Origin: Mesoflavibacter sp.
GTDB taxonomy: Bacteria > Pseudomonadota > Alphaproteobacteria > UBA8366 > Aestuariispiraceae
Direction: 5' to 3'
Length of the DNA stretch: 64,000 nucleotides
NCBI GenBank assembly: GCA_017792345.1
Contig: CP051228.1
Span: 434,001 to 498,000 of the forward strand
The notes beneath the pieces are model-generated. The model made no database searches. It worked only from the letters and a program-made list of their open reading frames with translations, and was not told the origin of the DNA. Below are positions 1 to 64,000 of this stretch, piece after piece (position 1 is the stretch's first letter; each line of letters opens with the position of its first letter). The position numbers were made by a program, and so were the translations under genes.

Positions 1-1111
1 CGCCGTAGATGAAGGGCACACCGCGATCGAACTGTTCGTTCCCGTACTGGTAGGACGCCTCAAAGTTAACCACCGTGTCCTTGTCGATTTCGGCTTCTAC
101 GACCGGCGCGATCAAAAATACCTGCTCGTCGATCTCGTCTCGGAAGCTGATTTTATTCTGGGCGGCGAGATTAAAGCGGTATCGGATTCTTCCTGCTTCA
201 TCCATCGGACCGCCAGCATCCAAGGCAACTCTGCCGTTCTTAAGCCGGTCGCCCTCCCCGTAGACCCCGGAGGCACCTTCCAGCGTGGCCGCTGCGTATT
301 GTTCCGAGAGGGGCTGTTTGGTTACCACATTGATCAGTCCGCCGGACTCTCCGCGTCCAAACAGTGTCGCGGTCGGGCCCCGAAGCACTTCAACTTGTTC
401 GACATTGCCCAAGTCCAGACTTTGCGGGGTCCCAGTCCTATTGCCGTTGATCAGAATGTTGTCCGCCGTGAACCCTCGCGCGGTATAGCGATCGCCGACC
501 TGACCGCCGACATTGTTTTCTTTCACGACACCCGCGAGATAGTCGAACGTGTCGCCGACCTTCCGCGCACCGGAATCCTCAATCGCCTGGCGGGGCAGAG
601 ATTGCGCCGATTGGGGCGTTTCAATAAGGGGCGTATCTGTCCGCGTTGCAGAGAATGAGTAGGGGTTGTTGTAGCTGTCCGACAAGGTGCCGCCCAGAAC
701 GGCCTCGACGGTAATGGGATTCAGATGGAAGGGACCGACGCCCGCGCCGTCCGCGACCCGCAGTGTAACCGTGTTCGCGCCGGTCTTTTGAAACCCGATA
801 CCGGTTCCGGCAAGCACCTGTTCCAGCGCAGTTTCAGGCGACATCGCCCCCGAAACACCCCCAGAGACCTTGTCTCGCACCGCCGCGTTATCGGCGGAAA
901 CCTGAAGACCTGATTGGATGCCGAACTGCAGCAATGCATCTGTGAGCGGACCGGCCGGAATTGAAAAGACAATGTTTTCGGTCTGCGCGACCGCCACTCG
1001 ATGCTCCACGACCGCGGCGGTAAGGGCGACGCAAAGCATCGCCACGGATGCGCCCAAACGCAGTCGTTGCATGGTCTTGATCAATTTTTCAGTTACCCGC
1101 CCAACGGTCAT
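1..1111 (-). CDS. TonB-dependent siderophore receptor with STN domain (5' part; runs off the window)
   Basis: Outer-membrane receptor that imports ferric siderophores using TonB energy. The 370 visible residues show a signal peptide (hydrophobic stretch about 20-35, likely cut after the AVA near residue 42), an STN signalling domain at about 48-118, and a TonB plug at about 160-266 with the VEVLRGP and GGLINVVTK signatures. The beta-barrel begins after that and continues beyond the edge. The STN domain means the receptor signals to the FecR-like protein encoded just upstream, so the three genes form one Fec-type cell-surface signalling unit. The start at 1111 is preferred because a GGGGGAAGG ribosome site precedes it; an internal ATG at 1072 has a weaker one. 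The ligand cannot be read from the sequence. Confidence 0.93.
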   Translation of the reverse strand, partial: MTVGRVTEKLIKTMQRLRLGASVAMLCVALTAAVVEHRVAVAQTENIVFSIPAGPLTDALLQFGIQSGLQVSADNAAVRDKVSGGVSGAMSPETALEQVLAGTGIGFQKTGANTVTLRVADGAGVGPFHLNPITVEAVLGGTLSDSYNNPYSFSATRTDTPLIETPQSAQSLPRQAIEDSGARKVGDTFDYLAGVVKENNVGGQVGDRYTARGFTADNILINGNRTGTPQSLDLGNVEQVEVLRGPTATLFGRGESGGLINVVTKQPLSEQYAAATLEGASGVYGEGDRLKNGRVALDAGGPMDEAGRIRYRFNLAAQNKISFRDEIDEQVFLIAPVVEAEIDKDTVVNFEASYQYGNEQFDRGVPFIYG

Positions 1112-1216
1112 AAACCTTCCCCCGTTCCGAAACTTTCCAAAGACAGGAATGCGTCTTATTTGCATTCACGTGTTGTTCGACGGAGGAGGGGCAAGTTTTT
1201 CCAAAAAAGAGTCGGC

Positions 1217-2218
1217 TTATCGTGTCCCTGTCACGATTAGGGCCCAAGGGGTCAGTTGCAGGACACTTCCGCCATACGGACTGACAAGAGCATTCAATGC
1301 TGCAGCAGGATCTCGGAGATCATAGAATCCGGTGACGCGTTGAGACGCCAATCCCTCGTCCAGAAGGAAAATCTCGCCCGGGTACCAAGGTTCAATTCTC
1401 AGAATGACATCACGGACGAGCATGCCACGCACCTTCATCCGGCCGGGCTGCCCGCCCCCCATCAGAGCCGGATCGGCTTTGCCGGATTCGAACGCCATGT
1501 TGGGACGCGCTTGCAGCCAGGCGCCACCCTGGAGTACCGACTGTTCTGGCCCGCTGGGTCCTGGCCTGGAGACTCTGACGCGACCGCGTTCAACCTCAAC
1601 AGATGTAGTTCCCGGCCAGCGTCCTACGCTGAAGCTGGTGCCCAGAACAGTGGTGGATAGGTCACCGGCAACGACAGTGAATGGCCGGTCAGGATCGGGC
1701 TGAACCGAGAAAAATGCCGCACCCGCATGAAGTTCGACAACTCGGTGACCGGCTTCATATCTCACGCTGATTGCCGATCTCGGCTCAAGCGTCACCTTGG
1801 ATCCATCGTCTAGTTCGAGTTCTCTGATTTCGGCCACTGACGTCGTGACGTCGGCGATAATGTCGAGATAGGCCGATGGTCCTTTCAGCAACCCGACAGC
1901 CATCATAACTGCCGCCGCAAGCATCAAGAATGTCATACGCAGCCTGTGCCCGGACCGCATCGGCGGGTTGTTGGGCAAGGGGCTGCCGGTCTTCGGCACG
2001 GAGAGGGATTCCCGGTGGATTTCCGTCAGATCGGTTTCGCCTAGATCGGTGAGACAAAGCACCGTCTGAGACAGGTTGTGCCATGCGTCGACGTGGCGCC
2101 GGTCCGCATCCAACCATTCCCTGAACCGATGGCAAAGGGCCAGATCGTCGGGCGCCTCGTCAAGCAGGATATGCCATTCGGCCGCCTCGCGGCGTGCCTT
2201 ATCGGTCACGTCGCTCAA
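1217..2218 (-). CDS. FecR-family anti-sigma / signal-transducing membrane protein
   Basis: Single-pass inner-membrane protein (333 aa) that holds the cognate ECF sigma factor and relays the receptor signal. It has a cytoplasmic N-terminus with the conserved tryptophans of the family (AAEWHILL, FREWLDAD, HVDAWHNL), one membrane segment at about 96-111, and a periplasmic FecR domain at about 124-215. It lies between the sigma factor (139 bp upstream) and the TonB receptor (105 bp downstream), all leftward. The start is a TTG directly after a run of eight G on the coding strand, which probably serves as the ribosome site; a GTG three codons later is an alternative. Family assignment is firm; the cue is unknown. 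Confidence 0.92.
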   Translation of the reverse strand: MSDVTDKARREAAEWHILLDEAPDDLALCHRFREWLDADRRHVDAWHNLSQTVLCLTDLGETDLTEIHRESLSVPKTGSPLPNNPPMRSGHRLRMTFLMLAAAVMMAVGLLKGPSAYLDIIADVTTSVAEIRELELDDGSKVTLEPRSAISVRYEAGHRVVELHAGAAFFSVQPDPDRPFTVVAGDLSTTVLGTSFSVGRWPGTTSVEVERGRVRVSRPGPSGPEQSVLQGGAWLQARPNMAFESGKADPALMGGGQPGRMKVRGMLVRDVILRIEPWYPGEIFLLDEGLASQRVTGFYDLRDPAAALNALVSPYGGSVLQLTPWALIVTGTR

Positions 2219-2357
2219 AACGCCCCCCCCGTGCTGTATATGTGTCGAGAAATGGACAGATGTGCGTTCAATCGCGGCTCCCCGATCGCGACGATCGTAG
2301 GTATCGGATAGTCATCATCAATGGGACGCGCGGCGACACTTGTTTTCCAGAAATCGG

Positions 2358-2939
2358 TCATTGCGGTTCACCCTTGCCCCGGCGGCGATCACAATGTGCC
2401 AATCCATCGACGACAAGGTTGTGCGCCAACGATATGGAGATCTCCAGTTGGTTCGCGATCTCACGCAACTTGCAGCCTTCCAATCCATACATTCTGACGG
2501 CGATGCGTTGACGTTCCGGCAGTTCTGCAATCGCGGCGGCAACCCGGCGAACATCGTCCCGGTCCATGGCAATCCGCTCCGGCGACGGTGTGCCGTCGGC
2601 AATATCACGCAACGACATGTCTGAATCTCGACCTGCTCCTTCCGTTGCGCGACGACGCAAAGTATCGACAGCGAGGTTCCGGACAATTCGATAGAAGTAA
2701 CGTTTTGGATGCCGGATCGTCTTCTGCGGCTCAATTTGGCTTAGACGCAACCAGGCTTCTTGTACGATGTCTTCCGCAAGCGACCGGCTCCCGACAATCC
2801 CATAGGCATAGTCGACGAGTGCCTTCCTATAGGCGATGTAAAGCTCGGCCAGATCCGTCTCTCGGTGCAAACCGGGCGCGCCTTTCAGTGGGTGAACAGT
2901 CGAACGAATCCGAGCGTGGGTTGACGTCTTCTGAACCAA
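2358..2939 (-). CDS. ECF RNA polymerase sigma factor, FecI type
   Basis: Extracytoplasmic-function sigma factor for the downstream receptor genes. Region 2 lies at about 28-95 (LVDYAYGIVGSRSLAEDIVQ) and region 4 at about 130-185 with the helix-turn-helix around LREIANQLEISISLAHN; there is no region 3, as expected for ECF factors. The given start is TTG at 2939, only a few bases from a Fur box, which leaves little room for a ribosome site. A TTG at codon 24 behind AAAGG would give a protein of more typical length, so the N-terminus is uncertain. It is the first gene of the fecI-fecR-receptor set and is expected to be repressed by Fur when iron is plentiful. Confidence 0.9.
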   Translation of the reverse strand: MVQKTSTHARIRSTVHPLKGAPGLHRETDLAELYIAYRKALVDYAYGIVGSRSLAEDIVQEAWLRLSQIEPQKTIRHPKRYFYRIVRNLAVDTLRRRATEGAGRDSDMSLRDIADGTPSPERIAMDRDDVRRVAAAIAELPERQRIAVRMYGLEGCKLREIANQLEISISLAHNLVVDGLAHCDRRRGKGEPQ

Positions 2940-2947
2940 CCTCAGTT

Positions 2948-2966
2948 ACAAACGATTATCATTCGC
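2948..2966. promoter_or_regulatory. Fur box upstream of the fecI-like gene
   Basis: The 19 bases ACAAACGATTATCATTCGC form an interrupted inverted repeat around ATTATCATT and resemble the Fur consensus (GATAATGATAATCATTATC). They end 9 bp upstream of the sigma-factor start, where binding would block transcription. Iron repression of fecI homologues by Fur is well established; the binding here is inferred. Confidence 0.65.
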
Positions 2967-3187
2967 ATTGTTATAATGTCTCCAACCGGCTCCGCAACCG
3001 TGATCCCCAGAATGTCTTACCTGACCTGATGGTTGGTCCGCCTCCTTGAGGGTGGCCCAATTCTCCGGAAGCAGGTCAGTTTTCGAACCTGGGAGCACGA
3101 GATCTGGAACGCCCAGAGGCCTTACAAAGCTTCGGCCCGAGAACGTTCTGGAAGGCGAGAGCCGTCGTGGGCCCGCCGCAGGAGACA

Positions 3188-3358
3188 TCATCGAAGAGAT
3201 GGTAGGCGCGGACGAAACGTCCCCGACACGCCCGACGCTTTCAGGATGCAGTCGATCCCCGTCGCGCGATAGCGGGTATTGACCGCGACCAGAGTCGCCC
3301 CGGCCCGCGCCATGGCAAAGAACAGCGCCAGTCACTCGACCCGGTATGGCTTGGGGAA
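3188..3358 (-). pseudogene. Remnant of an AMP-dependent acyl-CoA synthetase
   Basis: Read leftwards in one frame, this stretch gives LALFFAMARAGATLVAVNTR followed by YRATGIDCILKASG. That is the conserved first-domain segment of acyl-CoA ligases (the WLALFFAMARAGATLVAVNTRYR type). A stop (3332-3334) precedes it and another (3188-3190) ends it, and no recognisable ligase sequence continues in the same frame on either side. Flanking sequence in other frames looks degenerate. It is therefore a gene fossil filling part of the 585-bp gap between the sigma-factor gene and the adenylate cyclase gene. Apart from this remnant and the Fur box I see nothing in 2967-3524. Confidence 0.6.
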
Positions 3359-3524
3359 GTTCTACGGGCAGGGGTTGGCGGGGGTGGTAATTCCAAAAAG
3401 TAGATTCGGGATCACGCGACCGCATTTATCCAGGAACGGACCTTACCCAAATCTGAAAGAAGTTTAAGGGCTTAGGTCATGAGGACCGAAACGCTCAATC
3501 CGATTTACTCTGACACTTCCCGCT

Positions 3525-5330
3525 TCAGCCTTCAGAGTCGATCGTGAACACTGTGGTCTCGGAACCGCGCCCGCGCAGTTGCACGCGTCCGACTTCACGC
3601 CAGACATAGTCGCCCCTCGCCTTATCGCGCGTATCGCTCGAGATACATAACGTCTCTCCAACGTCCTTACCCAGCGCCTCGAGCCGCGCGGTGGTGTTCA
3701 CGGCATCACCGACGATGGTGTAATTCATCCTCGCACTGGCACCGATGTTCCCGACAAGCACGGTGCCTGTGTGAATGCCGATCCGTGTCACCAACGGTGG
3801 CTCGCCGTCAGCCTCCCGTTTGGCATTTATCCGCGCGGTGACGGATTGTATCTCAAGCGCCGCCGCCAGAGCCCGGTCCACATGATCGGACTGTTCAATA
3901 GGGGCGTTCCAGAAAGCCATTAACGCATCGCCAATGAATTTATCGACCGTGCCTTCGCGGTCATTGACCGGAAGCACCACGGCTTCGAAATAGTCATTCA
4001 GCATCTTGGCAAGCTCGTTCGGCGACATGCCATCGGAAATCGTCGTATAGCTGGCGATATCGGTAAAAAGGATGGTGACCTCGCGTTCAGTCGCTTTCAC
4101 ATCGCGACCGCTGGCTTCCATGGAGATCAGCTGACGGACCAGGTTCTTCGGCACATAGCGCGCAAAGACTTCAAGGCCGCCTAACATGGCTGCGAACGCC
4201 TGTTCGGCCCGGTTCAATTCCGTAAACCCGCTGAATTTGTGGTCGCGGGAGACGATGTTGAGACTCTCCACTTCCTTCGCCGCCGAAGACAAACGAATGA
4301 TCGGACCGACGATCCCACGCCCGACCAACACGGCGAAGACAACCGCTCCCGTGAGGATCGCCAAGCCCACAAGGGCGATCATTTGTGCCCGCTCTACCGC
4401 CGGTCCAAGCACGGTATCGCGCGGGACCACGTCTGCGGTGTACCAACTCTTGTAGCCAAACTGGTCCACTTCCGCGACCGAGACCAGCCATCGGCGCTCG
4501 GCTACAGTAACCTCGCCGATATCGGTTTGACCGCCGTCGACGAGGGCGAAGACGGCTTCCGCGACCGGATCCGACAGATCGCTGATGGATGGGATCTCCT
4601 CCCACTTCGCGAAGGTTTCGAGACCCGCGAACGTCGGATGAGCCAAAACAAATCCCGCTTCGTCGAATGCAAACCGGTATCCTCCACCCTGGTCATCGGT
4701 GTCGGAAATGTGACCGGAAATCGTCGCCACGCCCAATTCCGTGAAAATGCTGCCGATCGGGGCACCTTGCGGGTCGGCGACATGTATGGAGTATTCGATA
4801 ACCGGGCGGTCGTCTTCGTTCATGAAGACATCGTCGAATCCCTCCGTACCGTCCCCTGGGCGACCCGCCTTCACGTATGCGAGGGTTTCGTCATCCGGCC
4901 GGTAGGTCAGGTCAAATTCCGGCGCGTTATCCCCGTCCTGCCAGACGAGGACAGTTGAGCCGTCCCTGCGAACCAAAGTTAGGTCGTACAGGTAATCCTT
5001 GTTGCGGACGAAGGAGCTGAGAACCGCAATCGCGTACGGATCGGAGGCACTCTGGTTCGACGCACCCACCAATTCTGCCAAGGTGCGCATATCTTCCTCA
5101 ACCTGACGGAAATACTCGATCAGATTATCCGCAATCGCGTTCGTGCGATTCTGCTGTAGTCGGCGAGTCACTTCGAGCGCCGACTCCATGGACCCGACCG
5201 TGCCAAGCGCACCGACCGTACCAACGGAGAGCACTATCAGAATGCAAACGCCAAAACCGAGGACAAACTTGACGCTTTTGAAAATGGTTTGGACTCCCCC
5301 TGCCGGTTTGGCGGAGTAATCTCCCGCCAA
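3525..5330 (-). CDS. Membrane adenylate cyclase, class III, with Cache-type sensor and HAMP
   Basis: Makes cAMP from ATP in response to a periplasmic ligand. The 601 residues contain a first membrane segment at about 21-43, a periplasmic sensor of dCache type at about 50-310, a second membrane segment at about 317-340, a HAMP linker to about 390, and a cyclase domain at about 412-590. Metal-binding aspartates are D424 and D468. The adenine-specifying pair is K464 and T538, the class IIIb combination, and the transition-state residues N545 and R549 are present, so it should be active. The start is TTG behind AAGGTGG. It stands alone, so its targets and ligand are unknown. Confidence 0.9.
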   Translation of the reverse strand: MAGDYSAKPAGGVQTIFKSVKFVLGFGVCILIVLSVGTVGALGTVGSMESALEVTRRLQQNRTNAIADNLIEYFRQVEEDMRTLAELVGASNQSASDPYAIAVLSSFVRNKDYLYDLTLVRRDGSTVLVWQDGDNAPEFDLTYRPDDETLAYVKAGRPGDGTEGFDDVFMNEDDRPVIEYSIHVADPQGAPIGSIFTELGVATISGHISDTDDQGGGYRFAFDEAGFVLAHPTFAGLETFAKWEEIPSISDLSDPVAEAVFALVDGGQTDIGEVTVAERRWLVSVAEVDQFGYKSWYTADVVPRDTVLGPAVERAQMIALVGLAILTGAVVFAVLVGRGIVGPIIRLSSAAKEVESLNIVSRDHKFSGFTELNRAEQAFAAMLGGLEVFARYVPKNLVRQLISMEASGRDVKATEREVTILFTDIASYTTISDGMSPNELAKMLNDYFEAVVLPVNDREGTVDKFIGDALMAFWNAPIEQSDHVDRALAAALEIQSVTARINAKREADGEPPLVTRIGIHTGTVLVGNIGASARMNYTIVGDAVNTTARLEALGKDVGETLCISSDTRDKARGDYVWREVGRVQLRGRGSETTVFTIDSEG

Positions 5331-5761
5331 GTTCGACCACCTTAGGCCGGAAAGCCTCGGCCAGGAAACTACCGTAACATGCCCCCCGTAGATGTTTCCA
5401 GTTCTTGTGGTATGGCAAGAACTTCGCTCACATATGTCACCTACCAGTATTGCATTGTCTGAATGGAGTTTCTTGTAGGAACCCTCTCACAGGAAGCGAG
5501 ATATTTGTCCGGCGACACGCGGGTCAGGTCAGAATTGATCGCCGACAAAGCTACTTGGTTGCGCTTGTCCGGTAAGGGTCAAACCCAGACCCGCGCAAAC
5601 TTGGGAGCCTTTGGGTCTCGGGACCTGTACCGAAAGCTACACCATCTGTCCGGACGCACCTGCCGAAGCCTGAATTGCAGGGGAATGGTCGCATCCCCAA
5701 GCCGCCGTGATTCAATTGCATGCGAGGGATCGGATTGGCTGATCAGGTTGCAATCTGACAG
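5331..5761. other. Intergenic stretch without a supported gene
   Basis: This 431-bp gap lies upstream of the adenylate cyclase gene and downstream of phzF. Rightward and leftward frames both contain open stretches of roughly 100 codons, but none resembles a protein family I know and none has a convincing start. It presumably holds the adenylate cyclase promoter. I see no repeat, RNA gene or terminator that I can support. Confidence 0.4.
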
Positions 5762-6664
5762 TCAGGGCAAAGAGAATCCATGAATGAGACTGCCTTGTCC
5801 GAAGACCACACTGGTGCCACCGATCCGAACGCGGACCGCACTATCGCACCAAGCGTCAAATTCGAGATCGATGATGCTCGGCCGTCCGATCTCCTCCCCT
5901 TGATGAATGCGGTATCCATATCGCCCGTCCGGTGTGCCTTTCGCCAGGAAACCGGCCAATGCCACCGCCGCCGCGCCGGTCGCCGGATCTTCTTCAATGC
6001 CGACTGCGGGCGCGAACATGCGGGCGAAAATCTCGCCCTCTTGAATCGCGAAAAGATAGATATGAGGCGCATTCGTATTGCTTAGGGTTCTCGCCCATTT
6101 TTCACGATCAAGTTGCGCGCGGCGCAAAGCCTGACGATCCGCCAGCGGCACGCAGAAGAACGGAATCCCCCCGGAATAGCCGGCCGCCGGCCGGGCGCTG
6201 TCCAGATCCCGGGTCGTCAACCCCAGCATCGCCGCGATATTTCGAGCCGTGGCGGACGTCTCAAGCCGCGCCGGCTGCTTCGGGCATTGCAGCATGGCAT
6301 GCAGTCCTGTATCGCGCTCGCTCAGGCGCACAGGTATATCGCCCGCAGGAACACGCAAGGTCAGTTCGCCGGCACGTCGCAGAGTGGCGTCATCGAGACC
6401 CAACAGGCAGGCGGTGCCGATAACCGGGTGACCGGCGAAGGGCAATTCGCCATGCGGCGAAAAGATGCGCGCGCGAGCCCCGCCCCTCTCTCTTCCGGTC
6501 ACGAAGACAGTCTCGTTTAGCTTCAGCTCACGGGCGATTGCCGCCATCGCGGTCTCGCTCAAGTCGGGCGCATTCGGGAAAACCGCCAATTGATTTCCGC
6601 CCGATATCCGGCTGCTGAACACATCCGCCAGGACAAAATCCAGACTGTTCCCCATCCTGATCAC
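5762..6664 (-). CDS. PhzF-family isomerase/epimerase
   Basis: Member of the PhzF fold (two pseudo-symmetric halves), whose known members isomerise or epimerise small metabolites by acid-base proton shifts, for example in phenazine synthesis. At 300 aa it has the family's usual length. The catalytic glutamate of the LNETVFV motif is E51, GHPVIGTA follows at about 78-85, and the second-half signature EEDPATGAAA is present. No other phenazine genes are nearby, so the substrate is probably a catabolic intermediate. It is the last gene of a leftward operon. A GTG start at 6664 overlaps the RidA stop by 4 bp; an ATG at 6655 is possible. Confidence 0.85.
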   Translation of the reverse strand: MIRMGNSLDFVLADVFSSRISGGNQLAVFPNAPDLSETAMAAIARELKLNETVFVTGRERGGARARIFSPHGELPFAGHPVIGTACLLGLDDATLRRAGELTLRVPAGDIPVRLSERDTGLHAMLQCPKQPARLETSATARNIAAMLGLTTRDLDSARPAAGYSGGIPFFCVPLADRQALRRAQLDREKWARTLSNTNAPHIYLFAIQEGEIFARMFAPAVGIEEDPATGAAAVALAGFLAKGTPDGRYGYRIHQGEEIGRPSIIDLEFDAWCDSAVRVRIGGTSVVFGQGSLIHGFSLP

Positions 6665-7053
6665 CGCCGTTTCTTTGCGGTGATCTCAATTTCGACCTTC
6701 AGGCGCGGATCAATCAGTTCCGGGGAGCCGACCGTGGTATTGGCGGGCAGAATACCGGCGAACGCCTCGCCAAATACCGGCGCCACCTTCGCGAAATCGC
6801 CCATGTCTACCAGATAGACGACGATGCGCACCGTATCCGCCAGATCGAACCCGGCCTTGTTCAATGCCTCCTTGGCATTGGCCAGACATTGCCGTGTCTG
6901 ATCCATAACATCCTCGGCAACATCGCCTGTCCCAGGCTCAAACCCGCCGGTTCCGGCCAGAAACAGCCAATCATCATCCACGACAGCCCGCGAATATCCC
7001 AGGATGGGCTCCCATTTGCCGCCGGATGAAATCAATTGTCGTGTCATAGGCAT
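6661..7053 (-). CDS. Rid-family (RidA/YjgF-like) protein lacking the catalytic arginine
   Basis: Small trimeric-fold protein (130 aa). RidA members hydrolyse reactive enamine/imine intermediates and need Arg105. Here the corresponding segment reads PANTTVGSPEL, where typical RidA has PARSxV, so position 105 is asparagine. That places it among Rid proteins that lack deaminase activity and have other or unknown roles. It overlaps phzF by 4 bp and follows the NIPSNAP gene by 13 bp, so it is certainly co-transcribed. A second ATG two codons in is an alternative start. Family is firm; function is open. Confidence 0.85.
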   Translation of the reverse strand: MPMTRQLISSGGKWEPILGYSRAVVDDDWLFLAGTGGFEPGTGDVAEDVMDQTRQCLANAKEALNKAGFDLADTVRIVVYLVDMGDFAKVAPVFGEAFAGILPANTTVGSPELIDPRLKVEIEITAKKRR

Positions 7054-7066
7054 GCCTTTCCTAATG

Positions 7067-7684
7067 CTATTGCAGGGGCGAATAGGCCGTGGGCAGATAG
7101 ATCGTGGACAGCATCTCTGTTTTCAGATGTTTATGGCTGTCCTTGGGGGGCCAGACTCCGTCGGCAATCGCCTGAGCCCGGATCGTTTGGCGGTCTTCGA
7201 TGGACGCATACGGCCATATGCTCACCATTCGCGGCGTACCTTCGACGGTATGCAGCACCGTCACCAAATGAGATCGCCGGCGTCGGACCGGTATGGCTTG
7301 CTCCCAAGTCGCCAAGGTCGGTGCCAACCCGCCGGTTTCCATTTCATAGGTGCGGATCTCATAGAACGGTCCAAAGCGCCCAAGTTCCGGTTCCGCCACG
7401 CCTGGAAAGGATACGCATCGATCGAGAGACATCGATTTCAGATGGACGCCGCAGGCAAACGGATCGGATCCGGTCATAAGCTGCCTGCGCTCGGTTTCGT
7501 GGTCCTGTGGATCGTCATAACGCCGGAGCAGCGCAATCCGATTCAACGCACCGATCTCTGATATCCAGCAACCGATCACAGATCCGCGGTTGGCATCCGA
7601 CTTCAGGTAGCGCTCCAACTTGGCGGAGGCTGTCGGGGCGGCACTGGTATGTGCCTGCAATTCGGCAAATTCGTAGATGCTCAT
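7067..7684 (-). CDS. NIPSNAP-family protein
   Basis: A 205-residue protein of the NIPSNAP superfamily (dimeric alpha-beta barrel fold), recognised by the FYEIRTYEM strand at about 107 and the repeated half-domain layout. Bacterial members sit in many catabolic operons, and their reactions are mostly unknown. A start at 7684 (MSIYEF) is chosen because the family motif begins early and the flavoprotein gene ends only 16 bp upstream; the open frame continues further upstream but overlaps that gene. It is the third gene of the operon that ends with phzF. Confidence 0.75.
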   Translation of the reverse strand: MSIYEFAELQAHTSAAPTASAKLERYLKSDANRGSVIGCWISEIGALNRIALLRRYDDPQDHETERRQLMTGSDPFACGVHLKSMSLDRCVSFPGVAEPELGRFGPFYEIRTYEMETGGLAPTLATWEQAIPVRRRRSHLVTVLHTVEGTPRMVSIWPYASIEDRQTIRAQAIADGVWPPKDSHKHLKTEMLSTIYLPTAYSPLQ

Positions 7685-7700
7685 TCTCAGCTCCCAACGG

Positions 7701-9350
7701 TTACGCAATATTGGCCGCCGCATGTCCGGCGATGTGACCGAATACAAGGGCGGGTCCCAGCGAGATGCCGCCGGCGGGATAGTGCCCCCCCATGATGCTC
7801 GCCATATCCGATCCGCAGGCATAGAGGCCCGGGATGGGCGCATCGTCCCGATCGAGCACGCGTGCGTGAGGATCGGTTTTCAGACCGGCAAAGGAACCAA
7901 GGCAACCCGGCACGACGCGGACCGCATAGAAAGGCGGGGTGAGGATCGGTGCGACACAGGGATTCGGCATCTGGGATGGGTCGCCCTGTGCCCGGTTCAC
8001 CGGAGTTTCGCCACGCCCGAATGCAGGATCCTCACCGCGGACCGCACCGGCGTTGAACTCATCGACTGCAGCCTTAAAACCCTCAGGGTCAACGCCGCAA
8101 TCGGTGGCCAGCCTCTCCAAGGTCGGCGCGCGCCGCAGGTAGCCGGACCGCACATACGGGCCGACCGGCAGCGGAAACGGTTTGGAAAATCCAAGTCCGT
8201 AACGACGTTGGAACCGGTGGTCGCAGATCAGCCAGGCTTCGACGTCCTCCCCGTCCGGCGTTGCCGCAAAAAGGCCTGCCATGAATTCAAAATAGGGTGC
8301 CGCCTCATTGACAAACCGCCGCCCGTTCCGCCGCACCGCGATTAAGCCCGGCTTGGCCCGGTCAGCGAAATGAGGGAATGGACGAAGCTCACGACCTGGA
8401 ATCAACGACACCGGGACCCATGCACCGGCACCGGCCGGCCTATCGGCAATGACCGCGCCGATAGCCTGTGCCAACCGCACCCCATCGCCCGCATTGTCGA
8501 TCGGCGCCATTGTGTGATGCGCCGCCTCACGGGCCACATGCGGGTAATATTGGCGGCGCAGCACTGGGTTGGCTGAGAACCCGCCGGTGGCCAGTATCAC
8601 GCCACGGGTCGCGACGATCTCCCGATCGGCAAGCCGAACCCCGGAAACCCTGCCGTTCTTTCTGACAAGCGCTTGGACCGATTGATCGGTGCGAATACAG
8701 ACACCGGCATCCAAAGCAGCCTGAAACAACCCGCCCGCCAAAGCTGTACCGTTCGTCAGCCGTACGGCCCGGCCATGAAACAACCGCTCCAGACCGTGCG
8801 CCGCCAGACGCCGCGCGACATGTGCCATGGACCGCAGGGATCGCCCAGCGGAGACGAAGTGGCGCATTTCGGTGCCCGCGGACGGCATCAATCCGGCCAG
8901 GGTCAGCTGCGGCAGCGGACAGCGCAGGCGCCGCAATTCCCGCCCCAAGCCGCGACCATCCAGAGGTGCTACGACGCGGGACCGTCCGTGGGGCAGGTAG
9001 CCAGGAATCCCAGGTTCATAGTCGGGTAGCGAAACGGCATCCTGAAACCGCACCCGAGTATGGTTTTCCAAAAACCCAAGCAGCTTGGGGGCAACGTCGG
9101 CAAAACTCTGCGCGACGGCCGGGTCGATTCCCTCGAACCCTGTCAGATAGCGCGCGGCGTCGGTCGTGTCGCCGTCACCGGGCAGCCAGACCCAACCACC
9201 CGACCAGGCGGTCGCCCCACCCACGTGAGCCGCTTTCTCCAACAGTATCACGCGCAGCCCCGCCAAGGCGGCGGTCGCCGACGCGGTCAGACCGGCCGCG
9301 CCGCTGCCGAGGACCAGCACATCGCACGTTTCATTGAAATGGGAGGCCAT
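7701..9350 (-). CDS. FAD-dependent dehydrogenase/reductase of the KstD / fumarate reductase type
   Basis: Flavoprotein of 549 aa in the FAD_binding_2 family. The FAD-binding glycine loop VLGSGAAGLTA is at about 13-23, an LEKAAHVGGATAWSGG segment follows, and the C-terminal FAD motif reads MGGHYPAGGISLGPALVFG. Relatives include 3-ketosteroid delta1-dehydrogenase and soluble fumarate or urocanate reductases, which introduce or reduce a double bond next to a carbonyl. The start MASHFNE at 9350 places the glycine loop at the usual distance from the N-terminus; the longer frame overlaps the upstream gene. Substrate is unknown; the rest of the operon suggests a ring-shaped or keto-acid compound. 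Confidence 0.85.
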   Translation of the reverse strand: MASHFNETCDVLVLGSGAAGLTASATAALAGLRVILLEKAAHVGGATAWSGGWVWLPGDGDTTDAARYLTGFEGIDPAVAQSFADVAPKLLGFLENHTRVRFQDAVSLPDYEPGIPGYLPHGRSRVVAPLDGRGLGRELRRLRCPLPQLTLAGLMPSAGTEMRHFVSAGRSLRSMAHVARRLAAHGLERLFHGRAVRLTNGTALAGGLFQAALDAGVCIRTDQSVQALVRKNGRVSGVRLADREIVATRGVILATGGFSANPVLRRQYYPHVAREAAHHTMAPIDNAGDGVRLAQAIGAVIADRPAGAGAWVPVSLIPGRELRPFPHFADRAKPGLIAVRRNGRRFVNEAAPYFEFMAGLFAATPDGEDVEAWLICDHRFQRRYGLGFSKPFPLPVGPYVRSGYLRRAPTLERLATDCGVDPEGFKAAVDEFNAGAVRGEDPAFGRGETPVNRAQGDPSQMPNPCVAPILTPPFYAVRVVPGCLGSFAGLKTDPHARVLDRDDAPIPGLYACGSDMASIMGGHYPAGGISLGPALVFGHIAGHAAANIA

Positions 9351-9364
9351 GGTCTCTGTACCGA

Positions 9365-9883
9365 TCAGCAGGTGGCCGATCGCTTCACATCCGACAAATA
9401 GGCCTGCCGGTCGGGGGATCCGTTCAGGACATGGCGTATCCAGGCAAGCTGTTCGTGCCATATCACCGCGGTTTCATAGACGCAGGCCCGGATCGGTCTC
9501 TGGGTTACACCAAAGGCCTCAGGATCGTTCACGTCGGAATAGGAAAGGAACTGGCACCAGACGTCGGTGTGGGTCCACCATTGAAACAACAGCCAATTCG
9601 CCATCGCCCCCTGATGCAGAATTGCGAAGCCGGTCTTGTAGAACGCCCCTTCCACCTCAGTCTGCGGCAAGAGCCCAACTACATGTCGGCGTGCCGCATC
9701 GACGATTTCCGGTTCGATCAGCGGCGCACCAACGGGCACGGACTTAAGTTGGATACCGTATGCCTTAACGGCCCATTCATCGCTGCACCAAAGGCCCAGC
9801 GACGCCAGGGCACGCGGCTCATAGGCGGCCAAACTCTCGATCTGTACGTCCTTCGGCCAATCGGCCACACCCGGCTGCAACAT
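9365..9883 (-). CDS. Conserved-looking protein of unknown function, first gene of the operon
   Basis: A 172-residue protein that I do not recognise. It is soluble, rich in tryptophan and aromatic residues (WWTHTDVWCQF around the middle), and has no signal peptide or membrane segment. Coding is supported by its position: it ends 14 bp before the flavoprotein gene in the same direction and starts opposite a divergent LysR gene, exactly where the first gene of the regulated operon should be. Four other genes follow on the same strand. A role in the same catabolic pathway is inferred only from context. Confidence 0.7.
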   Translation of the reverse strand: MLQPGVADWPKDVQIESLAAYEPRALASLGLWCSDEWAVKAYGIQLKSVPVGAPLIEPEIVDAARRHVVGLLPQTEVEGAFYKTGFAILHQGAMANWLLFQWWTHTDVWCQFLSYSDVNDPEAFGVTQRPIRACVYETAVIWHEQLAWIRHVLNGSPDRQAYLSDVKRSATC

Positions 9884-9983
9884 TGTTCCTCAACCTGATT
9901 TTGAATTGATTTTTTCATGATACCGGGCAAAGTTCCGGCGAAAAGCATCGATTTTTCACGCAACTGATGAAATTTCCTAATCA

Positions 9984-10919
9984 ATGAACCTCAAAGAACC
10001 ACTCCCGCCACTGAATGCAATCAAGGTCTTCGAAGCTGTCGCGCGTAGCGGCAACATGGCGCGCGCAGCCGAAGAGCTGCATGTGTCGCCATCGGCCGTC
10101 AGCCACCAAATCAAGGCATTGGAATCCTGGTTCGAGAGACAGCTCTTCGACCGTCAGGGCCGCGAACTTTTGCTGAATGAGGACGGCCGTCGGTTTATCG
10201 ACGTCGTGCACCCGGCCTTCCAACAGCTTCGCCTGGCCGCGCGGCGGATGCAGGAGCCACCGGGAGGACGGCTTAAGGTCGCGATCTGCCCGTCCCTTGC
10301 GTCGACATGGTTGGTGCCTCGGCTATCCGCCTTTCTCGACCTTCACCCCCAGATATCGGTCGAGCTTCACAGTCAGCGTGAAACAGTCGATCTGACGCGC
10401 TCCAGTTTTGATTGCGCCCTTCGCTATTGCCGCGAGGTCCCACGCGGCCATGTGGGTCAGGTGCTGATGGCCGAAGATATCTTTCCAGTTTGCGCGCCGT
10501 CCTTGTCGCCCATCACCTCATTAAACGATCTGCAAGACCATCGCCTTCTGCACGACGCGCTAGGTGAACTGGGCGTATCTTCGTGCAGTTGGTCGACATG
10601 GCTCTCCGAGGTCGGGGTGCCGGAACTCGCCCGCAGCGAGGGCGCCGCGTTCTCGGACAGCAACATCCTTTATGAGGCCGCATGTCTGGGGATGGGCGTT
10701 GCGCTGGGGCGTAGCGTTCTGGTGACCAACCAGCTTGCCAGCGGTCGACTTATCCGGCCGTTCGACATCTCGATGCGGTCGACCCATTCCTGGTACTTTA
10801 TCTCAACGGCCGACAAGCTCATCACGCCGTCCCTCACGGCTTTCCGGGACTGGTTGCTTTATTCCGGCCTGCACCGAACCCCGGATGACGAACTTCGCAC
10901 CGCATTTCAAAGCGAATGA
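9984..10919 (+). CDS. LysR-family regulator, GcvA-like
   Basis: Transcription factor of 311 aa with an N-terminal winged helix-turn-helix at about 10-68 (AKRSGNMARAAEELHVSPSAVSHQIKALE region) and a periplasmic-binding-like effector domain at about 95-295. The PLPPLNAIKVFEAVARSGN opening is typical of the GcvA group. It is divergent from the five-gene flavoprotein-NIPSNAP-Rid-PhzF operon with a 100-bp shared promoter region, the usual arrangement for a LysR protein controlling its neighbour. That intergenic region is AT-rich and contains TGAT/ATCA half-sites, but I cannot single out one operator. Confidence 0.92.
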   Translation: MNLKEPLPPLNAIKVFEAVARSGNMARAAEELHVSPSAVSHQIKALESWFERQLFDRQGRELLLNEDGRRFIDVVHPAFQQLRLAARRMQEPPGGRLKVAICPSLASTWLVPRLSAFLDLHPQISVELHSQRETVDLTRSSFDCALRYCREVPRGHVGQVLMAEDIFPVCAPSLSPITSLNDLQDHRLLHDALGELGVSSCSWSTWLSEVGVPELARSEGAAFSDSNILYEAACLGMGVALGRSVLVTNQLASGRLIRPFDISMRSTHSWYFISTADKLITPSLTAFRDWLLYSGLHRTPDDELRTAFQSE

Positions 10920-11022
10920 CAATCGGGACAGCCACGATTTTCATAGAGGCTGAAGGTTGAGCCCGTTGCCAAAAAGAAGGCACGATGCCTGGATAGGGCG
11001 ATCATAGGACGGTCCGTCAATC

Positions 11023-11403
11023 ATGCTGACAAACCACACAGACCTGATCATCACTTCGGTGATCGCGATCGCCGTTCTCGTTCTGACTCTCAGCCTTCGG
11101 AAATACTACTGGACCGGCATTGCAGTCGCACTCGTTGCCCTTCTCCTCCTATTGAACGTGGCGATCGCAACGACATGGCTGGCATTAAGCCCTTATATCC
11201 CCGGAGCCATGACAGAAGAACAGCGCCGGGTGATCGAGGCGAAGGAAGGCGCGGAGATCTTCATGCTCGTGGCCTGTGGCGTGGTGTGGCTCTTCACGGC
11301 CTGGGTTTTCGCCCCAGCGATAAAGGCTTTCAGAAAACTCCGTAAAAATGGCGGGTTTCTTCGATCCATGAACACGAAGTGGGAAACGAATCCGAGAGAA
11401 TAG
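11023..11403 (+). CDS. Small integral membrane protein of unknown function
   Basis: A 126-residue protein with three likely membrane segments (about 8-24, 29-52 and 77-97) and a short basic C-terminal tail (FRKLRKNGG). I do not recognise the family. It stands alone, 103 bp after the LysR gene, and faces the glutathione transferase gene across a 187-bp gap. The hydrophobicity pattern and clean reading frame support coding. Confidence 0.6.
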   Translation: MLTNHTDLIITSVIAIAVLVLTLSLRKYYWTGIAVALVALLLLLNVAIATTWLALSPYIPGAMTEEQRRVIEAKEGAEIFMLVACGVVWLFTAWVFAPAIKAFRKLRKNGGFLRSMNTKWETNPRE

Positions 11404-11450
11404 GCCGCTTCCCTCCGCCGCCTTTATATTTGTTGGGCCTGCGCGACCCG

Positions 11451-11471
11451 GACGGCCTGGGTTCGGCCGTC
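11451..11471. terminator. Candidate hairpin between convergent genes
   Basis: GACGGCC and GGCCGTC pair around a 7-nt loop, between the membrane-protein gene and the convergent glutathione transferase gene. There is no T-run, so this is a weak terminator candidate. Confidence 0.35.
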
Positions 11472-11590
11472 ATACCCCCAATCCGACGCGGGCAATTGCC
11501 TGCATGAGCCGGACAGCACGGTCAGCGGCGGATTGTTGCAACAGGAAACACCACTGGTGTTGCAATGCCAACTTTCGACAGTGACTGCGC

Positions 11591-12193
11591 CTACCAACCC
11601 TTACGGCCACGCATCGCTGATTCCCAGCGTTGTACATGCGTCAGCGTTTCGGGAACCGGATGCTGGGCGAAGTCAGAGACCAAAAGTGCAGTCATTCCCG
11701 CTATATCTGCGATCGAAAATTCGTCGTCGACGATGAAGGTTCTGCCATCGGACAATTCTTTGTCGAGCCATGCCCAACGCTTGTCCTGCAGGCGTAACAG
11801 GCTTTCGGCGTAAGCGGGTATTTGTTCAAGCCTATCTTTGAACAACGGAAATGCGTGGCGCCCAAAATCTGCAATAGGGCCACAGATCAGAATCTCCATG
11901 CGTCGCGTCCACATTTCGATACGCGCCGCCTCCAGTGGGTCTCGCCCAAATAGCGGCGTTTGCGAATCAAGGTTGTCGAGATATCGGCAGATGGCGATCG
12001 ATTCCGTGAGATAAGAACCGTCATCCAGTTCCAGAACCGGAACTTCGCCTAGATTATTGCGCGCAAGATGCTCGGCAGTGCGTGTTTCGCCTTCCATGAC
12101 GTTGAGCCATTGCGTTGGAACGTCGAGCCCCTTTTCTGCTATGGCCACATTGACGCGAAGACCCGAGGGCGTTTTGCCCGTGAACAATTTCAT
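11591..12193 (-). CDS. Glutathione S-transferase family protein
   Basis: A 200-residue protein with the two-domain GST layout: a thioredoxin-like N-terminal half (MKLFTGKTPSGLRVNVAIAE, then NNLGEVPVLELDDG and the glutathione-binding LTESIAICRYL at about 62-72), followed by a helical C-terminal half with the FSIADIAG capping motif. Such enzymes conjugate or reduce with glutathione in detoxification or catabolism. It is a single leftward gene in its own transcription unit, 136 bp beyond the beta-oxidation operon that runs in the same direction, so it may be read through from it. Substrate unknown. Confidence 0.88.
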   Translation of the reverse strand: MKLFTGKTPSGLRVNVAIAEKGLDVPTQWLNVMEGETRTAEHLARNNLGEVPVLELDDGSYLTESIAICRYLDNLDSQTPLFGRDPLEAARIEMWTRRMEILICGPIADFGRHAFPLFKDRLEQIPAYAESLLRLQDKRWAWLDKELSDGRTFIVDDEFSIADIAGMTALLVSDFAQHPVPETLTHVQRWESAMRGRKGW

Positions 12194-12329
12194 TTAGCCC
12201 TCCAAAGTGAACCAATTGGTTGAGTCTTGGTATGGCTCCTTGATATGCGTACGCCCTCAGGGATCACATTCCGGTGCCATTTCATGCCGCTCGGCGACCG
12301 ATCGCGACCTCGATTTATGAAGTCATGAC

Positions 12330-13109
12330 CTAGCCGTTCACCCAACGCGGCGGGCGTTTTTCGACAAACGCGTTTACACCTTCCCGGAAGTCGGCCGTGG
12401 TTTTCAGTTCCGCCATCACATCCAACGAAAAATCAATGCTGGCCTGCATGCCCTCGCGTCTCATCAAATCGTTTAAGACGCGTTTGGTCGCCCTCACCGA
12501 CGAAGGTGAAACGGAACAATACTGTTCCGCCTTCTCCATTGCCCGCTTCATCAGGTCTTTCGGATCACACACCTCATTGACGCAGCCAAGTGCGTGAGCC
12601 TCGTGCGCATCGATGATGCGTCCGGAGAAAAGCAGATCCCGTGCGGCCAAAGGCCCGATCAACCTAGTCAGCCGCTGCACACCGGAGGCCGCGGCAAAGA
12701 AACCCACTTTGACCTCGGGCAGTGCGAACTTCGCTGCACTGGATGCCAGAATGATGTCGCAGGAAAGAGCTGTTTCGAAACCGCCGCCCAGTGCAAACCC
12801 GTTGACGGCGGCAATGATCGGCTTGTCCAAATCCCACCGGGACGTCAGGCCCGCAAATCCCGAGGACGGAATGGCCTTCTTGCCGCCACTTCCGGCCGCC
12901 GCCTTCAGATCGTTCCCAGCGGAAAACGCTCGTTGTCCCGCCCCCGTCAGGATTGCCACCCATAGATTGGCATCCCCTGCAAAGTCGTCCCAGCACTTGG
13001 CCATCTCATTGTGCATATCGGCATGAACGGCGTTGTGAACGTCCGGCCGGTTCATGGTGACGATCAGGATATGGTCGACCGTCTCGACCGATATGAACTC
13101 AAAGCTCAT
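12330..13109 (-). CDS. Enoyl-CoA hydratase/isomerase family protein
   Basis: Crotonase-fold enzyme (259 aa) that should hydrate 2-enoyl-CoA in beta-oxidation. The oxyanion-hole segments AFSAGNDLKA (about 61-70) and ALGGGFE (about 106-112) are present, and both catalytic glutamates of true hydratases are kept: E112 in GGGFETAL and E132 in LPEVKVG. It is the last gene of a leftward five-gene operon and overlaps the upstream 3-hydroxyacyl-CoA dehydrogenase gene by 4 bp, so the two steps are translationally coupled. Confidence 0.92.
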   Translation of the reverse strand: MSFEFISVETVDHILIVTMNRPDVHNAVHADMHNEMAKCWDDFAGDANLWVAILTGAGQRAFSAGNDLKAAAGSGGKKAIPSSGFAGLTSRWDLDKPIIAAVNGFALGGGFETALSCDIILASSAAKFALPEVKVGFFAAASGVQRLTRLIGPLAARDLLFSGRIIDAHEAHALGCVNEVCDPKDLMKRAMEKAEQYCSVSPSSVRATKRVLNDLMRREGMQASIDFSLDVMAELKTTADFREGVNAFVEKRPPRWVNG

Positions 13110-14398
13110 ACCTTAAGGCCCCCGAAGTCCAGGTCGACAAATCGGCCGCCATCCTTTGCCAACCGGCGGAGCGTTTCCGCCGCCTCGAACTCGGCATCCT
13201 CGGCCCCCAAGGCCTCCATCCGATCGAGCACGGCCGCCGCACCGACGGCGTCCGCGTAGTACATCGGCCCCCCTTTATCGGCCGGCCATCCGTACCCGTT
13301 CAGCCAAATGACATCGATATCCGATGCGCGTTGGGCCTTGTTCTCCTCAAGGATCTTCACCGCCTCGTTGATCATCGGGAAGATAAGGGTCTCCAGGATT
13401 TCTCCCTCCCCTATACCTGAAGGTTCCGCGCCGGTGACATCCCGAATAACCTTGGCCGCCAGCTCCGATGGCACGGCGTTGCGCGCGTCGTCATAATCAT
13501 AGAAACCCGCGCCGGTTTTCTGGCCCCGGCGGCCCAGTTCGCATAATGCGTCCCGAACCGGATATTCCGTGACGGCCCCTTTCTGCCAACCGATATCGAG
13601 ACCGGCGAGATCCGACGCTCGAAACAGCCCCATTTTGAACCCGAATTTGGTCAGGGCCGCATCGGCTTCCCAGGGCATCACCCCTTTGTAGAGCAGTTTG
13701 TACGCCTGTTTTTTCCTGGCGAAATGGATGCGGTTCCCGACGAAACCCGGACATACGCCAACCAGGGAGGCGATCTTGTCGATGTCCCGGGCCAAGGCCA
13801 TGCAGGTTGCCACCACGTCATCCGACGTGTGCTTGGCACGCACGATCTCAAGCAGTTTCATCACATTGGCCGGTGAGAAGAAATGAAGGCCGATCACGTC
13901 TGCCGGCCGCTTCGTCATCGCGGCGATTTCATCGATATCCAGTGCCGACGTATTGGTGGCAAGGATTGCACCGGGTTTGGCCAATCGATCGAGGTCCGTG
14001 AATATCCGGCGCTTCAGCTCCATGTCTTCGAAGACCGCCTCGATGATCAGGTCGCAGTTTGCCAACGCATCCATTGTCAGCCGGCCGTCAAACCGTGCCA
14101 TGCGCGCCTCGACCTCGGCTTGCGAGAAGCGGCCCTTGTCCGCGGAACGCTGATAATTGCCGCGCACGACCGACAACCCGCGATCGAGGGCTTCCTGAGT
14201 GGTTTCGACGATCGTCACGGGAATTCCCGCCGACGCGAAGTTCATCGCGATTCCGCCGCCCATGGTCCCGGCCCCGATCACGCCAACCGACCGAATGGGC
14301 CGACGCGCCACATCTTCCGGCAAGCCCGTGACATGCCAGGTCGCAGAATAGGCTTCGGCGATGTACGAGCCCACGTCGTCGGTATGCTGGGTATTCAT
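13106..14398 (-). CDS. 3-hydroxyacyl-CoA dehydrogenase (NAD-dependent)
   Basis: Oxidises 3-hydroxyacyl-CoA to 3-ketoacyl-CoA. The 430 residues have an NAD-binding Rossmann domain (VGVIGAGTMGGGIAMNFA at about 38-55), the catalytic histidine in LHFFSPANVMKL (H172), and two C-terminal 3HCDH domains (GVCPGFVGNRI region and the EENKAQRASDIDVIWLNGYG region). It looks like the dehydrogenase half of a FadB-type protein with the hydratase half missing; the hydratase is encoded separately by the next, overlapping gene. Third to last step of the five-gene beta-oxidation operon. Confidence 0.93.
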   Translation of the reverse strand: MNTQHTDDVGSYIAEAYSATWHVTGLPEDVARRPIRSVGVIGAGTMGGGIAMNFASAGIPVTIVETTQEALDRGLSVVRGNYQRSADKGRFSQAEVEARMARFDGRLTMDALANCDLIIEAVFEDMELKRRIFTDLDRLAKPGAILATNTSALDIDEIAAMTKRPADVIGLHFFSPANVMKLLEIVRAKHTSDDVVATCMALARDIDKIASLVGVCPGFVGNRIHFARKKQAYKLLYKGVMPWEADAALTKFGFKMGLFRASDLAGLDIGWQKGAVTEYPVRDALCELGRRGQKTGAGFYDYDDARNAVPSELAAKVIRDVTGAEPSGIGEGEILETLIFPMINEAVKILEENKAQRASDIDVIWLNGYGWPADKGGPMYYADAVGAAAVLDRMEALGAEDAEFEAAETLRRLAKDGGRFVDLDFGGLKV

Positions 14399-14443
14399 GG
14401 TACGATTCTCTCCCGTTCCTGTTTTTGCAGCCTTGGCCCGCGC

Positions 14444-15640
14444 CTAAAGCACCTCGAAGAGTCCGGCCGCCCCCATGCCGCCACCGACACACATGGTACA
14501 GACGACATAACGCACGCCCCGGCGCTTCCCTTCGATCAAGGCGTGGCCCACAATGCGTGAGCCGGTCATTCCAAACGGATGGCCAATCGAGATTCCGCCA
14601 CCGTTCACGTTCAACAGCTCATCCGGAATTCCCAGCTTGTCGCGGCAATAGACGACCTGAACGGCGAAGGCCTCATTCAGTTCCCAAAGGCCGATATCGT
14701 CCATTTTCAATCCATGCGCGGCGAGCAGTTTCGGGACCGCGAAAACCGGACCGATCCCCATCTCATCCGGCTCGCAGCCCGCCGCCACAACGCCTACATA
14801 CCGCCCCAGCGGCGACATCCCCCGTCGTTCGGCTTCCTTCGCTTCCACAAGGACCGTCGCCGACGCGCCATCGGAAAGCTGCGACGCGTTGCCCGCCGTG
14901 ATGTATTTCCCTTCCGCAATGGAATGTCCGCCCTGAAACACGGGCTTCAACCCGGCCAGGGTGTCGGCTGTCGTACCAGGGCGATTGCCCTCGTCCTTTT
15001 CCAGCCGCACCTCTATCTCGGCAACATTCCCGGTTTCCCGATTTTCCAGTTTCATTGTCGTCCGCAAAGGGACGATTTCCTGATCGAACCTGCCTGCCAC
15101 TTGAGCGGCATGGGTTCGCGCCTGACTCTGAGCGGAATAGGCGTCCTGTACCTCGCGGGGTACCGAGTAACGCTCTGCCACCGTCTCCGCCGTCTCGATC
15201 ATGCTCATATAGATCGCCGGCAGATGATCGCTCAGCCAAGGGTCCCGCCCGATCCGCATTTTGTCGGTTCGGATCATCGACGTGGATTCTACGCCCCCTC
15301 CAACGACGATGTTGAGGCCGTCGTGGACGATCTGCTTCGCGGCCGTCGCGATCGCCATCATTCCCGAAGAGCATTGCCGGTCCAAAGACATTCCCGGTAC
15401 GGAAACCGGCAAACCGGCCGACAGGGCGGCCTGCCTGGCGATATTCCCCCCCTGATGGCCCTGCTGCATCGCGGCGCCCAGAACAACGTCCTCCACCTCG
15501 TCCGCGTCAATGCCGGCCCTGGAGACCGCGTGCTTGATCGCATGTCCGGCGAGATGCTGCGGGGTGGTGGCGTTGAAGGCGCCCCGATAGGCCTTGCCGA
15601 TCGGGGTTCGGGCAGTAGAAACGATAACGGCGTCACGCAT
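14444..15640 (-). CDS. Acetyl-CoA acyltransferase (thiolase)
   Basis: Thiolytic cleavage of 3-ketoacyl-CoA. The protein is 398 aa with the nucleophilic cysteine C90 in [12 protein letters not shown], the NEAFAVQ motif, the active-site histidine in [13 protein letters not shown], and the second cysteine in [10 protein letters not shown] near the end. The start [15 protein letters not shown] at 15640 is the classic thiolase N-terminus, so the longer open frame upstream was not used. It lies 31 bp after an acyl-CoA dehydrogenase gene and 45 bp before the 3-hydroxyacyl-CoA dehydrogenase gene, inside the operon. Confidence 0.94.
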
Positions 15641-15671
15641 TGGTTTTACCTTCCGGCTGTGTGGTCGATCC

Positions 15672-16787
15672 CTAGAAGCCTCGGAGCGCCGCGACGCGCG
15701 CCGCATGGAATCCATAGTCGCCGAGCCATTCCGCCCCGACCTGAGCGCGCTTCATATAGAACCCGGCGTCATATTCGTCCGTCATGCCGATGCCGCCGTG
15801 CAATTGAACGCCTTCCTGGACGGCCAGCGCCGCGGTCCTGATCGCCCGCGCCGACGCCAAGGACACTGCGAGCGTCGCATCCTCCGGGGACTCATCCAGC
15901 ATTCGGCCGGCGTGAATGACGGCCGATTCCGTTACCTCCATCTCACACCAAAGCTTCGCGGCCCGATGCTGTAGAGCCTGGAACGATCCGATCACCTTGC
16001 CGAACTGCTTGCGCTCTTTCAGATAGCCCAGTGTCAGGTCGAAAATGCCCGAGGCCAGACCCGCCATTTCAGCGGCCAGTGCAGCCTGGCCCGCCGCCAG
16101 CGCGGGACGAAGAATCGCCATGGCACCGCCGATTTCGCCGACGATATCTTCATCGCGCAGTTCGACATCAAGGAACTGGACACGGGCGGTATCCTGGCTG
16201 TCGACCAGGGCCATTTCCGTGCGCTGAATTCCTTCCCTGTCGGACGGAACATCGAACAGTGTCAGCTGGTCATCGACTTTGGCGAGGACCAGGAACCGGT
16301 CCGCCGCATTGCCATTGCGAACGAAGGTCTTCAATCCGCTCAAACGGAAAGCGTTGCCCGCGCGTGTCGCCACCAGTTTCGTGTTTTCCGGGTCGTGCTT
16401 CGGCCCCTCGTCCACGGCGAGGGCGAATACATGCTTCCCCTCGGCAATGCCACGCAGCGTCTCTTCATGCCGCGGATCATGCGCCGCCTGGAAGATTACG
16501 GGGGCGATAACAGCCGTCGGTATGAAAGGACTGGACGCCAATGTCCGGCCCATTGCGCGGGCCAGAATGCCGGCCGCGGCATGTCCCATGCCGGACCCGC
16601 CCGCGGCCTCCGGGATCAGTACACCCGCCCAGCCCATCTCCACCATCTGCGCCCATAAATCGGGATCGAAGGTTTTACCGGCATCCCGCATTGCACGCAG
16701 ATGCGTGACCGGCGCGGCTTCGCTCAGGAAGCCCCGGGCCATATCATCCAACATCGTTTCGTCTTCGGTGGGCAGCAGGCTGGTCAT
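15672..16787 (-). CDS. Acyl-CoA dehydrogenase, second subunit of a tandem pair
   Basis: FAD-dependent acyl-CoA dehydrogenase fold, 371 aa, with an N-terminal helical domain, a central beta domain, and a C-terminal helical domain ending in [20 protein letters not shown]. It is directly downstream of another acyl-CoA dehydrogenase gene with a 4-bp overlap. The short length, the C-terminal GGIGMTDE type, and the tandem arrangement resemble the heteromeric alpha2-beta2 dehydrogenases described for mycobacterial cholesterol side-chain oxidation. I infer a heteromer with its neighbour. The start MTSLLPTED at 16787 gives the overlap. Confidence 0.88.
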
Positions 16788-17947
16788 GACGGCATCTCCA
16801 AAACTCTTTTGGCAATCACGGAGAGCATGATTTCGGACGTGCCTCCCTCGATCGAGTTCGCCTTGGTGCGCAACCAGTCCGTCGGCAGGCTCCCATAGGG
16901 TCCGTTCCATTCCAGCGCATCCGCGCCGGCGGCGGCCATCATCAGTTCGAAACGCCGCTTGTTCAGTTCCGTGCCGTAGTATTTCAGCATCGACGATGCG
17001 TCCCCGATGCTTCCCGCCTTGGCTTTGTCCTTGTATCGCTCCAGCGTCAGCGCCATCGCCATCATGTCGATGTCGCAGCCAACGGCCTGCGCGCGCAGAA
17101 ACGGATCGCTGGTCCCTTCCAACACGGAAGCCAGCGGACGCCCGCCGGTCAGCCCGGTACGGCCGCCGGAGATCATTGCGCGCTCATGCGTCAGCACATA
17201 TTTCGCGACGTCCCAGCCGCGGTTCTCTTCACCGACGATCTGGGTCCGGGGCACTTCGACGTCGTCAAAGAACGTCTCACAGAAAGGGCTTCTGCCGCTG
17301 ATGAGGCGGATAGGGCGGGTTGAAACGCCGGGGCTCGTCATGTCGAGCAGCAGAAATGTGATGCCGCGGTGTTTCGGTGCATCCCTGTCCGTTCGAACCA
17401 GCGCGAACATCCAATCCGCCTTGTCGGCATAGGATGTCCAAATCTTCTGGCCGTTGATGACATAATTGTCGCCGACCGTCTCCGCCTTGGTCTGAACCGA
17501 AGCAAGGTCCGACCCGGCCCCCGGTTCCGAATACCCCTGGCACCAGCGAATCTCACCGCGCGCGATCGGCGGCAGATACAGTTGCTTCTGCGTTTCGGTC
17601 CCGAATTTTAGAAGGGCCGGCCCCAGCATGCCTATCCCAAAGCCATGCAAAGGGACCCGGGCGCCAAGAGAGGCCATTTCTTCCCGAAGGATCTTTTCCT
17701 GATCGCGAGTCAGACCGCCGCCACCGAACTCAACGGGCCAGGTCGGGACGGTCCATCCCTTCGACGCCATGCGGTCGAGCCAGACTTTCTGCGCGTCCGA
17801 TTGGAAGCTCCAGTTCCGGCCGCCCCAGCAGACGCTTTCTTCGCTGTTGTCCGCGTCGCGCATCTCGGTCGGGCAATTGGCCTCCAACCATGCTCGCGCT
17901 TCCGTTCGAAACTCTTCATTCGTTTGTTGGGCGCCTTGATCGGTCAC
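16784..17947 (-). CDS. Acyl-CoA dehydrogenase, first subunit of a tandem pair
   Basis: Acyl-CoA dehydrogenase of 387 aa with the substrate-loop region GYSEPGAGSDLASVQTKA, FAD-contact segment YVINGQKIWTSYADKADWMF, and a C-terminus ending EGGTSEIMLSVIAKRVLEMP, typical of family members. It opens the five-gene beta-oxidation operon. The start is GTG with a strong AGGAGG 7 bp upstream. The divergent TetR gene and its palindromic operator (18069-18090) lie about 120 bp further up, so this operon is probably controlled by that regulator, with the acyl-CoA substrate or a product as inducer. Confidence 0.9.
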   Translation of the reverse strand: MTDQGAQQTNEEFRTEARAWLEANCPTEMRDADNSEESVCWGGRNWSFQSDAQKVWLDRMASKGWTVPTWPVEFGGGGLTRDQEKILREEMASLGARVPLHGFGIGMLGPALLKFGTETQKQLYLPPIARGEIRWCQGYSEPGAGSDLASVQTKAETVGDNYVINGQKIWTSYADKADWMFALVRTDRDAPKHRGITFLLLDMTSPGVSTRPIRLISGRSPFCETFFDDVEVPRTQIVGEENRGWDVAKYVLTHERAMISGGRTGLTGGRPLASVLEGTSDPFLRAQAVGCDIDMMAMALTLERYKDKAKAGSIGDASSMLKYYGTELNKRRFELMMAAAGADALEWNGPYGSLPTDWLRTKANSIEGGTSEIMLSVIAKRVLEMPS

Positions 17948-18068
17948 CTGGTTCCTCCTCCCAAATCGGGTGCGTCACCGGCGGTTTGTTGAGCCGGCCC
18001 GCTTCGTCGACTTGCTGTCGAGCTTTTGCCCTGTGGGGATTGCCGCCGGGCATCCACGGGCAGGATCA

Positions 18069-18090
18069 AAATAATACGTTTGCATTATTT
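18069..18090. promoter_or_regulatory. Palindromic operator O1 for the divergent TetR regulator
   Basis: Inverted repeat with arms AAATAAT and ATTATTT around ACGTTTGC, lying between the leftward acyl-CoA dehydrogenase operon and the rightward tetR gene. A near copy (AAATAATAC-nnn-TGCATT) recurs at 18169-18188, exactly 100 bp on, and a TGCATTAT half-site sits between them. This is the expected layout for TetR control of both promoters. Confidence 0.6.
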
Positions 18091-18168
18091 TTCAACAACA
18101 ATTGCATTATCTCTCAAAAGTTGAGAAACTCGTACGAAAGGAGAGAGTTGCGCCCGGCGTGACATGCG

Positions 18169-18188
18169 AAATAATACAGCTGCATTCC
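18169..18188. promoter_or_regulatory. Second operator copy O2 near the tetR start
   Basis: Shares AAATAATAC, three variable bases, and TGCATT with O1 but loses the right-hand end of the palindrome. It would lie inside the coding sequence if tetR began at the first ATG (18164), which argues that translation starts downstream at 18203 or 18215 and that O2 lies in the tetR promoter or leader for autoregulation. Confidence 0.5.
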
Positions 18189-18202
18189 AACTGTCGGCAT
18201 CG

Positions 18203-18943
18203 ATGGGATACCTCATGACCAAGCCACCGCGGACAAAGCGCGCCGAAGATGCCAGGGCCCGAATTCTTGAAGTGGCGGAGAGGCTGTTCGCGCTGCATGG
18301 CATAGACGCCGTCTCCATGCGGCAGATAAACGAAGCCGCCGGCCAGAAGAATGGCTCGGCGATTCATTATCATTTCGGATCACGGGACGGGCTGATCGAC
18401 GCTATTTTCGATCTGCGCGTCACCGGGACCGATGCCCTCCGACGGCAGTATCTGGACCAGGTCAAGGAAGAGGCCGGGGAAAACCTGCCAACGCTACGCG
18501 ACATCGCGTCGGCGATTGTGCTGCCGACTTTTGTCGAATTGAAACCGGGGGCGAAGACCTATCACCGGCGGTTCGTTAAGCAGATCCACTTGCAGCACCA
18601 TTTAATGGATCGCTTCTTGTCGAAGCGTTACGATTTCGGGCTGCGGGAATGTTTCCGCCTTATCCGGTGGATCCGGCCCGACATTCCGGCGCCGGTGCAG
18701 TATCACCGCTATATTCATGCCAGCGCGATCAGCGTCGACGCGGCGGCCAATCTGGAAGAACGGAACGATCTGGACCCGAAATCGGTCACCCAGGATTGGA
18801 TCGACCTGCATGTCGCCTGCTGCATCGACAGCATCGCCGGTGTCTTTGCCGCACCGGTTTCCGACGCCGCCATCAACCTGTCCGGAGACAAGGAGCGGTC
18901 GTCAACGACCTTGGACCAATTGCGCGCACATGGGCCGATGTAA
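18203..18943 (+). CDS. TetR-family regulator of the adjacent beta-oxidation operon
   Basis: DNA-binding regulator of about 246 aa. The TetR helix-turn-helix runs through ARARILEVAERLFALHGID, VSMRQINEAAGQ and IHYHFGSRDGLIDAIF; the rest is a helical ligand-binding domain. It is divergent from the five-gene acyl-CoA degradation operon with the two operator copies in between, so it likely represses that operon and itself until an acyl-CoA ligand binds. An upstream ATG at 18164 would put operator O2 inside the gene; the ATG at 18215 (MTKPPRTK) is an equally good choice to the one given. Confidence 0.88.
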   Translation: MGYLMTKPPRTKRAEDARARILEVAERLFALHGIDAVSMRQINEAAGQKNGSAIHYHFGSRDGLIDAIFDLRVTGTDALRRQYLDQVKEEAGENLPTLRDIASAIVLPTFVELKPGAKTYHRRFVKQIHLQHHLMDRFLSKRYDFGLRECFRLIRWIRPDIPAPVQYHRYIHASAISVDAAANLEERNDLDPKSVTQDWIDLHVACCIDSIAGVFAAPVSDAAINLSGDKERSSTTLDQLRAHGPM

Positions 18944-18957
18944 GCCGTTCCGGATCC

Positions 18958-19947
18958 CTATCGGGGCAGAGATTCCCAGTTGCGATCCAGCGCCGGGTTT
19001 GGATTTCGGGCAACGACCGTTTCGGCATCCACGCAAGCATTGCCGGACACCAGGATTTTCATCATCGCTTGCGTCGCACGGGACCGGGTTCTCTGGGCAT
19101 GGGTTACCGCGGTAAAGGCACGCTCTGCGCCCGGAAGATCAAGTACGGCAATTCGACCGCCCAGAATGGCGGATTTCGTCGCGCGCCGGGACATCACGGC
19201 GACGCTCTCCGTTCCCTCAATCGCCGCAAGGATCGCTTCGTTCGTCGGGAATGACATGCTGACGGTCAGGTCTCCCGGGTCAACGTCGTTGCGCCGTAGA
19301 TACTCCTCGAAGACCGCGCGCGTACCGGATCCGATTTCCCGCAGTATCCAACGAAGCTTGTAGAACTCCGAAACATCCAGCGCCGCCCGGCGTGCCACCG
19401 GATGCGCCGCGTCAACGACAAGAGCCAAGCTGTCCTGCGCGACGACAATGGAATCGAGACCACAATAATCGGCGATCCCTTCCGTCAGTCCGATATCCGC
19501 GTCGCCGGCCCTGACGGCCTGAACCACGTCCGTCGTATTGCCGACACGAAGCTCCAATTCGACTTGCGGAAAGCGCGAATGCATTTCCATCATCCGATGG
19601 GGAAGCCAGTACATCGCGATGGTCTGACTGGCATGAATGCGCAGCCGGCCACGGGTGTCGACGGCCAGATCCTGTAACGTGTCCTGCGCGACCTGCGCCG
19701 CCGCCAGAACCGCACGGGCGGAGGGTAGAAACAGCCGTCCCTCCTCGTTCAATTCGATCCCGCGTCCGACACGGTCGAATAGAGAGACACCATGGTTTCG
19801 TTCCAATTTCCCCAGCGCCGCGCTGACCGCCGCCTGTGTCAGATTGAGGTCCTTCGCGGCCCGCGTGACATGCAAGGTCTCGGCGATCCGGACGAAAATC
19901 CGCAACTGTTCGAGGGACAGATAGAATTGATAAGTTGAGGTGTTCAT
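18958..19947 (-). CDS. LysR-family regulator, CysB/CbbR-like group
   Basis: A 329-residue LysR protein with a helix-turn-helix near 10-70 (LRIFVRIAETLHVTRAAKDLNLTQAAVSAALGKLE) and a C-terminal effector domain (GRLRIHASQTIAMYWLP onward). It is divergent from the YeiH-like exporter gene with 80 bp between starts. LysR next to yeiH is a recurring pair (yeiE-yeiH in enterics), so it probably controls that exporter. Its stop lies 14 bp from the end of the convergent tetR gene. Confidence 0.92.
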   Translation of the reverse strand: MNTSTYQFYLSLEQLRIFVRIAETLHVTRAAKDLNLTQAAVSAALGKLERNHGVSLFDRVGRGIELNEEGRLFLPSARAVLAAAQVAQDTLQDLAVDTRGRLRIHASQTIAMYWLPHRMMEMHSRFPQVELELRVGNTTDVVQAVRAGDADIGLTEGIADYCGLDSIVVAQDSLALVVDAAHPVARRAALDVSEFYKLRWILREIGSGTRAVFEEYLRRNDVDPGDLTVSMSFPTNEAILAAIEGTESVAVMSRRATKSAILGGRIAVLDLPGAERAFTAVTHAQRTRSRATQAMMKILVSGNACVDAETVVARNPNPALDRNWESLPR

Positions 19948-20027
19948 TTCAATAAAATCAATCAGTTGGAGTTGCTTTTTGGAAGGTGCTCAAGTCGTCG
20001 CCAAGCAATAAGAGTTGGTGAATCGAT

Positions 20028-21041
20028 ATGAGCGACGAACAGTCGAAAATACGCCTTCCGACGATCGACCGGTGGTCCGGCCCGATCCCCGGATTTGCCT
20101 TGATCGCAACGATCGCGGCGATCGCGGTACTCGCCCCCGGACGCATCGTACCGGACTCGATGAGTACCCTTGTCATCGCCCTGCTGCTGGGGATGGCGAT
20201 CCGGCAAGGTATCGGGCGACGGAACCTGACCGGAGAGGCGTCGCGCATCACCGTCCGCTACCTGCTTCGCTGGGCCATCGCCCTTATCGGACTGCAACTG
20301 ACCGTGCCGCAGATCGCGGCAATCGGGCTGCGTGACGCCGCCGCCGTTATCGCAATCCTCGTTTCCTGTTTTATCTTCACCAAGGCCATGGGCCGGGTGC
20401 TGGGCGTGGGGCGCGGCCTGACCGAACTGATCGCGGCCGGGACGTCGATCTGCGGTGCCTCGGCCATCATGGCGGTCAATACCGTGACCCGCGCCGACGA
20501 CGAAGACGTATCCTACGCGCTGGTTGTCGTTACGGTATTCGGCGCCATCCTGATGCTTGGCTATCCGATGGCCGCGGCGGCACTTGCATTGCCCGATCAT
20601 GAATACGGCCTTTGGAGCGGCGCCACGATCCATGAGGTTGCCCAGGCTGTCGGCGCGACATTGCCGGTCAGTGAAGCCGCCTCCGAATCCGGAACCGTCG
20701 CCAAGCTGATGCGGGTTCTGATGCTGGCGCCGTTGATCGCGGTTCTTCAATTCGTGGCCGTGCGCGGCAACGGATCCGGATCGCCGCGCACGGCTATTCC
20801 CTGGTTCGTCCTGGCGTTCTTTGCCGCGGTTGTCCTGAACAGCGTCTTCTCGATCCCGGAACCGGTTCTCTCGGCCACCAAGTTGGTATCGGCATTTCTT
20901 CTGACCATGGCGATCGTCGCGATGGGATTGGAAACCGACATCCGCCGGCTCTGGAAACGCGGGCTTCGTCCGGTTCTCCTCGGAGCCCTCTCCACCGCGT
21001 TCATCGCCGGGCTTGGATACGCCTTGTTCCTCGCCGGTTAG
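20028..21041 (+). CDS. YeiH-family putative exporter
   Basis: Inner-membrane protein of 337 aa in the Cons_hypoth698 (YeiH, 'putative sulfate exporter') family, with about ten hydrophobic segments and the family motifs GLQLTVPQI, AAGTSICGASAIMAV and ATIHEVAQAVGA. The last segment (AIVAMGLETDIRRLW) is characteristic. Transport of sulfite or a related anion has been suggested for relatives but is not settled. It is transcribed away from a LysR gene and ends convergent to the biotin carboxylase gene with a 37-bp gap. Confidence 0.87.
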   Translation: MSDEQSKIRLPTIDRWSGPIPGFALIATIAAIAVLAPGRIVPDSMSTLVIALLLGMAIRQGIGRRNLTGEASRITVRYLLRWAIALIGLQLTVPQIAAIGLRDAAAVIAILVSCFIFTKAMGRVLGVGRGLTELIAAGTSICGASAIMAVNTVTRADDEDVSYALVVVTVFGAILMLGYPMAAAALALPDHEYGLWSGATIHEVAQAVGATLPVSEAASESGTVAKLMRVLMLAPLIAVLQFVAVRGNGSGSPRTAIPWFVLAFFAAVVLNSVFSIPEPVLSATKLVSAFLLTMAIVAMGLETDIRRLWKRGLRPVLLGALSTAFIAGLGYALFLAG

Positions 21042-21062
21042 GCCAGACACCGGGAGCCGGCG

Positions 21063-21074
21063 CCCACCGGTGGG
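21063..21074. terminator. Possible terminator in the gap between yeiH and the carboxylase operon
   Basis: The perfect palindrome CCCACCGGTGGG lies between two convergent genes and is preceded by further CCGG-rich self-complementary sequence. It is followed by TTGCTT only, so it is a weak candidate. Confidence 0.3.
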
Positions 21075-21078
21075 TTGC

Positions 21079-22440
21079 TTATGCCGGGACAAGTAAGTCA
21101 TCGATGATCTTCGTGGTGTGGTCGGCGCGTTGGAACGCGTCCGATCGGATAACACGGCGCAGGAAGGCCGTATTTGTCGACAATCCGGTGATCACCAGTT
21201 CCGACAGCGCGGTATCAAGCAGGGCAAGAGCCGACGGGCGGTCCGGTCCCGACGCGGCGATCTTGGCGATCATCGGATCGTAGAACGGCGTTATCACATC
21301 TCCGGCCCGTACCGCATGGTCAATGCGCAGGCCGGAACGGGACGACGGCCAGAACAGCGTTTCAATCCGGCCCGGCGACGGGAAGAAGTTCTTTTCCGGC
21401 CTTTCGGCGTAGATTCGGGCCTCGACGGCATGCCCCGTCTTGACGATCGTGTTTTGATCGCAAGGCGCCAGGATTCCCGCCGCCTGTTCGATTTGCCATG
21501 CGACCAGGTCGATGCCGGCCACCAATTCCGTTACCGGATGTTCGACCTGGATACGTGTATTCATTTCCAGGAAAGAAAAGTCCTGCCGATCCGCATCGTA
21601 GATGAATTCGACAGTACCCGCCCCGGAGTAGGAAACGGATTCGGCGAGGCGAACCGCCGCTTCTTGCATCTCGGACCGCACCGCATCGGACAGGTTCGGC
21701 GCGGGCGCTTCTTCAATCACCTTCTGGAACCGGCGCTGGACCGAACAATCGCGGTCGTAGACATGAACCGCGGTGCCGTCGCCGAAACCGAAGATCTGCA
21801 CCTCAACATGCCTGGCTTTGGGGACGAACCGTTCCAGGTAGACCGTACCATCGCCGAAACTGCGTTCCGCCATGGACTGCGTCTTGCTGACGACGCTTCT
21901 GAGCGACGTCCCGTCATCGACCCGGCGCATTCCGATCCCGCCGCCGCCCGCGGCCGCTTTCACCAAAACCGGATATCCGATCGCCGCCGCTTCGCTTTCC
22001 AAGGTATCGAGACGATCGAGAGCGAACCGGGAACTGCCGGCGAGCACCGGCACACCCGCGCTCTTCGCGATCGTTCGGGCATTGTCCTTGTCGCCCATTT
22101 TCTCGATCGTGCGGGAATCCGGGCCGATCCATATCAAACCCGCCTCTTTCACCGCATCGGCAAAGGCAGGCGATTCCGAAAGAAAGCCATAGCCCGGATG
22201 GATGGCATCGGCGCCACATTTCCTGGCGGCATCGATGACGGCACCGCCGCGCAGATAACTCTCCTTGGCAGGCGCCGGTCCGATGGAAATGGCTTCGTCC
22301 GCCAGGGCGACATGCGCGCTGTTTTCATCGGCGTCGGAATACACAGCAACGGTCTCGATGCCCATCGACCGGCAGGTCGCCATGATGCGGCAGGCAATTT
22401 CTCCCCGGTTCGCGACCAGCAGCTTTGTGATTTTTGGCAA
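21079..22440 (-). CDS. Biotin carboxylase subunit of an acyl-CoA carboxylase
   Basis: ATP-dependent carboxylation of biotin on the carrier protein. The 453 residues form a stand-alone biotin carboxylase: N-terminal domain (KLLVANRGEIACRI), ATP-grasp domain with the AAAGGGGIGMR loop at about 161-171, and the catalytic EMNTRIQVEHPVTE segment. No biotin carrier or linker domain is attached; the carrier is encoded separately in the same operon. The start is TTG behind AGAGGA, 32 bp after the first carboxyltransferase gene. Last gene of the operon. Whether it also serves fatty-acid synthesis cannot be told, but its partners point to acyl-CoA catabolism. Confidence 0.93.
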   Translation of the reverse strand: MPKITKLLVANRGEIACRIMATCRSMGIETVAVYSDADENSAHVALADEAISIGPAPAKESYLRGGAVIDAARKCGADAIHPGYGFLSESPAFADAVKEAGLIWIGPDSRTIEKMGDKDNARTIAKSAGVPVLAGSSRFALDRLDTLESEAAAIGYPVLVKAAAGGGGIGMRRVDDGTSLRSVVSKTQSMAERSFGDGTVYLERFVPKARHVEVQIFGFGDGTAVHVYDRDCSVQRRFQKVIEEAPAPNLSDAVRSEMQEAAVRLAESVSYSGAGTVEFIYDADRQDFSFLEMNTRIQVEHPVTELVAGIDLVAWQIEQAAGILAPCDQNTIVKTGHAVEARIYAERPEKNFFPSPGRIETLFWPSSRSGLRIDHAVRAGDVITPFYDPMIAKIAASGPDRPSALALLDTALSELVITGLSTNTAFLRRVIRSDAFQRADHTTKIIDDLLVPA

Positions 22441-22472
22441 GATCGTGTCCTCTAATTGCTTCGGATTTTATC

Positions 22473-24068
22473 TCAGGGAATGAACCCGCCCGGCCCGCGT
22501 CTGGGACCGAGATCGTGATGGATGCGCGCTGCCGCGAGTTCGATCAGGCCGCACAGGACCGGCCGAGTTTCGGCCGGATCAATGATGTCTTCGACGGCAA
22601 ACGCTTCCGCCGTCCGGAACGGCGATGCGTAAGGCCGCATCCTCGCTTCGATTTCCGCTTCCTTGGCGGTTGGATCCGGCGCCGCCGCGATTTCCCGGCG
22701 ATACGCAGCCGCGACGCCGCCTTCGATGGGCAGCGACCCCCACTCCCCGGTCGGCCAGGCAAGCTTGTAATCCACGCCGTTCTTGTTGCACGTCGCCATG
22801 CCGGCCATGCCGTAGCATTTGCGAAGCACGACCGTCGCTGTCGGGACCGTCAGCTGCGCCGCGGCATGAACGACCCGCATGCCCTCCAGCAGCGTCGCCC
22901 TCTTCTCGGCACGTATGCCGACCATGAAGCCGGGAACATCCACAAGGAACACGATCGGAATGTGGAACGTGTCGCAGAGTTGCATGAACCGCACATGTTT
23001 GCGGGCCGACCGGTCATCCATCGCCCCGGCATAGACCATCGGGTTATTGGCTATTACGCCTGCGGGCCGGCCGCCGAAGCGGGCCAGCATCGTCACCACC
23101 GACTTTCCATATGTCGGCTGGATCTCGAACTCCGAACCTTGGTCGACAATCAGGGAAATCACGCGCCGGACATCGAACGGCTGATTGCGGGATTTGGGCA
23201 GGATCCCACGCAGCGACTCCTCGTACCGGCCTATCGGATCGTCGCATTCCTCAACCGGCGGCGGCTCCCACACATTCTGAGGCATGAAGCTCAGGAAGCG
23301 CCGAATTTGATGAAGCGCATCCGCTTCCGAGTCCGCCGCATTGTGGATCGTGCCGGCTTCGTCGACCGCAACCGCCGCGCCGCCGAGATCTTCCTTGTCG
23401 ACCGCGTGGCCGAGAGACCGCTTCACAACCGGCGGACCGGCGGCAAAGATCTGGCTGCCGCCACGCACCATGACCGAGAAGTGGGATAGAATGGCGCGCC
23501 CCGCCGGGCCGCCGGCCGCGGTCCCAAGCACCGCCGACGCCACCGGCGAACGCGACAGAAGGGCCACCGATCGCTCGAAACCGTGAACTCCCGGAAACAC
23601 GGTATGTCCGCGTTGTTCGATCGAGCCGACGCCACCACCCGCCCCGTCCACCAGATTCACCAAAGGCAGCCGGTAATGATAGGCGAAGTCTTCCGTCAGT
23701 CCGCCTTGGCCGCCTTTCCGGCGCGGCGCGCTGAAGGTCGTCCCGCCCCTTACGGTGAAGTCCTCCCCCCCGACGACCGTCGTACGACCGGCGATCCGAA
23801 CCGTACCGCAGACATAGGGCGCCGGCGTGACGCCGCGCAGCGTCTGATCCGCGTCATATGCGCCAGTGCCCGTCAGGGCGGCCAGTTCGCTGAAGCTGTC
23901 CGGATCGCCCAGGGCCCTGATGCGTTCGCGCACCGTGAGGCGGCCCGCGGCGTGTTGGCGCGCAACGGCGGCCTCGCCCCCCATCTTCTCGGCTTCCCGT
24001 CGGCGAAACGCCAATTCGGAAAGAAGCGTGTCCATTGGGATATGCGAAGCCGGCCGCAGCGGAGTCAT
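22473..24068 (-). CDS. Acyl-CoA carboxylase, carboxyltransferase (beta) subunit 1
   Basis: Transfers the carboxyl group from biotin to an acyl-CoA. The 531 residues cover both crotonase-like halves of an AccD/PccB-type beta subunit: [18 protein letters not shown] in the first and [18 protein letters not shown], then [16 protein letters not shown], in the second. A second, clearly different full-length beta subunit is encoded two genes upstream. Its ATG overlaps the biotin-carrier stop by 4 bp. Substrate is unknown; propionyl-, methylcrotonyl- or geranyl-CoA-type carboxylases are the relatives to compare. Confidence 0.92.
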
Positions 24069-24286
24069 GTTGTCACGACACCCAGTACGGCATCTTCCTC
24101 GACCGGGTCGCCTTCCTTGACAGTGAGGCTGGCGATCGTGCCGGAAACAGGCGCCTCGACCGGGATTTCCATTTTCATGGATTCCAGGATCATGAGCGTG
24201 TCGCCTTCGGATACGGCCTGTCCCTCAGTGCATTCAATTTTCCAGACCGATCCGCTGACCGGTGCCAGGATTTCACCATTCGCCAT
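24065..24286 (-). CDS. Biotin carboxyl carrier protein (single biotinyl domain)
   Basis: A 73-residue biotinyl domain and nothing else. The biotinylation motif is [12 protein letters not shown] with the modified lysine at K36 or so, flanked by the [12 protein letters not shown] hairpin half. It starts at MANGEILAP with GGAAG upstream. It lies between the two carboxyltransferase genes and overlaps the second by 4 bp, so it is made together with both and probably serves both. Free-standing carriers this short occur in some archaeal and bacterial acyl-CoA carboxylases. Confidence 0.92.
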
Positions 24287-24329
24287 TGTTTCTCTACTTC
24301 CTTCCAGACACGGGATTTGTTGCTGTGGT

Positions 24330-25904
24330 TCAGAATGTCGTCGGCCAGTTGGCCATCCGGTGACGGCCGATCCCCTTCGAGAGCCGGGCCGTATGAATGT
24401 CGAGCATCTCAAGCAGGTAATCGCGGGTGTTCTCGGGACGCAGGACTGTTTGGACGGCATTGATCTCCGCCAGCCCATAGACACCGGCATCGCGTTCCAT
24501 CACGCGCCGCAGGGCCTCGCGCTCGTCCTCGTCGACATTCCGATCCCAGGTCACGACATCGACGGAATAGGCCGGATCCATGAAGCTGACTTCGGCGGAA
24601 GGCCATGCCGCCACCTCGTCGGAGTTCCGCCCGCCCCCCATATTCAGATACGCCTGGCCATAACTCTTGCGCAGGATGATCGACAGTTTCGGCACCGTGC
24701 AAAGCTGGATCGCCGCCATGAAGTTCATGATCTTCCCGGGGGCTTTTCGCCTCTCGCCCTCGATCCCGATGATGAAGCCGGGCGTGTCGACCAGGAGAAT
24801 GAGCGGCACATTGAAACTGTCGCACATCACGACGAACCGGGTGATTTTCTCGCACGCGTCGACATCCAGAGCGCCCGCCTTGAACATCGGATTGTTGGCA
24901 ACGAACCCGACGGTGCGGCCGCCCATGCGCGCCAGTCCGGTTGCCGCAACGCGCCCGAATTTCGGCTTGAACTCGAAGAAGCTATCGGGGTCCGCCACGG
25001 CCTCGATTACTTTTCTGGCGTCGTAACCCTGACGCCGGCTTTCCGGGACAATCCGTTTCAAGCGTTCACGATTGGCGCGAAGCGTTTCGCTTTCCTCGTC
25101 CGGAGCCTCGGTACGCGGCGGGGCCTCATTGCAGTGCGACGGAAGATAGGAAAGGAAGGTTTTGATCTCCTCGACCGCCTCCTCGTCGGTTTCGACGACA
25201 CGGTCGACCATGCCTGTCTTCTCGGAGTGCAATTGCCAACCGCCGAGGTCCTCGGGTTCGACTTTCTGACCGATTGCCAGTGAGGCCAGCCCATGGCTGG
25301 CAACCGCCAGAACAGCCCCTTTCCGCATCACGGTGAAATCCGACAGGCAGGAGTACCAGGCCGAGGATCCGAAACATTGCCCCAGGACGGCGGAAGCCCA
25401 AGGCGTCTGGCGATCCCGCACATATTGCATCGGATCGTTACCCAACAGCGTGCCCATACCCCGGGCGCCCATATTATCGGGCATGCGCGCACCGGAGGAT
25501 TCCCCCAGCCACACGATGGGCATGCCGCGCTCTGTCGCCACCCGTTTCACATGACCGATCTTGCGCATGTTGGTCATGCTCGATGACGCGCCCTTGACGG
25601 TGAAATCATTCGACACCACGGCGACGCGACGGCCGTCTACCTTCCCATATCCGGTAACCTTGCCATCCGCGGGTGTTTTCTCCCGGTCGGCGTCGACCAT
25701 GCTGGAGACACCAAGAAGACCGGATTCCCTGAATGACCCGGCATCCAACAGGCAATCCACCCTTTCGCGCGCATTGAGCAGCCCTTGTTCGGCGCGCCGA
25801 CGCAGTTTCTCGGGACCGCCCATGCCTCGCGCCCAGGCTTCGCGCCGCGACAGCTCGTCCAGTTCCACCAGATTTCTTTCGTCGGAAGATTCCATGATGC
25901 TCAA
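24330..25904 (-). CDS. Acyl-CoA carboxylase, carboxyltransferase (beta) subunit 2
   Basis: Second full-length carboxyltransferase of the operon, 524 aa, with [18 protein letters not shown] in the N-terminal half and [18 protein letters not shown] and [17 protein letters not shown] in the C-terminal half. The two beta subunits share the fold but differ in the acyl-CoA-binding segments, so they probably either accept different substrates or form a mixed hexamer. It overlaps the upstream CoA-transferase gene by 4 bp and ends 43 bp before the biotin carrier gene. Confidence 0.92.
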
Positions 25905-27175
25905 TTGACCTCTCCTTGCTGACCGGACGGTTCTTGGCCGCCGGCCCTATCGGTATCCATGGCGAAAAGAACGCCGGCCTCTATCAGGTCGGCGACCTCG
26001 CGCCGCGTCATGCCCAAGTCGTCTCCAAGAACGGAGTAAGTGTCTTCCCCGGTTTGCCGGCCGGGCCAGTTCACCCTTCCCGGTGTCGACGAAAGGCGCG
26101 GCGTGACATTGGTCATGGCGACCGGCCCCAGGACGGGGTCGGTTGCCGTGACGATCGCTTCGCGGGCCGCAAAATGGGGGTCCGCGAAAATATCCTGCAT
26201 GGTGTAAATCCGGGCGGCGGGGATCGCCGCGTCGTGGAGCTTCGCCTCGACAAATTCCAACTCGTACGTCCCCGTCCACGCCCCGATAATGATGTCCAGG
26301 GCGACGACGTTATCGGATCGCGCATCCGCCGTTGAAAAGCGCGGATCCTGCACCAGCCTCGGCTGGTGGATGACCTCCATCAGCCGCGCGAAGATCGCAT
26401 CGCTGGCCGCGGTGATCTGAATGAAATGTCCATCCGCTGTCGGATACAGGGAATTCGGCGCATTGTCCGGGAGTCGCGCCCCCGCCCGGCGCGCAATTTC
26501 CCCCAGTTGCTGGAACGCCGGGACATGGGGCTCCATGAAACTGAACGCCGACTCGTAAAGGGCCGCATCGACAATTTGCCCCATCCCGGAACTCTTGCGC
26601 GCCATTAGGGCCAGCACCGCACCGAACGCCGCGTACAGCCCGGTGATGTAATCGGTCAGGGAAACCGCGACGCGCGACGGTGGGCGATCCGGGTCTCCCG
26701 TGATTTCCCGGAGCCCGCCGACCGCCTCGCACACAATTCCGTATCCGGGGCGGCCGCTATACGGCCCGTCTTGTCCGAACCCGGAAATCCGCACCAGGAC
26801 CAGCCCCGGATTCTCCGATCTGAGCGTTTCGTAACTCAGACCCCATCGCTCCAGCGTTCCCGGCTTGAAGTTCTCGACAACGATATCCGCCGTTGCACAA
26901 AGACGCCGCGCCAGCACCTGACCTTCAGGCCGGTTCAGATCGACGGCCAGGTTGCGTTTGTTGCGAAGGATTGAGGCCGCGTATAGAGACCGGTCCCCGG
27001 CGCGCTTCCCCATGGTCCGGACGACGTCGCCCTGGCGTTGTTCGACCTTGACCACATCCGCTCCGAAATCGGCCAGCAGTCTTCCGCAGAATGGCCCTGC
27101 CACGGTCGAGCCCAGTTCGATGACCCGGCACCCGTCCAGCGGGCGGCTCTGCCCGGCTCCAACATCCACAGCCAT
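25901..27175 (-). CDS. Family III CoA transferase (CaiB/BaiF, Frc-like)
   Basis: Moves CoA between carboxylic acids. About 424 aa with the N-terminal Rossmann-like fold (GCRVIELGSTVAGPFCGRLL, DFGADVVKVEQ), SGFGQDGPYSGRPGYG, and the likely catalytic aspartate D175 in VSLTDYITGLYAAFGAV, aligning with Asp169 of formyl-CoA transferase. It opens the carboxylase operon and probably activates the acid or recycles CoA for it. Starts at 27175 (behind AAGG), 27202 and 27253 are all in frame; the first places the family N-terminus best. The promoter region is shared with divergent bioY. Confidence 0.88.
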   Translation of the reverse strand: MAVDVGAGQSRPLDGCRVIELGSTVAGPFCGRLLADFGADVVKVEQRQGDVVRTMGKRAGDRSLYAASILRNKRNLAVDLNRPEGQVLARRLCATADIVVENFKPGTLERWGLSYETLRSENPGLVLVRISGFGQDGPYSGRPGYGIVCEAVGGLREITGDPDRPPSRVAVSLTDYITGLYAAFGAVLALMARKSSGMGQIVDAALYESAFSFMEPHVPAFQQLGEIARRAGARLPDNAPNSLYPTADGHFIQITAASDAIFARLMEVIHQPRLVQDPRFSTADARSDNVVALDIIIGAWTGTYELEFVEAKLHDAAIPAARIYTMQDIFADPHFAAREAIVTATDPVLGPVAMTNVTPRLSSTPGRVNWPGRQTGEDTYSVLGDDLGMTRREVADLIEAGVLFAMDTDRAGGQEPSGQQGEVN

Positions 27176-27322
27176 CGATTTCGCCTTGCCCCCTCCCGTC
27201 ATGCCCTGGCGACGGAAATTCCGGGCATCGACAGGCCATCCGTGACGCTGCATGGGCGATCGACAGCAGATGCCAGGTTCCGAACACGGAACATGATGGG
27301 TTCCTCCAGACTTCCGTTTTTC

Positions 27323-27364
27323 TTGACAACAATCCTGTGTTTTGCCTACATGATTGTCAACAAT
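27323..27364 (+). promoter_or_regulatory. Candidate promoter/operator region before bioY
   Basis: TTGACA at 27323-27328 could be a -35 element with a poor -10 (TACATGAT at about 27347). The palindrome ATTGTCAACAAT (arms ATTGT/ACAAT) at 27353-27364 follows. Its close relatives occur before the TRAP operon and the cyclase gene. No BioR-type box was recognised. Confidence 0.35.
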
Positions 27365-27418
27365 TTTACCAACAAAACAGAATCCTGTTTGAAATCAAAA
27401 TGCTGAAGGAGATGTGGG

Positions 27419-28003
27419 GTGAATAATTTTTTCGCAGCAGCAGCCCGTGCCGACCGGTTTGGGCGTTGGACCGGCCTTGTGAACACGGTCCTGTTCGCGC
27501 TCGGCGGCAGCATTGCGATGGCCATCGCCGCCCATGTTAAAATCCCGTTCTGGCCCGTCCCGATGACCATGCAGGTGCTGGTCGTTCTGATGGTCGGCTG
27601 GATCGGCGGGCGAAACTTGGCCGCCTTGAGCATGGGTCTGTACATCGCGCAGGGCGCGATTGGCCTTCCGGTTTTCTCCGGCGGCGCCGGGTTGGCCTAT
27701 CTGGCGGGACCGACCGCTGGTTACATCGTCGGCTTTTTCCTGGCGGCAGTCTTTCTTGGGGAGGTCCGCGACCGCGTCGGCCTGCCGGGCGCGGGGGGTA
27801 TTGCTGCCGCCAATCTATGCGCCGTGGCCTTGATCTACGGGCCGGGCTGGATCTGGCTCAGCGTCATTATGGGAAGCGGCATGGCGGCCTTCTCGGCCGG
27901 TGTCCTGCCCTTCCTGCTGAGCGATGTTCTGAAGATCGGAATTGCCACCGCTGCCGTTATGATCCTCGCAGGACGCAACCGGGAAAAGCCGATGGACCGA
28001 TAG
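27419..28003 (+). CDS. bioY: Biotin transporter BioY
   Basis: Substrate-binding membrane component of the biotin ECF transporter, 194 aa with about six membrane segments and the family hallmarks HVKIPFWPVPMTMQVL at about 38-53, QGAIGLPVFSGGAGL, and LAGPTAGYIVGF. BioY can import biotin alone or with EcfA/EcfT, which are not encoded here. The start is GTG behind AAGGAG. The nearest neighbours are the biotin-dependent acyl-CoA carboxylase operon (divergent) and acyl-CoA catabolic genes (downstream), so the transporter is likely kept here to supply cofactor when the carboxylase is induced. Confidence 0.93.
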   Translation: MNNFFAAAARADRFGRWTGLVNTVLFALGGSIAMAIAAHVKIPFWPVPMTMQVLVVLMVGWIGGRNLAALSMGLYIAQGAIGLPVFSGGAGLAYLAGPTAGYIVGFFLAAVFLGEVRDRVGLPGAGGIAAANLCAVALIYGPGWIWLSVIMGSGMAAFSAGVLPFLLSDVLKIGIATAAVMILAGRNREKPMDR

Positions 28004-28015
28004 TGTTTCCGGCAA

Positions 28016-28076
28016 GGGCGGCATCCCTCCGACACCACCGGACCATAGAGTCGGGGGTCGGAGCCGGATGCCGCCC
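28016..28076 (+). terminator. Long imperfect hairpin after bioY
   Basis: GGGCGGCATCC (28016-28026) pairs perfectly with GGATGCCGCCC (28066-28076); inside, TCCGAC (28028-28033) pairs with GTCGGA (28057-28062). It starts 13 bp after the bioY stop and ends 35 bp before the next gene. There is no T-run, so it may be a Rho-type end, an attenuator or an mRNA-stabilising structure separating bioY from the catabolic genes. Confidence 0.5.
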
Positions 28077-28110
28077 TGCCCGTTAGCGTATCAAGGGAGG
28101 AGGATCCTGA

Positions 28111-29028
28111 ATGGAAACGCGAATGTTGGACGGTAAGGTGGCGATCGTGACCGGGGCCGGCCGCGGTATCGGCAAAGCCATTGCGGTAGGGCTCGCAGCG
28201 GCGGGCGCGTCGGTGGTGGTCAACGATATCGGCGTTTCGCTTGCCGGTGACGGCGGATCGTCCAGTCCCGCCGAAGAGGTGAAGGACGAAATAGAGGCCG
28301 GCGGCGGCAAGGCCGCCATCAACACGGATACCGTGACGGATTGGGACGGGGCGCAAAAGATCGTTCAATGCGCCCTGGATTCCTTCGGTGGTCTCGACAT
28401 CGTCGTCAACAATGCCGGCATTCTGCGCGATGTCATGTTTCACAAGATGGAACCCGCCGACTGGTTGTCGGTCGTGAATGTCCATCTGAACGGGACATTC
28501 TTCGTCAGCCGCGCCGCCGCGCCGATTTTCCGCCGGCAGGAACGCGGGGCCTACATACACATGACCAGCGCGTCCGGACTTGTCGGGAATGTCGGCCAGG
28601 CCAACTATTCGGCCGCCAAACTGGGCATTGTCGCCTTATCGAAATCGATTGCGCTGGATATGGCCCGGTTCAACGTCCGGTCCAATTGCATTTCGCCCTT
28701 CGCCTGGGGCCGGATGACCGGAAACATTCCGACGACCACACCGGACCAGGTGGAGCGCGTGGAGAAGCTGAAACGGATGACCCCGGAAAAGCACGTTCCG
28801 CTGACCGTCTTCCTTGCTTCGGATGATGCCCATGACGTCAACGGGCAGATTTTCGCCCTGCGCATGAACGAGATCATGCTGATGAGCCAAAGCCGTCCGT
28901 TGCGATCCGTCCAATCGAACGACGGATGGACCCCGGAACTGATCCGGGATCGCGCCATTCCCGGGCTTGCGCCGGCCTTCTTCCCGCTGGACCGCAGTCA
29001 GGACGTTTTCTCCTGGGATCCAATCTGA
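28111..29028 (+). CDS. SDR-family dehydrogenase of the MFE-2 (3-hydroxyacyl-CoA) type
   Basis: NAD(P)-dependent short-chain dehydrogenase, 305 aa. Cofactor loop TGAGRGIG at 14-21, NNAG at about 100-103, and catalytic S153, Y166 and K170 (QANYSAAKLG). The NDIGVSLAGDGGS insert and the C-terminal extension of about 60 residues match the dehydrogenase domain of peroxisomal-type multifunctional enzyme 2 and mycobacterial ChsB1, which oxidise bulky 3-hydroxyacyl-CoAs. Preceded by AGGAGG. It is followed by thiolase and ligase genes in the same direction, giving most of a beta-oxidation set. Confidence 0.88.
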   Translation: METRMLDGKVAIVTGAGRGIGKAIAVGLAAAGASVVVNDIGVSLAGDGGSSSPAEEVKDEIEAGGGKAAINTDTVTDWDGAQKIVQCALDSFGGLDIVVNNAGILRDVMFHKMEPADWLSVVNVHLNGTFFVSRAAAPIFRRQERGAYIHMTSASGLVGNVGQANYSAAKLGIVALSKSIALDMARFNVRSNCISPFAWGRMTGNIPTTTPDQVERVEKLKRMTPEKHVPLTVFLASDDAHDVNGQIFALRMNEIMLMSQSRPLRSVQSNDGWTPELIRDRAIPGLAPAFFPLDRSQDVFSWDPI

Positions 29029-29151
29029 ACCGGCCATCGATACGTCCATGTCAAAGGCGCTGAACGGCCGGCCGGTTTCCGGAAAGCAGCGACTTCAATC
29101 GAACCAATTGTTCCAGCGCCCGCCCGGCGGCGCCAAACAAAGGAAACCCAT

Positions 29152-30363
29152 ATGCGCGACGCAGTGATCTGTGAACCTCTTCGTACCCCCGTCGGCGGCT
29201 ATGGCGGCACCCTGCGGGACGTGCCCGTCGCAGAGCTTGCGACAATCGTCATTCAGGAGCTCGTCCGGCGGACAAAGGTTCCTTCGAAAGACATAGACGA
29301 CGTGATCTTCGGGCAGGTCTATGCCAACAGCGAAGCCCCCGCCATCGGCCGGATCGCCGCGTTGGATTCCGGTTTGGACTTCACCGTTCCGGGCATGCAA
29401 CTCGACCGCCGCTGCGGCTCCAGTTTGCAGGCCGTCATCAACGCCGCGATGTGTGTTCAGACCGGTGCTTCCGATCTGATTATCGCGGGCGGGGCGGATT
29501 CCATGAGCCAGGCGGAATACTATACCCAAGGCCTGCGCTGGGGTCTGCGCGGTCGCGACACAGAACTGGTCTGCCGGATCGGCCGGGGCCGTGTTACCGC
29601 CGGCGGGAAGAACTATCCCGTGCCGGGCGGCATGCTGGAAACCGCCGAGAACTTGAGGCGCGAATTTTCCGTGACCCGGGAAGAACAGGACGTATTCGCC
29701 GCCGGATCGCACGCAAAAGCGGTCGCGGCCCAGAATGCGGGACGGTTTGACGATGAGATCGTTCCGGTGACGGTCCGTACCCGGAAGGGCGAGTTGCTGT
29801 TCGACAAGGATGAGCACACACGGCCGGATGCCACGCCACAGTCCCTGTCGGAGTTGCGCCCCATCATGATCGACACGGACCCGGAAGCCACCGTTACGCC
29901 GGGAAATGCCTGTGGCCAGAACGACGCGGCTTCGGCCTGTATCGTGACCACGCCTGAGAAAGCCGATGCGCTCGGCCTGAAGCCGTTGGGCCGTTTGGTC
30001 AGTTGGGGCGTCGCGGGCGTTCATCCGGCCCGCATGGGAATAGGTCCGGTGCCCGCGTCCGCCCGCGCCTTGTCCCTCGCCGGTCTTTCCTTGAAGGACA
30101 TCGACTTGATCGAGTTGAACGAAGCATTCGCCGCACAGGTCCTGGCCTGCGCGAAGTCCTGGGGCCTGGCCGATGGAGACTTCGACCGGTTGAATGTAAA
30201 CGGATCCGGGATTTCGCTGGGACATCCTGTCGGGGCAACCGGCACCCGGATTCTAGCGACGATGCTTCGGGAGATGGAACGGCGAGAAGTGCGCTATGGT
30301 CTGGAGACCATGTGCATCGGCGGCGGTCAGGGACTGGCCGCAATCTTCGAACGGGTAAACTAG
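29152..30363 (+). CDS. Thiolase (acetyl-CoA C-acyltransferase)
   Basis: 403-aa thiolase with nucleophile C88 in MQLDRRCGSSLQAV, NEAFAAQVL, the histidine motif SGISLGHPVGATGTR, and the second cysteine in ETMCIGGGQG. It should cleave the 3-ketoacyl-CoA made by the SDR encoded just upstream (123-bp gap). It differs from the thiolase at 14.4-15.6 kb (GRIAALDSGLDFTVPG against the other's [19 protein letters not shown]), so the two modules handle different substrates. The ligase gene follows after 22 bp. Confidence 0.93.
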   Translation: MRDAVICEPLRTPVGGYGGTLRDVPVAELATIVIQELVRRTKVPSKDIDDVIFGQVYANSEAPAIGRIAALDSGLDFTVPGMQLDRRCGSSLQAVINAAMCVQTGASDLIIAGGADSMSQAEYYTQGLRWGLRGRDTELVCRIGRGRVTAGGKNYPVPGGMLETAENLRREFSVTREEQDVFAAGSHAKAVAAQNAGRFDDEIVPVTVRTRKGELLFDKDEHTRPDATPQSLSELRPIMIDTDPEATVTPGNACGQNDAASACIVTTPEKADALGLKPLGRLVSWGVAGVHPARMGIGPVPASARALSLAGLSLKDIDLIELNEAFAAQVLACAKSWGLADGDFDRLNVNGSGISLGHPVGATGTRILATMLREMERREVRYGLETMCIGGGQGLAAIFERVN

Positions 30364-30385
30364 CGGCCTTGGGGGATAACGCTCC

Positions 30386-32101
30386 ATGAAGTCCAAGCAG
30401 ATCGAGGCCGCCGTTCGGGAGATCGTCGCCAACAACCCGTTGTTCCAACTGGAACGCAGGGAAATCCGGGGACAGAGTTACACCGTCTTCCGCAACATTC
30501 CCGGAACGACGGGCGAATTGTTGCAAAGCGCCTACCACGCCCATGAGGACGGCCGGGCCGACTACCTCGTTTTCGGGGCGGAACGCTGGACCTTCGGGGA
30601 CTTCTGCCGCGACGTCAGAAGACTTTCCCATGCGATGACCGGGACGTTGGGCGTCCGAAAGGGACACTTGGTCGCGATCGGCATGCGGAACTGTCCCGAG
30701 ATGATGGTATTGGTCATGGCGCTCAACTGTATCGGCGCCGTGCCCGTCCTGCTGAACGGGTGGTGGACGACGGAGGAAATCCGGTTTGCCCTGCAGGACA
30801 GCGGCGCGACGCTGATCTTTGCCGATGGAGAACGCGCCCGGCGCATGGCGCCGCTGACGGACAACTTTGCGCGCCCGGACGTAATCGGCGTCCGAGATGG
30901 TGAGGACGTCACCCCCCTGTCCTATTCGAAGCTGCGGGACAGCGTTCCGGACGCGGACTGGCCGGACACCGAAATCGATACCGATGATGATTTCGCCGTC
31001 TTCTATTCCTCCGGCACGACAGGCCGGCCGAAAGGCGTCGTCCTGACCCATCGGGGGGCGGTTACGGCGGTCTACATTGCGCAAATGCTGGCGGAGATCG
31101 ACCGTCATCTCGAGCCGCCGGCGCCGAACGCATCCCCGCCACGGCCGAGTTTCCTGCTCGCAACGCCGCTCTTCCACGTGACCGCGATGCATCCGATTTT
31201 CCTGCGCAGCTTTCCGACAGGCGCCAAAATCTGCCTGATGGAGAAATGGGACGCCGATGAAGCCGTCCGGATCATGGAACGGGAACGGGTCACGCGGTTG
31301 ATCGGGGTTCCGACCCAGACGGCCGACATCATCGAGGCGGCGGATAGGACGGGGGCGGACTTGCGGTCCTTGATCTCCATCGTGTCCGGCGGCGCCAAGC
31401 GCCCTGCATCCCAGGTCAATGAATTGGCGAAACGGTTCCCCTCCGCCCGGATCGCGACCGGCTGGGGAATGACGGAAACGAACTCAAACGGGATTGCGAT
31501 AAGCGGCGCGGATTACCTGGCCAACCCGGACGCGGCCGGGCGCTTGAACCCGCCGGTCCACGAAATGCGCCTGCTGGGTGAGGATGGCCGGGAGGTCGGC
31601 CCCTTCGAGATCGGCGAGATCGCGATCAAGAGCCCCTGCACCATGCGGTGCTACCTGAACAATCCCGAGGAGACGGACCGCGTGCTGCGGGACGGATGGC
31701 TGCATACCGGCGATCTGGCGAAGATCGACAAGGATGGGATCGTCACGATTGTCGACCGCAAGAAGAACATCATCATTCGCGGCGGCGAGAATATAACGTG
31801 CCTTGAGGTCGAGGAAGCGATCCACCGGCACCCATCCGTCGCCGAGGTCTGTGTCTTCTCCGTACCGCATCAAAGGCTCGGAGAGGTCGTCGGCGCCGGC
31901 ATTCGCCTGAAACCCGGATGTGCCATGACCGTCGAGGACATGACGGATTTCCTGAGCGGAAACATCGCCCGCTTCAAACTGCCGGAACACATCTGGTTCC
32001 GGACAGATCCGCTTCCGCGCGGCGCGACCGACAAGCTCGACCGCCGTTTGCTGCGGGCGCAGTGTCTGGAAACCCTCCCCTTGCCGGAGCCGATATCGTG
32101 A
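30386..32101 (+). CDS. AMP-dependent acyl-CoA synthetase
   Basis: Activates a carboxylic acid to its CoA ester through an acyl-adenylate. 571 aa with the P-loop motif FYSSGTTGRPKGVVLTHRG at about 210, the A5 motif GWGMTETNS, and the C-terminal YLN...LHTGDLAKIDKDGIVTIVDRKKNIIIRGG region with the conserved lysine of the hinge and a catalytic lysine near the end (ATDKLDRR segment). Last gene of the rightward bioY-SDR-thiolase-ligase set. Acid specificity cannot be read directly; the neighbouring MFE-2-like SDR suggests a bulky or branched acid. Confidence 0.92.
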   Translation: MKSKQIEAAVREIVANNPLFQLERREIRGQSYTVFRNIPGTTGELLQSAYHAHEDGRADYLVFGAERWTFGDFCRDVRRLSHAMTGTLGVRKGHLVAIGMRNCPEMMVLVMALNCIGAVPVLLNGWWTTEEIRFALQDSGATLIFADGERARRMAPLTDNFARPDVIGVRDGEDVTPLSYSKLRDSVPDADWPDTEIDTDDDFAVFYSSGTTGRPKGVVLTHRGAVTAVYIAQMLAEIDRHLEPPAPNASPPRPSFLLATPLFHVTAMHPIFLRSFPTGAKICLMEKWDADEAVRIMERERVTRLIGVPTQTADIIEAADRTGADLRSLISIVSGGAKRPASQVNELAKRFPSARIATGWGMTETNSNGIAISGADYLANPDAAGRLNPPVHEMRLLGEDGREVGPFEIGEIAIKSPCTMRCYLNNPEETDRVLRDGWLHTGDLAKIDKDGIVTIVDRKKNIIIRGGENITCLEVEEAIHRHPSVAEVCVFSVPHQRLGEVVGAGIRLKPGCAMTVEDMTDFLSGNIARFKLPEHIWFRTDPLPRGATDKLDRRLLRAQCLETLPLPEPIS

Positions 32102-32109
32102 CAGAAAGA

Positions 32110-32131
32110 GGGAGCGGCCGTTGCCGCTCCC
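32110..32131. terminator. Bidirectional terminator hairpin
   Basis: GGGAGCGGC (32110-32118) and GCCGCTCCC (32123-32131) form a perfect 9-bp stem with a CGTT loop between two convergent genes, an acyl-CoA synthetase and an acyl-CoA dehydrogenase. It begins 9 bp past the ligase stop. Confidence 0.7.
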
Positions 32132-32181
32132 CCCATCTTCCTGCCCAAATGAAAATTCGTGACGACGGGACCGTTCCGGCG

Positions 32182-33381
32182 TTACGCGGCGGCCTTCGTC
32201 TTGCCCACATATCCATCCCGGGTTTGCGGGAACTTCATATCCAGGATTGAGGACGCAACCTGGTTGCGCAGCAACTGCGCCGTTCCGCCGCCGATGGGGA
32301 ACATTCTCGCATCCCGGACCATTCGTTCCAGCGGCAGGTTTCTGGAATATCCCATGGCACCATGCAGCTGCAGGGCGTCGTTGGATACTTTTACCGCGGT
32401 TTCAGACGCCAGGATTTTCGCCTGCGCGGCCTCCAGCATGGAAGGAAAGCCGTCAGCCCCGTTGACCGCGGCATTGTGGAGCAAGGCGCGCGACGCCGTG
32501 ATGCTGATCGACATATCCGCCAACATCCACTGCAGCCCCTGGAACTCCGCGATGGGGCGTCCGAACTGTTCCCGCTTCTTCGTATATTCCAAGGCGATTT
32601 CATAGGCGCCCTGGGCAATGCCGAGAGCCACCGTGGCGGCGCCGACCCGCTGGCTGTTATAGGCCGTCATCAGGGTTGGAAATCCCCGACGGAACCCGCC
32701 CGGCAATTGCAGAACCATGTCGTCCGACACGAACATGTCATCGAAATGGACATAACGTTCCGGCATCCCGCGAAGCCCCATCGTCGGCTCCCGTTCCCCC
32801 ATCCGGAGTCCCTCGGTCTCTTCCCGGAAGGCCAGAAACCCGCCTATCCCCATGTCCTGCCCATTCTCCATGACCCGCGCCAGAACGAGGTAGACGCGAG
32901 AGACCCCGCCGCCGGTAATCCAGTATTTGGTGCCATTCAGGACATAGCCGCCGTCGGTGCGAGTGGCGACGGTTGTCATATCCGTCGCCGCGGATCCGGC
33001 CGCCGGTTCCGTGATGCAAATCGCCATCTTGTCGCCGGCGAGGATATAGGGGGCGACCTTCTCCTTCTGGGTCTGCGATCCGAAAGCCATGACCATGCTG
33101 ATCGCGCCCATATTGGCCTCGACGACAATTCGCCCGGTGACACCGCAGTTCCGGGACAATTGCTCGATGACCAGCATCGCATCCAGGTAACTCAATCCGG
33201 ATCCGCCGAACGCCTTCGGGATCGTCATTCCCATGAAACCGGCCTTGGAGAGCATTTCGACAGTGTCCCATGGATATTCCTCGGTACGGTCGATCTCCAT
33301 GGCACGGTCCCGCACATGGCCGTCGGACAAGGATCCGGCACGGGCCTGAAGATCCTTCTGAAATTGGGTCAGCTGTACCAT
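32182..33381 (-). CDS. Acyl-CoA dehydrogenase
   Basis: FAD enzyme of 399 aa that forms the 2-enoyl-CoA. Visible are ICITEPAAGSAATDM, YVLNGTKYWITGGGVSRVYLV, and the C-terminal LQLHGAMGYSRNLPLERMVRDARMFPIGGGTAQLLRNQ, where the E of the usual GYxxEYP motif is replaced (GYSRNLPLE). Convergent with the ligase gene and divergent from a LysR gene, so it forms its own unit but supplies the missing first step for the SDR-thiolase-ligase set. Starts at ATG 33381 near GGAAAA. Confidence 0.9.
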   Translation of the reverse strand: MVQLTQFQKDLQARAGSLSDGHVRDRAMEIDRTEEYPWDTVEMLSKAGFMGMTIPKAFGGSGLSYLDAMLVIEQLSRNCGVTGRIVVEANMGAISMVMAFGSQTQKEKVAPYILAGDKMAICITEPAAGSAATDMTTVATRTDGGYVLNGTKYWITGGGVSRVYLVLARVMENGQDMGIGGFLAFREETEGLRMGEREPTMGLRGMPERYVHFDDMFVSDDMVLQLPGGFRRGFPTLMTAYNSQRVGAATVALGIAQGAYEIALEYTKKREQFGRPIAEFQGLQWMLADMSISITASRALLHNAAVNGADGFPSMLEAAQAKILASETAVKVSNDALQLHGAMGYSRNLPLERMVRDARMFPIGGGTAQLLRNQVASSILDMKFPQTRDGYVGKTKAAA

Positions 33382-33537
33382 GGAAATTTTCCTCCGATTT
33401 TCTGGGTGTTGTTGCCTGTCTTACCGGCCACGAGAGCGGACCGGACCCGTCAATCGGTTCTACTAAATTGTATTTTCCAATGTTATTTTAAAATTTCTCT
33501 TTTTTTATTGAGCTTTCCTTGATCTTTGAGGCGTCCC

Positions 33538-34446
33538 ATGAACCTGAGATTCTTGCAAACCGTCATCGCTGTTTCGACCACCGGCAGTCTGGCCGGGGCC
33601 GCCGACATGCTTGGTTTGAGCCATTCTGCCGTCAGCCTTCAGATCAAGGCGTTAGAAGACGAGCTTCAGATTCGCATTCTGGACCGAAGCACCCGTCCGC
33701 CGCGTCTGACAGATGATGGTTTGAGTGTCCTGGAATACGGTGAACAACTGCTGAAACTGGCGGCTGACATCCGGTCCATAGGCCAATCGGACAGTCTGGT
33801 CGGCGCGGTGAAGATCGGGGTTGTCCCGTCCGTTCTGGTGAAGCTCATACCGCCGGCTCTGGCGAATTTGAGACTGGCCCATCCAAAACTGAGCATCGAT
33901 ATCGCAACCGGCATGTCGGACGACCTGATGTCCGATGTCGCCAAACGAAAGCTGGATTTTGCGCTGTTGACCCAACCGGGCATGATTCCCGACGGGCTGA
34001 CAGAATCGGTCATCTGTGAGGAACCGCTGGACGTCATCATAGCCGCGGACATTCCGGCCGCGTCCACCAGGGAAATCCTGATGGAAAACCCGTTCATACT
34101 GTTCAATCGGAGAACCTGGACCGGCCAGCAGATCGACCATTATCTGCGCAGCGAAAAACTGCAGGTCAAACTGGCGATGGAAATCGACAGTATTGAGGCC
34201 ATCGAGGCTCTCGTTGCTCATGGCCTGGGCGTGTCGATCTCACCGCGTCGCGTCGGCTTCCCGGAGTCGGATCCGAGGCTGAGACGACTGCCCATCGGAC
34301 CGCCGTTCCTCTTACGCCGGTTGACCCTTGTGCAACGCGATCGCGGCCCCAGAAAGCGCGTTGCAAAAGCACTGGAACGCGAACTGAAAAGAATAGCCGG
34401 TCAGACCGCCACAACGGGCATGGAAGCGCCCGATAGTCACGGATGA
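33538..34446 (+). CDS. LysR-family regulator
   Basis: A 302-aa LysR protein: helix-turn-helix in FLQTVIAVSTTGSLAGAADMLGLSHSAVSLQIKALE (about 4-39) and effector domain from about 85 on. ATG at 33538 sits 6 bp after GAGG; a TTG four codons upstream lacks a ribosome site. It is divergent from the acyl-CoA dehydrogenase gene at 32.2-33.4 kb with a strongly AT-rich 156-bp gap that contains both promoters, and probably regulates that gene. Confidence 0.92.
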   Translation: MNLRFLQTVIAVSTTGSLAGAADMLGLSHSAVSLQIKALEDELQIRILDRSTRPPRLTDDGLSVLEYGEQLLKLAADIRSIGQSDSLVGAVKIGVVPSVLVKLIPPALANLRLAHPKLSIDIATGMSDDLMSDVAKRKLDFALLTQPGMIPDGLTESVICEEPLDVIIAADIPAASTREILMENPFILFNRRTWTGQQIDHYLRSEKLQVKLAMEIDSIEAIEALVAHGLGVSISPRRVGFPESDPRLRRLPIGPPFLLRRLTLVQRDRGPRKRVAKALERELKRIAGQTATTGMEAPDSHG

Positions 34447-34572
34447 CAAGAGCTCTCCAGATTGCCGAATCGGTCTTTTTCTGCAATTAATGAACATGAA
34501 TTAAAACCAAACGGTGCCGCCCCGTTTTTCGCGGTTTGGCGCGGATTGTGTCGGCATAGGAGGACTATGAGA

Positions 34573-34863
34573 ATGAGTGCATTCATCGTGGCGAAGATCA
34601 CCATAAAGGACCCGGATCGATACAAGGAATATGCCGAGAAGTTCTGGCCGACCCTGCAGGCTTTCGGAGGGACGATGTTGATCCGCGGTACCTTTGTCGA
34701 GCCGCTCAATCGCGACAGCGACCACGACCTTGCGGCGGTTATGCATTTTCCGGACAAGGAGGCGATGCTGGGCTGGTACAGATCGGCGGACTATCAGGCC
34801 CTTATCGGCATGAGAAACGAAGTCGCCGATATGGTCGTGTCCGCTTACGAAGCCTTCGACTGA
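34573..34863 (+). CDS. DUF1330 family protein
   Basis: Small protein (96 aa) with a ferredoxin-like (dimeric alpha-beta barrel) fold of the DUF1330 family: AFIVAKITIKDPDRYKEYAEK, GTMLIRGTFVEPL and MHFPDKEAMLGWYRSADYQALIGMR. The family has no well-established reaction. A perfect AGGAGG at 34558-34563 gives 9-bp spacing to ATG 34573; the ATG at 34567 would be only 3 bp away. It follows the LysR gene and ends at a strong terminator hairpin. Confidence 0.85.
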   Translation: MSAFIVAKITIKDPDRYKEYAEKFWPTLQAFGGTMLIRGTFVEPLNRDSDHDLAAVMHFPDKEAMLGWYRSADYQALIGMRNEVADMVVSAYEAFD

Positions 34864-34889
34864 TCCTGGGATCGCATGGGCCTCAGAAC

Positions 34890-34917
34890 GGAATGGCCGC
34901 CATATGGCGGCCATTCC
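34890..34917. terminator. Strong bidirectional terminator hairpin
   Basis: GGAATGGCCGCC (34890-34901) pairs with GGCGGCCATTCC (34906-34917): a perfect 12-bp stem with an ATAT loop, followed by GCGTTTTG. It lies between convergent genes (DUF1330 protein and AhpD-like protein). Confidence 0.85.
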
Positions 34918-34948
34918 TGCGTTTTGTCCACTGTACTTCCGGGATTTC

Positions 34949-35503
34949 CTAGCGGCGCTTTTCCCAGGCAAAATTCGCCAGCGCCCCCGTTACGGGCGTG
35001 TCGGCAATATGGTTCAGATAGTTGCTGATGACCTTTTGGGAAATGCCCAGAATGACCTCCATCGCCTGACGCTTCGTGAAGCCCGCGTCGAAGAAGTCCT
35101 GCAGCACACTGTCGTCGACGTCACCGCGCGCCCGTACCATTGCCAGGGTAAAATCCCGTAGCGCCTCCAACCGGGGCGTCGGGAGCGGTGTCTCGTTACG
35201 CAGGGCGTCGCTGATTTCCGCACTGACACCCATCGCGTTCGCAATGAGGGTGTGTCCCGGAACGCAGTAGGTGCACTCGTGCTCGACATTGATCGATTGC
35301 CAAACGACGGTGATCTCATCGGCATTGAAGCTCGTCGCCTCGAAGAGGCCGTGCAAGACCTGATACCCTTCCAGCAACCCCGGCGCCTCGGCCATGATCC
35401 CGTGCATGGTCGGGACCCGGCCAAATTTCTTCTTGGACGCTTCCAGCAGCGCCTTGCTTTCCGGCGGTGCGGTATCGAGATCGTAGATCGTAAATTTCGA
35501 CAT
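34949..35503 (-). CDS. AhpD-like / carboxymuconolactone decarboxylase family protein
   Basis: All-helical protein of 184 aa in the CMD family. The redox motif CTYCVPGH gives C77, C80 and H84 in the AhpD arrangement (EHECTYC with an acidic residue before), so a peroxide- or disulphide-reducing role is more likely than decarboxylation. It stands 90 bp downstream of the TRAP transporter genes on the same strand but as a separate unit is also plausible. Family firm, reaction uncertain. Confidence 0.85.
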   Translation of the reverse strand: MSKFTIYDLDTAPPESKALLEASKKKFGRVPTMHGIMAEAPGLLEGYQVLHGLFEATSFNADEITVVWQSINVEHECTYCVPGHTLIANAMGVSAEISDALRNETPLPTPRLEALRDFTLAMVRARGDVDDSVLQDFFDAGFTKRQAMEVILGISQKVISNYLNHIADTPVTGALANFAWEKRR

Positions 35504-35593
35504 CGGTAACTCCTTGTTCTAATGGGGCGCGGGGCGACCGCACTTGGTCGACGCACCCGCGAATGAAACGGTTTCAGACCGACCTGGCTGGTA

Positions 35594-36901
35594 TCAGTTC
35601 ACCCAGGACACCGGCACCAGGACGATGGCGGGGATCGCGATCAGGATCACGATGATGGCCAGATCGACGGTCAGGAATGCCAAAATCCCTCGAAATATGT
35701 TGCCGAGCGATACGGCATCACCGACCACCCCCTTGATGACGAAGACGTTCATTCCCATCGGAGGGGTAATCATGCCGATCTCGAGCATCTTCGTCAGGAA
35801 GACCCCGAACCAGATGACGCTGAACCCGGCTTCGTCGACGATCGGCAACACAATCGGCAAGGTCAGAAGCATCGTTCCGATCGGCTCCAGAAACATCCCC
35901 AGAACTATGTAGAGGAGTGCGATGCCGATAATGAGCAGCACCGGATCGGATCCGAAGCCGATGACCAGGTCCGTGATGAACTCGCCCGAGCCGCTGAGGG
36001 CAAGGAACCGGACCAGCAATGCCGCGCCGCATCCGATGATGAACAGGCTGGACGTTGTGACCAGGGTTTCGACCAGCGCCTTCCGAAGTTCGGACATGCT
36101 GAGCGAGCGCATCGAAAGGGCGATGCCGATCGCCATGACGGCACCGACGGCACCGGCCTCCGTCGGGGTGAAATAGCCGGCCAGCAGGCCGCCGAAGACA
36201 CCGAATATGAGAACCAGGACCGGCAGGGTTTCCTTCAACGCGTCGAACCGCATTGCCCAGGAGATATCCTCCACCACCGGCGGCGCCAGTTCGGGTTTGA
36301 AGCTGACCAGAACGATGATGACCAGAATGTAACCCAGCGCCGTGATCAGCCCGACGGATATGCCCCCCATGAAAAGCGAGGCGATCGGGACCTGAGCGAT
36401 GATGCCGTAGAGGATCATGAGGATGGATGGTGGAATCAACGCGCCGAGTGTGCCGGCGACGGCGAGAGTGCCCGCGGCCAGCCGGGGCTGGTATCCGTAT
36501 TGGACCATTTCGGGAAAGGCGATCCGCCCCATCGCCGCGGAACAGGCTACGGAAGACCCGGTCACCGCGGCGAACCCGGCCGCGCCGAATACGGACGCAA
36601 CCGCCAACCCGCCCGGCAGCGCCGATAACCAAAGGCGCGCGAACCTGAACAATCCCCGGGTCAGTCCGGCGCGGTAACTGACATATCCCATCAGCAAAAA
36701 CATCGGGATCGAACTGAGGGCCCAGGTCGCCGCAAAAGTCTGCGGCACGAGGCTAATGGTCCCCCAGGCGGCGCGCGGTCCGCCAACCCACCAAATTCCG
36801 ACAAACGAGACGCCGATCAATGCAAAGCCGATCGGTACGCGATTGGCGACAAGAACGACCAGGACGCCGATACAGATCAGGCCGATTTCCAAACTAGACA
36901 T
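35594..36901 (-). CDS. dctM: TRAP transporter large permease (DctM)
   Basis: Twelve-helix membrane subunit of a tripartite ATP-independent transporter, 435 aa, using the sodium gradient to import an organic acid. Family signatures include SSIPMFLLMGYVSYRAG, VTGSSVACSAAMGRIAFPEM, GTLGALIPPSILMILYG and the ending GMITPPMGMNVFVIKG. It follows the small permease gene with only 3 bp between stop and start. Substrate is not evident; the neighbouring cyclase-family hydrolase suggests a carboxylate. Confidence 0.94.
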   Translation of the reverse strand: MSSLEIGLICIGVLVVLVANRVPIGFALIGVSFVGIWWVGGPRAAWGTISLVPQTFAATWALSSIPMFLLMGYVSYRAGLTRGLFRFARLWLSALPGGLAVASVFGAAGFAAVTGSSVACSAAMGRIAFPEMVQYGYQPRLAAGTLAVAGTLGALIPPSILMILYGIIAQVPIASLFMGGISVGLITALGYILVIIVLVSFKPELAPPVVEDISWAMRFDALKETLPVLVLIFGVFGGLLAGYFTPTEAGAVGAVMAIGIALSMRSLSMSELRKALVETLVTTSSLFIIGCGAALLVRFLALSGSGEFITDLVIGFGSDPVLLIIGIALLYIVLGMFLEPIGTMLLTLPIVLPIVDEAGFSVIWFGVFLTKMLEIGMITPPMGMNVFVIKGVVGDAVSLGNIFRGILAFLTVDLAIIVILIAIPAIVLVPVSWVN

Positions 36902-36904
36902 GAT

Positions 36905-37456
36905 TCAATCATTTCCCCCGCCATGCCCATCCGCGTTTACCGCGGAGCCAAGCGCAAACTGGACAATTCGCAGGACCGCAAGAAGGCACAATGCGCCGCA
37001 TCCGACCGGCAAGAGCCAGAAGGCGGGCCACAGGTACAACCGTATTCCCGATTCAATATCGAATGCCCCCAAGGCGGTTTTCTTGAGTGCCGTCAGCAAG
37101 CCGCTGTAGGCCAGAATCCCGAACACGCCCAAGGTTACGATTAGACCCGCCAACGACTGGATGCGGCGCCACCGATCCGGCAGCAGATCCGATACCGCAT
37201 CCATACTCACATGGCGGTCGGCCCGGGCCGCATAGGCCAAAGGAAGAAACGCGCAAGCGACCATGTAGTATTCGGTCACGATCAACGTGGTGCCCGGCAA
37301 GGAGCCCCCCAGCACCAACCGACAGAACACATCAGCCGTGACATGCAGCATCATCAAGATGCCGGCCGCACCCCCTACGAACATAAGCAGGTCGATGAGC
37401 CGGTCCACGATCGCTTGCGACGTTTCGAGGATCCGGTTGCTTCCGGATTGCAACAT
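36905..37456 (-). CDS. dctQ: TRAP transporter small permease (DctQ)
   Basis: Four-helix membrane subunit, 183 aa. Segments at about 19-40, 56-76, 95-115 and 135-160; the conserved NRILETSQAIVDRLIDLLMF start and ADRHVSMDAVSDLLPDRWRR loop are typical of the DctQ family. It stands between the binding-protein gene (34 bp upstream) and dctM. Confidence 0.92.
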   Translation of the reverse strand: MLQSGSNRILETSQAIVDRLIDLLMFVGGAAGILMMLHVTADVFCRLVLGGSLPGTTLIVTEYYMVACAFLPLAYAARADRHVSMDAVSDLLPDRWRRIQSLAGLIVTLGVFGILAYSGLLTALKKTALGAFDIESGIRLYLWPAFWLLPVGCGALCLLAVLRIVQFALGSAVNADGHGGGND

Positions 37457-37490
37457 TTTTGCGGTCCTGTTCGACTTCGAGTGGCTGTGA

Positions 37491-38636
37491 TCAGTTCAAA
37501 CCATATGTCTCGAAGTCGATCTTGGACATGATCTCGTCCCAGAACAGTTGTTCCAACGCGTCCGCGTCCGTCGGATCCATGCCCGCCGTCAGGCCCTTCC
37601 ACTTCTCCAGCAATTCGGCAAACAGGACGACCTTCTCGTCAACGCCTTCCAGGGCGAAGTCGTTCTTGTAGATCGACTTGATGGTTTCGACGTCTTCCTT
37701 GATGAAGGCTTGTGTCGCGGCCTTCAGACCGTCATCCGCTTCATCAACGGTCGTGCCGTTCGTTTTCGCCTGTTCCAGGTCGCTGTTCTGCAGCTTCATG
37801 TAACTGGTCATGACATGGGCCCCGGCTTTCGCCATGCCCCGCGCGACGACCTTGCGCTGGTCGGCGGTAAGGCCGCTCCAGAAATCGAGGTTCACCTGGC
37901 CGACCGCCGCGCCGCCATAGGTCCCGCCCGGAACGTTCGGCGTGACGCTGCTGACCACTTCGAACAGGCTCAGATTGCTGAGTTCGGGGATTGCGTTCAC
38001 CGTGCAATCCATTAGCCCCTGGTTCAGGCCGTCGAACACTTCGTTGCCGCTGATGGTGATCGGCGACGCACCCATCTTTTCAGCCCAGCGACGATGAACG
38101 CTGATCGACGCGCGGATGTTGCTGCCGCTCAGGGCATCCAGCGTGTTCATCGGCTGCCGGCACAGCAACCCGAATTGCGACCCCGGCGAGAACGCCAAGG
38201 ACACCTGGTTCAATGCCGCATTCTGGCGCTGACAGTCCGGGCAATGCAGGGCCACATACTCGGTGACCGCGCCGCCGACGACCGCGCCGATGCTCACGGG
38301 CACTTCGCCCAGATTGGCGAGCATGGTCATGTCGGTGACCAGATTGATTTCGGAATATTCCTTCGGGAAATAGGTCGTAAGGATCAGGGCGGCGTCCGCG
38401 ACACCGGCCGACAGACCGGACGCGGCCTGCTTAAAGTCCAACAACGTCATGCCGTAAACGTCGACCTGAACTTCCGAATTCGTTTCGACGTAGCCTTCCA
38501 GCGCTGTGTAGCTCTCATGGAACGTCGTTCCGGCCGGATAGCCGTGGGCAATCCGCATGTCCTGCGCCGCTGCCGGCGCGGCCGCAACGACCATGGATGC
38601 AGCGATCAACGCTTTGTAACTGGAACTGATCTTCAT
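37491..38636 (-). CDS. dctP: TRAP transporter solute-binding protein (DctP family)
   Basis: Periplasmic receptor of the TRAP system, 381 aa with a Sec signal peptide (IAASMVVAAAPAAAQ, cut after AAA-Q near 24). The body has the DctP family pattern MRIAHGYPAGTTFHESY and LSGSNIRASISVHRRWAEKMGASPITISGNEVFDGLNQGLMDC, with the arginine in the NIRAS segment as the expected carboxylate contact. First gene of dctPQM. Its upstream region of about 400 bp is shared with a divergent GntR gene. Confidence 0.93.
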   Translation of the reverse strand: MKISSSYKALIAASMVVAAAPAAAQDMRIAHGYPAGTTFHESYTALEGYVETNSEVQVDVYGMTLLDFKQAASGLSAGVADAALILTTYFPKEYSEINLVTDMTMLANLGEVPVSIGAVVGGAVTEYVALHCPDCQRQNAALNQVSLAFSPGSQFGLLCRQPMNTLDALSGSNIRASISVHRRWAEKMGASPITISGNEVFDGLNQGLMDCTVNAIPELSNLSLFEVVSSVTPNVPGGTYGGAAVGQVNLDFWSGLTADQRKVVARGMAKAGAHVMTSYMKLQNSDLEQAKTNGTTVDEADDGLKAATQAFIKEDVETIKSIYKNDFALEGVDEKVVLFAELLEKWKGLTAGMDPTDADALEQLFWDEIMSKIDFETYGLN

Positions 38637-39034
38637 GGTTTCATCCTCCCATTCCCTGCTTGTTGGCTTATCGCGACATCCCCGGATTTGGGATTTTCTG
38701 ATCTACAGGGTGACCGACGCTATCATATGTTCAGTTAAGATTACAATATTGTCAGCAATTTTGACGACGAAAAATTTGATCCCGGCCCTAAGTCCCGGAA
38801 TTGTCGGGCTTTCAGGCTGTGAGCACAGCCTAGAAGGCACAGAATCGATCTACCCTTAGGGAACATAACTCGGAGACACCACCCGATTTGGTAGCAATGG
38901 CGCCTCGCGAAAGCCTGCGCACCATGATATGTTTTCAGAGGTGTTGGTATATTTGCCTTCTATAATGTTTACATGTCTTGCACACGATCTCGGCATATGC
39001 GAACCAGCGCCGGGGTCGAGAACAGGAGGTTTGG
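38637..39034. promoter_or_regulatory. 398-bp divergent control region between dctP and gntR
   Basis: Non-coding. AT-rich near 38740-38790 with ATTGTCAGCAAT at 38748-38759, one base from the palindrome ATTGTCAACAAT seen before bioY and (as ATTGTCAACATT) before the cyclase gene. Nearer to gntR lies TATAATGTTTACATGTC at about 38960, which could hold that promoter. No reading frame here resembles a protein. Confidence 0.4.
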
Positions 39035-39691
39035 ATGCCGGACAAGTCTAAAATCGGGGTAACCGAGGTGGTGGACTTCCTGCGGCAAAGAATAGTCGAT
39101 CAGGACCTGCCGCCGGGTTCGAAGCTGCGCGAAATCGCTCTCGCGGAAGAGTACGGGATTTCACGACCGCGTCTGCGCGAAGCCTTCGGAGTGCTGGAGG
39201 AGCGGGGCCTGATCGTGCGTGTCCACAATCAAGGCGCCGTTGTCGCGCGTCTGACGGTGGACCAAGCCATGGCACTGTTCGATGTCCGCGAGGTGCTCGA
39301 GGCGCTGGCCGTAAGGCTGGCGACCCAGAATGCGGCGCCGGGGACCTGGGATGCGCTTCGGGAGCGGTTCGGCCGTCCGACCGAAGAGGCGTTACAGCAA
39401 AACGACCTCGATTTCTTCGTTGAAAGCGTCCAGCAGTTCCGCGCGCTCAGCTTCAAGGAAGCGAATAACGAGCTGTTGTCGCAAACCCTGGATGTCCTCT
39501 ATGACCGCAGCCGGGTCTTGATTCGCCGCCTGGTGCTGTTACCCGGCCGGGCGGCCAAGGGGATGCTGCAGCATCGCGAAATTCTGGATGCCATGATCGC
39601 GGGAGAGGCGGAGAAAGCCGAGCAGTTGAAGCGCGATAATCTGCGCAGCGCCAGAGAATGGTTCCTCGAGTATCAGAATTACATTCTTTGA
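39035..39691 (+). CDS. GntR-family regulator, FadR/FCD subfamily
   Basis: A 218-aa regulator with an N-terminal winged helix (VVDFLRQRIVDQDLPPGSKLREIALAEEYGISRPRLREAFGVLEERGLI) and a helical FCD effector domain. ATG 39035 lies 7 bp after AGGAGG. Divergent from the TRAP operon and convergent with the cyclase-family gene, so it is the obvious candidate to control uptake and hydrolysis of the same acid. Confidence 0.9.
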   Translation: MPDKSKIGVTEVVDFLRQRIVDQDLPPGSKLREIALAEEYGISRPRLREAFGVLEERGLIVRVHNQGAVVARLTVDQAMALFDVREVLEALAVRLATQNAAPGTWDALRERFGRPTEEALQQNDLDFFVESVQQFRALSFKEANNELLSQTLDVLYDRSRVLIRRLVLLPGRAAKGMLQHREILDAMIAGEAEKAEQLKRDNLRSAREWFLEYQNYIL

Positions 39692-39700
39692 TCAGGCCGT

Positions 39701-39725
39701 CCGGCCGGTACGTCTAGTCGGCCGG
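39701..39725. terminator. Possible terminator between gntR and the cyclase-family gene
   Basis: CCGGCCG (39701-39707) and CGGCCGG (39719-39725) can pair around an 11-nt loop, between convergent genes. No T-run. Confidence 0.35.
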
Positions 39726-39756
39726 TCAGTCCCTTTGCTGTTGGAGCGGGGCAAGC

Positions 39757-40782
39757 CTACTTCAGGGCGATCGGGTTAAGGGGAGATCCCACCGCCCCCG
39801 TCATGGGCAAGGGCGGGGCGACGAACAGGAAATCGTACTGGCCATCCTCGGCGCAATCCGCGGCCAAGGCTTCAAGATCGAAGATCTCGCCTAACAGCAA
39901 TCCCATATGGACAAGGGCCACGACGTGGAACGGCTGGAACACATCCTCCGTTTCATTGGGCAGAACTTCCGCCCCCCAGGTGTCGGTGGCAACGCCGGCC
40001 AGTTGGCGTTCGTGTATCCATCGGGCGGACTCGACGGACAGGCCCGGGGCATCCCCTCCGGCATAGTCTCCCCAACTGCCATCGGCGCGGCATTGCCCGA
40101 CCATACCGGTGCGTATGAGAACGATGTCACCGCTGCCGACTTCGACGTTCTGATCGCGGCAACACGCTTCAAGATGTTCGGGACCGATTGCATCCCCTGG
40201 CGCGAGTGCGTCCAGCCCGGCCCAACGCGCCATATCGAGCAAAACCCCGCGCGTCGCAATTCGATCCTTCCAGACCTCGATCCCGCATCGCGTCGTGCCC
40301 CAACTGGCGATCGCATCCGCCGGGAACCCATTATACATCCGATTGTCGTACAGACAGTGCGCCAGGGCATCCCATTGCGTGCCCGTCTGGGACGGCAGAA
40401 GCCACACATCGTCCGTAAATCGGGAATGGCACTCTTTATGATATCTGGGCAGCCGGCGAATGGCGCCGGTCGCGATGTCGTTTCCGTCGCGGGTCATGAA
40501 CAGCATCGGATTGAAACGCTGGGTCTGTCCTGCCTGCGGACCGTCCTTGTCGAACGGTATCGCCAGGGAGAACTGTCGTCCCTGCCGAACGCATTCCGCC
40601 CCTTCCAGCGCCTTTTCCCGCGTGATGAAATTGACGGTTCCGATCTCGTCGTCGTCGCCCCAGCGCCCCCAGTTACTCAGTTCCCGAGAGAGCGCGAGAA
40701 CATCGGCGAGTGTCTTGTTTCGCGAACCTGCGTCAAACGTGCTTGGAAACGGGCGTTTCCCGGCTTCACTCGTTCCGTCCAT
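39757..40782 (-). CDS. Cyclase-family (metal-dependent hydrolase) protein
   Basis: Member of the kynurenine-formamidase-like 'cyclase' family, about 341 aa. The usual HxGTHxDxxxH metal motif appears as QTGTQWDALAHC, so the first two histidines are replaced while the aspartate and last histidine remain; LYDNRMYNGFP follows. This is the variant of a large subfamily with undefined reaction. It lies convergent to gntR and next to the TRAP genes, suggesting hydrolysis of an imported amide, lactone or ester. Starts at 40824, 40806 and 40782 are in frame; none has a strong ribosome site, and the last fits the family N-terminus best. Confidence 0.8.
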   Translation of the reverse strand: MDGTSEAGKRPFPSTFDAGSRNKTLADVLALSRELSNWGRWGDDDEIGTVNFITREKALEGAECVRQGRQFSLAIPFDKDGPQAGQTQRFNPMLFMTRDGNDIATGAIRRLPRYHKECHSRFTDDVWLLPSQTGTQWDALAHCLYDNRMYNGFPADAIASWGTTRCGIEVWKDRIATRGVLLDMARWAGLDALAPGDAIGPEHLEACCRDQNVEVGSGDIVLIRTGMVGQCRADGSWGDYAGGDAPGLSVESARWIHERQLAGVATDTWGAEVLPNETEDVFQPFHVVALVHMGLLLGEIFDLEALAADCAEDGQYDFLFVAPPLPMTGAVGSPLNPIALK

Positions 40783-40870
40783 TCCGCGCCCCGCTGACTT
40801 TCCCATTCGCGCCGTGCCGCACATTACCGCATGCCGACTTTCCAGACGCAGTAACTATCTCCCAACAATT

Positions 40871-40893
40871 ATTGTCAACATTATTGGCACCAA
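40871..40893. promoter_or_regulatory. Candidate operator before the cyclase-family gene
   Basis: ATTGTCAACATT (40871-40882) is one base off a palindrome and resembles sites before dctP and bioY; ATTGGCACCAAT, a palindrome with 2-bp centre, follows directly. Both lie about 50-110 bp upstream of the cyclase-family start. Binding by the nearby GntR protein is a guess. Confidence 0.35.
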
Positions 40894-40973
40894 TGTAAAT
40901 CGCTTGGCTCTCAGATCGGGCCAACCGGCCGGGCGGCACATGCCTGACCCGGCCGGAGCAGCCTCTTATGCAA

Positions 40974-41702
40974 TCAGATGACCCGGTGTCCGCCATCGAC
41001 AACGAGAGAGATTCCGTCGACGAATTCATTGTCGATCACGAACAGAACCGCCTTCGCAATGTCGATCGGCATGCCGGCCCGTTTGACGGGAAGGGAGCCC
41101 CCGATCGCCGCCAGAGTCTCTTTCGCCGCGTCCTCGGAGCCGGTCAGACCGGCCCATGCCGGCGTATCGATCACGCCGGGGACAACCGTGTTGACCCGGA
41201 TCGGCGCCAGTTCCAACGCCCAGACCCGCGCCATCGCCTCGCTGGCGGCTCCGACAGCGGCGAAGGCCGAGGATCCCGGAAGCGGCTTCTGCGTGACCGT
41301 TCCGGAGAACAGGGTGATCGACCCCGTCTCCGACAGATAGGGAAGCGCGTAATGGGCCGTCAGCATCTGCCCCCATTGCTTCGATTCCAGCAACGTCCGG
41401 GTGCTGGCCAGGTCCAGTTCCCGGATCGGGGACAGGGTGCTGGTCGACGCCGGCGTCACCAGATGGTCGAACGTCCCCACCTTTTCAAAGAACCGCTTGA
41501 TCGAGGACGGGTCGAGGAGGTCGAGCGTAAAACCGGTCGCCTTGCCGGTGAGTTCGGCAAGCGCCGCTTCCAGCTTTTCATCCGTCCGGGCGGAAACAAT
41601 CACTTCCGCCCCGCAATCCAGAAGCAATTGAGCAGTCGCTTGCGCAATACCGCCGGTCCCGCCCGTCACAACGATGCGTTTGCCGTTTAGATCCGTTTTC
41701 AT
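40974..41702 (-). CDS. Atypical short-chain dehydrogenase lacking the YxxxK motif
   Basis: SDR fold of 242 aa with cofactor loop TGGTGGIA at 13-20 and the C-terminal VDGGHRV motif. The catalytic serine (S133) is present, but Tyr and Lys are replaced by F147 and G151 (SSAFAAVGAASEAMARVWAL). A branch of SDRs shares this change, so it is not a sequencing artefact, but normal SDR chemistry is unlikely and it may bind cofactor or use another base. The start MKTDLNGKRIVVTGG at 41702 fits the fold; the longer frame runs into the divergent LysR gene. Confidence 0.82.
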   Translation of the reverse strand: MKTDLNGKRIVVTGGTGGIAQATAQLLLDCGAEVIVSARTDEKLEAALAELTGKATGFTLDLLDPSSIKRFFEKVGTFDHLVTPASTSTLSPIRELDLASTRTLLESKQWGQMLTAHYALPYLSETGSITLFSGTVTQKPLPGSSAFAAVGAASEAMARVWALELAPIRVNTVVPGVIDTPAWAGLTGSEDAAKETLAAIGGSLPVKRAGMPIDIAKAVLFVIDNEFVDGISLVVDGGHRVI

Positions 41703-41789
41703 CACTAGGTTCCTTCGGTTGGTAAGTGTGATGCAACGGAGATAAGGGTTCCTTGGACATTCCTTCAGAGACTTAATAGAATTCACGTC

Positions 41790-42689
41790 ATGACCAGATG
41801 GAATTCCGTAATTCTGCCCCTGCTGCCGACCTTCAAGGCGCTGCTCGATCACCGAAGCGCAGTACGCGCCGGTGAGGATTTGGGGCTCACTCAATCGGCG
41901 GTCAGCAAGCAACTGGCGAAACTGAGGGACTGTTTCGGGGACGAGCTGTTCACAAGAACCTCGTCCGGCCTACAGCCCACGGAGCGCGCAATCCAATTGG
42001 CCCCAAAGGTCATCGCGTTGCTGGAGGATGCCGATGGGCTGTTCAGGGAATCGCCATTCGATCCCGCACGGCTGACAGGCAATGCGGTCATCGCGACGAC
42101 AGACGAAATCCGGGCACAGTTGACGGTCGGGATGCTGCGTCATGTCACGGAACACGCTCCGAACATGCGCCTGACCTTGATTCCGCTGGAGCAGGACTAT
42201 TCCCAAAGACGCCTGGAAAACGGCACCGTCGACCTGGTCATAAGCGTCAACTGGCATGCCCCGGATCATCTGCAGCAGCGGCGCCTGATCAGCGACAGGT
42301 TCGTCTGTCTGATGGGAAACGGACATCCCTTGGCGCGCGGGGCGCTGACCGGTGCGGATTTCGCGGCGGCGCATCACATCATGGTCGCGCCGCTGGGCCA
42401 TGAATGGGGCGTGGTCGATGTCGCGCTTGAACAGAAGGGGCTGAAACGGTTCGTCCGGCTGTCCATACCCGATTTTCTGCAAGTCAGCCCTGAACTGCTG
42501 GGAGACGACTTCGTCATCAGCCTGCCGCATCGGGTCGCCCTCGAAATCGCGAAACGGGGTGGTGTCACGATCCGCGAACTGCCGGTCGAGGCCCCGGCGA
42601 TTGACTATTACCTGTTCTGGCATCAGCGCTACCGAAACAGCCGCCGAACCATATGGCTGCGGGACGCCGTCACGCGCGCATTCCAATAG
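41790..42689 (+). CDS. LysR-family regulator
   Basis: 299 aa with helix-turn-helix in FKALLDHRSAVRAGEDLGLTQSAVSKQLAKLRDCFGDELF (about 11-50) and an effector domain of the NodD/PcaQ-like type. Divergent from the atypical SDR gene with 87 bp in between, so it most likely controls that gene. It ends 6 bp before the stop of the convergent HSD10-like gene. Confidence 0.92.
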   Translation: MTRWNSVILPLLPTFKALLDHRSAVRAGEDLGLTQSAVSKQLAKLRDCFGDELFTRTSSGLQPTERAIQLAPKVIALLEDADGLFRESPFDPARLTGNAVIATTDEIRAQLTVGMLRHVTEHAPNMRLTLIPLEQDYSQRRLENGTVDLVISVNWHAPDHLQQRRLISDRFVCLMGNGHPLARGALTGADFAAAHHIMVAPLGHEWGVVDVALEQKGLKRFVRLSIPDFLQVSPELLGDDFVISLPHRVALEIAKRGGVTIRELPVEAPAIDYYLFWHQRYRNSRRTIWLRDAVTRAFQ

Positions 42690-42695
42690 AAGGCG

Positions 42696-43463
42696 TTATT
42701 GTGGGGCCAGACGGATCGCGCCGTCCAACCGAATGACCTCGCCGTTCAACATCGGATTGCGGATAATCTCCAGGACAAGCGACGCGAATTCCTTAGGGTC
42801 ACCGAGCCTCGACGGATAGGGCACCTGACTGCCGAGCGATTGCTGCATGTCCTCCGGCAGGCCGGCGATCATGGGCGTCTTGAATATCCCGGGGGCGACC
42901 GTACAGACCCGAATACCGTCACGCGACAGATCGCGCGCCATCGGCAACGTCATCCCCGCCACCGCCGCCTTGGATGCGGCATAGGCCGCTTGCCCTATCT
43001 GTCCCTCGAAGGCCGCGACGGATGCCGTCATCGCGATGACCCCACGGACATTGTCCGGGCCAATCGGCGGCAGTGTCACCATGCCGGCGGACGACTGGGA
43101 CGCGACATAGAAGGTCCCCATCAAATTGACTTCCAAGGTCTTGCGGAACAGCGCCGGATCGTGCGGCAGCCCTTTGGAGACCGTCTTCTGACCCGGCGCG
43201 ATGCCGGCGCAACAGACCGTGATGCGCTCCATGCCCAATTGCGACCGGGACGCGGCAAACCCGCCTGCCACGGAAACGGGGTCGGTCACGTCGACTTTGT
43301 GAAAATAGCCGTCGATTTCCCGCGCCACCTGGCCACCGCGATCCGCGTCGATATCGAAAACCAAAACACGGCAACCGGCCTTGGCAAGGGCGCGCGCGGT
43401 TGCCGCCCCCAGCCCGGAGCCGCCCCCGCTGACAACGGCAACCGCATTTTCTTCGAACATCAT
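42696..43463 (-). CDS. HSD10-like short-chain 3-hydroxyacyl-CoA dehydrogenase (type II)
   Basis: 255-aa SDR with VSGGGSGLGAATARAL at 11-26, LVFDIDADRGG specifying NAD, catalytic S148, Y161 and K165, and the ending NGEVIRLDGAIRLAP, which is the signature of HSD17B10-type 3-hydroxy-(2-methyl)acyl-CoA dehydrogenases. In other organisms these oxidise 3-hydroxy-2-methylbutyryl-CoA and short 3-hydroxyacyl-CoAs. Last of the eight-gene leftward operon, 25 bp after the nitroreductase gene. Start at either of two adjacent ATGs (43463 or 43460). Confidence 0.85.
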   Translation of the reverse strand: MMFEENAVAVVSGGGSGLGAATARALAKAGCRVLVFDIDADRGGQVAREIDGYFHKVDVTDPVSVAGGFAASRSQLGMERITVCCAGIAPGQKTVSKGLPHDPALFRKTLEVNLMGTFYVASQSSAGMVTLPPIGPDNVRGVIAMTASVAAFEGQIGQAAYAASKAAVAGMTLPMARDLSRDGIRVCTVAPGIFKTPMIAGLPEDMQQSLGSQVPYPSRLGDPKEFASLVLEIIRNPMLNGEVIRLDGAIRLAPQ

Positions 43464-43488
43464 CGAATGTCCCTGTTCGGTAATCTGG

Positions 43489-44232
43489 TCACTGCCCATT
43501 TGTGGCGGCCTCAAAGTTTTCTATGAACCGTGCGAACACCTCGACCGGTTCCCTCTCGGTCACCAGCCGGTTGACCACCGCGTCCTGATCCGCATATCCG
43601 AGCGCCATGCCGCAGACGATCATCTGTGTCTCGGGGATCCCCAGACGCGGGTGAATAATCTTGTGATACTGGGCAAAGGCCTGCTGTGCGCAGGTGTCGA
43701 GCCCATGCCCGCGCGCCGCGATCATGAAGGATTGCAGATACATTCCGAAATCGAGCCAGGAGCCGATTTCGAGATCCCGGTCGATGGTGAAGATCAGGCC
43801 GACCGGCGCATCGAAGAAGACATAGTTCCGCGCATGTTGGTCCCGCATCTTCTCACGGTCGCCTTTTTCTATTCCCAGAAGACCGTAAAGGCTCCACCCA
43901 TTCTTGCGTCTGCGGGAGATATAGGGATCGCGCCAGACCGTCGGATAATAGCTGTATTCGAACTCGTGCGGTTCATCCGACCGGTACGCCTCCAATATCC
44001 GGGCGCACAACCGGTCCCGCGCCGCGCCGGACACCACATAGGCGTTCCACGGCTGGGTGTTCGTTCCGCTCGGCGCCCGTGCCGCCACTTCCAGAAGATG
44101 CCGGATGACGGACTCGTCGACGGCGTCGGGCTTGAAAGCCCGGATCGACCGGCGCGAGAGGATCGCCGCATCGACCGGATTCCCGGGGGCGATGGAATCC
44201 CTGGCCGGCAAGGCTGTCGCGGCACCCTTCAA
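43489..44232 (-). CDS. Nitroreductase-family FMN oxidoreductase
   Basis: 247-aa FMN-binding protein: SRRSIRAFKPDAVDES and APSGTNTQPWNAYVV at the N-terminal side, QSFMIAARGHGLDTCAQ in the middle and VVCGMALGYADQDAVVNR near the end. Family members transfer electrons from NAD(P)H to nitro compounds, quinones, enoates or flavins; none can be picked here. It overlaps gntR by 4 bp inside the eight-gene operon. Confidence 0.88.
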   Translation of the reverse strand: MKGAATALPARDSIAPGNPVDAAILSRRSIRAFKPDAVDESVIRHLLEVAARAPSGTNTQPWNAYVVSGAARDRLCARILEAYRSDEPHEFEYSYYPTVWRDPYISRRRKNGWSLYGLLGIEKGDREKMRDQHARNYVFFDAPVGLIFTIDRDLEIGSWLDFGMYLQSFMIAARGHGLDTCAQQAFAQYHKIIHPRLGIPETQMIVCGMALGYADQDAVVNRLVTEREPVEVFARFIENFEAATNGQ

Positions 44233-44972
44233 TGGCTCGCCCCTTTGGCCGGCCGGGACATGTCGAGATTGGCCAGTTCAACGCCTCGGCGGAAGTCGAC
44301 GATATGCTTTCGCATCCATTCGACCGCCGTTTCCCGATCACGGGCTTTCAGTGCGTCGACGATCCGGGTATGGGCCACCAGCAATCGTTCGCCCGCATTC
44401 AGGCGGCTGAACACCGCGTCGAATGCCGGATAGAACAAGCTGCCAATCGGCTCCCGGGAAAGCTGCAGCGCCCGGTTTCCGCAGGCATCCGCGATCAACT
44501 CGTGAAATTCGAGGTCCAGTTCTAGAAGCGATTCCTTGTTGTCGATATTTGCTTCCGTGGCCTTCAAATTCGCTTCCAGCGCGGTGATATGCGCGTCCGT
44601 CGCATTCCCGGCAGCGGCGGCGGCCGCCGCGGGTTCCAGGGCGATCATCGTCGCCCATAACTCCTCCAGGGTTATCTCCTGCAGGACCATCGCGGTGGTC
44701 ATCCGCTCGCTGAGATCCGCCCGGGTGGGGATTGTCACGAAAAGCTTCTTGCCGCCCGGCTTGCGGGCAACGATCCCGTTTTCCTCCAGCAGACGGATTG
44801 CCTCGCGGATCGTCGACCGGTTGACCTCCAGCATTTCGGCCATTGCCGTTTCGGACGGCAAGACCGAACCGACCGCGATCTCGCCCGTGACGATCCGCGT
44901 GCGCAGCGCTTGCGCGGCCACGCGATAAGCGGGTTCAGTTCGAATGGGAGCCCAAGCATATTTGTCCGACAT
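44229..44972 (-). CDS. GntR-family regulator, FadR/FCD subfamily, of the eight-gene operon
   Basis: 247 aa: winged helix in LRTRIVTGEIAVGSVLPSETAMAEMLEVNRSTIREAIRLLEENGI (about 24-68) and FCD ligand domain. It is embedded in the operon it probably controls (overlap of 4 bp with nitroreductase, 26 bp after the acyl-CoA ligase gene). A TTGTCCGACAT element overlaps its own start codon, and two exact TTGTCCGACAA elements lie at the operon's promoter; both match the FadR-group pattern TNGTNNNACNA or nearly so. Acyl-CoA ligand likely. Confidence 0.92.
   Translation of the reverse strand: MSDKYAWAPIRTEPAYRVAAQALRTRIVTGEIAVGSVLPSETAMAEMLEVNRSTIREAIRLLEENGIVARKPGGKKLFVTIPTRADLSERMTTAMVLQEITLEELWATMIALEPAAAAAAAGNATDAHITALEANLKATEANIDNKESLLELDLEFHELIADACGNRALQLSREPIGSLFYPAFDAVFSRLNAGERLLVAHTRIVDALKARDRETAVEWMRKHIVDFRRGVELANLDMSRPAKGASH
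44962..44972. promoter_or_regulatory. GntR-type operator overlapping the gntR start codon
   Basis: TTGTCCGACAT, one base from the palindrome TTGTCCGACAA found twice at the operon's promoter. On the coding strand it reads ATGTCGGACAA, so it contains the ATG. Suggests autorepression from an internal promoter or chance coding overlap. Confidence 0.45.
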
Positions 44973-44998
44973 GCCGTATCCTTCTTGGTTCCGTGTCG

Positions 44999-46585
44999 TT
45001 ATGACTGTTTCCGCAATGCCCGCCGCAGAATTTTACCGGTCGGTCCCTTGGGCAAGGTGTCACGATACTCGATGAGGCGGGGATACTTGTAAGGGGCGGC
45101 CGCCGTTTTGACATGGGCCTGCAACTCGGTTGTCAGGCTGTCGTCCGCGATGTAGCCGGACTTCAATACGATGCAGGCCTTCACGACTTCGCCACGTTCC
45201 GGATGGGGCCAACCGATGACGGCACATTCCTGAATTGCTGGATGTTCCATGAGGGCATTTTCAACTTCCGTCGGCCCGATCCGATAGCCGGCAGAATTGA
45301 TGACGTCGTCGGATCGGCCCTGATACCAGAAGTACCCGTCATCATCCCGTCGCGCGAGGTCGCCGGTATGAAACCAGTCGCCGTCGGGCGCAACCACCCC
45401 ACCGCTGTCGCCCCGGCCTGCCGCCGGCCGCCAGTATCCAAGCATCATCTGCGGATTGGGCAGCTTCAAGGCGACCTGCCCTACCTCACCAGGGCCCATC
45501 TCCCGGCCCTGTTCATCGATGACCGCCAGATTGCAGCCCGGCGCCGGGCGTCCCATGGAACCCAATCGGACCTCCATGCCGGGTATGGTAAGCGCGGTCA
45601 TCAATGTTTCCGTCTGACCGTACGCCTCATGGACCTGCAAGCCGGTTGCCGCGCGCCATGCCTCGGCAACCGCCGGGTTCATGGCCTCACCGGATGACAC
45701 CGTCCGCCGAAGCTTCCGGAGGTCATAGGACGTGATGTCCTGCTGAACGACCCTGTAAAGTTCGGTTCCCGGGGCGCAATAGACCGTCACGCCATTCTCG
45801 GCGATCATTCTGAGGCGCGCGCCCGGATCAAAGGCCCCGTCATAGAAGAAGGACGTCGCCCCCTGAGACCAGGGGCCGAACAGAATACTTGTGCCGGCCT
45901 TGGACCACCCCGTATCGGCCGTGCACCAGATCGTGTCGCCCGGCCCGATATCCAGCCAGTACTTTGCGGAGTACCGCCAGGTGAAAACGCCGCGGGCAGA
46001 GTGAACGACCCCCTTGGGATAACCCGTTGAGCCGGACGTGTAGTACATGACCGCCGGGTCTTCGGCCGTCACCTCCGCAGGTTCCGCCGGTTCGATCTCC
46101 GGCATCGTTTCGAGCATGTTCGACCAGCCGGCACATGGTCCGACCGAGATGCGGGCGATGGACTGGGTGCTGGCGGATTCGATCATGGGGGCGTGTTCCG
46201 CCCGGGCGACGATTGCCCGCGCGCCGGAATGGTCGACGCGATAGGCGACTTCCCGGTCCGTCAGCATTTCGATCGAAGGAATCGGGACGGCCCCGATATG
46301 CATCGCGCCCACCATGGCGATCTGCCATTCCGGGATTCGGGGCATGACGACCAGCACCCTGTCGCCCTTGCGAATGCCATTTTCCCGCAGGACGGCCCCG
46401 AACCGTGCGGCGCGATCCGCCATGTCCGAGTAACGGAAGGACCGATGTTCCCCCGCCTCATTCCGCCATATCAGGCAAAGCGGGTCGCCATTGGCCGCCC
46501 AATGGCCGACGACATCCGTGGAAAAGTTGAACCTGTCCGGTACGTTCCATTCGAAACCGGCGGTCAGATCGACGACCTGGTTCAT
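44999..46585 (-). CDS. Acyl-CoA synthetase (AMP-forming), medium-chain/AcsM-like
   Basis: 528 aa with P-loop YYTSGSTGYPKGVVHSARG at about 193, A5 motif EAYGQTETLM, and C-terminal WFHTGDLARRDDDGYFWYQGRSDDVINSAGYRIGPTEVE plus the catalytic lysine near the end (KGPTGKILRR). This is the acetyl/medium-chain acyl-CoA synthetase branch, distinct from the ligase at 30.4-32.1 kb. It should feed its product to the racemase, kinase and dehydrogenase of the same operon. 11 bp after the racemase gene. Confidence 0.92.
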   Translation of the reverse strand: MNQVVDLTAGFEWNVPDRFNFSTDVVGHWAANGDPLCLIWRNEAGEHRSFRYSDMADRAARFGAVLRENGIRKGDRVLVVMPRIPEWQIAMVGAMHIGAVPIPSIEMLTDREVAYRVDHSGARAIVARAEHAPMIESASTQSIARISVGPCAGWSNMLETMPEIEPAEPAEVTAEDPAVMYYTSGSTGYPKGVVHSARGVFTWRYSAKYWLDIGPGDTIWCTADTGWSKAGTSILFGPWSQGATSFFYDGAFDPGARLRMIAENGVTVYCAPGTELYRVVQQDITSYDLRKLRRTVSSGEAMNPAVAEAWRAATGLQVHEAYGQTETLMTALTIPGMEVRLGSMGRPAPGCNLAVIDEQGREMGPGEVGQVALKLPNPQMMLGYWRPAAGRGDSGGVVAPDGDWFHTGDLARRDDDGYFWYQGRSDDVINSAGYRIGPTEVENALMEHPAIQECAVIGWPHPERGEVVKACIVLKSGYIADDSLTTELQAHVKTAAAPYKYPRLIEYRDTLPKGPTGKILRRALRKQS

Positions 46586-46596
46586 AGTCTTTCTCC

Positions 46597-47811
46597 CTAC
46601 CAGTTATCTTCTTCTTCCAGCGCCTCGATGTCGCCTTGGCTCAGTCCCAATCTGCTCAGCACTTCGTGATTGTGCTCGCCGAGACGCGGTGGGGGCGTCT
46701 CGATGCGGCACGGTGTGCCGGACAGCTTGATCGGAAATCCAAACTGCGGAATGTCGCCTTCGACCGGATGATTGACGGTCTGCACCATGCCCCGGGCCCG
46801 AAGTTGAGGATCGGCCATCGCCTCCTCGATCGAATTCACCGCCGAGAACGGAATGTCGGCCGATTCCAGAAACGCGACCCATTCATCCCTGGGGCGGGTT
46901 TCGAACAGGGCCTGCAGCCGCCCTTTCTGGCGGCGCGCGTCATCGCCCTCGGGCCATTGATCGTTCTTGAGGTCTTCCAAGCCCATTCGGTCGCAAAAGC
47001 TCTGCCAGAATTGCGGCTCGATAATCCCCAGGGCGACATGGCGGTCATCCGCGCAACGATAGACGTTGTAACAGGGTGCCTGACCGATGAAGGGGCGCTC
47101 TCCTCCGCGAGGCTCCACACCGCCGAACAGCCAATCGCCGCCATGGAAGGAAAGCCAGGACATCGCCCCATCGGTCATCGAGATATCGACGAATTGCCCT
47201 TTCCCCGTTTGGCCTCTCGACAACAGCGCCGCAAGAATACCGGCCAAGGCGGTCAACGAACCACCGCCGACATCGGCGATGGAAAGACCGGGGACCATAG
47301 GATCCCCGCCCGCCTGTCCGAACAGCTGAAGGCAGCCCGCCAATGCCATGTAATTGAGGTCATGGCCCGGTTTCAGGCGATAGGGGCCATCCTGGCCGAA
47401 TCCTGAGATTGCGCAGTAGATCAGTCTTGGATTGACCTGCTGCAAGGCCTCATAGCCCACCCCCAACCGGTCCATCACGCCCGGCCGAAACCCTTCGAGG
47501 ACAACATCGGCATCCTTGGCCAGATCCAGGAACAGGTCGCGACCGCGCGCCGACTTCAGGTTCAGCGTGACGCTTTTCTTGTTCCGGTTCAGCAGCAGGA
47601 ACGATCCCGATTCCTCTTTCGCGATGGGAGGAAAGCTTCGGTGGTAATCGCCCCGTCTCGGCTCCTCAATCTTGATGACCTCAGCGCCCATGTCGCCCAT
47701 TATCTGGGTGCAATAGGCGCCGGGCAGCAGACGGCTGCAATCGAGAACGCGGACCCCGCTCAAGGCGCCGCTCAATTGAACCTCGGCCCGTGTTTCCGGC
47801 ATCTGCGTCAT
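46597..47811 (-). CDS. Alpha-methylacyl-CoA racemase (AMACR-like, family III CoA transferase fold)
   Basis: 404 aa. Although of the CaiB/BaiF fold, it carries all four catalytic residues of AMACR/MCR at identical spacing: H150 and D151 in KPGHDLNYMALAGC, D180 in GLSIADVGGG and E265 in LGIIEPQFW (M. tuberculosis MCR: 126, 127, 156, 241). It should equilibrate (2R)- and (2S)-methylacyl-CoA so that an S-specific acyl-CoA dehydrogenase can act. Start MTQMPE at 47811 overlaps the SDR stop by 4 bp. A true CoA transferase is the alternative but less likely. Confidence 0.85.
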   Translation of the reverse strand: MTQMPETRAEVQLSGALSGVRVLDCSRLLPGAYCTQIMGDMGAEVIKIEEPRRGDYHRSFPPIAKEESGSFLLLNRNKKSVTLNLKSARGRDLFLDLAKDADVVLEGFRPGVMDRLGVGYEALQQVNPRLIYCAISGFGQDGPYRLKPGHDLNYMALAGCLQLFGQAGGDPMVPGLSIADVGGGSLTALAGILAALLSRGQTGKGQFVDISMTDGAMSWLSFHGGDWLFGGVEPRGGERPFIGQAPCYNVYRCADDRHVALGIIEPQFWQSFCDRMGLEDLKNDQWPEGDDARRQKGRLQALFETRPRDEWVAFLESADIPFSAVNSIEEAMADPQLRARGMVQTVNHPVEGDIPQFGFPIKLSGTPCRIETPPPRLGEHNHEVLSRLGLSQGDIEALEEEDNW

Positions 47812-48584
47812 GCTGCCGTCCACCCGCCATCGACACGCAGCACCGATCCCGTCACGAAGGAGGCCGAATCCGACGCCAGATAGGCGACCGCCCCGGCGAT
47901 CTCCGCAGGGTCGGCCATCCGGCCCATCGGCGTGCGCTCGCGGATGCCCGCCTCCAGCGCGGCATTTGATTGCAGCCCTGCGGTCAGGTCCGTCGCCACA
48001 TAGCCGGGCGCGACGCAATTCACCCTGACATTGCGTGGTCCCCAATCCTGCGCCAGCGACCGGGTCATGGATTCGACCCCCGCCTTGGCAGCGCAATAGG
48101 CGGCCGTGCGTTTCAATCCCGACGCACTGGCGATTGAGGTGATGTTGACGACGGACCCTCTCTTACGCGCCAGCATTCTCCGCCCGGCCTCGCGCACGCA
48201 GAGGAAAACGCCGGTCAGATTGACCGCGATGATGTGATCCCATTCCTCCAGCGCCGTATCTTCTGTTCGCTTGAAGTAAGGATTTACGCCGGCATTGTTT
48301 ACCATGACATCGACCGGGCCGATCTCTCTCTCGGTTCGGTCGATCAGGTGAACCACATCGGCTTCCGACGACACATCCGCCCGAATCCAATGCGCGCCCG
48401 GACCAATTTCCCGCGCCGCGTCCTCCAGCGTTTCTTCGTTTCGTCCCGTCAGCACGACCGTCGCGCCATTCATGGAAAGGCATTCCGCGATCGCGCGTCC
48501 GATGCCGCGCCCGCCGCCGGTGACGACGGCGACCCGACCTTGAAGGTCCAGGCCGTTTTTCCGCTGGTCTCCCATCCCCGTCAT
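47808..48584 (-). CDS. Short-chain dehydrogenase (3-oxoacyl reductase type)
   Basis: 258 aa, NAD(P)-dependent. TGGGRGIGRAIAE at 22-34, NNAG at 96-99, catalytic S150, Y163 and K167, and ending VLRVDGGWTAA. It overlaps the racemase gene and the acyl-CoA dehydrogenase gene by 4 bp each. In the proposed pathway it may reduce a keto group to the hydroxyl that the kinase then phosphorylates, as LvaD does for levulinyl-CoA, or act in beta-oxidation; sequence alone does not decide. Confidence 0.88.
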   Translation of the reverse strand: MTGMGDQRKNGLDLQGRVAVVTGGGRGIGRAIAECLSMNGATVVLTGRNEETLEDAAREIGPGAHWIRADVSSEADVVHLIDRTEREIGPVDVMVNNAGVNPYFKRTEDTALEEWDHIIAVNLTGVFLCVREAGRRMLARKRGSVVNITSIASASGLKRTAAYCAAKAGVESMTRSLAQDWGPRNVRVNCVAPGYVATDLTAGLQSNAALEAGIRERTPMGRMADPAEIAGAVAYLASDSASFVTGSVLRVDGGWTAA

Positions 48585-49774
48585 CGCCTGTCCTCCTGAC
48601 CTTCAGCCGCCACCCGTTTCATTGCCTTGCGCGCGAGCGACCAGCGGTGAACTTCCGATGGGCCGTCGTAGATCCGGAAGCCCCGGACTTCGCGGAAGAT
48701 CCGTTCGACCGCCGTTTCGCGGCTGATGCCGATGCCGCCCAGGACCTGAACCGCATTGTCGACCACCCGCCAGATCGCTTCCGAACATTGCACTTTCGCC
48801 ATGGAACTGACGGTCGCCCCCCGTTCGCCGCGATCCAGCCGCCAGGCGGCCTCTTGCAGCGACAGCCTCGCGGAACGCATGTCGATCTCATTGTCGGCCA
48901 GCATGAAACCGACCCCCTCATGACGTCCGATCTCGGTTCCGAAGGCTTTCCGTTTCGCGGCGTGGCGCAGCGCGATGTCATGCGCCCTCGCGGCCGCGCC
49001 CAACCACCGCATGCAATGGGTCAAACGCGCCGGGGCAAGGCGGACTTGCGCATACTCGAAACCCTTCCCGACCTCCCCCAGGACGGCATCGGCGCCGAGC
49101 CTCAGGTCGGCGAAGTCGACCACGCAATGCCCCCCGGCAAAGCTGCTGTCGATGGTGTGCATGTCCCGCACAATCCTAATCTCAGGCCGGTCCATGGGCG
49201 ACAGGAACATGGTCGCCCGACCATCGGCCTCCCCGCCCTGCATCTTTGCCATAATGATGACGAATTGCGCGCCACGGGCGCCGGTGATCAGCCACTTGCG
49301 GCCGTCGATGACATAGTCACCCCCGACCGGTCGTGCCGTCGTGCGCAGCATGCCCGGGTCGGAGCCGGCGCCGTCCGGTTCCGTCATCGCAAAGCAGGAC
49401 CGCTCGCCCTGCGCCAGCGGGCTCAGGTAACGATCCTTTTGATCGTCATTCGCGACCTGATCCAGAAGATGGATATTGCCTTCGTCCGGCGCCGCGCAGT
49501 GAAGTGCGACAGGGCCCAGCAGGGAGTAGCCGGCCGCCTCGAACACCGCCGCCCGGTCCAGATGGCCCAATCCCAGACCGCCCAGTTCCCGGGGAATATG
49601 AGGACCGAACAGCCCGGCCCGGCGCGCCAGATCGTTCAACTCCCGTCTCAGGTCATCCGACGGGCCGTGATCGCCCCAACGCGGGTCATCCTCGAAAGGG
49701 ATCACGGATTCCGTTACGAAGGCGCGGGTTTCCGTGGCGAGGGCCCTGATGGCTTCGGGAAATTCAAAATTCAT
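48581..49774 (-). CDS. Acyl-CoA dehydrogenase, ACAD10/11- or LvaC-like
   Basis: 397 aa. Motifs ERSCFAMTEPDGAGSDPGML, YVIDGRKWLITGARGAQFVIIM, and the ending QVLGGIGISRETAVERIFREVRGFRIYDGPSEVHRWSLARKAMKR, typical of the ACAD10/11 and caiA-like branch. It starts within the last codons of a kinase gene (4-bp overlap). The same two domains are fused in mammalian ACAD10/11 and paired as LvaA/LvaC in Pseudomonas levulinate catabolism, where the dehydrogenase fold eliminates phosphate from 4-phospho-acyl-CoA. That role is inferred here. Confidence 0.88.
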   Translation of the reverse strand: MNFEFPEAIRALATETRAFVTESVIPFEDDPRWGDHGPSDDLRRELNDLARRAGLFGPHIPRELGGLGLGHLDRAAVFEAAGYSLLGPVALHCAAPDEGNIHLLDQVANDDQKDRYLSPLAQGERSCFAMTEPDGAGSDPGMLRTTARPVGGDYVIDGRKWLITGARGAQFVIIMAKMQGGEADGRATMFLSPMDRPEIRIVRDMHTIDSSFAGGHCVVDFADLRLGADAVLGEVGKGFEYAQVRLAPARLTHCMRWLGAAARAHDIALRHAAKRKAFGTEIGRHEGVGFMLADNEIDMRSARLSLQEAAWRLDRGERGATVSSMAKVQCSEAIWRVVDNAVQVLGGIGISRETAVERIFREVRGFRIYDGPSEVHRWSLARKAMKRVAAEGQEDRR

Positions 49775-50844
49775 GAGGGAACCTGTCTTTGTTGATTGCC
49801 GTCCAGCTGCGCGGCGACGGAATGGGTGTAGTCCAGCAGTTCGAGGCCCAACGCCTCGAACCAGGCATAACGGTCGTCACCCAGATCACCGGACCGCCAA
49901 CGCTGATGAAGCTGCAGGAAAACGACGGCCAGTTTCAAAAGGCAGAGCGCTCGAAAAGCTTCGACGTCGTCGACCGATCGTCCGCTTGCCGCCGCGTATG
50001 CCGCTGCCATCCTGCCGCGCCCGGGGAAACCGGGCAGAGCGGTCGGCATTTGCTTCAGGCGAAGCATGCAAGGCGGATCATCTGGCTCGCTCCAGTAACT
50101 CAGCAGCGTTCCGAGGTCGAACAGAGCATCGCCGCGCGTCGCCATGTCCCAATCGACCAGGGCGACCGGACGAACCGAACCCCGCGCCAGCAGGAGGTTA
50201 TCCAGTTTGAAGTCGCAATGAAGAATGACAGGGGAACCGCCGTCCCAATCGGCAAAGCGGTCCCTCAGAATCGACGCGACATCCCCCGCCCGTTCGGCAC
50301 GCCGCGTCCCGCGCGTCAGGTCTACGGACCGGTCCGACCAGCGAGCGGCGTTGCGTTTGGCAAACCCCTCCGGTTTGCCAAAGTCCTGCAGACCGCAATC
50401 CCTCGGATCGACGGCGTGAAGCTTGGCCAGCAAGCCGCCCAGCAGGTCCGGCAGCAATGCGGGCAGGTCTTCTTCGTCGGACAGGCAGGACAGATCCTCA
50501 CCGCGCACCTGCCGGCCGTCCCGAAATTCGATGATCTGAAACGGAGCACCGATGATGCTTGCGTCATCGCACAGCAAATAGCTTTCGGGCGCTTCCGGAA
50601 ATTTGCCGCACAAGCGAGATAACACGAAATGCTCGCGCGCCATGTCGTGCGCACCGGCAGGCAGTTTCCCCGCCGGGGCCCGCCGCAGAACGGCCGGCCG
50701 GCCGTTTACGGCAATTGCATAGTTCAGATTTGCCAAGCCCCCGGTCAGCAACCGCGGCGGCTGTTCGAGGTCCAAATCGAACCCGCGCTCCGCGAGAAAC
50801 CGCGCGAGCCTGACGACATCCAGATTGTTATCTGTGTTCTGCAT
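49771..50844 (-). CDS. APH-family phosphotransferase, ACAD10/11 or LvaA-like acyl-CoA kinase
   Basis: About 357 aa of the aminoglycoside phosphotransferase fold. GGLANLNYAI loop at about 35-44, the ACAD10/11-type segment VLRRAPAGKLPAGAHDMARE at 52-71, catalytic loop HCDFKLDNLLL (D211, N216) and metal site LVDWDMATRGDALFDLG (D231). The pairing with an acyl-CoA dehydrogenase points to phosphorylation of a hydroxyacyl-CoA, not to antibiotic resistance. First gene of the operon. Starts at ATG 50844, ATG 50868 and GTG 50874 all lack good ribosome sites; the operator 50850-50860 favours the first. Confidence 0.88.
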   Translation of the reverse strand: MQNTDNNLDVVRLARFLAERGFDLDLEQPPRLLTGGLANLNYAIAVNGRPAVLRRAPAGKLPAGAHDMAREHFVLSRLCGKFPEAPESYLLCDDASIIGAPFQIIEFRDGRQVRGEDLSCLSDEEDLPALLPDLLGGLLAKLHAVDPRDCGLQDFGKPEGFAKRNAARWSDRSVDLTRGTRRAERAGDVASILRDRFADWDGGSPVILHCDFKLDNLLLARGSVRPVALVDWDMATRGDALFDLGTLLSYWSEPDDPPCMLRLKQMPTALPGFPGRGRMAAAYAAASGRSVDDVEAFRALCLLKLAVVFLQLHQRWRSGDLGDDRYAWFEALGLELLDYTHSVAAQLDGNQQRQVPS

Positions 50845-50849
50845 CTTTT

Positions 50850-50860
50850 TTGTCCGACAA
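50850..50860. promoter_or_regulatory. GntR-type operator at the operon start
   Basis: Exact palindrome TTGTCCGACAA, followed by a further half TCCGACAT 9 bp on. Fits TNGTNNNACNA, the pattern described for FadR-group GntR regulators. Lies directly before the kinase start at 50844. Confidence 0.55.
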
Positions 50861-50962
50861 TCCGACATAAACACACACCAAGATTAGTCGGCACGCAAGG
50901 GAAATTGAAAAATACATATAAACCAATTACTTACACACAGCGTATTTGGAGCCAGAAAGATA

Positions 50963-50973
50963 TTGTCCGACAA
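50963..50973. promoter_or_regulatory. Second GntR-type operator upstream of the eight-gene operon
   Basis: Second exact TTGTCCGACAA, 113 bp upstream of the first, in the otherwise empty 50875-51054 region that separates the operon from the LysE gene. The AT-rich stretch between the two copies probably holds the promoter. Confidence 0.55.
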
Positions 50974-51054
50974 AAATTACCCAACCAAGCCTGTTTGGTG
51001 TGGGGAAGCCACGCCACCGCCACTTCAAATCCGACCCGGCTGTCGGGTTGATCC

Positions 51055-51687
51055 CTAAGCGAGGAGGATCAAGACGGCATTGAATGCGACCAAAGCCGCC
51101 ATCGCGAAACTGAAGTACCGCGCGCCGACGCCGGACATCGTCAGGCGCTTCAGGGATTGTCCCGCCAAGACCCAGACACTGTTGCAGGCCGGCCCGACCA
51201 GCACGAACACGCCGACGAGCCACATCGCGCTCCACAACGGTGTTTCCGATATGCCGGAATAGGCGGCGCTGGCCCCGATCGCCATTGTCCAGGCTTTCGG
51301 ATTGACCCATTGAAACATCGCCGCCTCATGGAACCGCATGGGACGGGCGGCGCTTTCTGCGGCCCCTTCCGGAGAGGGCGTGCTGGGGCGCATTCCTGCC
51401 TTTGCCAGTTGCCATGCAAGCCAGGCCATCCAGGCCGCGCCGGCAAATCGCAAAACCTGAAGGGCCATTGGATTGTCGGACAGGACAACACCAAGGCCCA
51501 GCACCACGGCACCAATCATCGTAGAGAAGCCGAAAGCGATACCGGCCAGGTGCGGCACCGTCTTTAACCAGCCGAATGCCGCCCCGGACGCCATCACCAT
51601 GAGATTGTTCGGACCTGGTGTGATTGACGTGACGAAGGCGAAACTGATGAGCGCCAACAGAAGTTCGGAATCCGTAACCACTTTCAT
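51055..51687 (-). CDS. LysE/RhtB-family exporter
   Basis: Inner-membrane exporter of amino acids or related metabolites, 210 aa with about six membrane segments. The family N-terminal motif FAFVTSITPGPNNLMVMASGAAFG is at about 16-39, followed by AWMAWLAWQLAK and FQWVNPKAWTMAIGA. Its stop is about 180 bp from the start of the next operon on the same strand. Substrate unknown. Confidence 0.9.
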   Translation of the reverse strand: MKVVTDSELLLALISFAFVTSITPGPNNLMVMASGAAFGWLKTVPHLAGIAFGFSTMIGAVVLGLGVVLSDNPMALQVLRFAGAAWMAWLAWQLAKAGMRPSTPSPEGAAESAARPMRFHEAAMFQWVNPKAWTMAIGASAAYSGISETPLWSAMWLVGVFVLVGPACNSVWVLAGQSLKRLTMSGVGARYFSFAMAALVAFNAVLILLA

Positions 51688-51724
51688 CCTCCAGCAGAGA
51701 TCTGATGTCTTTCCTGATCCACGC

Positions 51725-51759
51725 GGTTTCCCCGGGCCGCCAATTGACCCGGGGAAGCC
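51725..51759. terminator. Hairpin between dehalogenase and LysE genes
   Basis: TTCCCCGGG (51728-51736) pairs with CCCGGGGAA (51748-51756) and GG/CC extend it after one mismatch; 11-nt loop. It lies after the dehalogenase stop (leftward reading). No T-run follows, so a Rho-independent end is uncertain. Confidence 0.45.
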
Positions 51760-51803
51760 GGTCTTTGCTATACTGCCCCATCACATGGCCGGACTGAGGG
51801 CTT

Positions 51804-52772
51804 TCACCGATTTCGGCGAAGCCAATCCTGAATCGCCAACCCGATCGCCCGGGGGTGGTCTTCCTGAAAGAAATGGAGGCCTTGTCCGACGAAAACGGTC
51901 TCCAATTCCGGCAGATTGGATTTGTACCAACCGACGGCCTGGGCCGGGGTCGCAACACCCGGCTCGACATAGATAAGGAGCTTCGGCATATCGGAGCCGG
52001 TCATGTGCCCGGCAATCCGTTCCATTACCTGGACATTCTGTTCCGGCACGCCGGCAATCGGCAGCTCCCGCGGCCATTGCAACGTGGGAAGTCTGTCGGA
52101 CGGATTCTCGAAGGGCGCTCGATAGGCGGCCATCGCCTTGGCGCCCAATGTCCGGTTTACGAAGCCTGGCAGCATCTGCTCAACGAACATGTTCTGTTCG
52201 AAGACCATCGCCTCACCTGTTTGCGGGGTGCGCAGCGCCTTCAGCGCAGCCCCGGCCTCACCAATGGCCTCGTACGACGGAAGCGGAAAGGCCGGCGGCA
52301 ACACCCCTTCCATGAAAGCGAGCGCCTGGACCCTTTCCGGGTGCCGCGCCGCGAAGTCCCAGGCGAGGGTCGCGCCCCAGTCGTGCCCGACCAGGACAAC
52401 CGACTCCCATCCCATCGCATCGATGAATGCGTCGAGGTAACGGGCATGATCGTCGAAACTGTAGGCAATGTCGGGCTTGCCCGACGCGCCCATTCCGATC
52501 AAATCGACGGCCAAGGCACGATGACTTTCACCGACGATCGGCAAGACATTGCGCCATAGATAGGCCGAGGTCGGATTCCCGTGGAGGAAAAGAACCGGCG
52601 CACCGCTACCGCTCTCGATAAACGACATGGTGCTGTCCAGCACCGTGACCTCGGATCGCGGGAGGACCAAATCCTCCGACACGTCCGGCCGGGGCAGCTT
52701 AACGCCCTCCGCGACGGCCAGCCCGCTGACAAGGGTGATGCCCCCTATTGCGGCAAGCAACTTTCTAAACAT
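51804..52772 (-). CDS. Exported haloalkane dehalogenase-like alpha/beta hydrolase
   Basis: 322 aa. The full haloalkane dehalogenase subfamily II active site is visible: nucleophile D131 in VGHDWGATLAW, halide-binding N66 (LFLHGNPTSAYLWRN) and W132, acid E155 (FMEGVLPP) and base H300 (GLHFFQEDHP). Such enzymes hydrolyse carbon-halogen bonds of alkyl halides. Unlike the classic cytoplasmic DhaA/LinB it begins with a signal peptide (KLLAAIGGITLVSGLAVA, likely cut after A21), so it should act in the periplasm. It is alone on its transcript. Dehalogenation itself is inferred from residues. Confidence 0.87.
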   Translation of the reverse strand: MFRKLLAAIGGITLVSGLAVAEGVKLPRPDVSEDLVLPRSEVTVLDSTMSFIESGSGAPVLFLHGNPTSAYLWRNVLPIVGESHRALAVDLIGMGASGKPDIAYSFDDHARYLDAFIDAMGWESVVLVGHDWGATLAWDFAARHPERVQALAFMEGVLPPAFPLPSYEAIGEAGAALKALRTPQTGEAMVFEQNMFVEQMLPGFVNRTLGAKAMAAYRAPFENPSDRLPTLQWPRELPIAGVPEQNVQVMERIAGHMTGSDMPKLLIYVEPGVATPAQAVGWYKSNLPELETVFVGQGLHFFQEDHPRAIGLAIQDWLRRNR

Positions 52773-53220
52773 GGACCACTTCCTCTTTCGTAGAACGCTT
52801 CGGCTCCGGCCTCGCTTTCCCGATCAGGGCGAGCAGTCCTTTTCCGAGCCGCAGCGGATTGGAAAAGCCGAACTGGGGTATCCCGTCGGCGTCGCCTTCC
52901 TTCCGGAGCCTGGCCAACCGGCAGACAGCTCCCGCGCGGGCGACGGCATCGAATATGAGACCCCCCGAACATTCTTGAAGGGAATTTCAGGACTATGCGG
53001 AATGACGTCACGGCATTCTGAATGTGCGATGTTTCACTCGCGTCGGCGGGGAGATCGTCATTTTGTCTTTCCATGTATCGCCTCAAAAAAAGTGGCCGCC
53101 GCCGAGGCAGCGACCGAGGTGAGACGCCAGGAGATGCAGATCATGTTGTTGAATGCATCGCCCTAGCACGGCCGATGGAAGAGCAAGTTGAACCGGCCGG
53201 TAATCAACGGAACGCGCAGG
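52773..53220. other. Gap without a supported gene before the dehalogenase
   Basis: Promoter side of the dehalogenase gene and 3' side of the chemoreceptor gene. A leftward frame of about 70 codons without a start codon stays open from roughly 52990 and ends in a stop that overlaps the dehalogenase ATG; its sequence (for example DADGIPQFGFSNPLRLGKG) is not one I recognise. It could be the worn 3' end of a lost gene. Nothing else is supported. Confidence 0.35.
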
Positions 53221-55362
53221 TCATCCGGCACGAATGCCGCATACGAAATCCCCGACTTGGCGCTCAAGCACCTCGGCCGAGGCCGCGAGCTCATCGCACA
53301 TGTGAAGAACCTCCGAGGCTTCATCGCCGGTCCTTTCCGAGGCGACCGATACCCTTGCGATCCCTTCCGAGACCTGACCGGCACCGGTGGCAACCTCTTG
53401 TGTGTTGCGTGCGATTTCCTGAGTCGTCGCGCCTTGCTGTTCGACCGCCGAGGCAACCGCGTTGTTCATTTGCTCCAGGGATTGAACCACATCGGCAATC
53501 GCCTGAATGGTCTCCACCACATCCCGGCTGGCCGATTGGATCTCCTCGATCTGCGCCCGGATCTCTTCGGTCGCCTTGGCCGTTTGGCTCGCCAGGGATT
53601 TCACCTCATTCGCGACGACGGCGAACCCTTTCCCGGACTCGCCCGCACGGGCGGCCTCAATCGTGGCGTTGAGCGCCAATAGGTTCGTCTGCTCTGCGAT
53701 ATCCTGGATCAACGTGATGACGTCGCCGATCTGCTGCGCTGTCTTGGCCAAGGTCTGGACGCGGTGATCGCCGCGCTGCGCTTCCTCGCTCGCCTGCCGT
53801 GACATCTGCGCCGCGCGGCCCATTTGGTTATCGATTTCCCGGACAGTTGCAGCCAGTTCTTCCGCCGCAGCGGATACCGCCTGGACGTTGGCGCTCGATT
53901 CCTCTGAAGAACCGGCGACCAGCGACGATTCCGCCCGCGCCTCACCGGTTGCCTGGCTCATCGTTTCCGCGCGTCTCCGGACCTCTCCGATATGCTCGAC
54001 AAGGGTTCCGACCAACCCGCCCACCGACTCTTCGAACCGCGCGGCGAGATCAATCATTGTCTGCCTTTTTTCCTCCTCGATCCGGCGCGACGTTTCTACC
54101 TTCTCCGCCTCCATCTCCTGCATTCGGATCGCGTTCTCCTTGAACACCTGAACCGCGGACGCAATGTCCGCAATCTCGTCCTTTCGGTTCAGGCCGGGCA
54201 CGTCGACTGAATTGTCGTTGTCCGCCAACCGGCGGACCGCGAAGGCCATATCGCGGATCGGACCTGTAATTCCTCTGCCCAGAAAGACCGACAGGCCGCC
54301 CAGGATCACGATCACCCCGGCCGACAGCAGAAGCATGGCACTGCCCATCCGATCGACCGCGGCCATTGCCATATGTTCCGGTTGGGCGGCGACCAGAAAG
54401 TACGATCGGCCGGAAACATTCAGCGGCCGGTATGCGGCAAGCAGGGTACCGGACAGGGGGTCTTCCACCGCCATCTCTCCCCCCTTGCCGTCCGCGAAGG
54501 CTTGGCGCAGTTCCTGTGCAACGGAATACTCCAAAGCCGGCGCGGATAGGTCATCGAGGGTCCGGTCGGTCCGAAGGATCCCGTCAACACCCACCAGCAT
54601 ATTGTCCTGTGGGGTGCCGTCCTGCTCCTCCCCACCGATCGCGTTCGAAATTTTTGCGGACGATATGCGAATGACCAGGGCCGCCATGGCCGGTTCTCCA
54701 CCTCGGAAGGCAGCTGCATCGTAAAGAGGCTGTGCCCAGAAGGCGGAGACCGTGTCGGCGCCGCCGCCTTCATAGGGCGAGAAATCGATGAAGGTCTGTT
54801 CCCCCTGGTGCAGGCCGAGAGCCTCCCGCGCGATTTTTGACATCGGGCTGGGTCCCATATCCGCAATGTTCCGAAGGAAGCCGTCGCCCTTGGTTACCGA
54901 GTAAATGACCCACCCGTTGCGCGATACGATGTAAACGTCCGAAATTTCCGAGGTATGCCACAAGGCATAGAACGAACTGTGCAAGCCGACATGCCGCCAC
55001 GAATAAATGTCCTTCCTCTTCTCCCCAGTGATCTCGGCACGCTCTTCCGGCGTCAATTTCGGATCCGCGAAAAAGCTGCGGATTTCGCCAATCTTGGATT
55101 GCTCCGTCTCGAAGGCCACGATCAGGTCCTCGACCCCCTTGATCACGCCTTCGCTACGCGCAAGGCCGTCCAGGTTTTCCGTTGTGGTCGTCAGCAACCG
55201 GGACAGGTGATCTCTTTTGGTTTCGGCAATAAAGCTCAGCCGATTGACTGCCGCGTCGAAGAGCGCGTCCCGACTTTGAATGTAACCCAGAATTCCGATC
55301 AACGCGCAGGACGTCATACACAACAACACTGCGACGAAAGGCACTTTGTATTGCAGCTTCAT
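53221..55362 (-). CDS. Methyl-accepting chemotaxis protein with dCache sensor
   Basis: About 713 aa. Membrane segment at about 7-27, periplasmic dCache-like sensor ([33 protein letters not shown]) to about 320, second membrane segment at about 335-357, HAMP, and the signalling domain with the conserved hairpin tip ([41 protein letters not shown]). No C-terminal CheR-binding pentapeptide. Mediates taxis to a small ligand; no che genes are near. Start MKLQYKVPF chosen to put the membrane segment at the N-terminus; ATG at 55401 also in frame. Confidence 0.92.
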
Positions 55363-55401
55363 TCGGCTCGCCCCCGAGGTTGAGATCACCTCTGCGCGCA
55401 T

Positions 55402-55781
55402 GCGTCGGCCAAATTCATCACCCGCGTTGGGCGGATGGAGACCTGCGGCAACCGAATTTCACGAAGCGCGAGCAGATAGGGCCGCACCTTTTCGTTGAGC
55501 AAACATCCGATACAAACAGTGATCGACCGGCGTGTTGAACAATTATTGTGTGCTTCGATCCCACTTCCCCAACCGTCCGCAACGACCCCTCCCATAGCGG
55601 CGCAGCGTCAGTGCCGGAAGTATCGATCCACAGCATCGGGGAGGACAAACTAGTATTATCTATCGGTATCATACAGGCAGGTTATGAATGCCGTCCGCCC
55701 GACTACTGTCCTTGTGTAAAATCTGGAAAATCCGCGCGGAACCGCCCGCCACGCCAGAGGGGCGCGACGGGCGCTGTCCGA
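55402..55781. other. 380-bp intergenic region upstream of the chemoreceptor gene
   Basis: Carries the chemoreceptor promoter by position. Open frames here are antisense or without start and match nothing known. An AT-rich patch with GTATTATCTATCGGTATCAT lies near 55650. Confidence 0.35.
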
Positions 55782-56468
55782 TCAGTCCCGGATGGCGATC
55801 AATGCCTTCTTGATGGCATCGACCTCGGTGCGGCGGCGATAATTGTTTGGAACGAAGGCCCGCGTAATCGTGCGGTCCTGCGCAATGACATATGTTGCCG
55901 GATCGGCGAAGGCGTAGGTATCGCTGCCGGTGAGAACCGTCAGATCAATCCCGATCTGGGACAGCACATGGCGGTGCGCTTCCGGCAGTTCGAACACCAG
56001 GCCGTAGAGCGATGCCAGCTTGCTGTCCTGATCATGAAGAACGTCGAACTTCACCGATGGAGTGGCACCGGCGATGACGTCGTCCGGCACGCCGGCCGTT
56101 TTCATGAGATCGATGGCATTCGGCCGTTCCGGCGTCACCGCAACCAGGGTCGCCCCCAGATCGGTGATCTCGCTCAGCCGGTCATCGTACTCTTTGAGCT
56201 GCAGGTTGCAGTAAGGGCACCAGATACCCCGGTAGAAAGTCAGCACCACCGGGCCTTTCTCCAGATATCCGGACAGACTGCCGACGCCGCCGCCATAACG
56301 CGGCAAATCGAAATCCGGGGCCATTTCGCCTTCGGCTAAGGCGTTGTCGATGATCCCCATGGCACTGATCTCGCCCGCACCCTGTTCAATGGGGCCATAG
56401 AGTTCAGGCGGCAGGGTGTCCCGGAAGTATTGGACGGCCTCACGAATTTTACCGTTCAGACTGGTCAC
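55782..56468 (-). CDS. Peroxiredoxin-like (AhpC/TSA family) protein
   Basis: 228 aa with a thioredoxin fold: LPRYGGGVGSLSGYL, then FYRGIWCPYCNLQLKEYDDRL, where the CPYC pair replaces the single peroxidatic cysteine of classical AhpC, and VSPERP-like VAVTPERPNAI. Members of this group are annotated peroxiredoxin-like and may reduce peroxides or disulphides. GTG start behind GGAG. Divergent from a TetR gene with a 106-bp gap containing an inverted repeat, so it is probably its target. Confidence 0.85.
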   Translation of the reverse strand: MTSLNGKIREAVQYFRDTLPPELYGPIEQGAGEISAMGIIDNALAEGEMAPDFDLPRYGGGVGSLSGYLEKGPVVLTFYRGIWCPYCNLQLKEYDDRLSEITDLGATLVAVTPERPNAIDLMKTAGVPDDVIAGATPSVKFDVLHDQDSKLASLYGLVFELPEAHRHVLSQIGIDLTVLTGSDTYAFADPATYVIAQDRTITRAFVPNNYRRRTEVDAIKKALIAIRD

Positions 56469-56496
56469 GCGTGTGCTCCTTCATTTGACACGATTA

Positions 56497-56518
56497 TTAT
56501 GTACAGATATGAACATAA
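56497..56518. promoter_or_regulatory. Candidate operator between peroxiredoxin-like gene and tetR
   Basis: Inverted repeat TTATGT-N10-ACATAA. The sequence ATGTACAG inside it recurs at 56534-56541, 35 bp on. Symmetric spacing between two divergent genes suggests the TetR binding site. Confidence 0.5.
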
Positions 56519-56574
56519 CAGCGTGACAATTTAATGTACAGCACTGTCTAAAATTAATTGGAACTCCAAGACTC

Positions 56575-57165
56575 ATGGGCAGACCGACAAAATTCGATCG
56601 GGAAGAGGCGGTGGAAACCGCCATGGAAACGATCTGGACCAACGGCTTCGAGAAATCCTCCGTGAAGAACCTGGCCGAGACATTGGGGATGACACGGTCC
56701 AGCTTCTATAACGCATTCGGCACGCGTGAAGATCTGTTCCTGGAAACGGTGCCGCTCTATGCGAAACAGAGCCCGGACGCGATCTTGAACGAGGCTCAAT
56801 CAGGCCCCGTCCTGCCGGCGGTGGTGGAAATGTTCCGGGCGATCTGTCGTACCCGTGCCGCGGACCCCGAAGCGCGCGGATGCATGATCATCAACACGAT
56901 CTGCGAAATCTGCCCCGACACGGATGGATTGGGACGTGATCTGCAAAATATGATCGAGGCATCGACCACTCGGTTCGAAGATTTGATGACCCATGCCCGG
57001 GAGAATGGGGAACTGCCCCCCGATGCCGACCCTCATGCGATCGCGCTGGCCCTGCAAAATCTGATGATCGGCCTGAACGTCTATAGCAAGGTTCAACGCA
57101 GCGAGAGCGAACTCTGGCTGTCCGCCCGAACGACCCTCATGGGTTTGGGCATCGTGGCAGAGTGA
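56575..57165 (+). CDS. TetR-family regulator
   Basis: 196 aa: helix-turn-helix in EAVETAMETIWTNGFEKSSVKNLAETLGMTRSSFYNAFGTREDLF (about 10-54) and TetR C-terminal domain. The GRPTKFDREEAVETAMETIW opening and CMIINT motif place it with AcuR/YjdC-like regulators that often respond to electrophiles. Divergent from the peroxiredoxin-like gene; probably its repressor. Confidence 0.92.
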   Translation: MGRPTKFDREEAVETAMETIWTNGFEKSSVKNLAETLGMTRSSFYNAFGTREDLFLETVPLYAKQSPDAILNEAQSGPVLPAVVEMFRAICRTRAADPEARGCMIINTICEICPDTDGLGRDLQNMIEASTTRFEDLMTHARENGELPPDADPHAIALALQNLMIGLNVYSKVQRSESELWLSARTTLMGLGIVAE

Positions 57166-57220
57166 GAAACGACACCGCGTCCAGCAGCCGCGCCAGTATC
57201 GCGTCACTGCCCAACACATG

Positions 57221-57249
57221 GGTCCGCCGGCACCGCGCAAAGGCGGACC
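57221..57249. terminator. Hairpin between convergent tetR and LysR genes
   Basis: GGTCCGCC (57221-57228) pairs perfectly with GGCGGACC (57242-57249) around a 13-nt loop. Confidence 0.5.
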
Positions 57250-57285
57250 ACCGTTGAGGCGACGCCTACCGACGGCTGCCGATCG

Positions 57286-58188
57286 TCAGTCGCACTCGTA
57301 GCGGCGGACGAAGGTTTCCTGCATCTGCTGTGCGAAGCGCGCCGATGCGACCGGTAGCGTCCTGCCTTTCAATTGGCCGAAATAGAGCATCCCGGGCGGG
57401 ACGTCCCGTGAGTCGATGGGGCGCGACACGATACCGGGATCGTCCTGCGGTAGGCCGATGGGCAGTTGGAACGAAATGATGTTCTCCGCGACCGCGTGAT
57501 GCCGCAGGAATTCGAAACTGTCGGATTCGACCATCGGGTTCAGAACCAGCGAAGACTTGATCGTCGCGATCTCCAGCAGATGCCGCACGCCATAGGCATG
57601 GGACGGAACGGCGACGGGATGCTGCACGATGTCCCGCAGCCGCAGCACGTCCTGCCCGGCGAGCGGATGATCGGGGGCCATGATCGCGTGGACCGGCTGC
57701 CGGATCGTCAGGATGTGCTGAAATTCCAACAGGCGCACCGGTTCGAACACGAGTGCGATATCGGCGCTGATGTCCAGCAAGGCCTGTTCCGCCTCGGCCC
57801 GGTCGCGCAGCAGCACCTCGAACGTCACTTTCGGATGGGCCTTGCGATAGATCGATATCTGTTCCGGCAGGAAATACGGCAGCAGCGCCTGACTGCATGC
57901 GATCGAAACATGGCCGCGGCGCTCGCCGCTCAGATCCGCGATCTGGCTCTTGACCCGCTCCAGGTCGCTCATCTGCGTGCGGATGTGATGGATCAGCAAT
58001 TCCCCGGCCGCGGACAGCCGAACGCCGCGCGGATGACGCTCGAAAATCGAGACGCCCAGTTCCTCTTCCAGGGTCAGGATCCGCCGGTTCAACGCGGTGG
58101 AGGTGATCGCCAGCGTTTCCGCCGCCCGACGGATGGACCCGGTGCGGGCAACGATATCGACGTATTTGAACGGCGACATATGGCGCAT
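57286..58188 (-). CDS. LysR-family regulator of the atzF-dpp operon
   Basis: 300 aa with helix-turn-helix in FKYVDIVARTGSIRRAAETLAITSTALNRRILTLEEELGVSIFER (about 7-51) and a standard effector domain. Divergent from allophanate hydrolase with 114 bp between starts, so it likely governs the hydrolase and ABC transporter. ATG at 58179 is an alternative start. Confidence 0.92.
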   Translation of the reverse strand: MRHMSPFKYVDIVARTGSIRRAAETLAITSTALNRRILTLEEELGVSIFERHPRGVRLSAAGELLIHHIRTQMSDLERVKSQIADLSGERRGHVSIACSQALLPYFLPEQISIYRKAHPKVTFEVLLRDRAEAEQALLDISADIALVFEPVRLLEFQHILTIRQPVHAIMAPDHPLAGQDVLRLRDIVQHPVAVPSHAYGVRHLLEIATIKSSLVLNPMVESDSFEFLRHHAVAENIISFQLPIGLPQDDPGIVSRPIDSRDVPPGMLYFGQLKGRTLPVASARFAQQMQETFVRRYECD

Positions 58189-58302
58189 CGCGGATCCCAG
58201 TGCTGCGTTTTTTGCATCGATATAAGTTATTTTTAGCAGTATGACGCATCACTAACAACTGCTTCTCTTTCCGCACGTTCGTTTTGGAAGGGGCAGTGGA
58301 CG

Positions 58303-60132
58303 GTGCGGGATCTGGCTTTCGACATACAATCGCTTCATGCGGCCTATCTGTCGGGCATTACCCCGCGCGCCGTGCTGGAGGAGGCGCTGCGCCGGCTGGA
58401 GGACGCGGATGACCCCGGCATCTTCCTGCATCTCGCGGACCCGCAGAACCTGGAAACTCAATGCGCCGCGCTGGGCCCGTTCGACCCGGTCGCGAAGCCG
58501 CTTTGGGGTTTGCCGGTCGCGGTGAAGGACAATATCGACGTCGCCGGCATGCCGACCACGGCGGCCTGTCCCGCCTTCGCCTACATGGCGACGGAGGACG
58601 CGTTCGTCGTCGCCCGGCTGCGCGAGGCGGGGGCGGTGATCCTGGGCAAGACGAATCTGGACCAGTTCGCGACCGGCCTTGTCGGCGTGCGCACGCCTTA
58701 TCCGGTCCCGCGCAATGCGCTGGACCCCGAAATCGTGCCCGGCGGATCAAGCTCCGGCTCCGCGGTCGCCGTCGCGCGCGGCATCGTCACCTTCGCGCTG
58801 GGCACCGATACGGCGGGGTCCGGCCGGGTGCCGGCCGCGCTGAACAGCATTGTCGGCCTGAAGCCGACCCTGGGTGCCTGGTCGGCCGGCGGGATGCTGC
58901 CGGCCTGCAGGACGCTGGACACGATTTCGGTCTTCGCGCTCACCGTCGCCGACGCCTATTCAATTCACCGCGTCGCCGCCGCCTTCGACGTGAGTGATTC
59001 ATATTCCAGACCGTTCCCGGCACCGCCCTTGGCCGCCATGCCGCCGTCCTTCACCGTTGGGATTCCGGACGCGAACAGCATCCGCTTTTTCGACGATACG
59101 ATTCAGGCCCATTCCTTCGACGAAGCGCTCGCCGACATCTCCGCCCTCGGCGGAAAGATCGTCGAGATCGATTTCACGCCGTTCCACGAGGTCGCGGCGC
59201 TGCTTTATGACAATGTTTGGGTCGCCGAACGGTATGCAGCGATCGAGACATTGTTGAAAGACGCCCCCGACGCGATTCTTCCGGTAACCCGGTCCGTGAT
59301 CGGCAAGGCGGAGGCCTTCTCGGCCGCCGACGTCTTCCGGGGAACGTACCGGCTGCAGGATCTGAAGCGTATTGCCGGACCGATCATCGAGCAGCTCGAT
59401 CTGATCTGCGTTCCGACCATACCGACCTTTCAGACGGTCGCGGATCTGGAGGCGGATCCGATCGGGCCGAATTCGCGCCTCGGCACCTATACGAACTTCG
59501 TCAATTTGCTCGACCTCTGCGGGCTCGCCGTACCGGTCCGGGCACGCAGCGACGGACGGCCCGGCAGCGTGACGCTCCTGGCGACGGCCGGACGCGACGG
59601 AATGCTCGCCTCCCTTGGCGCCGCGCTTCAGGAACGAACCGGCCCGGCCTTGGGCGCGACGCCCTGGAGCCTGCCGCCCGCCGCACCGCGCAGCGCCCAG
59701 CCGATGCCGGACGAAATCGCCCTCGCGGCGGTCGGTGCGCATATGTCGGGCCTGCCGCTGAACGGCGAGTTGACCCGGCGCGGCGCGCGCTTCCTGAAGA
59801 CGGCTAAGACCGCGCCCGGCTATCGCCTGTACAGCCTGCCCGGCGGTCCGCCCGCCCGCCCCGGCCTGGTGCGCGAAGGCGGCAAAGATGCCGTCGAGCT
59901 CGAAATATGGGCCCTGCCGCAAACGCAGTTCGGCGCCTTCATCAAGGGCATCCCCGCGCCGCTCGGGATCGGGACCCTGACCTTGGAGGACGGCACAGCG
60001 GTCAAGGGATTCCTGTGCGAAGCGATTGCGGCGCAGGGCGCGGAAGACATCACCCGCTTCGGCGGCTGGCGCGGCTATCTCGAATTTCAGCAAGAACAGC
60101 ACACTCTGTCCAAGGAGAAGAACCATGCGTAG
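58303..60132 (+). CDS. atzF: Allophanate hydrolase (AtzF type)
   Basis: 609 aa. Hydrolyses allophanate to ammonia and CO2. Amidase-signature domain with the Ser-cisSer-Lys triad K75 (VAVKDNIDVAG), S149 (VPGGSSSGSA) and S173 (TDTAGSGRVPAAL), the same spacing as AtzF K91/S165/S189. The extra C-terminal domain of about 150 aa (from MPDEIALAAVGAHMSGLPLN to FGGWRGYLE) is the AtzF C-terminal domain. No urea carboxylase is adjacent, so allophanate more likely comes from biuret or a related imported compound. GTG start; stop overlaps the next gene's ATG by 8 bp. Confidence 0.93.
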   Translation: MRDLAFDIQSLHAAYLSGITPRAVLEEALRRLEDADDPGIFLHLADPQNLETQCAALGPFDPVAKPLWGLPVAVKDNIDVAGMPTTAACPAFAYMATEDAFVVARLREAGAVILGKTNLDQFATGLVGVRTPYPVPRNALDPEIVPGGSSSGSAVAVARGIVTFALGTDTAGSGRVPAALNSIVGLKPTLGAWSAGGMLPACRTLDTISVFALTVADAYSIHRVAAAFDVSDSYSRPFPAPPLAAMPPSFTVGIPDANSIRFFDDTIQAHSFDEALADISALGGKIVEIDFTPFHEVAALLYDNVWVAERYAAIETLLKDAPDAILPVTRSVIGKAEAFSAADVFRGTYRLQDLKRIAGPIIEQLDLICVPTIPTFQTVADLEADPIGPNSRLGTYTNFVNLLDLCGLAVPVRARSDGRPGSVTLLATAGRDGMLASLGAALQERTGPALGATPWSLPPAAPRSAQPMPDEIALAAVGAHMSGLPLNGELTRRGARFLKTAKTAPGYRLYSLPGGPPARPGLVREGGKDAVELEIWALPQTQFGAFIKGIPAPLGIGTLTLEDGTAVKGFLCEAIAAQGAEDITRFGGWRGYLEFQQEQHTLSKEKNHA

Positions 60133-61747
60133 ACGCGATTTCCTAAAGACCGCCGGCATCGCCGCCGGCGCGTCGGTCCTGCCCTTCCTGCGGTATCTGC
60201 CCGCGCATGCGGCATCGCGGGAAGGCACGCTCGTCGTCGTCACCGGCGACGGGATCAACAGCCTGGACCTGCACCGCAAGGGCACGAACCGACCCAGCTA
60301 TCAGGTCACGGTCAACATCTACGACCGGCTTGTGCGGTTCGGCGTCAAGACGCTGCCGGACGGCTCGCTCAGCTACGATTCGACCAAGATCGAACCGGAG
60401 GTCGCGGAATCCTGGTCCATTTCGGAAGACGGGATGTCGCTGACCTTCAAGATCAGTCCGAAGGCGAAATTCTGGGACGGCACGCAGATCACGGCGGAGG
60501 ATGTGAAATGGTCCTTCGACCGCGCCGTGTCCCTGGGCGGGTTCCCGGGCGTCCAGATGAAGGCCGGATCGATGAGCGACCCGTCGCAGTTCGTCGCGGT
60601 CGACGCCATGACCTTCCGCATCGATCTGCCGCACGCCTCCAAGCTGGCGCTGCCGGATCTGGCGGTACCGGTTCCCTTCATCATCAATTCGAAGGTCGCG
60701 AAGGAACACGCGACGGAGGCGGATCCCTGGGCGACCGAGTACCTGCACCAGACTCCGGCCGGATCCGGCCCGTTCAAACTCACCCGCTGGGATCCGGGTC
60801 AGCAGTTCCTCTATGAGCGCAACGACGCCTGGGAGCTTGGCCCGAAGCCGGCCCTGGAACGCGTCATCGTGCGTGAGGTCCCGTCCGCGGCGACCCGCCG
60901 GGCTCTGCTTGAGAAGGGAGACGCGGATTTCTACATGGACGTGCCCCCGAAGGACGCCAAGGAATTGATGGAGGGCGGCAAACTGAAGGTTTCCGGCGCG
61001 CCGATCGACAATTGCCTGCATGTCCTGGGGCTCAACGTCAATTTCGCGCCCTTCGACAACAAACTGGTCCGTCAGGCCATCGCCTATGCCGTACCCTATG
61101 CGGAAATCCTTCAGGCCAGCGCCTATGGCCGGGGCAAGCCGATGTTCGGCGGGGCGGAAGCAGAGCCCAGCACGGCGGAATGGCCGCAGCCCTTCCCCTA
61201 TGCGACCGACCTGGAGAAGGCGAAATCGCTCCTGACGGAAGCGGGCTTCCCGGACGGCTTCGAAACCACGCTGTCCTACAATCTCGGTCTCGCCGACTGG
61301 CAGGAGCCGACGGCGCTTCTGATCCAGGAAGCCCTGGGCAAGATCGGCATATCGGTGACGCTGGACAAGATTCCGGGGGCCAATTGGCGCACCGCGGCGC
61401 TCGTCGAAAAGCGCCTGCCGATGCATCTGGAGAATTTCGGCGGCTGGCTGAACTATCCGGATTATTACTTCTTCTGGGCCTATCAGGACGGGCACCTTTT
61501 CAACTCGTCCAATTACCGCAACGACGAGATCGAGGCGCTGGTCGTAGAAACCCTGCACATGGACGTCGCCGATCCGAAATACGACGACAACGTCAAGCGG
61601 ATGATCGCCATCGCCTTCGACGAGGTTCCGCGAATCCCGCTGTACCAACCCTATCTCGACGCGGCGATGCAGCCGAGTGTCGACGGGTACGTCGCCTGGT
61701 TCCACCGGCAGCTCGGCCTGCTCGGGATCAGCAAGGTCCAGGCATAG
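60125..61747 (+). CDS. ABC transporter substrate-binding protein, peptide/nickel (DppA/OppA) family
   Basis: 540-aa periplasmic binding protein of family 5. N-terminal Tat signal RRRDFLKTAGIAAGASVLPF, cut near AHAAS (about 30). The body has the family features SWSISEDGMSLTFKISPKAKFWDGTQITAEDVKWSFDRA and WDPGQQFLYERNDAW. Tat export is less common than Sec for this family but occurs in these bacteria. Overlaps atzF, so the ligand is probably the amide or urea compound that yields allophanate. Confidence 0.93.
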   Translation: MRRRDFLKTAGIAAGASVLPFLRYLPAHAASREGTLVVVTGDGINSLDLHRKGTNRPSYQVTVNIYDRLVRFGVKTLPDGSLSYDSTKIEPEVAESWSISEDGMSLTFKISPKAKFWDGTQITAEDVKWSFDRAVSLGGFPGVQMKAGSMSDPSQFVAVDAMTFRIDLPHASKLALPDLAVPVPFIINSKVAKEHATEADPWATEYLHQTPAGSGPFKLTRWDPGQQFLYERNDAWELGPKPALERVIVREVPSAATRRALLEKGDADFYMDVPPKDAKELMEGGKLKVSGAPIDNCLHVLGLNVNFAPFDNKLVRQAIAYAVPYAEILQASAYGRGKPMFGGAEAEPSTAEWPQPFPYATDLEKAKSLLTEAGFPDGFETTLSYNLGLADWQEPTALLIQEALGKIGISVTLDKIPGANWRTAALVEKRLPMHLENFGGWLNYPDYYFFWAYQDGHLFNSSNYRNDEIEALVVETLHMDVADPKYDDNVKRMIAIAFDEVPRIPLYQPYLDAAMQPSVDGYVAWFHRQLGLLGISKVQA

Positions 61748-61763
61748 GTTCGGGGGCAGCGCC

Positions 61764-62786
61764 ATGCGGACAAAACTCGCGCAGGTCGGACGCCGCCTCT
61801 TGCAGGCCGTGCCGTCCGTGATCGGCATCATCGTCATCTCCTTCGCCCTGACCCGGGCATTGCCCGGCGATCCGGCCGTCTACTTTGCCGGGGCGATGGC
61901 GGACGAGAAGTCGATTGCCGAAGTCCGCGTGGCGCTGGGCCTCGATCGAAGCTGGATCGAACAGTTCTTCATCTATGTCGGCAACCTGTTCAGCGGAAAT
62001 CTGGGCGTTTCGCTCAATACCGGACGGCCGGTTCTGACCGAGTTGATGACGCGGCTTCCGGCATCGCTGGAACTGACATTCACCGGGCTGGGCATCGCGA
62101 TCCTCATCGCGGTGCCGCTCGGGGTTCTGGCCGCCGTACGGCCGGGAAGCTGGATCGACCATATGTGCCGCGTGCTGGTCACGGCAGGCGTTTCGCTGCC
62201 GACCTTCTTCACCGGATTGTTCCTCATCTATCTGTTCTACTACCTCCTGGGACTGGCGCCGTCGCCGCTGGGGCGGCTCGACATCCTGTTTTTTCCGCCG
62301 GAGCATGTGACGGGTTTCTACACGCTGGACAGCCTGATCGCCGGGGACGGGGAAACCTTCGTCGCGGCGCTGAAGCAGATCGTTCTGCCGGCTCTGACGC
62401 TGGGCCTGTTCGCCCTGGCGCCGATCGCGCGCATGACGCGCGCGGCGATGCTGAACGCCCTGGCCAGCGACTTCGTGCGCACGGCGCGGGCCAACGGATT
62501 GTCCAGCGCGACCGTCCTCGGCACCTATGCTTTTCGGAATGCGGCACTGCCGGTCCTGACCACGCTCGGCATGGTCTTCTCCTTTCTGCTCGGCGCCAAC
62601 GTGCTGGTGGAGAAGGTGTTCTCCTGGCCCGGCATCGGTTCCTTCGCGATCGAGGCGCTGATCGCTTCCGACTATGCCGCCGTGCAGGGTTTCGTGCTGT
62701 CGATGGCCCTGCTTTTCGTTCTGGTGAATCTCGCAATCGACACGCTTCTGACGCTGATCGATCCGCGTATCGGATTGGACGGCTGA
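61764..62786 (+). CDS. ABC transporter permease (DppB-like)
   Basis: 340 aa inner-membrane permease with six segments, first at about 16-35 (VPSVIGIIVISFALTRALPGDPAV, the DppB signature) and the EAA loop in VRTARANGLSSATVLGTYAFRNAALP. Starts 16 bp after the binding-protein stop; the in-frame ATG further up overlaps that gene. Confidence 0.93.
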   Translation: MRTKLAQVGRRLLQAVPSVIGIIVISFALTRALPGDPAVYFAGAMADEKSIAEVRVALGLDRSWIEQFFIYVGNLFSGNLGVSLNTGRPVLTELMTRLPASLELTFTGLGIAILIAVPLGVLAAVRPGSWIDHMCRVLVTAGVSLPTFFTGLFLIYLFYYLLGLAPSPLGRLDILFFPPEHVTGFYTLDSLIAGDGETFVAALKQIVLPALTLGLFALAPIARMTRAAMLNALASDFVRTARANGLSSATVLGTYAFRNAALPVLTTLGMVFSFLLGANVLVEKVFSWPGIGSFAIEALIASDYAAVQGFVLSMALLFVLVNLAIDTLLTLIDPRIGLDG

Positions 62787-62800
62787 GGGGGGAACCGACC

Positions 62801-63646
62801 ATGCTTCGCTTTGCAAAACACGCGCGCTACGTTCTGTCGGAAAATCCGGTTACGGCCGGCGCCTTCCTGTTCTTCACGCTGCTGATCCTGCTGGCCGTGT
62901 TCGGCCCGTGGATCGCGCCGCACGATCCGCTTGCGACGAATGCCTCCAATGCGCTGCAGGCCCCGACCTGGGCGCATCCTTTCGGCACGGATCATCTGGG
63001 GCGGGATGTCTTCAGCCGGGTCATCGTGGCAACGCGGCTCGACCTCGGCATCGCGGTCTCGGCCGTCGCCTTGTCCTTCGTCATCGGAAGCGCGCTCGGC
63101 TGTTCGGCCGGCTTCTGGGGCGGCTGGACCGACCGCATCGTCGGACGGGTTTCCGACACGATCATGGCGTTTCCGCTCTTTGTCCTCGCCATGGGCGTCG
63201 TCGCGGCCCTTGGGAACTCTGTCGAGAACATCATCTACGCAACCGCCGTCATAAACCTGCCCTTCTACGCCCGGGTCGCCCGGAACGAGACGAGCCTTCG
63301 GCGCGAGGCCGGCTTCGTGCTGGCCGCCCGCATTTCGGGCGGATCCGACGCAAGGATCCTGGCGACCCAGGTATTTCCGAACATCCTGCCGCCGATGATG
63401 GTGCAGATCTCGCTCAATATGGGCTGGGCGATCCTGAACGCCGCCGGCCTGTCCTTCATCGGCCTGGGCGTTCGTCCGCCCGCGGCGGAATGGGGGATCA
63501 TGGTGGCGGAAGGCGCGACCTATATCGTGTCCGGCGAATGGTGGCTGGCGCTGTTCCCGGGGGCGGCGCTGATGCTGGCGGTTTTCTGCTTCAACCTGAT
63601 GGGTGACGGCCTTCGCGACCTCGTCGACCCGTCGCGCCGGACCTGA
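62801..63646 (+). CDS. ABC transporter permease (DppC-like)
   Basis: 281 aa. N-terminal OppC-type segment (NPVTAGAFLFFTLLILLAVFGPWIAPHDP), HPFGTDHLGRDVFSRVI, EAA loop in YARVARNETSLRREAGFVLAARISGGSDARI, and GLSFIGLGVRPPAAEWGIM. 14 bp after dppB-like gene, good ribosome site. Confidence 0.94.
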   Translation: MLRFAKHARYVLSENPVTAGAFLFFTLLILLAVFGPWIAPHDPLATNASNALQAPTWAHPFGTDHLGRDVFSRVIVATRLDLGIAVSAVALSFVIGSALGCSAGFWGGWTDRIVGRVSDTIMAFPLFVLAMGVVAALGNSVENIIYATAVINLPFYARVARNETSLRREAGFVLAARISGGSDARILATQVFPNILPPMMVQISLNMGWAILNAAGLSFIGLGVRPPAAEWGIMVAEGATYIVSGEWWLALFPGAALMLAVFCFNLMGDGLRDLVDPSRRT

Positions 63647-63658
63647 GGAGGCCCGATC

Positions 63659-64000
63659 ATGGCACCCCGTCCCATCCTGACGGTCGACGGATTATCCGTC
63701 GAATTCCGCACGCGCAACGGCACGGTCCGTGCTCTTGAATCGGTCGATCTGACGGTCGCGAAGGGCGAGGTTCTCGGCATCGTCGGCGAAAGTGGATCCG
63801 GGAAATCGGTCACTGCCTATACGGTCATCGGCCTTCTGGACAAGGCCGGAAGGCCCGTCGCGGGAAGTGCCGAATATGACGGCGTGCCCCTGATCGGCAC
63901 ACGGGAAAAGGACCTCGCCGATCTCCGCGGGCGGGAGATTTCCATGATCTTCCAGAACCCGCGCGCGGCGCTGAACCCGATCCGCCCGGTCGGCAAGCAG
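63659..64000 (+). CDS. ABC transporter ATP-binding protein (DppD-like), 5' part
   Basis: First 114 codons of an ATPase of the oligopeptide class, cut by the window edge. Walker A is GESGSGKS at about 43-50 and the Q-loop reads IFQNPRAALNPIRPVGKQ. Walker B and the ABC signature lie beyond. It is 12 bp downstream of the second permease gene and preceded by GAGGAG. Confidence 0.93.
   Translation, partial: MAPRPILTVDGLSVEFRTRNGTVRALESVDLTVAKGEVLGIVGESGSGKSVTAYTVIGLLDKAGRPVAGSAEYDGVPLIGTREKDLADLRGREISMIFQNPRAALNPIRPVGKQ

Follow-up and report, generated by a model that had tools for sequence, protein, structure and literature searches.

Biotin-dependent carboxylases are classed by substrate and subunit plan, and the active site of their carboxyltransferases (CTs) generally pairs the N-domain of one subunit with the C-domain of another. 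The long-chain acyl-CoA carboxylase of mycobacteria (AccA3, AccD4, AccD5) resembles the module described here in combining one biotin carboxylase (BC) subunit with two different CTs (here CT1 and CT2); AccD4 co-precipitates and co-purifies with AccA3 and AccD5, and the exact composition is called unproven in the part of that study cited here (PMC4064979). Unlike the mycobacterial enzyme, our module has a separate carrier of 73 aa and an attached CoA-transferase, and no epsilon subunit was seen in the operon. Twelve chains labelled D4a and 24 labelled D5a in six PDB entries, which from their labels we take to be AccD4 and AccD5, rank below other CTs in phmmer searches for both CT1 and CT2, and these ranks speak against orthology of either with AccD4 or AccD5. 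The system of PMC6370202, in the sections of that source drawn on here, shares activation by a class III CoA-transferase or SucCD and sulfite/sulfate export with our locus, and the window (the whole 64,000-nt stretch of DNA that was analyzed) also has a desulfinase-family gene; it differs in that the word "carboxylase" is absent from that paper's main text, and matches to the window desulfinase are weak (25 to 37% identity, in 6 of the best 80 of 554 CT1 loci). Propionyl- and acetyl-CoA carboxylases (PccB, AccB, 7w5u, 1vrg) have the same full-length two-half CT, ATP-grasp BC, and MKM carrier, whereas our CTs are about 33 to 38% identical to theirs, carry another specificity residue, and have altered acyl-CoA loops in both subunits. 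Two different adjoining CTs are likewise found in other Proteobacteria as CT2-like tandem pairs or CT1 plus CT2-like pairs (L023, L025, L052), which differ from the window pair in belonging to other subclades of our tree and of which, to our knowledge, no member has been characterized.

The window encodes a minus-strand operon (27253 to 21079) of a class III CoA-transferase, CT1, a biotin carrier (BCCP), CT2, and BC (Table 1). All genes named in the first-pass annotation were recovered as open reading frames with Pfam families at their positions, including the Frc-like CoA-transferase at the head of the operon and two different full-length CTs with the carrier gene between them. Family-library scans covered 21 window genes in all; the gene caller proposed 59, and the carrier was additional. 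An ATP-grasp BC, a carrier with the MKM lysine, and PF01039 CTs together predict a biotin-dependent acyl-CoA carboxylase. The CoA-transferase is placed in class III by PF02515, which covers residues 39 to 405 of 450; its nearest NCBIfam model, succinate-glutarate CoA-transferase, scores 254.6 bits, below the cut-off of 750. The annotation had described the genes as linked by overlaps, which is certain only for carrier and CT2 (the carrier stop and CT2 start share a 4-nt ATGA) and for CoA-transferase and CT1 depends on the start: the CT1 frame opens with TTG at 25904, giving a 4-nt overlap, and the alternative ATG at 25895 leaves a 5-nt gap (our CT1 queries began at 25898). CT1 and carrier are separated by 43 nt, and CT2 and BC by 32 nt. 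The contrast drawn there with typical catabolic carboxylases, which have one CT and a fused carrier, is borne out within the host genome: three more full-length CT genes occur there, and the nearby BC domains are encoded in open frames (671, 703, and 665 aa) with enough length for a carrier as well.

Table 1. Features of the carboxylase locus and its neighborhood (window positions).
Feature	Position	Strand	Length	Evidence and remarks
Putative sulfate exporter, YeiH family	20028-21041	+		PF03601; adjoins BC gene
BC	21079-22440	-	453 aa	PF00289, PF02786, PF02785; no fused carrier
CT2	22473-24068	-	531 aa	PF01039, 328.8 bits
Biotin carrier (BCCP)	24065-24286	-	73 aa	ESMKMEI; PF00364; NF004547, 76.4 bits (cut-off 75)
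CT1	24330-25895 (ORF 24330-25904)	-	521 aa from ATG at 25895	PF01039, 334 bits
Class III (CaiB/Frc-like) CoA-transferase	25901-27253	-		PF02515, E = 7.9e-116; first gene of operon
BioY biotin importer	27419-28003	+		PF02632; divergent from operon
SDR	28111-29028	+		
Thiolase	29152-30363	+		
AMP-forming ligase	30386-32101	+		
Desulfinase-family gene	32182-33381			Above model cut-off
TRAP transporter	35594-38636	-		DctM 35594-36901, probable DctQ 36905-37456, DctP-like 37491-38636
GntR regulator	38978-39691	+		75% identical to GntR directly upstream of module in L054

The module is conserved, mostly in Proteobacteria. We compared the best 80 of 554 confirmed CT1 relatives, that is, the nearest ones, many of them truncated by contig ends. 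CT2 is present at 72 of these 80 loci, so that two distinct CTs are usually retained together, and the CoA-transferase, carrier, and BC are found at 78, 75, and 55, respectively, with BC falling into two grades of identity (about 54 to 68% or 43 to 50%). The commonest gene strings around CT1 in this set are GntR-CoAT-CT1-BCCP-CT2 (19 loci), CoAT-CT1-BCCP-CT2 (13), and GntR-CoAT-CT1-BC-BCCP-CT2 (12). This recurrence of the gene set from genome to genome makes the arrangement more than chance. Among 43 genomes of the host's order, 25 carry CT1 (E up to 1e-130) and 12 carry CT2 (E up to 1e-150), and all 12 fall among the 25 (hypergeometric P = 0.0003, with relatedness ignored). Module genes are sometimes plasmid-borne and sometimes present in named isolates. 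In open PMC full text, as opposed to subscription journals and preprints, we recognized no paper describing this gene set.

Genes next to the operon differ in how often they accompany it elsewhere. A GntR regulator is present at 67 of the best 80 loci, and the window copy is related to the one that stands at the head of the module in other genomes. Transporter binding proteins (TRAP, TTT, ABC) occur at 55 of the 80, and the window TRAP transporter (dctM, 276.9 bits, cut-off 268.45; TRAP_S1, 55.8 bits, cut-off 50; DctQ assigned by position only) is a candidate substrate importer; neither it nor the adjoining GntR was part of the first-pass account of the module. That account gave the carboxylase its own BioY: the divergent gene is there and is one of two BioY genes in the host genome, where no biotin synthase BioB scored above cut-off (best, 31.2 bits versus 225), and its membership in the module holds in part, with biotin import or biosynthesis genes at 10 of the 80 loci. 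The SDR, thiolase, and ligase that it also tied to the carboxylase are real genes, but we rejected them as parts of the system, since thiolase and ligase each have a match at 1 of the best 80 loci and the SDR has matches of 28 to 37% identity at 4. The beta-oxidation genes at 12330 to 17947 were likewise dropped.

CT1 and CT2 are deeply separated. The CT phylogeny proposed in the first-pass annotation (97 rows, quick search, SH-aLRT support without bootstraps; AccD4, AccD5, and geranyl-CoA carboxylase rows absent) places CT1 and CT2 each in its own group (SH-aLRT 100 and 99), both outside the sampled propionyl-/acetyl- and methylcrotonyl-type enzymes. With only 33% identity between the two proteins, and with strong support for two groups distinct from the known enzymes sampled, we can exclude that they arose by recent duplication inside a single known substrate clade, which that annotation had named as grounds for abandoning its proposal. 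Neither CT groups with methylcrotonyl-CoA carboxylases or carries their (F/Y)GAGNY motif; from that motif and a long BC frame, L002 and L003 read as MCC-type. A passage of PMC7835884 gives Asp or Ile as the residue at the PCC/ACC specificity position (ScPccB D422, ScAccB I420). Here CT1 proteins most often have Leu and CT2 proteins Met, and the window CTs, which do not group with PccB-type enzymes, have Leu and Met, respectively; Ile occurs in at least one of the stand-alone CT1s.

In the alignment, the acyl-CoA pockets of both subunits are altered. In CT1, the acyl-CoA loops have lost several small residues (GG to GS, G to S, A to W) and the C-domain retains YxAYxxM; in CT2, the N-domain retains the AGG and F/GP loops and has lost SGGAR and an Asp. 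Nine reference CTs share 34 constant positions in the N-domain, of which 8 are lost in CT1 and 9 in CT2. Complementarity of N- and C-domains between the two is not clean. We do not take it to prove that the active site is mixed, because the same residue pattern is seen in CT1s of genomes without a found CT2 and in stand-alone CT1s, just as in paired ones. Neither subunit looks dead in these alignments, and the obviously inactive CT that the first-pass annotation had also allowed for was not seen.

We favor, at a probability of about 0.5, a self-contained acyl-CoA carboxylase module in which CT1 and CT2 together form the carboxyltransferase, over two enzymes that share BC and carrier. An imported carboxylic acid would be loaded onto CoA by the class III CoA-transferase, BC would use ATP to carboxylate biotin on the 73-residue carrier, and CT1 and CT2, most likely as a mixed hexamer whose active sites each join the N-domain of one CT to the C-domain of the other, would carboxylate the acyl-CoA; BioY would supply biotin, GntR regulation, and the TRAP genes substrate. 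Among ten gene pairs compared by distance correlation (Pearson), CT1-CT2 is highest at 0.88, followed by CT1-CoAT (0.84), CT1-BC (0.71), and CT1-carrier (0.66); shared operon life alone pushes such correlations up. AlphaFold packs a linked CT1-CT2 chain with a pTM of 0.69, versus 0.51 for linked CT1-BC, the one control and a rough one, in which CT1 is poorly predicted in places. Any two homologous CTs might pack in this way.

The first-pass annotation had offered a dual-substrate enzyme with a common carrier or a mixed hexamer, and both options are still live. Separate CT1 and CT2 homohexamers, acting on different acyl-CoAs or at two steps of a pathway with one BC and carrier between them, are less probable than the mixed enzyme. 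Four CT1-bearing genomes (G289, G290, G291, and G293; two isolates and two bins) yielded no CT2, their best match being 34 to 35% identical, and L093, L095, L096, and L098 hold CT1 with BC and carrier in genomes that have no CT2 above 35% identity. Genes for CT1 (14 of 17 regions, picked mainly for a seeming lack of partner) and for CT2 (L197, L198) that stand alone and have the same residues also argue for separate enzymes and against an obligate mixed one. On Variovorax plasmid locus L052, CT1 adjoins a CT2-like gene of another subclade, so that the partner of CT1 is not fixed; the CoAT-CT2 locus L045 gives no clear support for separate enzymes because the same plasmid carries CT1 (L052). 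Against separate homohexamers stand the joint retention of both genes at most of the best 80 loci, the strength of the CT1-CT2 correlation, and the AlphaFold packing. That only one CT is catalytic, the other having become a structural or regulatory partner, we consider unlikely: the altered CT1 loops and the genomes where CT1 seems to suffice fit this, but both families are conserved and each retains most of the reference-constant positions.

Two further readings are less probable still. The module might run in reverse, importing a malonate-type dicarboxylate, activating it with CoA, and decarboxylating it, with carboxybiotin passed on to ATP formation via BC or to carboxylation of another acyl-CoA by the second CT. 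Two CTs with one carrier resemble the transcarboxylase plan, and the binding proteins, the GntR regulator, and a CoA-transferase serving as the activating step would suit such a route; we find it improbable, since BC, present at 55 of the best 80 loci, better fits ATP-driven carboxylation and no sodium-pump decarboxylase subunit was found among the 21 window genes scanned. Least probable is that the enzyme is a propionyl- or methylcrotonyl-CoA carboxylase of the ordinary kind whose CT gene has been duplicated. CT1 and CT2 belong to the same Pfam family as the host's own PCC-type CT (L001) and are 34% and 36% identical to it, but they lie in separate deep groups, mostly have Leu and Met in place of the Asp or Ile noted for PCC/ACC (PMC7835884, in part), and reside in a genome with other CT and BC sets, the duplication itself being already refuted.

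That the substrate may be an organosulfur acid is hinted at by sulfate/sulfite exporters in the vicinity of some loci. The window exporter scores 179.5 bits against TIGR00698, below the cut-off of 232.6, and exporter enrichment compares BLAST matches in 80 non-independent loci with HMM matches in the host and its relatives, 19 genomes in all. A carboxylase of sulfonated or sulfinated acyl-CoA, in which an imported short organosulfur acid is CoA-activated and alpha-carboxylated by the mixed CT1/CT2 so that sulfite can leave, is a long shot; perhaps one CT would carboxylate and the other decarboxylate with elimination. If true, it would be a new organosulfur breakdown route and a new carboxylase substrate class. 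We do not claim sulfolactate genes at L045, where two genes stay far below cut-off, one of the Ldh family against L-sulfolactate dehydrogenase (134.6 of 500) and one of UxaA type against its best fit, galactarate dehydratase (185.2 of 730.85); searching the latter gene against plasmids added nothing. A natural glycolyl-CoA carboxylase was considered and set aside, that enzyme being called new-to-nature in a passage of PMC10729300.

Two old, mutually diverged CTs with reshaped acyl-CoA pockets point to a substrate not yet among the known ones, and the two-CT plan may itself mean a new substrate. The clustering of the genes, which in some cases lie on plasmids and in others belong to named isolates, makes the substrate and the two-CT arrangement open to direct test, and the module offers a compact case for asking why two CT subunits stay together.

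The carboxylase carrying two full-length carboxyltransferases (CT1 and CT2) and a one-domain biotin carrier, proposed in the first-pass annotation, is a real and conserved module, borne out by both the gene calls and the related loci. Its gene set has no recognised description in the open PMC literature searched; the idea of a two-CT carboxylase has a precedent in mycobacteria. The carrier stop and CT2 start share an ATGA. The source genome (4.9 Mb, one contig) has three further full-length CT genes, each with a nearby biotin carboxylase (BC) domain in open frames of 665 to 703 aa. Biotin import is probably needed, since BioB is not matched over the cut-off (31.2 bits against 225) and the genome has two copies of BioY, one of them inside the window. 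The window's copy of the module is spread out: its GntR gene, 75% identical to that leading the module at locus L054, adjoins the TRAP transporter.

Features of the carboxylase module and its surroundings (window positions)
Feature	Position	Strand	Remark
Class III CoA-transferase	25901-27253	minus	transcribed 1st
CT1 carboxyltransferase	24330-25895 (ORF from 25904)	minus	transcribed 2nd
73-residue biotin carrier	24065-24286	minus	transcribed 3rd
CT2 carboxyltransferase	22473-24068	minus	transcribed 4th
BC	21079-22440	minus	transcribed 5th
BioY	27419-28003		divergent from carboxylase operon
SDR, thiolase, ligase	after BioY, ending 32101
Acyl-CoA dehydrogenase family gene	32182-33381		3-sulfinopropanoyl-CoA desulfinase NCBIfam, over cut-off (632.6 of 600 bits); divergent from LysR-like gene
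TRAP transporter	35594-38636
GntR	38978-39691
Beta-oxidation cluster	12330-17947		enoyl-CoA hydratase, hydroxyacyl-CoA dehydrogenase, thiolase, two acyl-CoA dehydrogenases

Searching with a CT1 alignment of the window and five plasmid loci yielded 554 related stretches in named genomes, of which the best 80 were taken (4.3 to 21.6 kb long, many ending at contig ends). Among these 80, the CoA-transferase is present in 78, the carrier in 75, CT2 in 72, GntR in 67, BC and a TAXI/TRAP, SsuA-like ABC or TTT binding protein in 55 each, and genes for importing or making biotin in 10. Thiolase and ligase each matched in a single locus. Judged by record title, the 80 include Alpha-, Beta- and Gammaproteobacteria and bins labelled SAR324 and Gemmatimonadaceae. 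Cupriavidus plasmids also bear the gene set, a Variovorax plasmid has it rearranged and split over two places, and a Sulfitobacter plasmid has CT1, BC, carrier and BioY, with CT2 not found within the stretch seen. Across 289 genomes from the class, scoring no more than five candidates in each, a CT2 score over 700 bits was reached in 2, namely the host and G202; the runner-up had 467.5 bits. Two module-bearing metagenome bins (L131, L132) are titled Bordetella parapertussis, a species label that is probably wrong. A membrane protein of ∼450 aa lies near CT2, TRAP genes and BC at L055 (8120-9451), as well as at L054, L057, L058, L059, L062, L066, L068 and L079; two copies had no match in a Pfam scan, and matches extend to 15 of the best 80 loci, weaker beyond those named.

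By sequence, CT1 and CT2 are two old subunits. In the window they share 33% identity and are no closer to each other than to the host's PCC-type CT (34% for CT1, 36% for CT2). In a tree of 97 CTs (thinned from 272 at 75% identity), CT1 (39 rows) forms a single group (SH-aLRT 100), as does CT2 (23 rows; SH-aLRT 99), nested in a larger CT2-like group (SH-aLRT 100); both groups are free of PCC-, ACC- and MCC-type references. Residues were compared between 124 CT1 and 101 CT2 rows (some genes repeated via overlapping loci) and nine reference CTs, with positions counted along a 1vrg stretch starting at chain residue 19. CT1 retains SGAR and the C-domain YxAYxxM, but one acyl-CoA loop has GS in place of GG (position 166), W replaces Y169, and the FxTGP loop is altered as well. 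CT2 retains AGG and F/GP, with changes in SGGAR, at D175 (to His) and at C-domain Y401, M404 and M425. At the CT position reported to steer acetyl/propionyl choice (PMC7835884), Leu is commonest in CT1 and Met in CT2. Given these changes alongside kept motifs, both look like reshaped enzymes, neither a wreck.

We favor a mixed CT1/CT2 carboxylase, at a probability of about 0.5; that two enzymes share BC and carrier is a less likely alternative. Pairing is supported by the retention of CT2 in most of the best 80 loci, by its occurrence in the host's order, where all 12 CT2-bearing genomes also bear CT1 (itself in 25 of 43), and by a CT1-CT2 distance correlation of 0.88, the highest of ten gene pairs (69 loci including the window). 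Against pairing stand the eight loci without CT2. The genomes of seven were searched (L116's left out): three have CT2 elsewhere at 55 to 62% identity, and four have no CT2 match above 35% identity. Another 17 regions were hand-picked, chiefly because no partner was visible in the short loci; 14 have CT1 without CT2, one the full pair and two CT2 alone. The loci L182-L194, L196 and L049 have a CT1-family gene and, within the stretch, no CT2; of these, L182 and L049 alone match BC. By Pfam, an NDP-forming CoA ligase lies close to CT1 at the three checked (L182, L187 and L049), and SucCD-like genes adjoin CT2 in L198. At least one genome whose CT1 stands alone, G318, lacks any additional single BC, its BC frames being limited to 450, 691 and 684 aa. 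Because the CT1 residue pattern is the same in genomes where no CT2 was found, it is uninformative on pairing. AlphaFold2 gave pTM 0.69 and mean pLDDT 73.9 for a read-through CT1-linker-CT2 chain (∼100 linker residues disordered), and pTM 0.51 and mean pLDDT 78.0 for a linked CT1-BC chain, its CT1 part uncertain in places; because alignment depths were unequal (41 and 33 rows) and CT1-BC was the sole comparator, with no homodimer, this comparison lends weak support to CT1-CT2 packing in the mixed carboxylase.

The class III CoA-transferase, importer and GntR regulator together suggest a small carboxylic acid as substrate, and other genes at the loci hint at an organosulfur acid. YeiH-type genes occur in 3 of the best 80 loci (0.19 expected) and TauE-type genes in 7 (1.97 expected), against a background of 11 and 115 copies, respectively, in 19 genomes; a YeiH gene is next to BC both in the window and in G301 (L204). 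That TauE exports sulfite, and that sulfolactate use involves a sulfate exporter, is known from titles cited in PMC12421959. SsuA-like binding proteins are found in 24 of the 80, and TPP enzymes resembling Xsc (≥60% identity to the L129 copy, itself below the Xsc cut-off) in 6 including L129; Xsc-like and choline-dehydrogenase-like GMC genes lie close to the module in L066, L068, L102, L110, L115 and L129. The desulfinase-family gene of the window points to a sulfinate acid being used. However, this gene is not conserved, and 70 of the best 80 loci have neither exporter within the stretch. Candidate sulfolactate genes at L045 did not fit the sulfolactate model. The acyl-CoA dehydrogenases of the beta-oxidation cluster have PimC and PimD as nearest models, below cut-off.

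CT2-like genes also stand in tandem at L023, at L030 and at places in G139 and G238; the two at L023 come from different subclades of the CT tree. Paired unlike CTs may thus be common.
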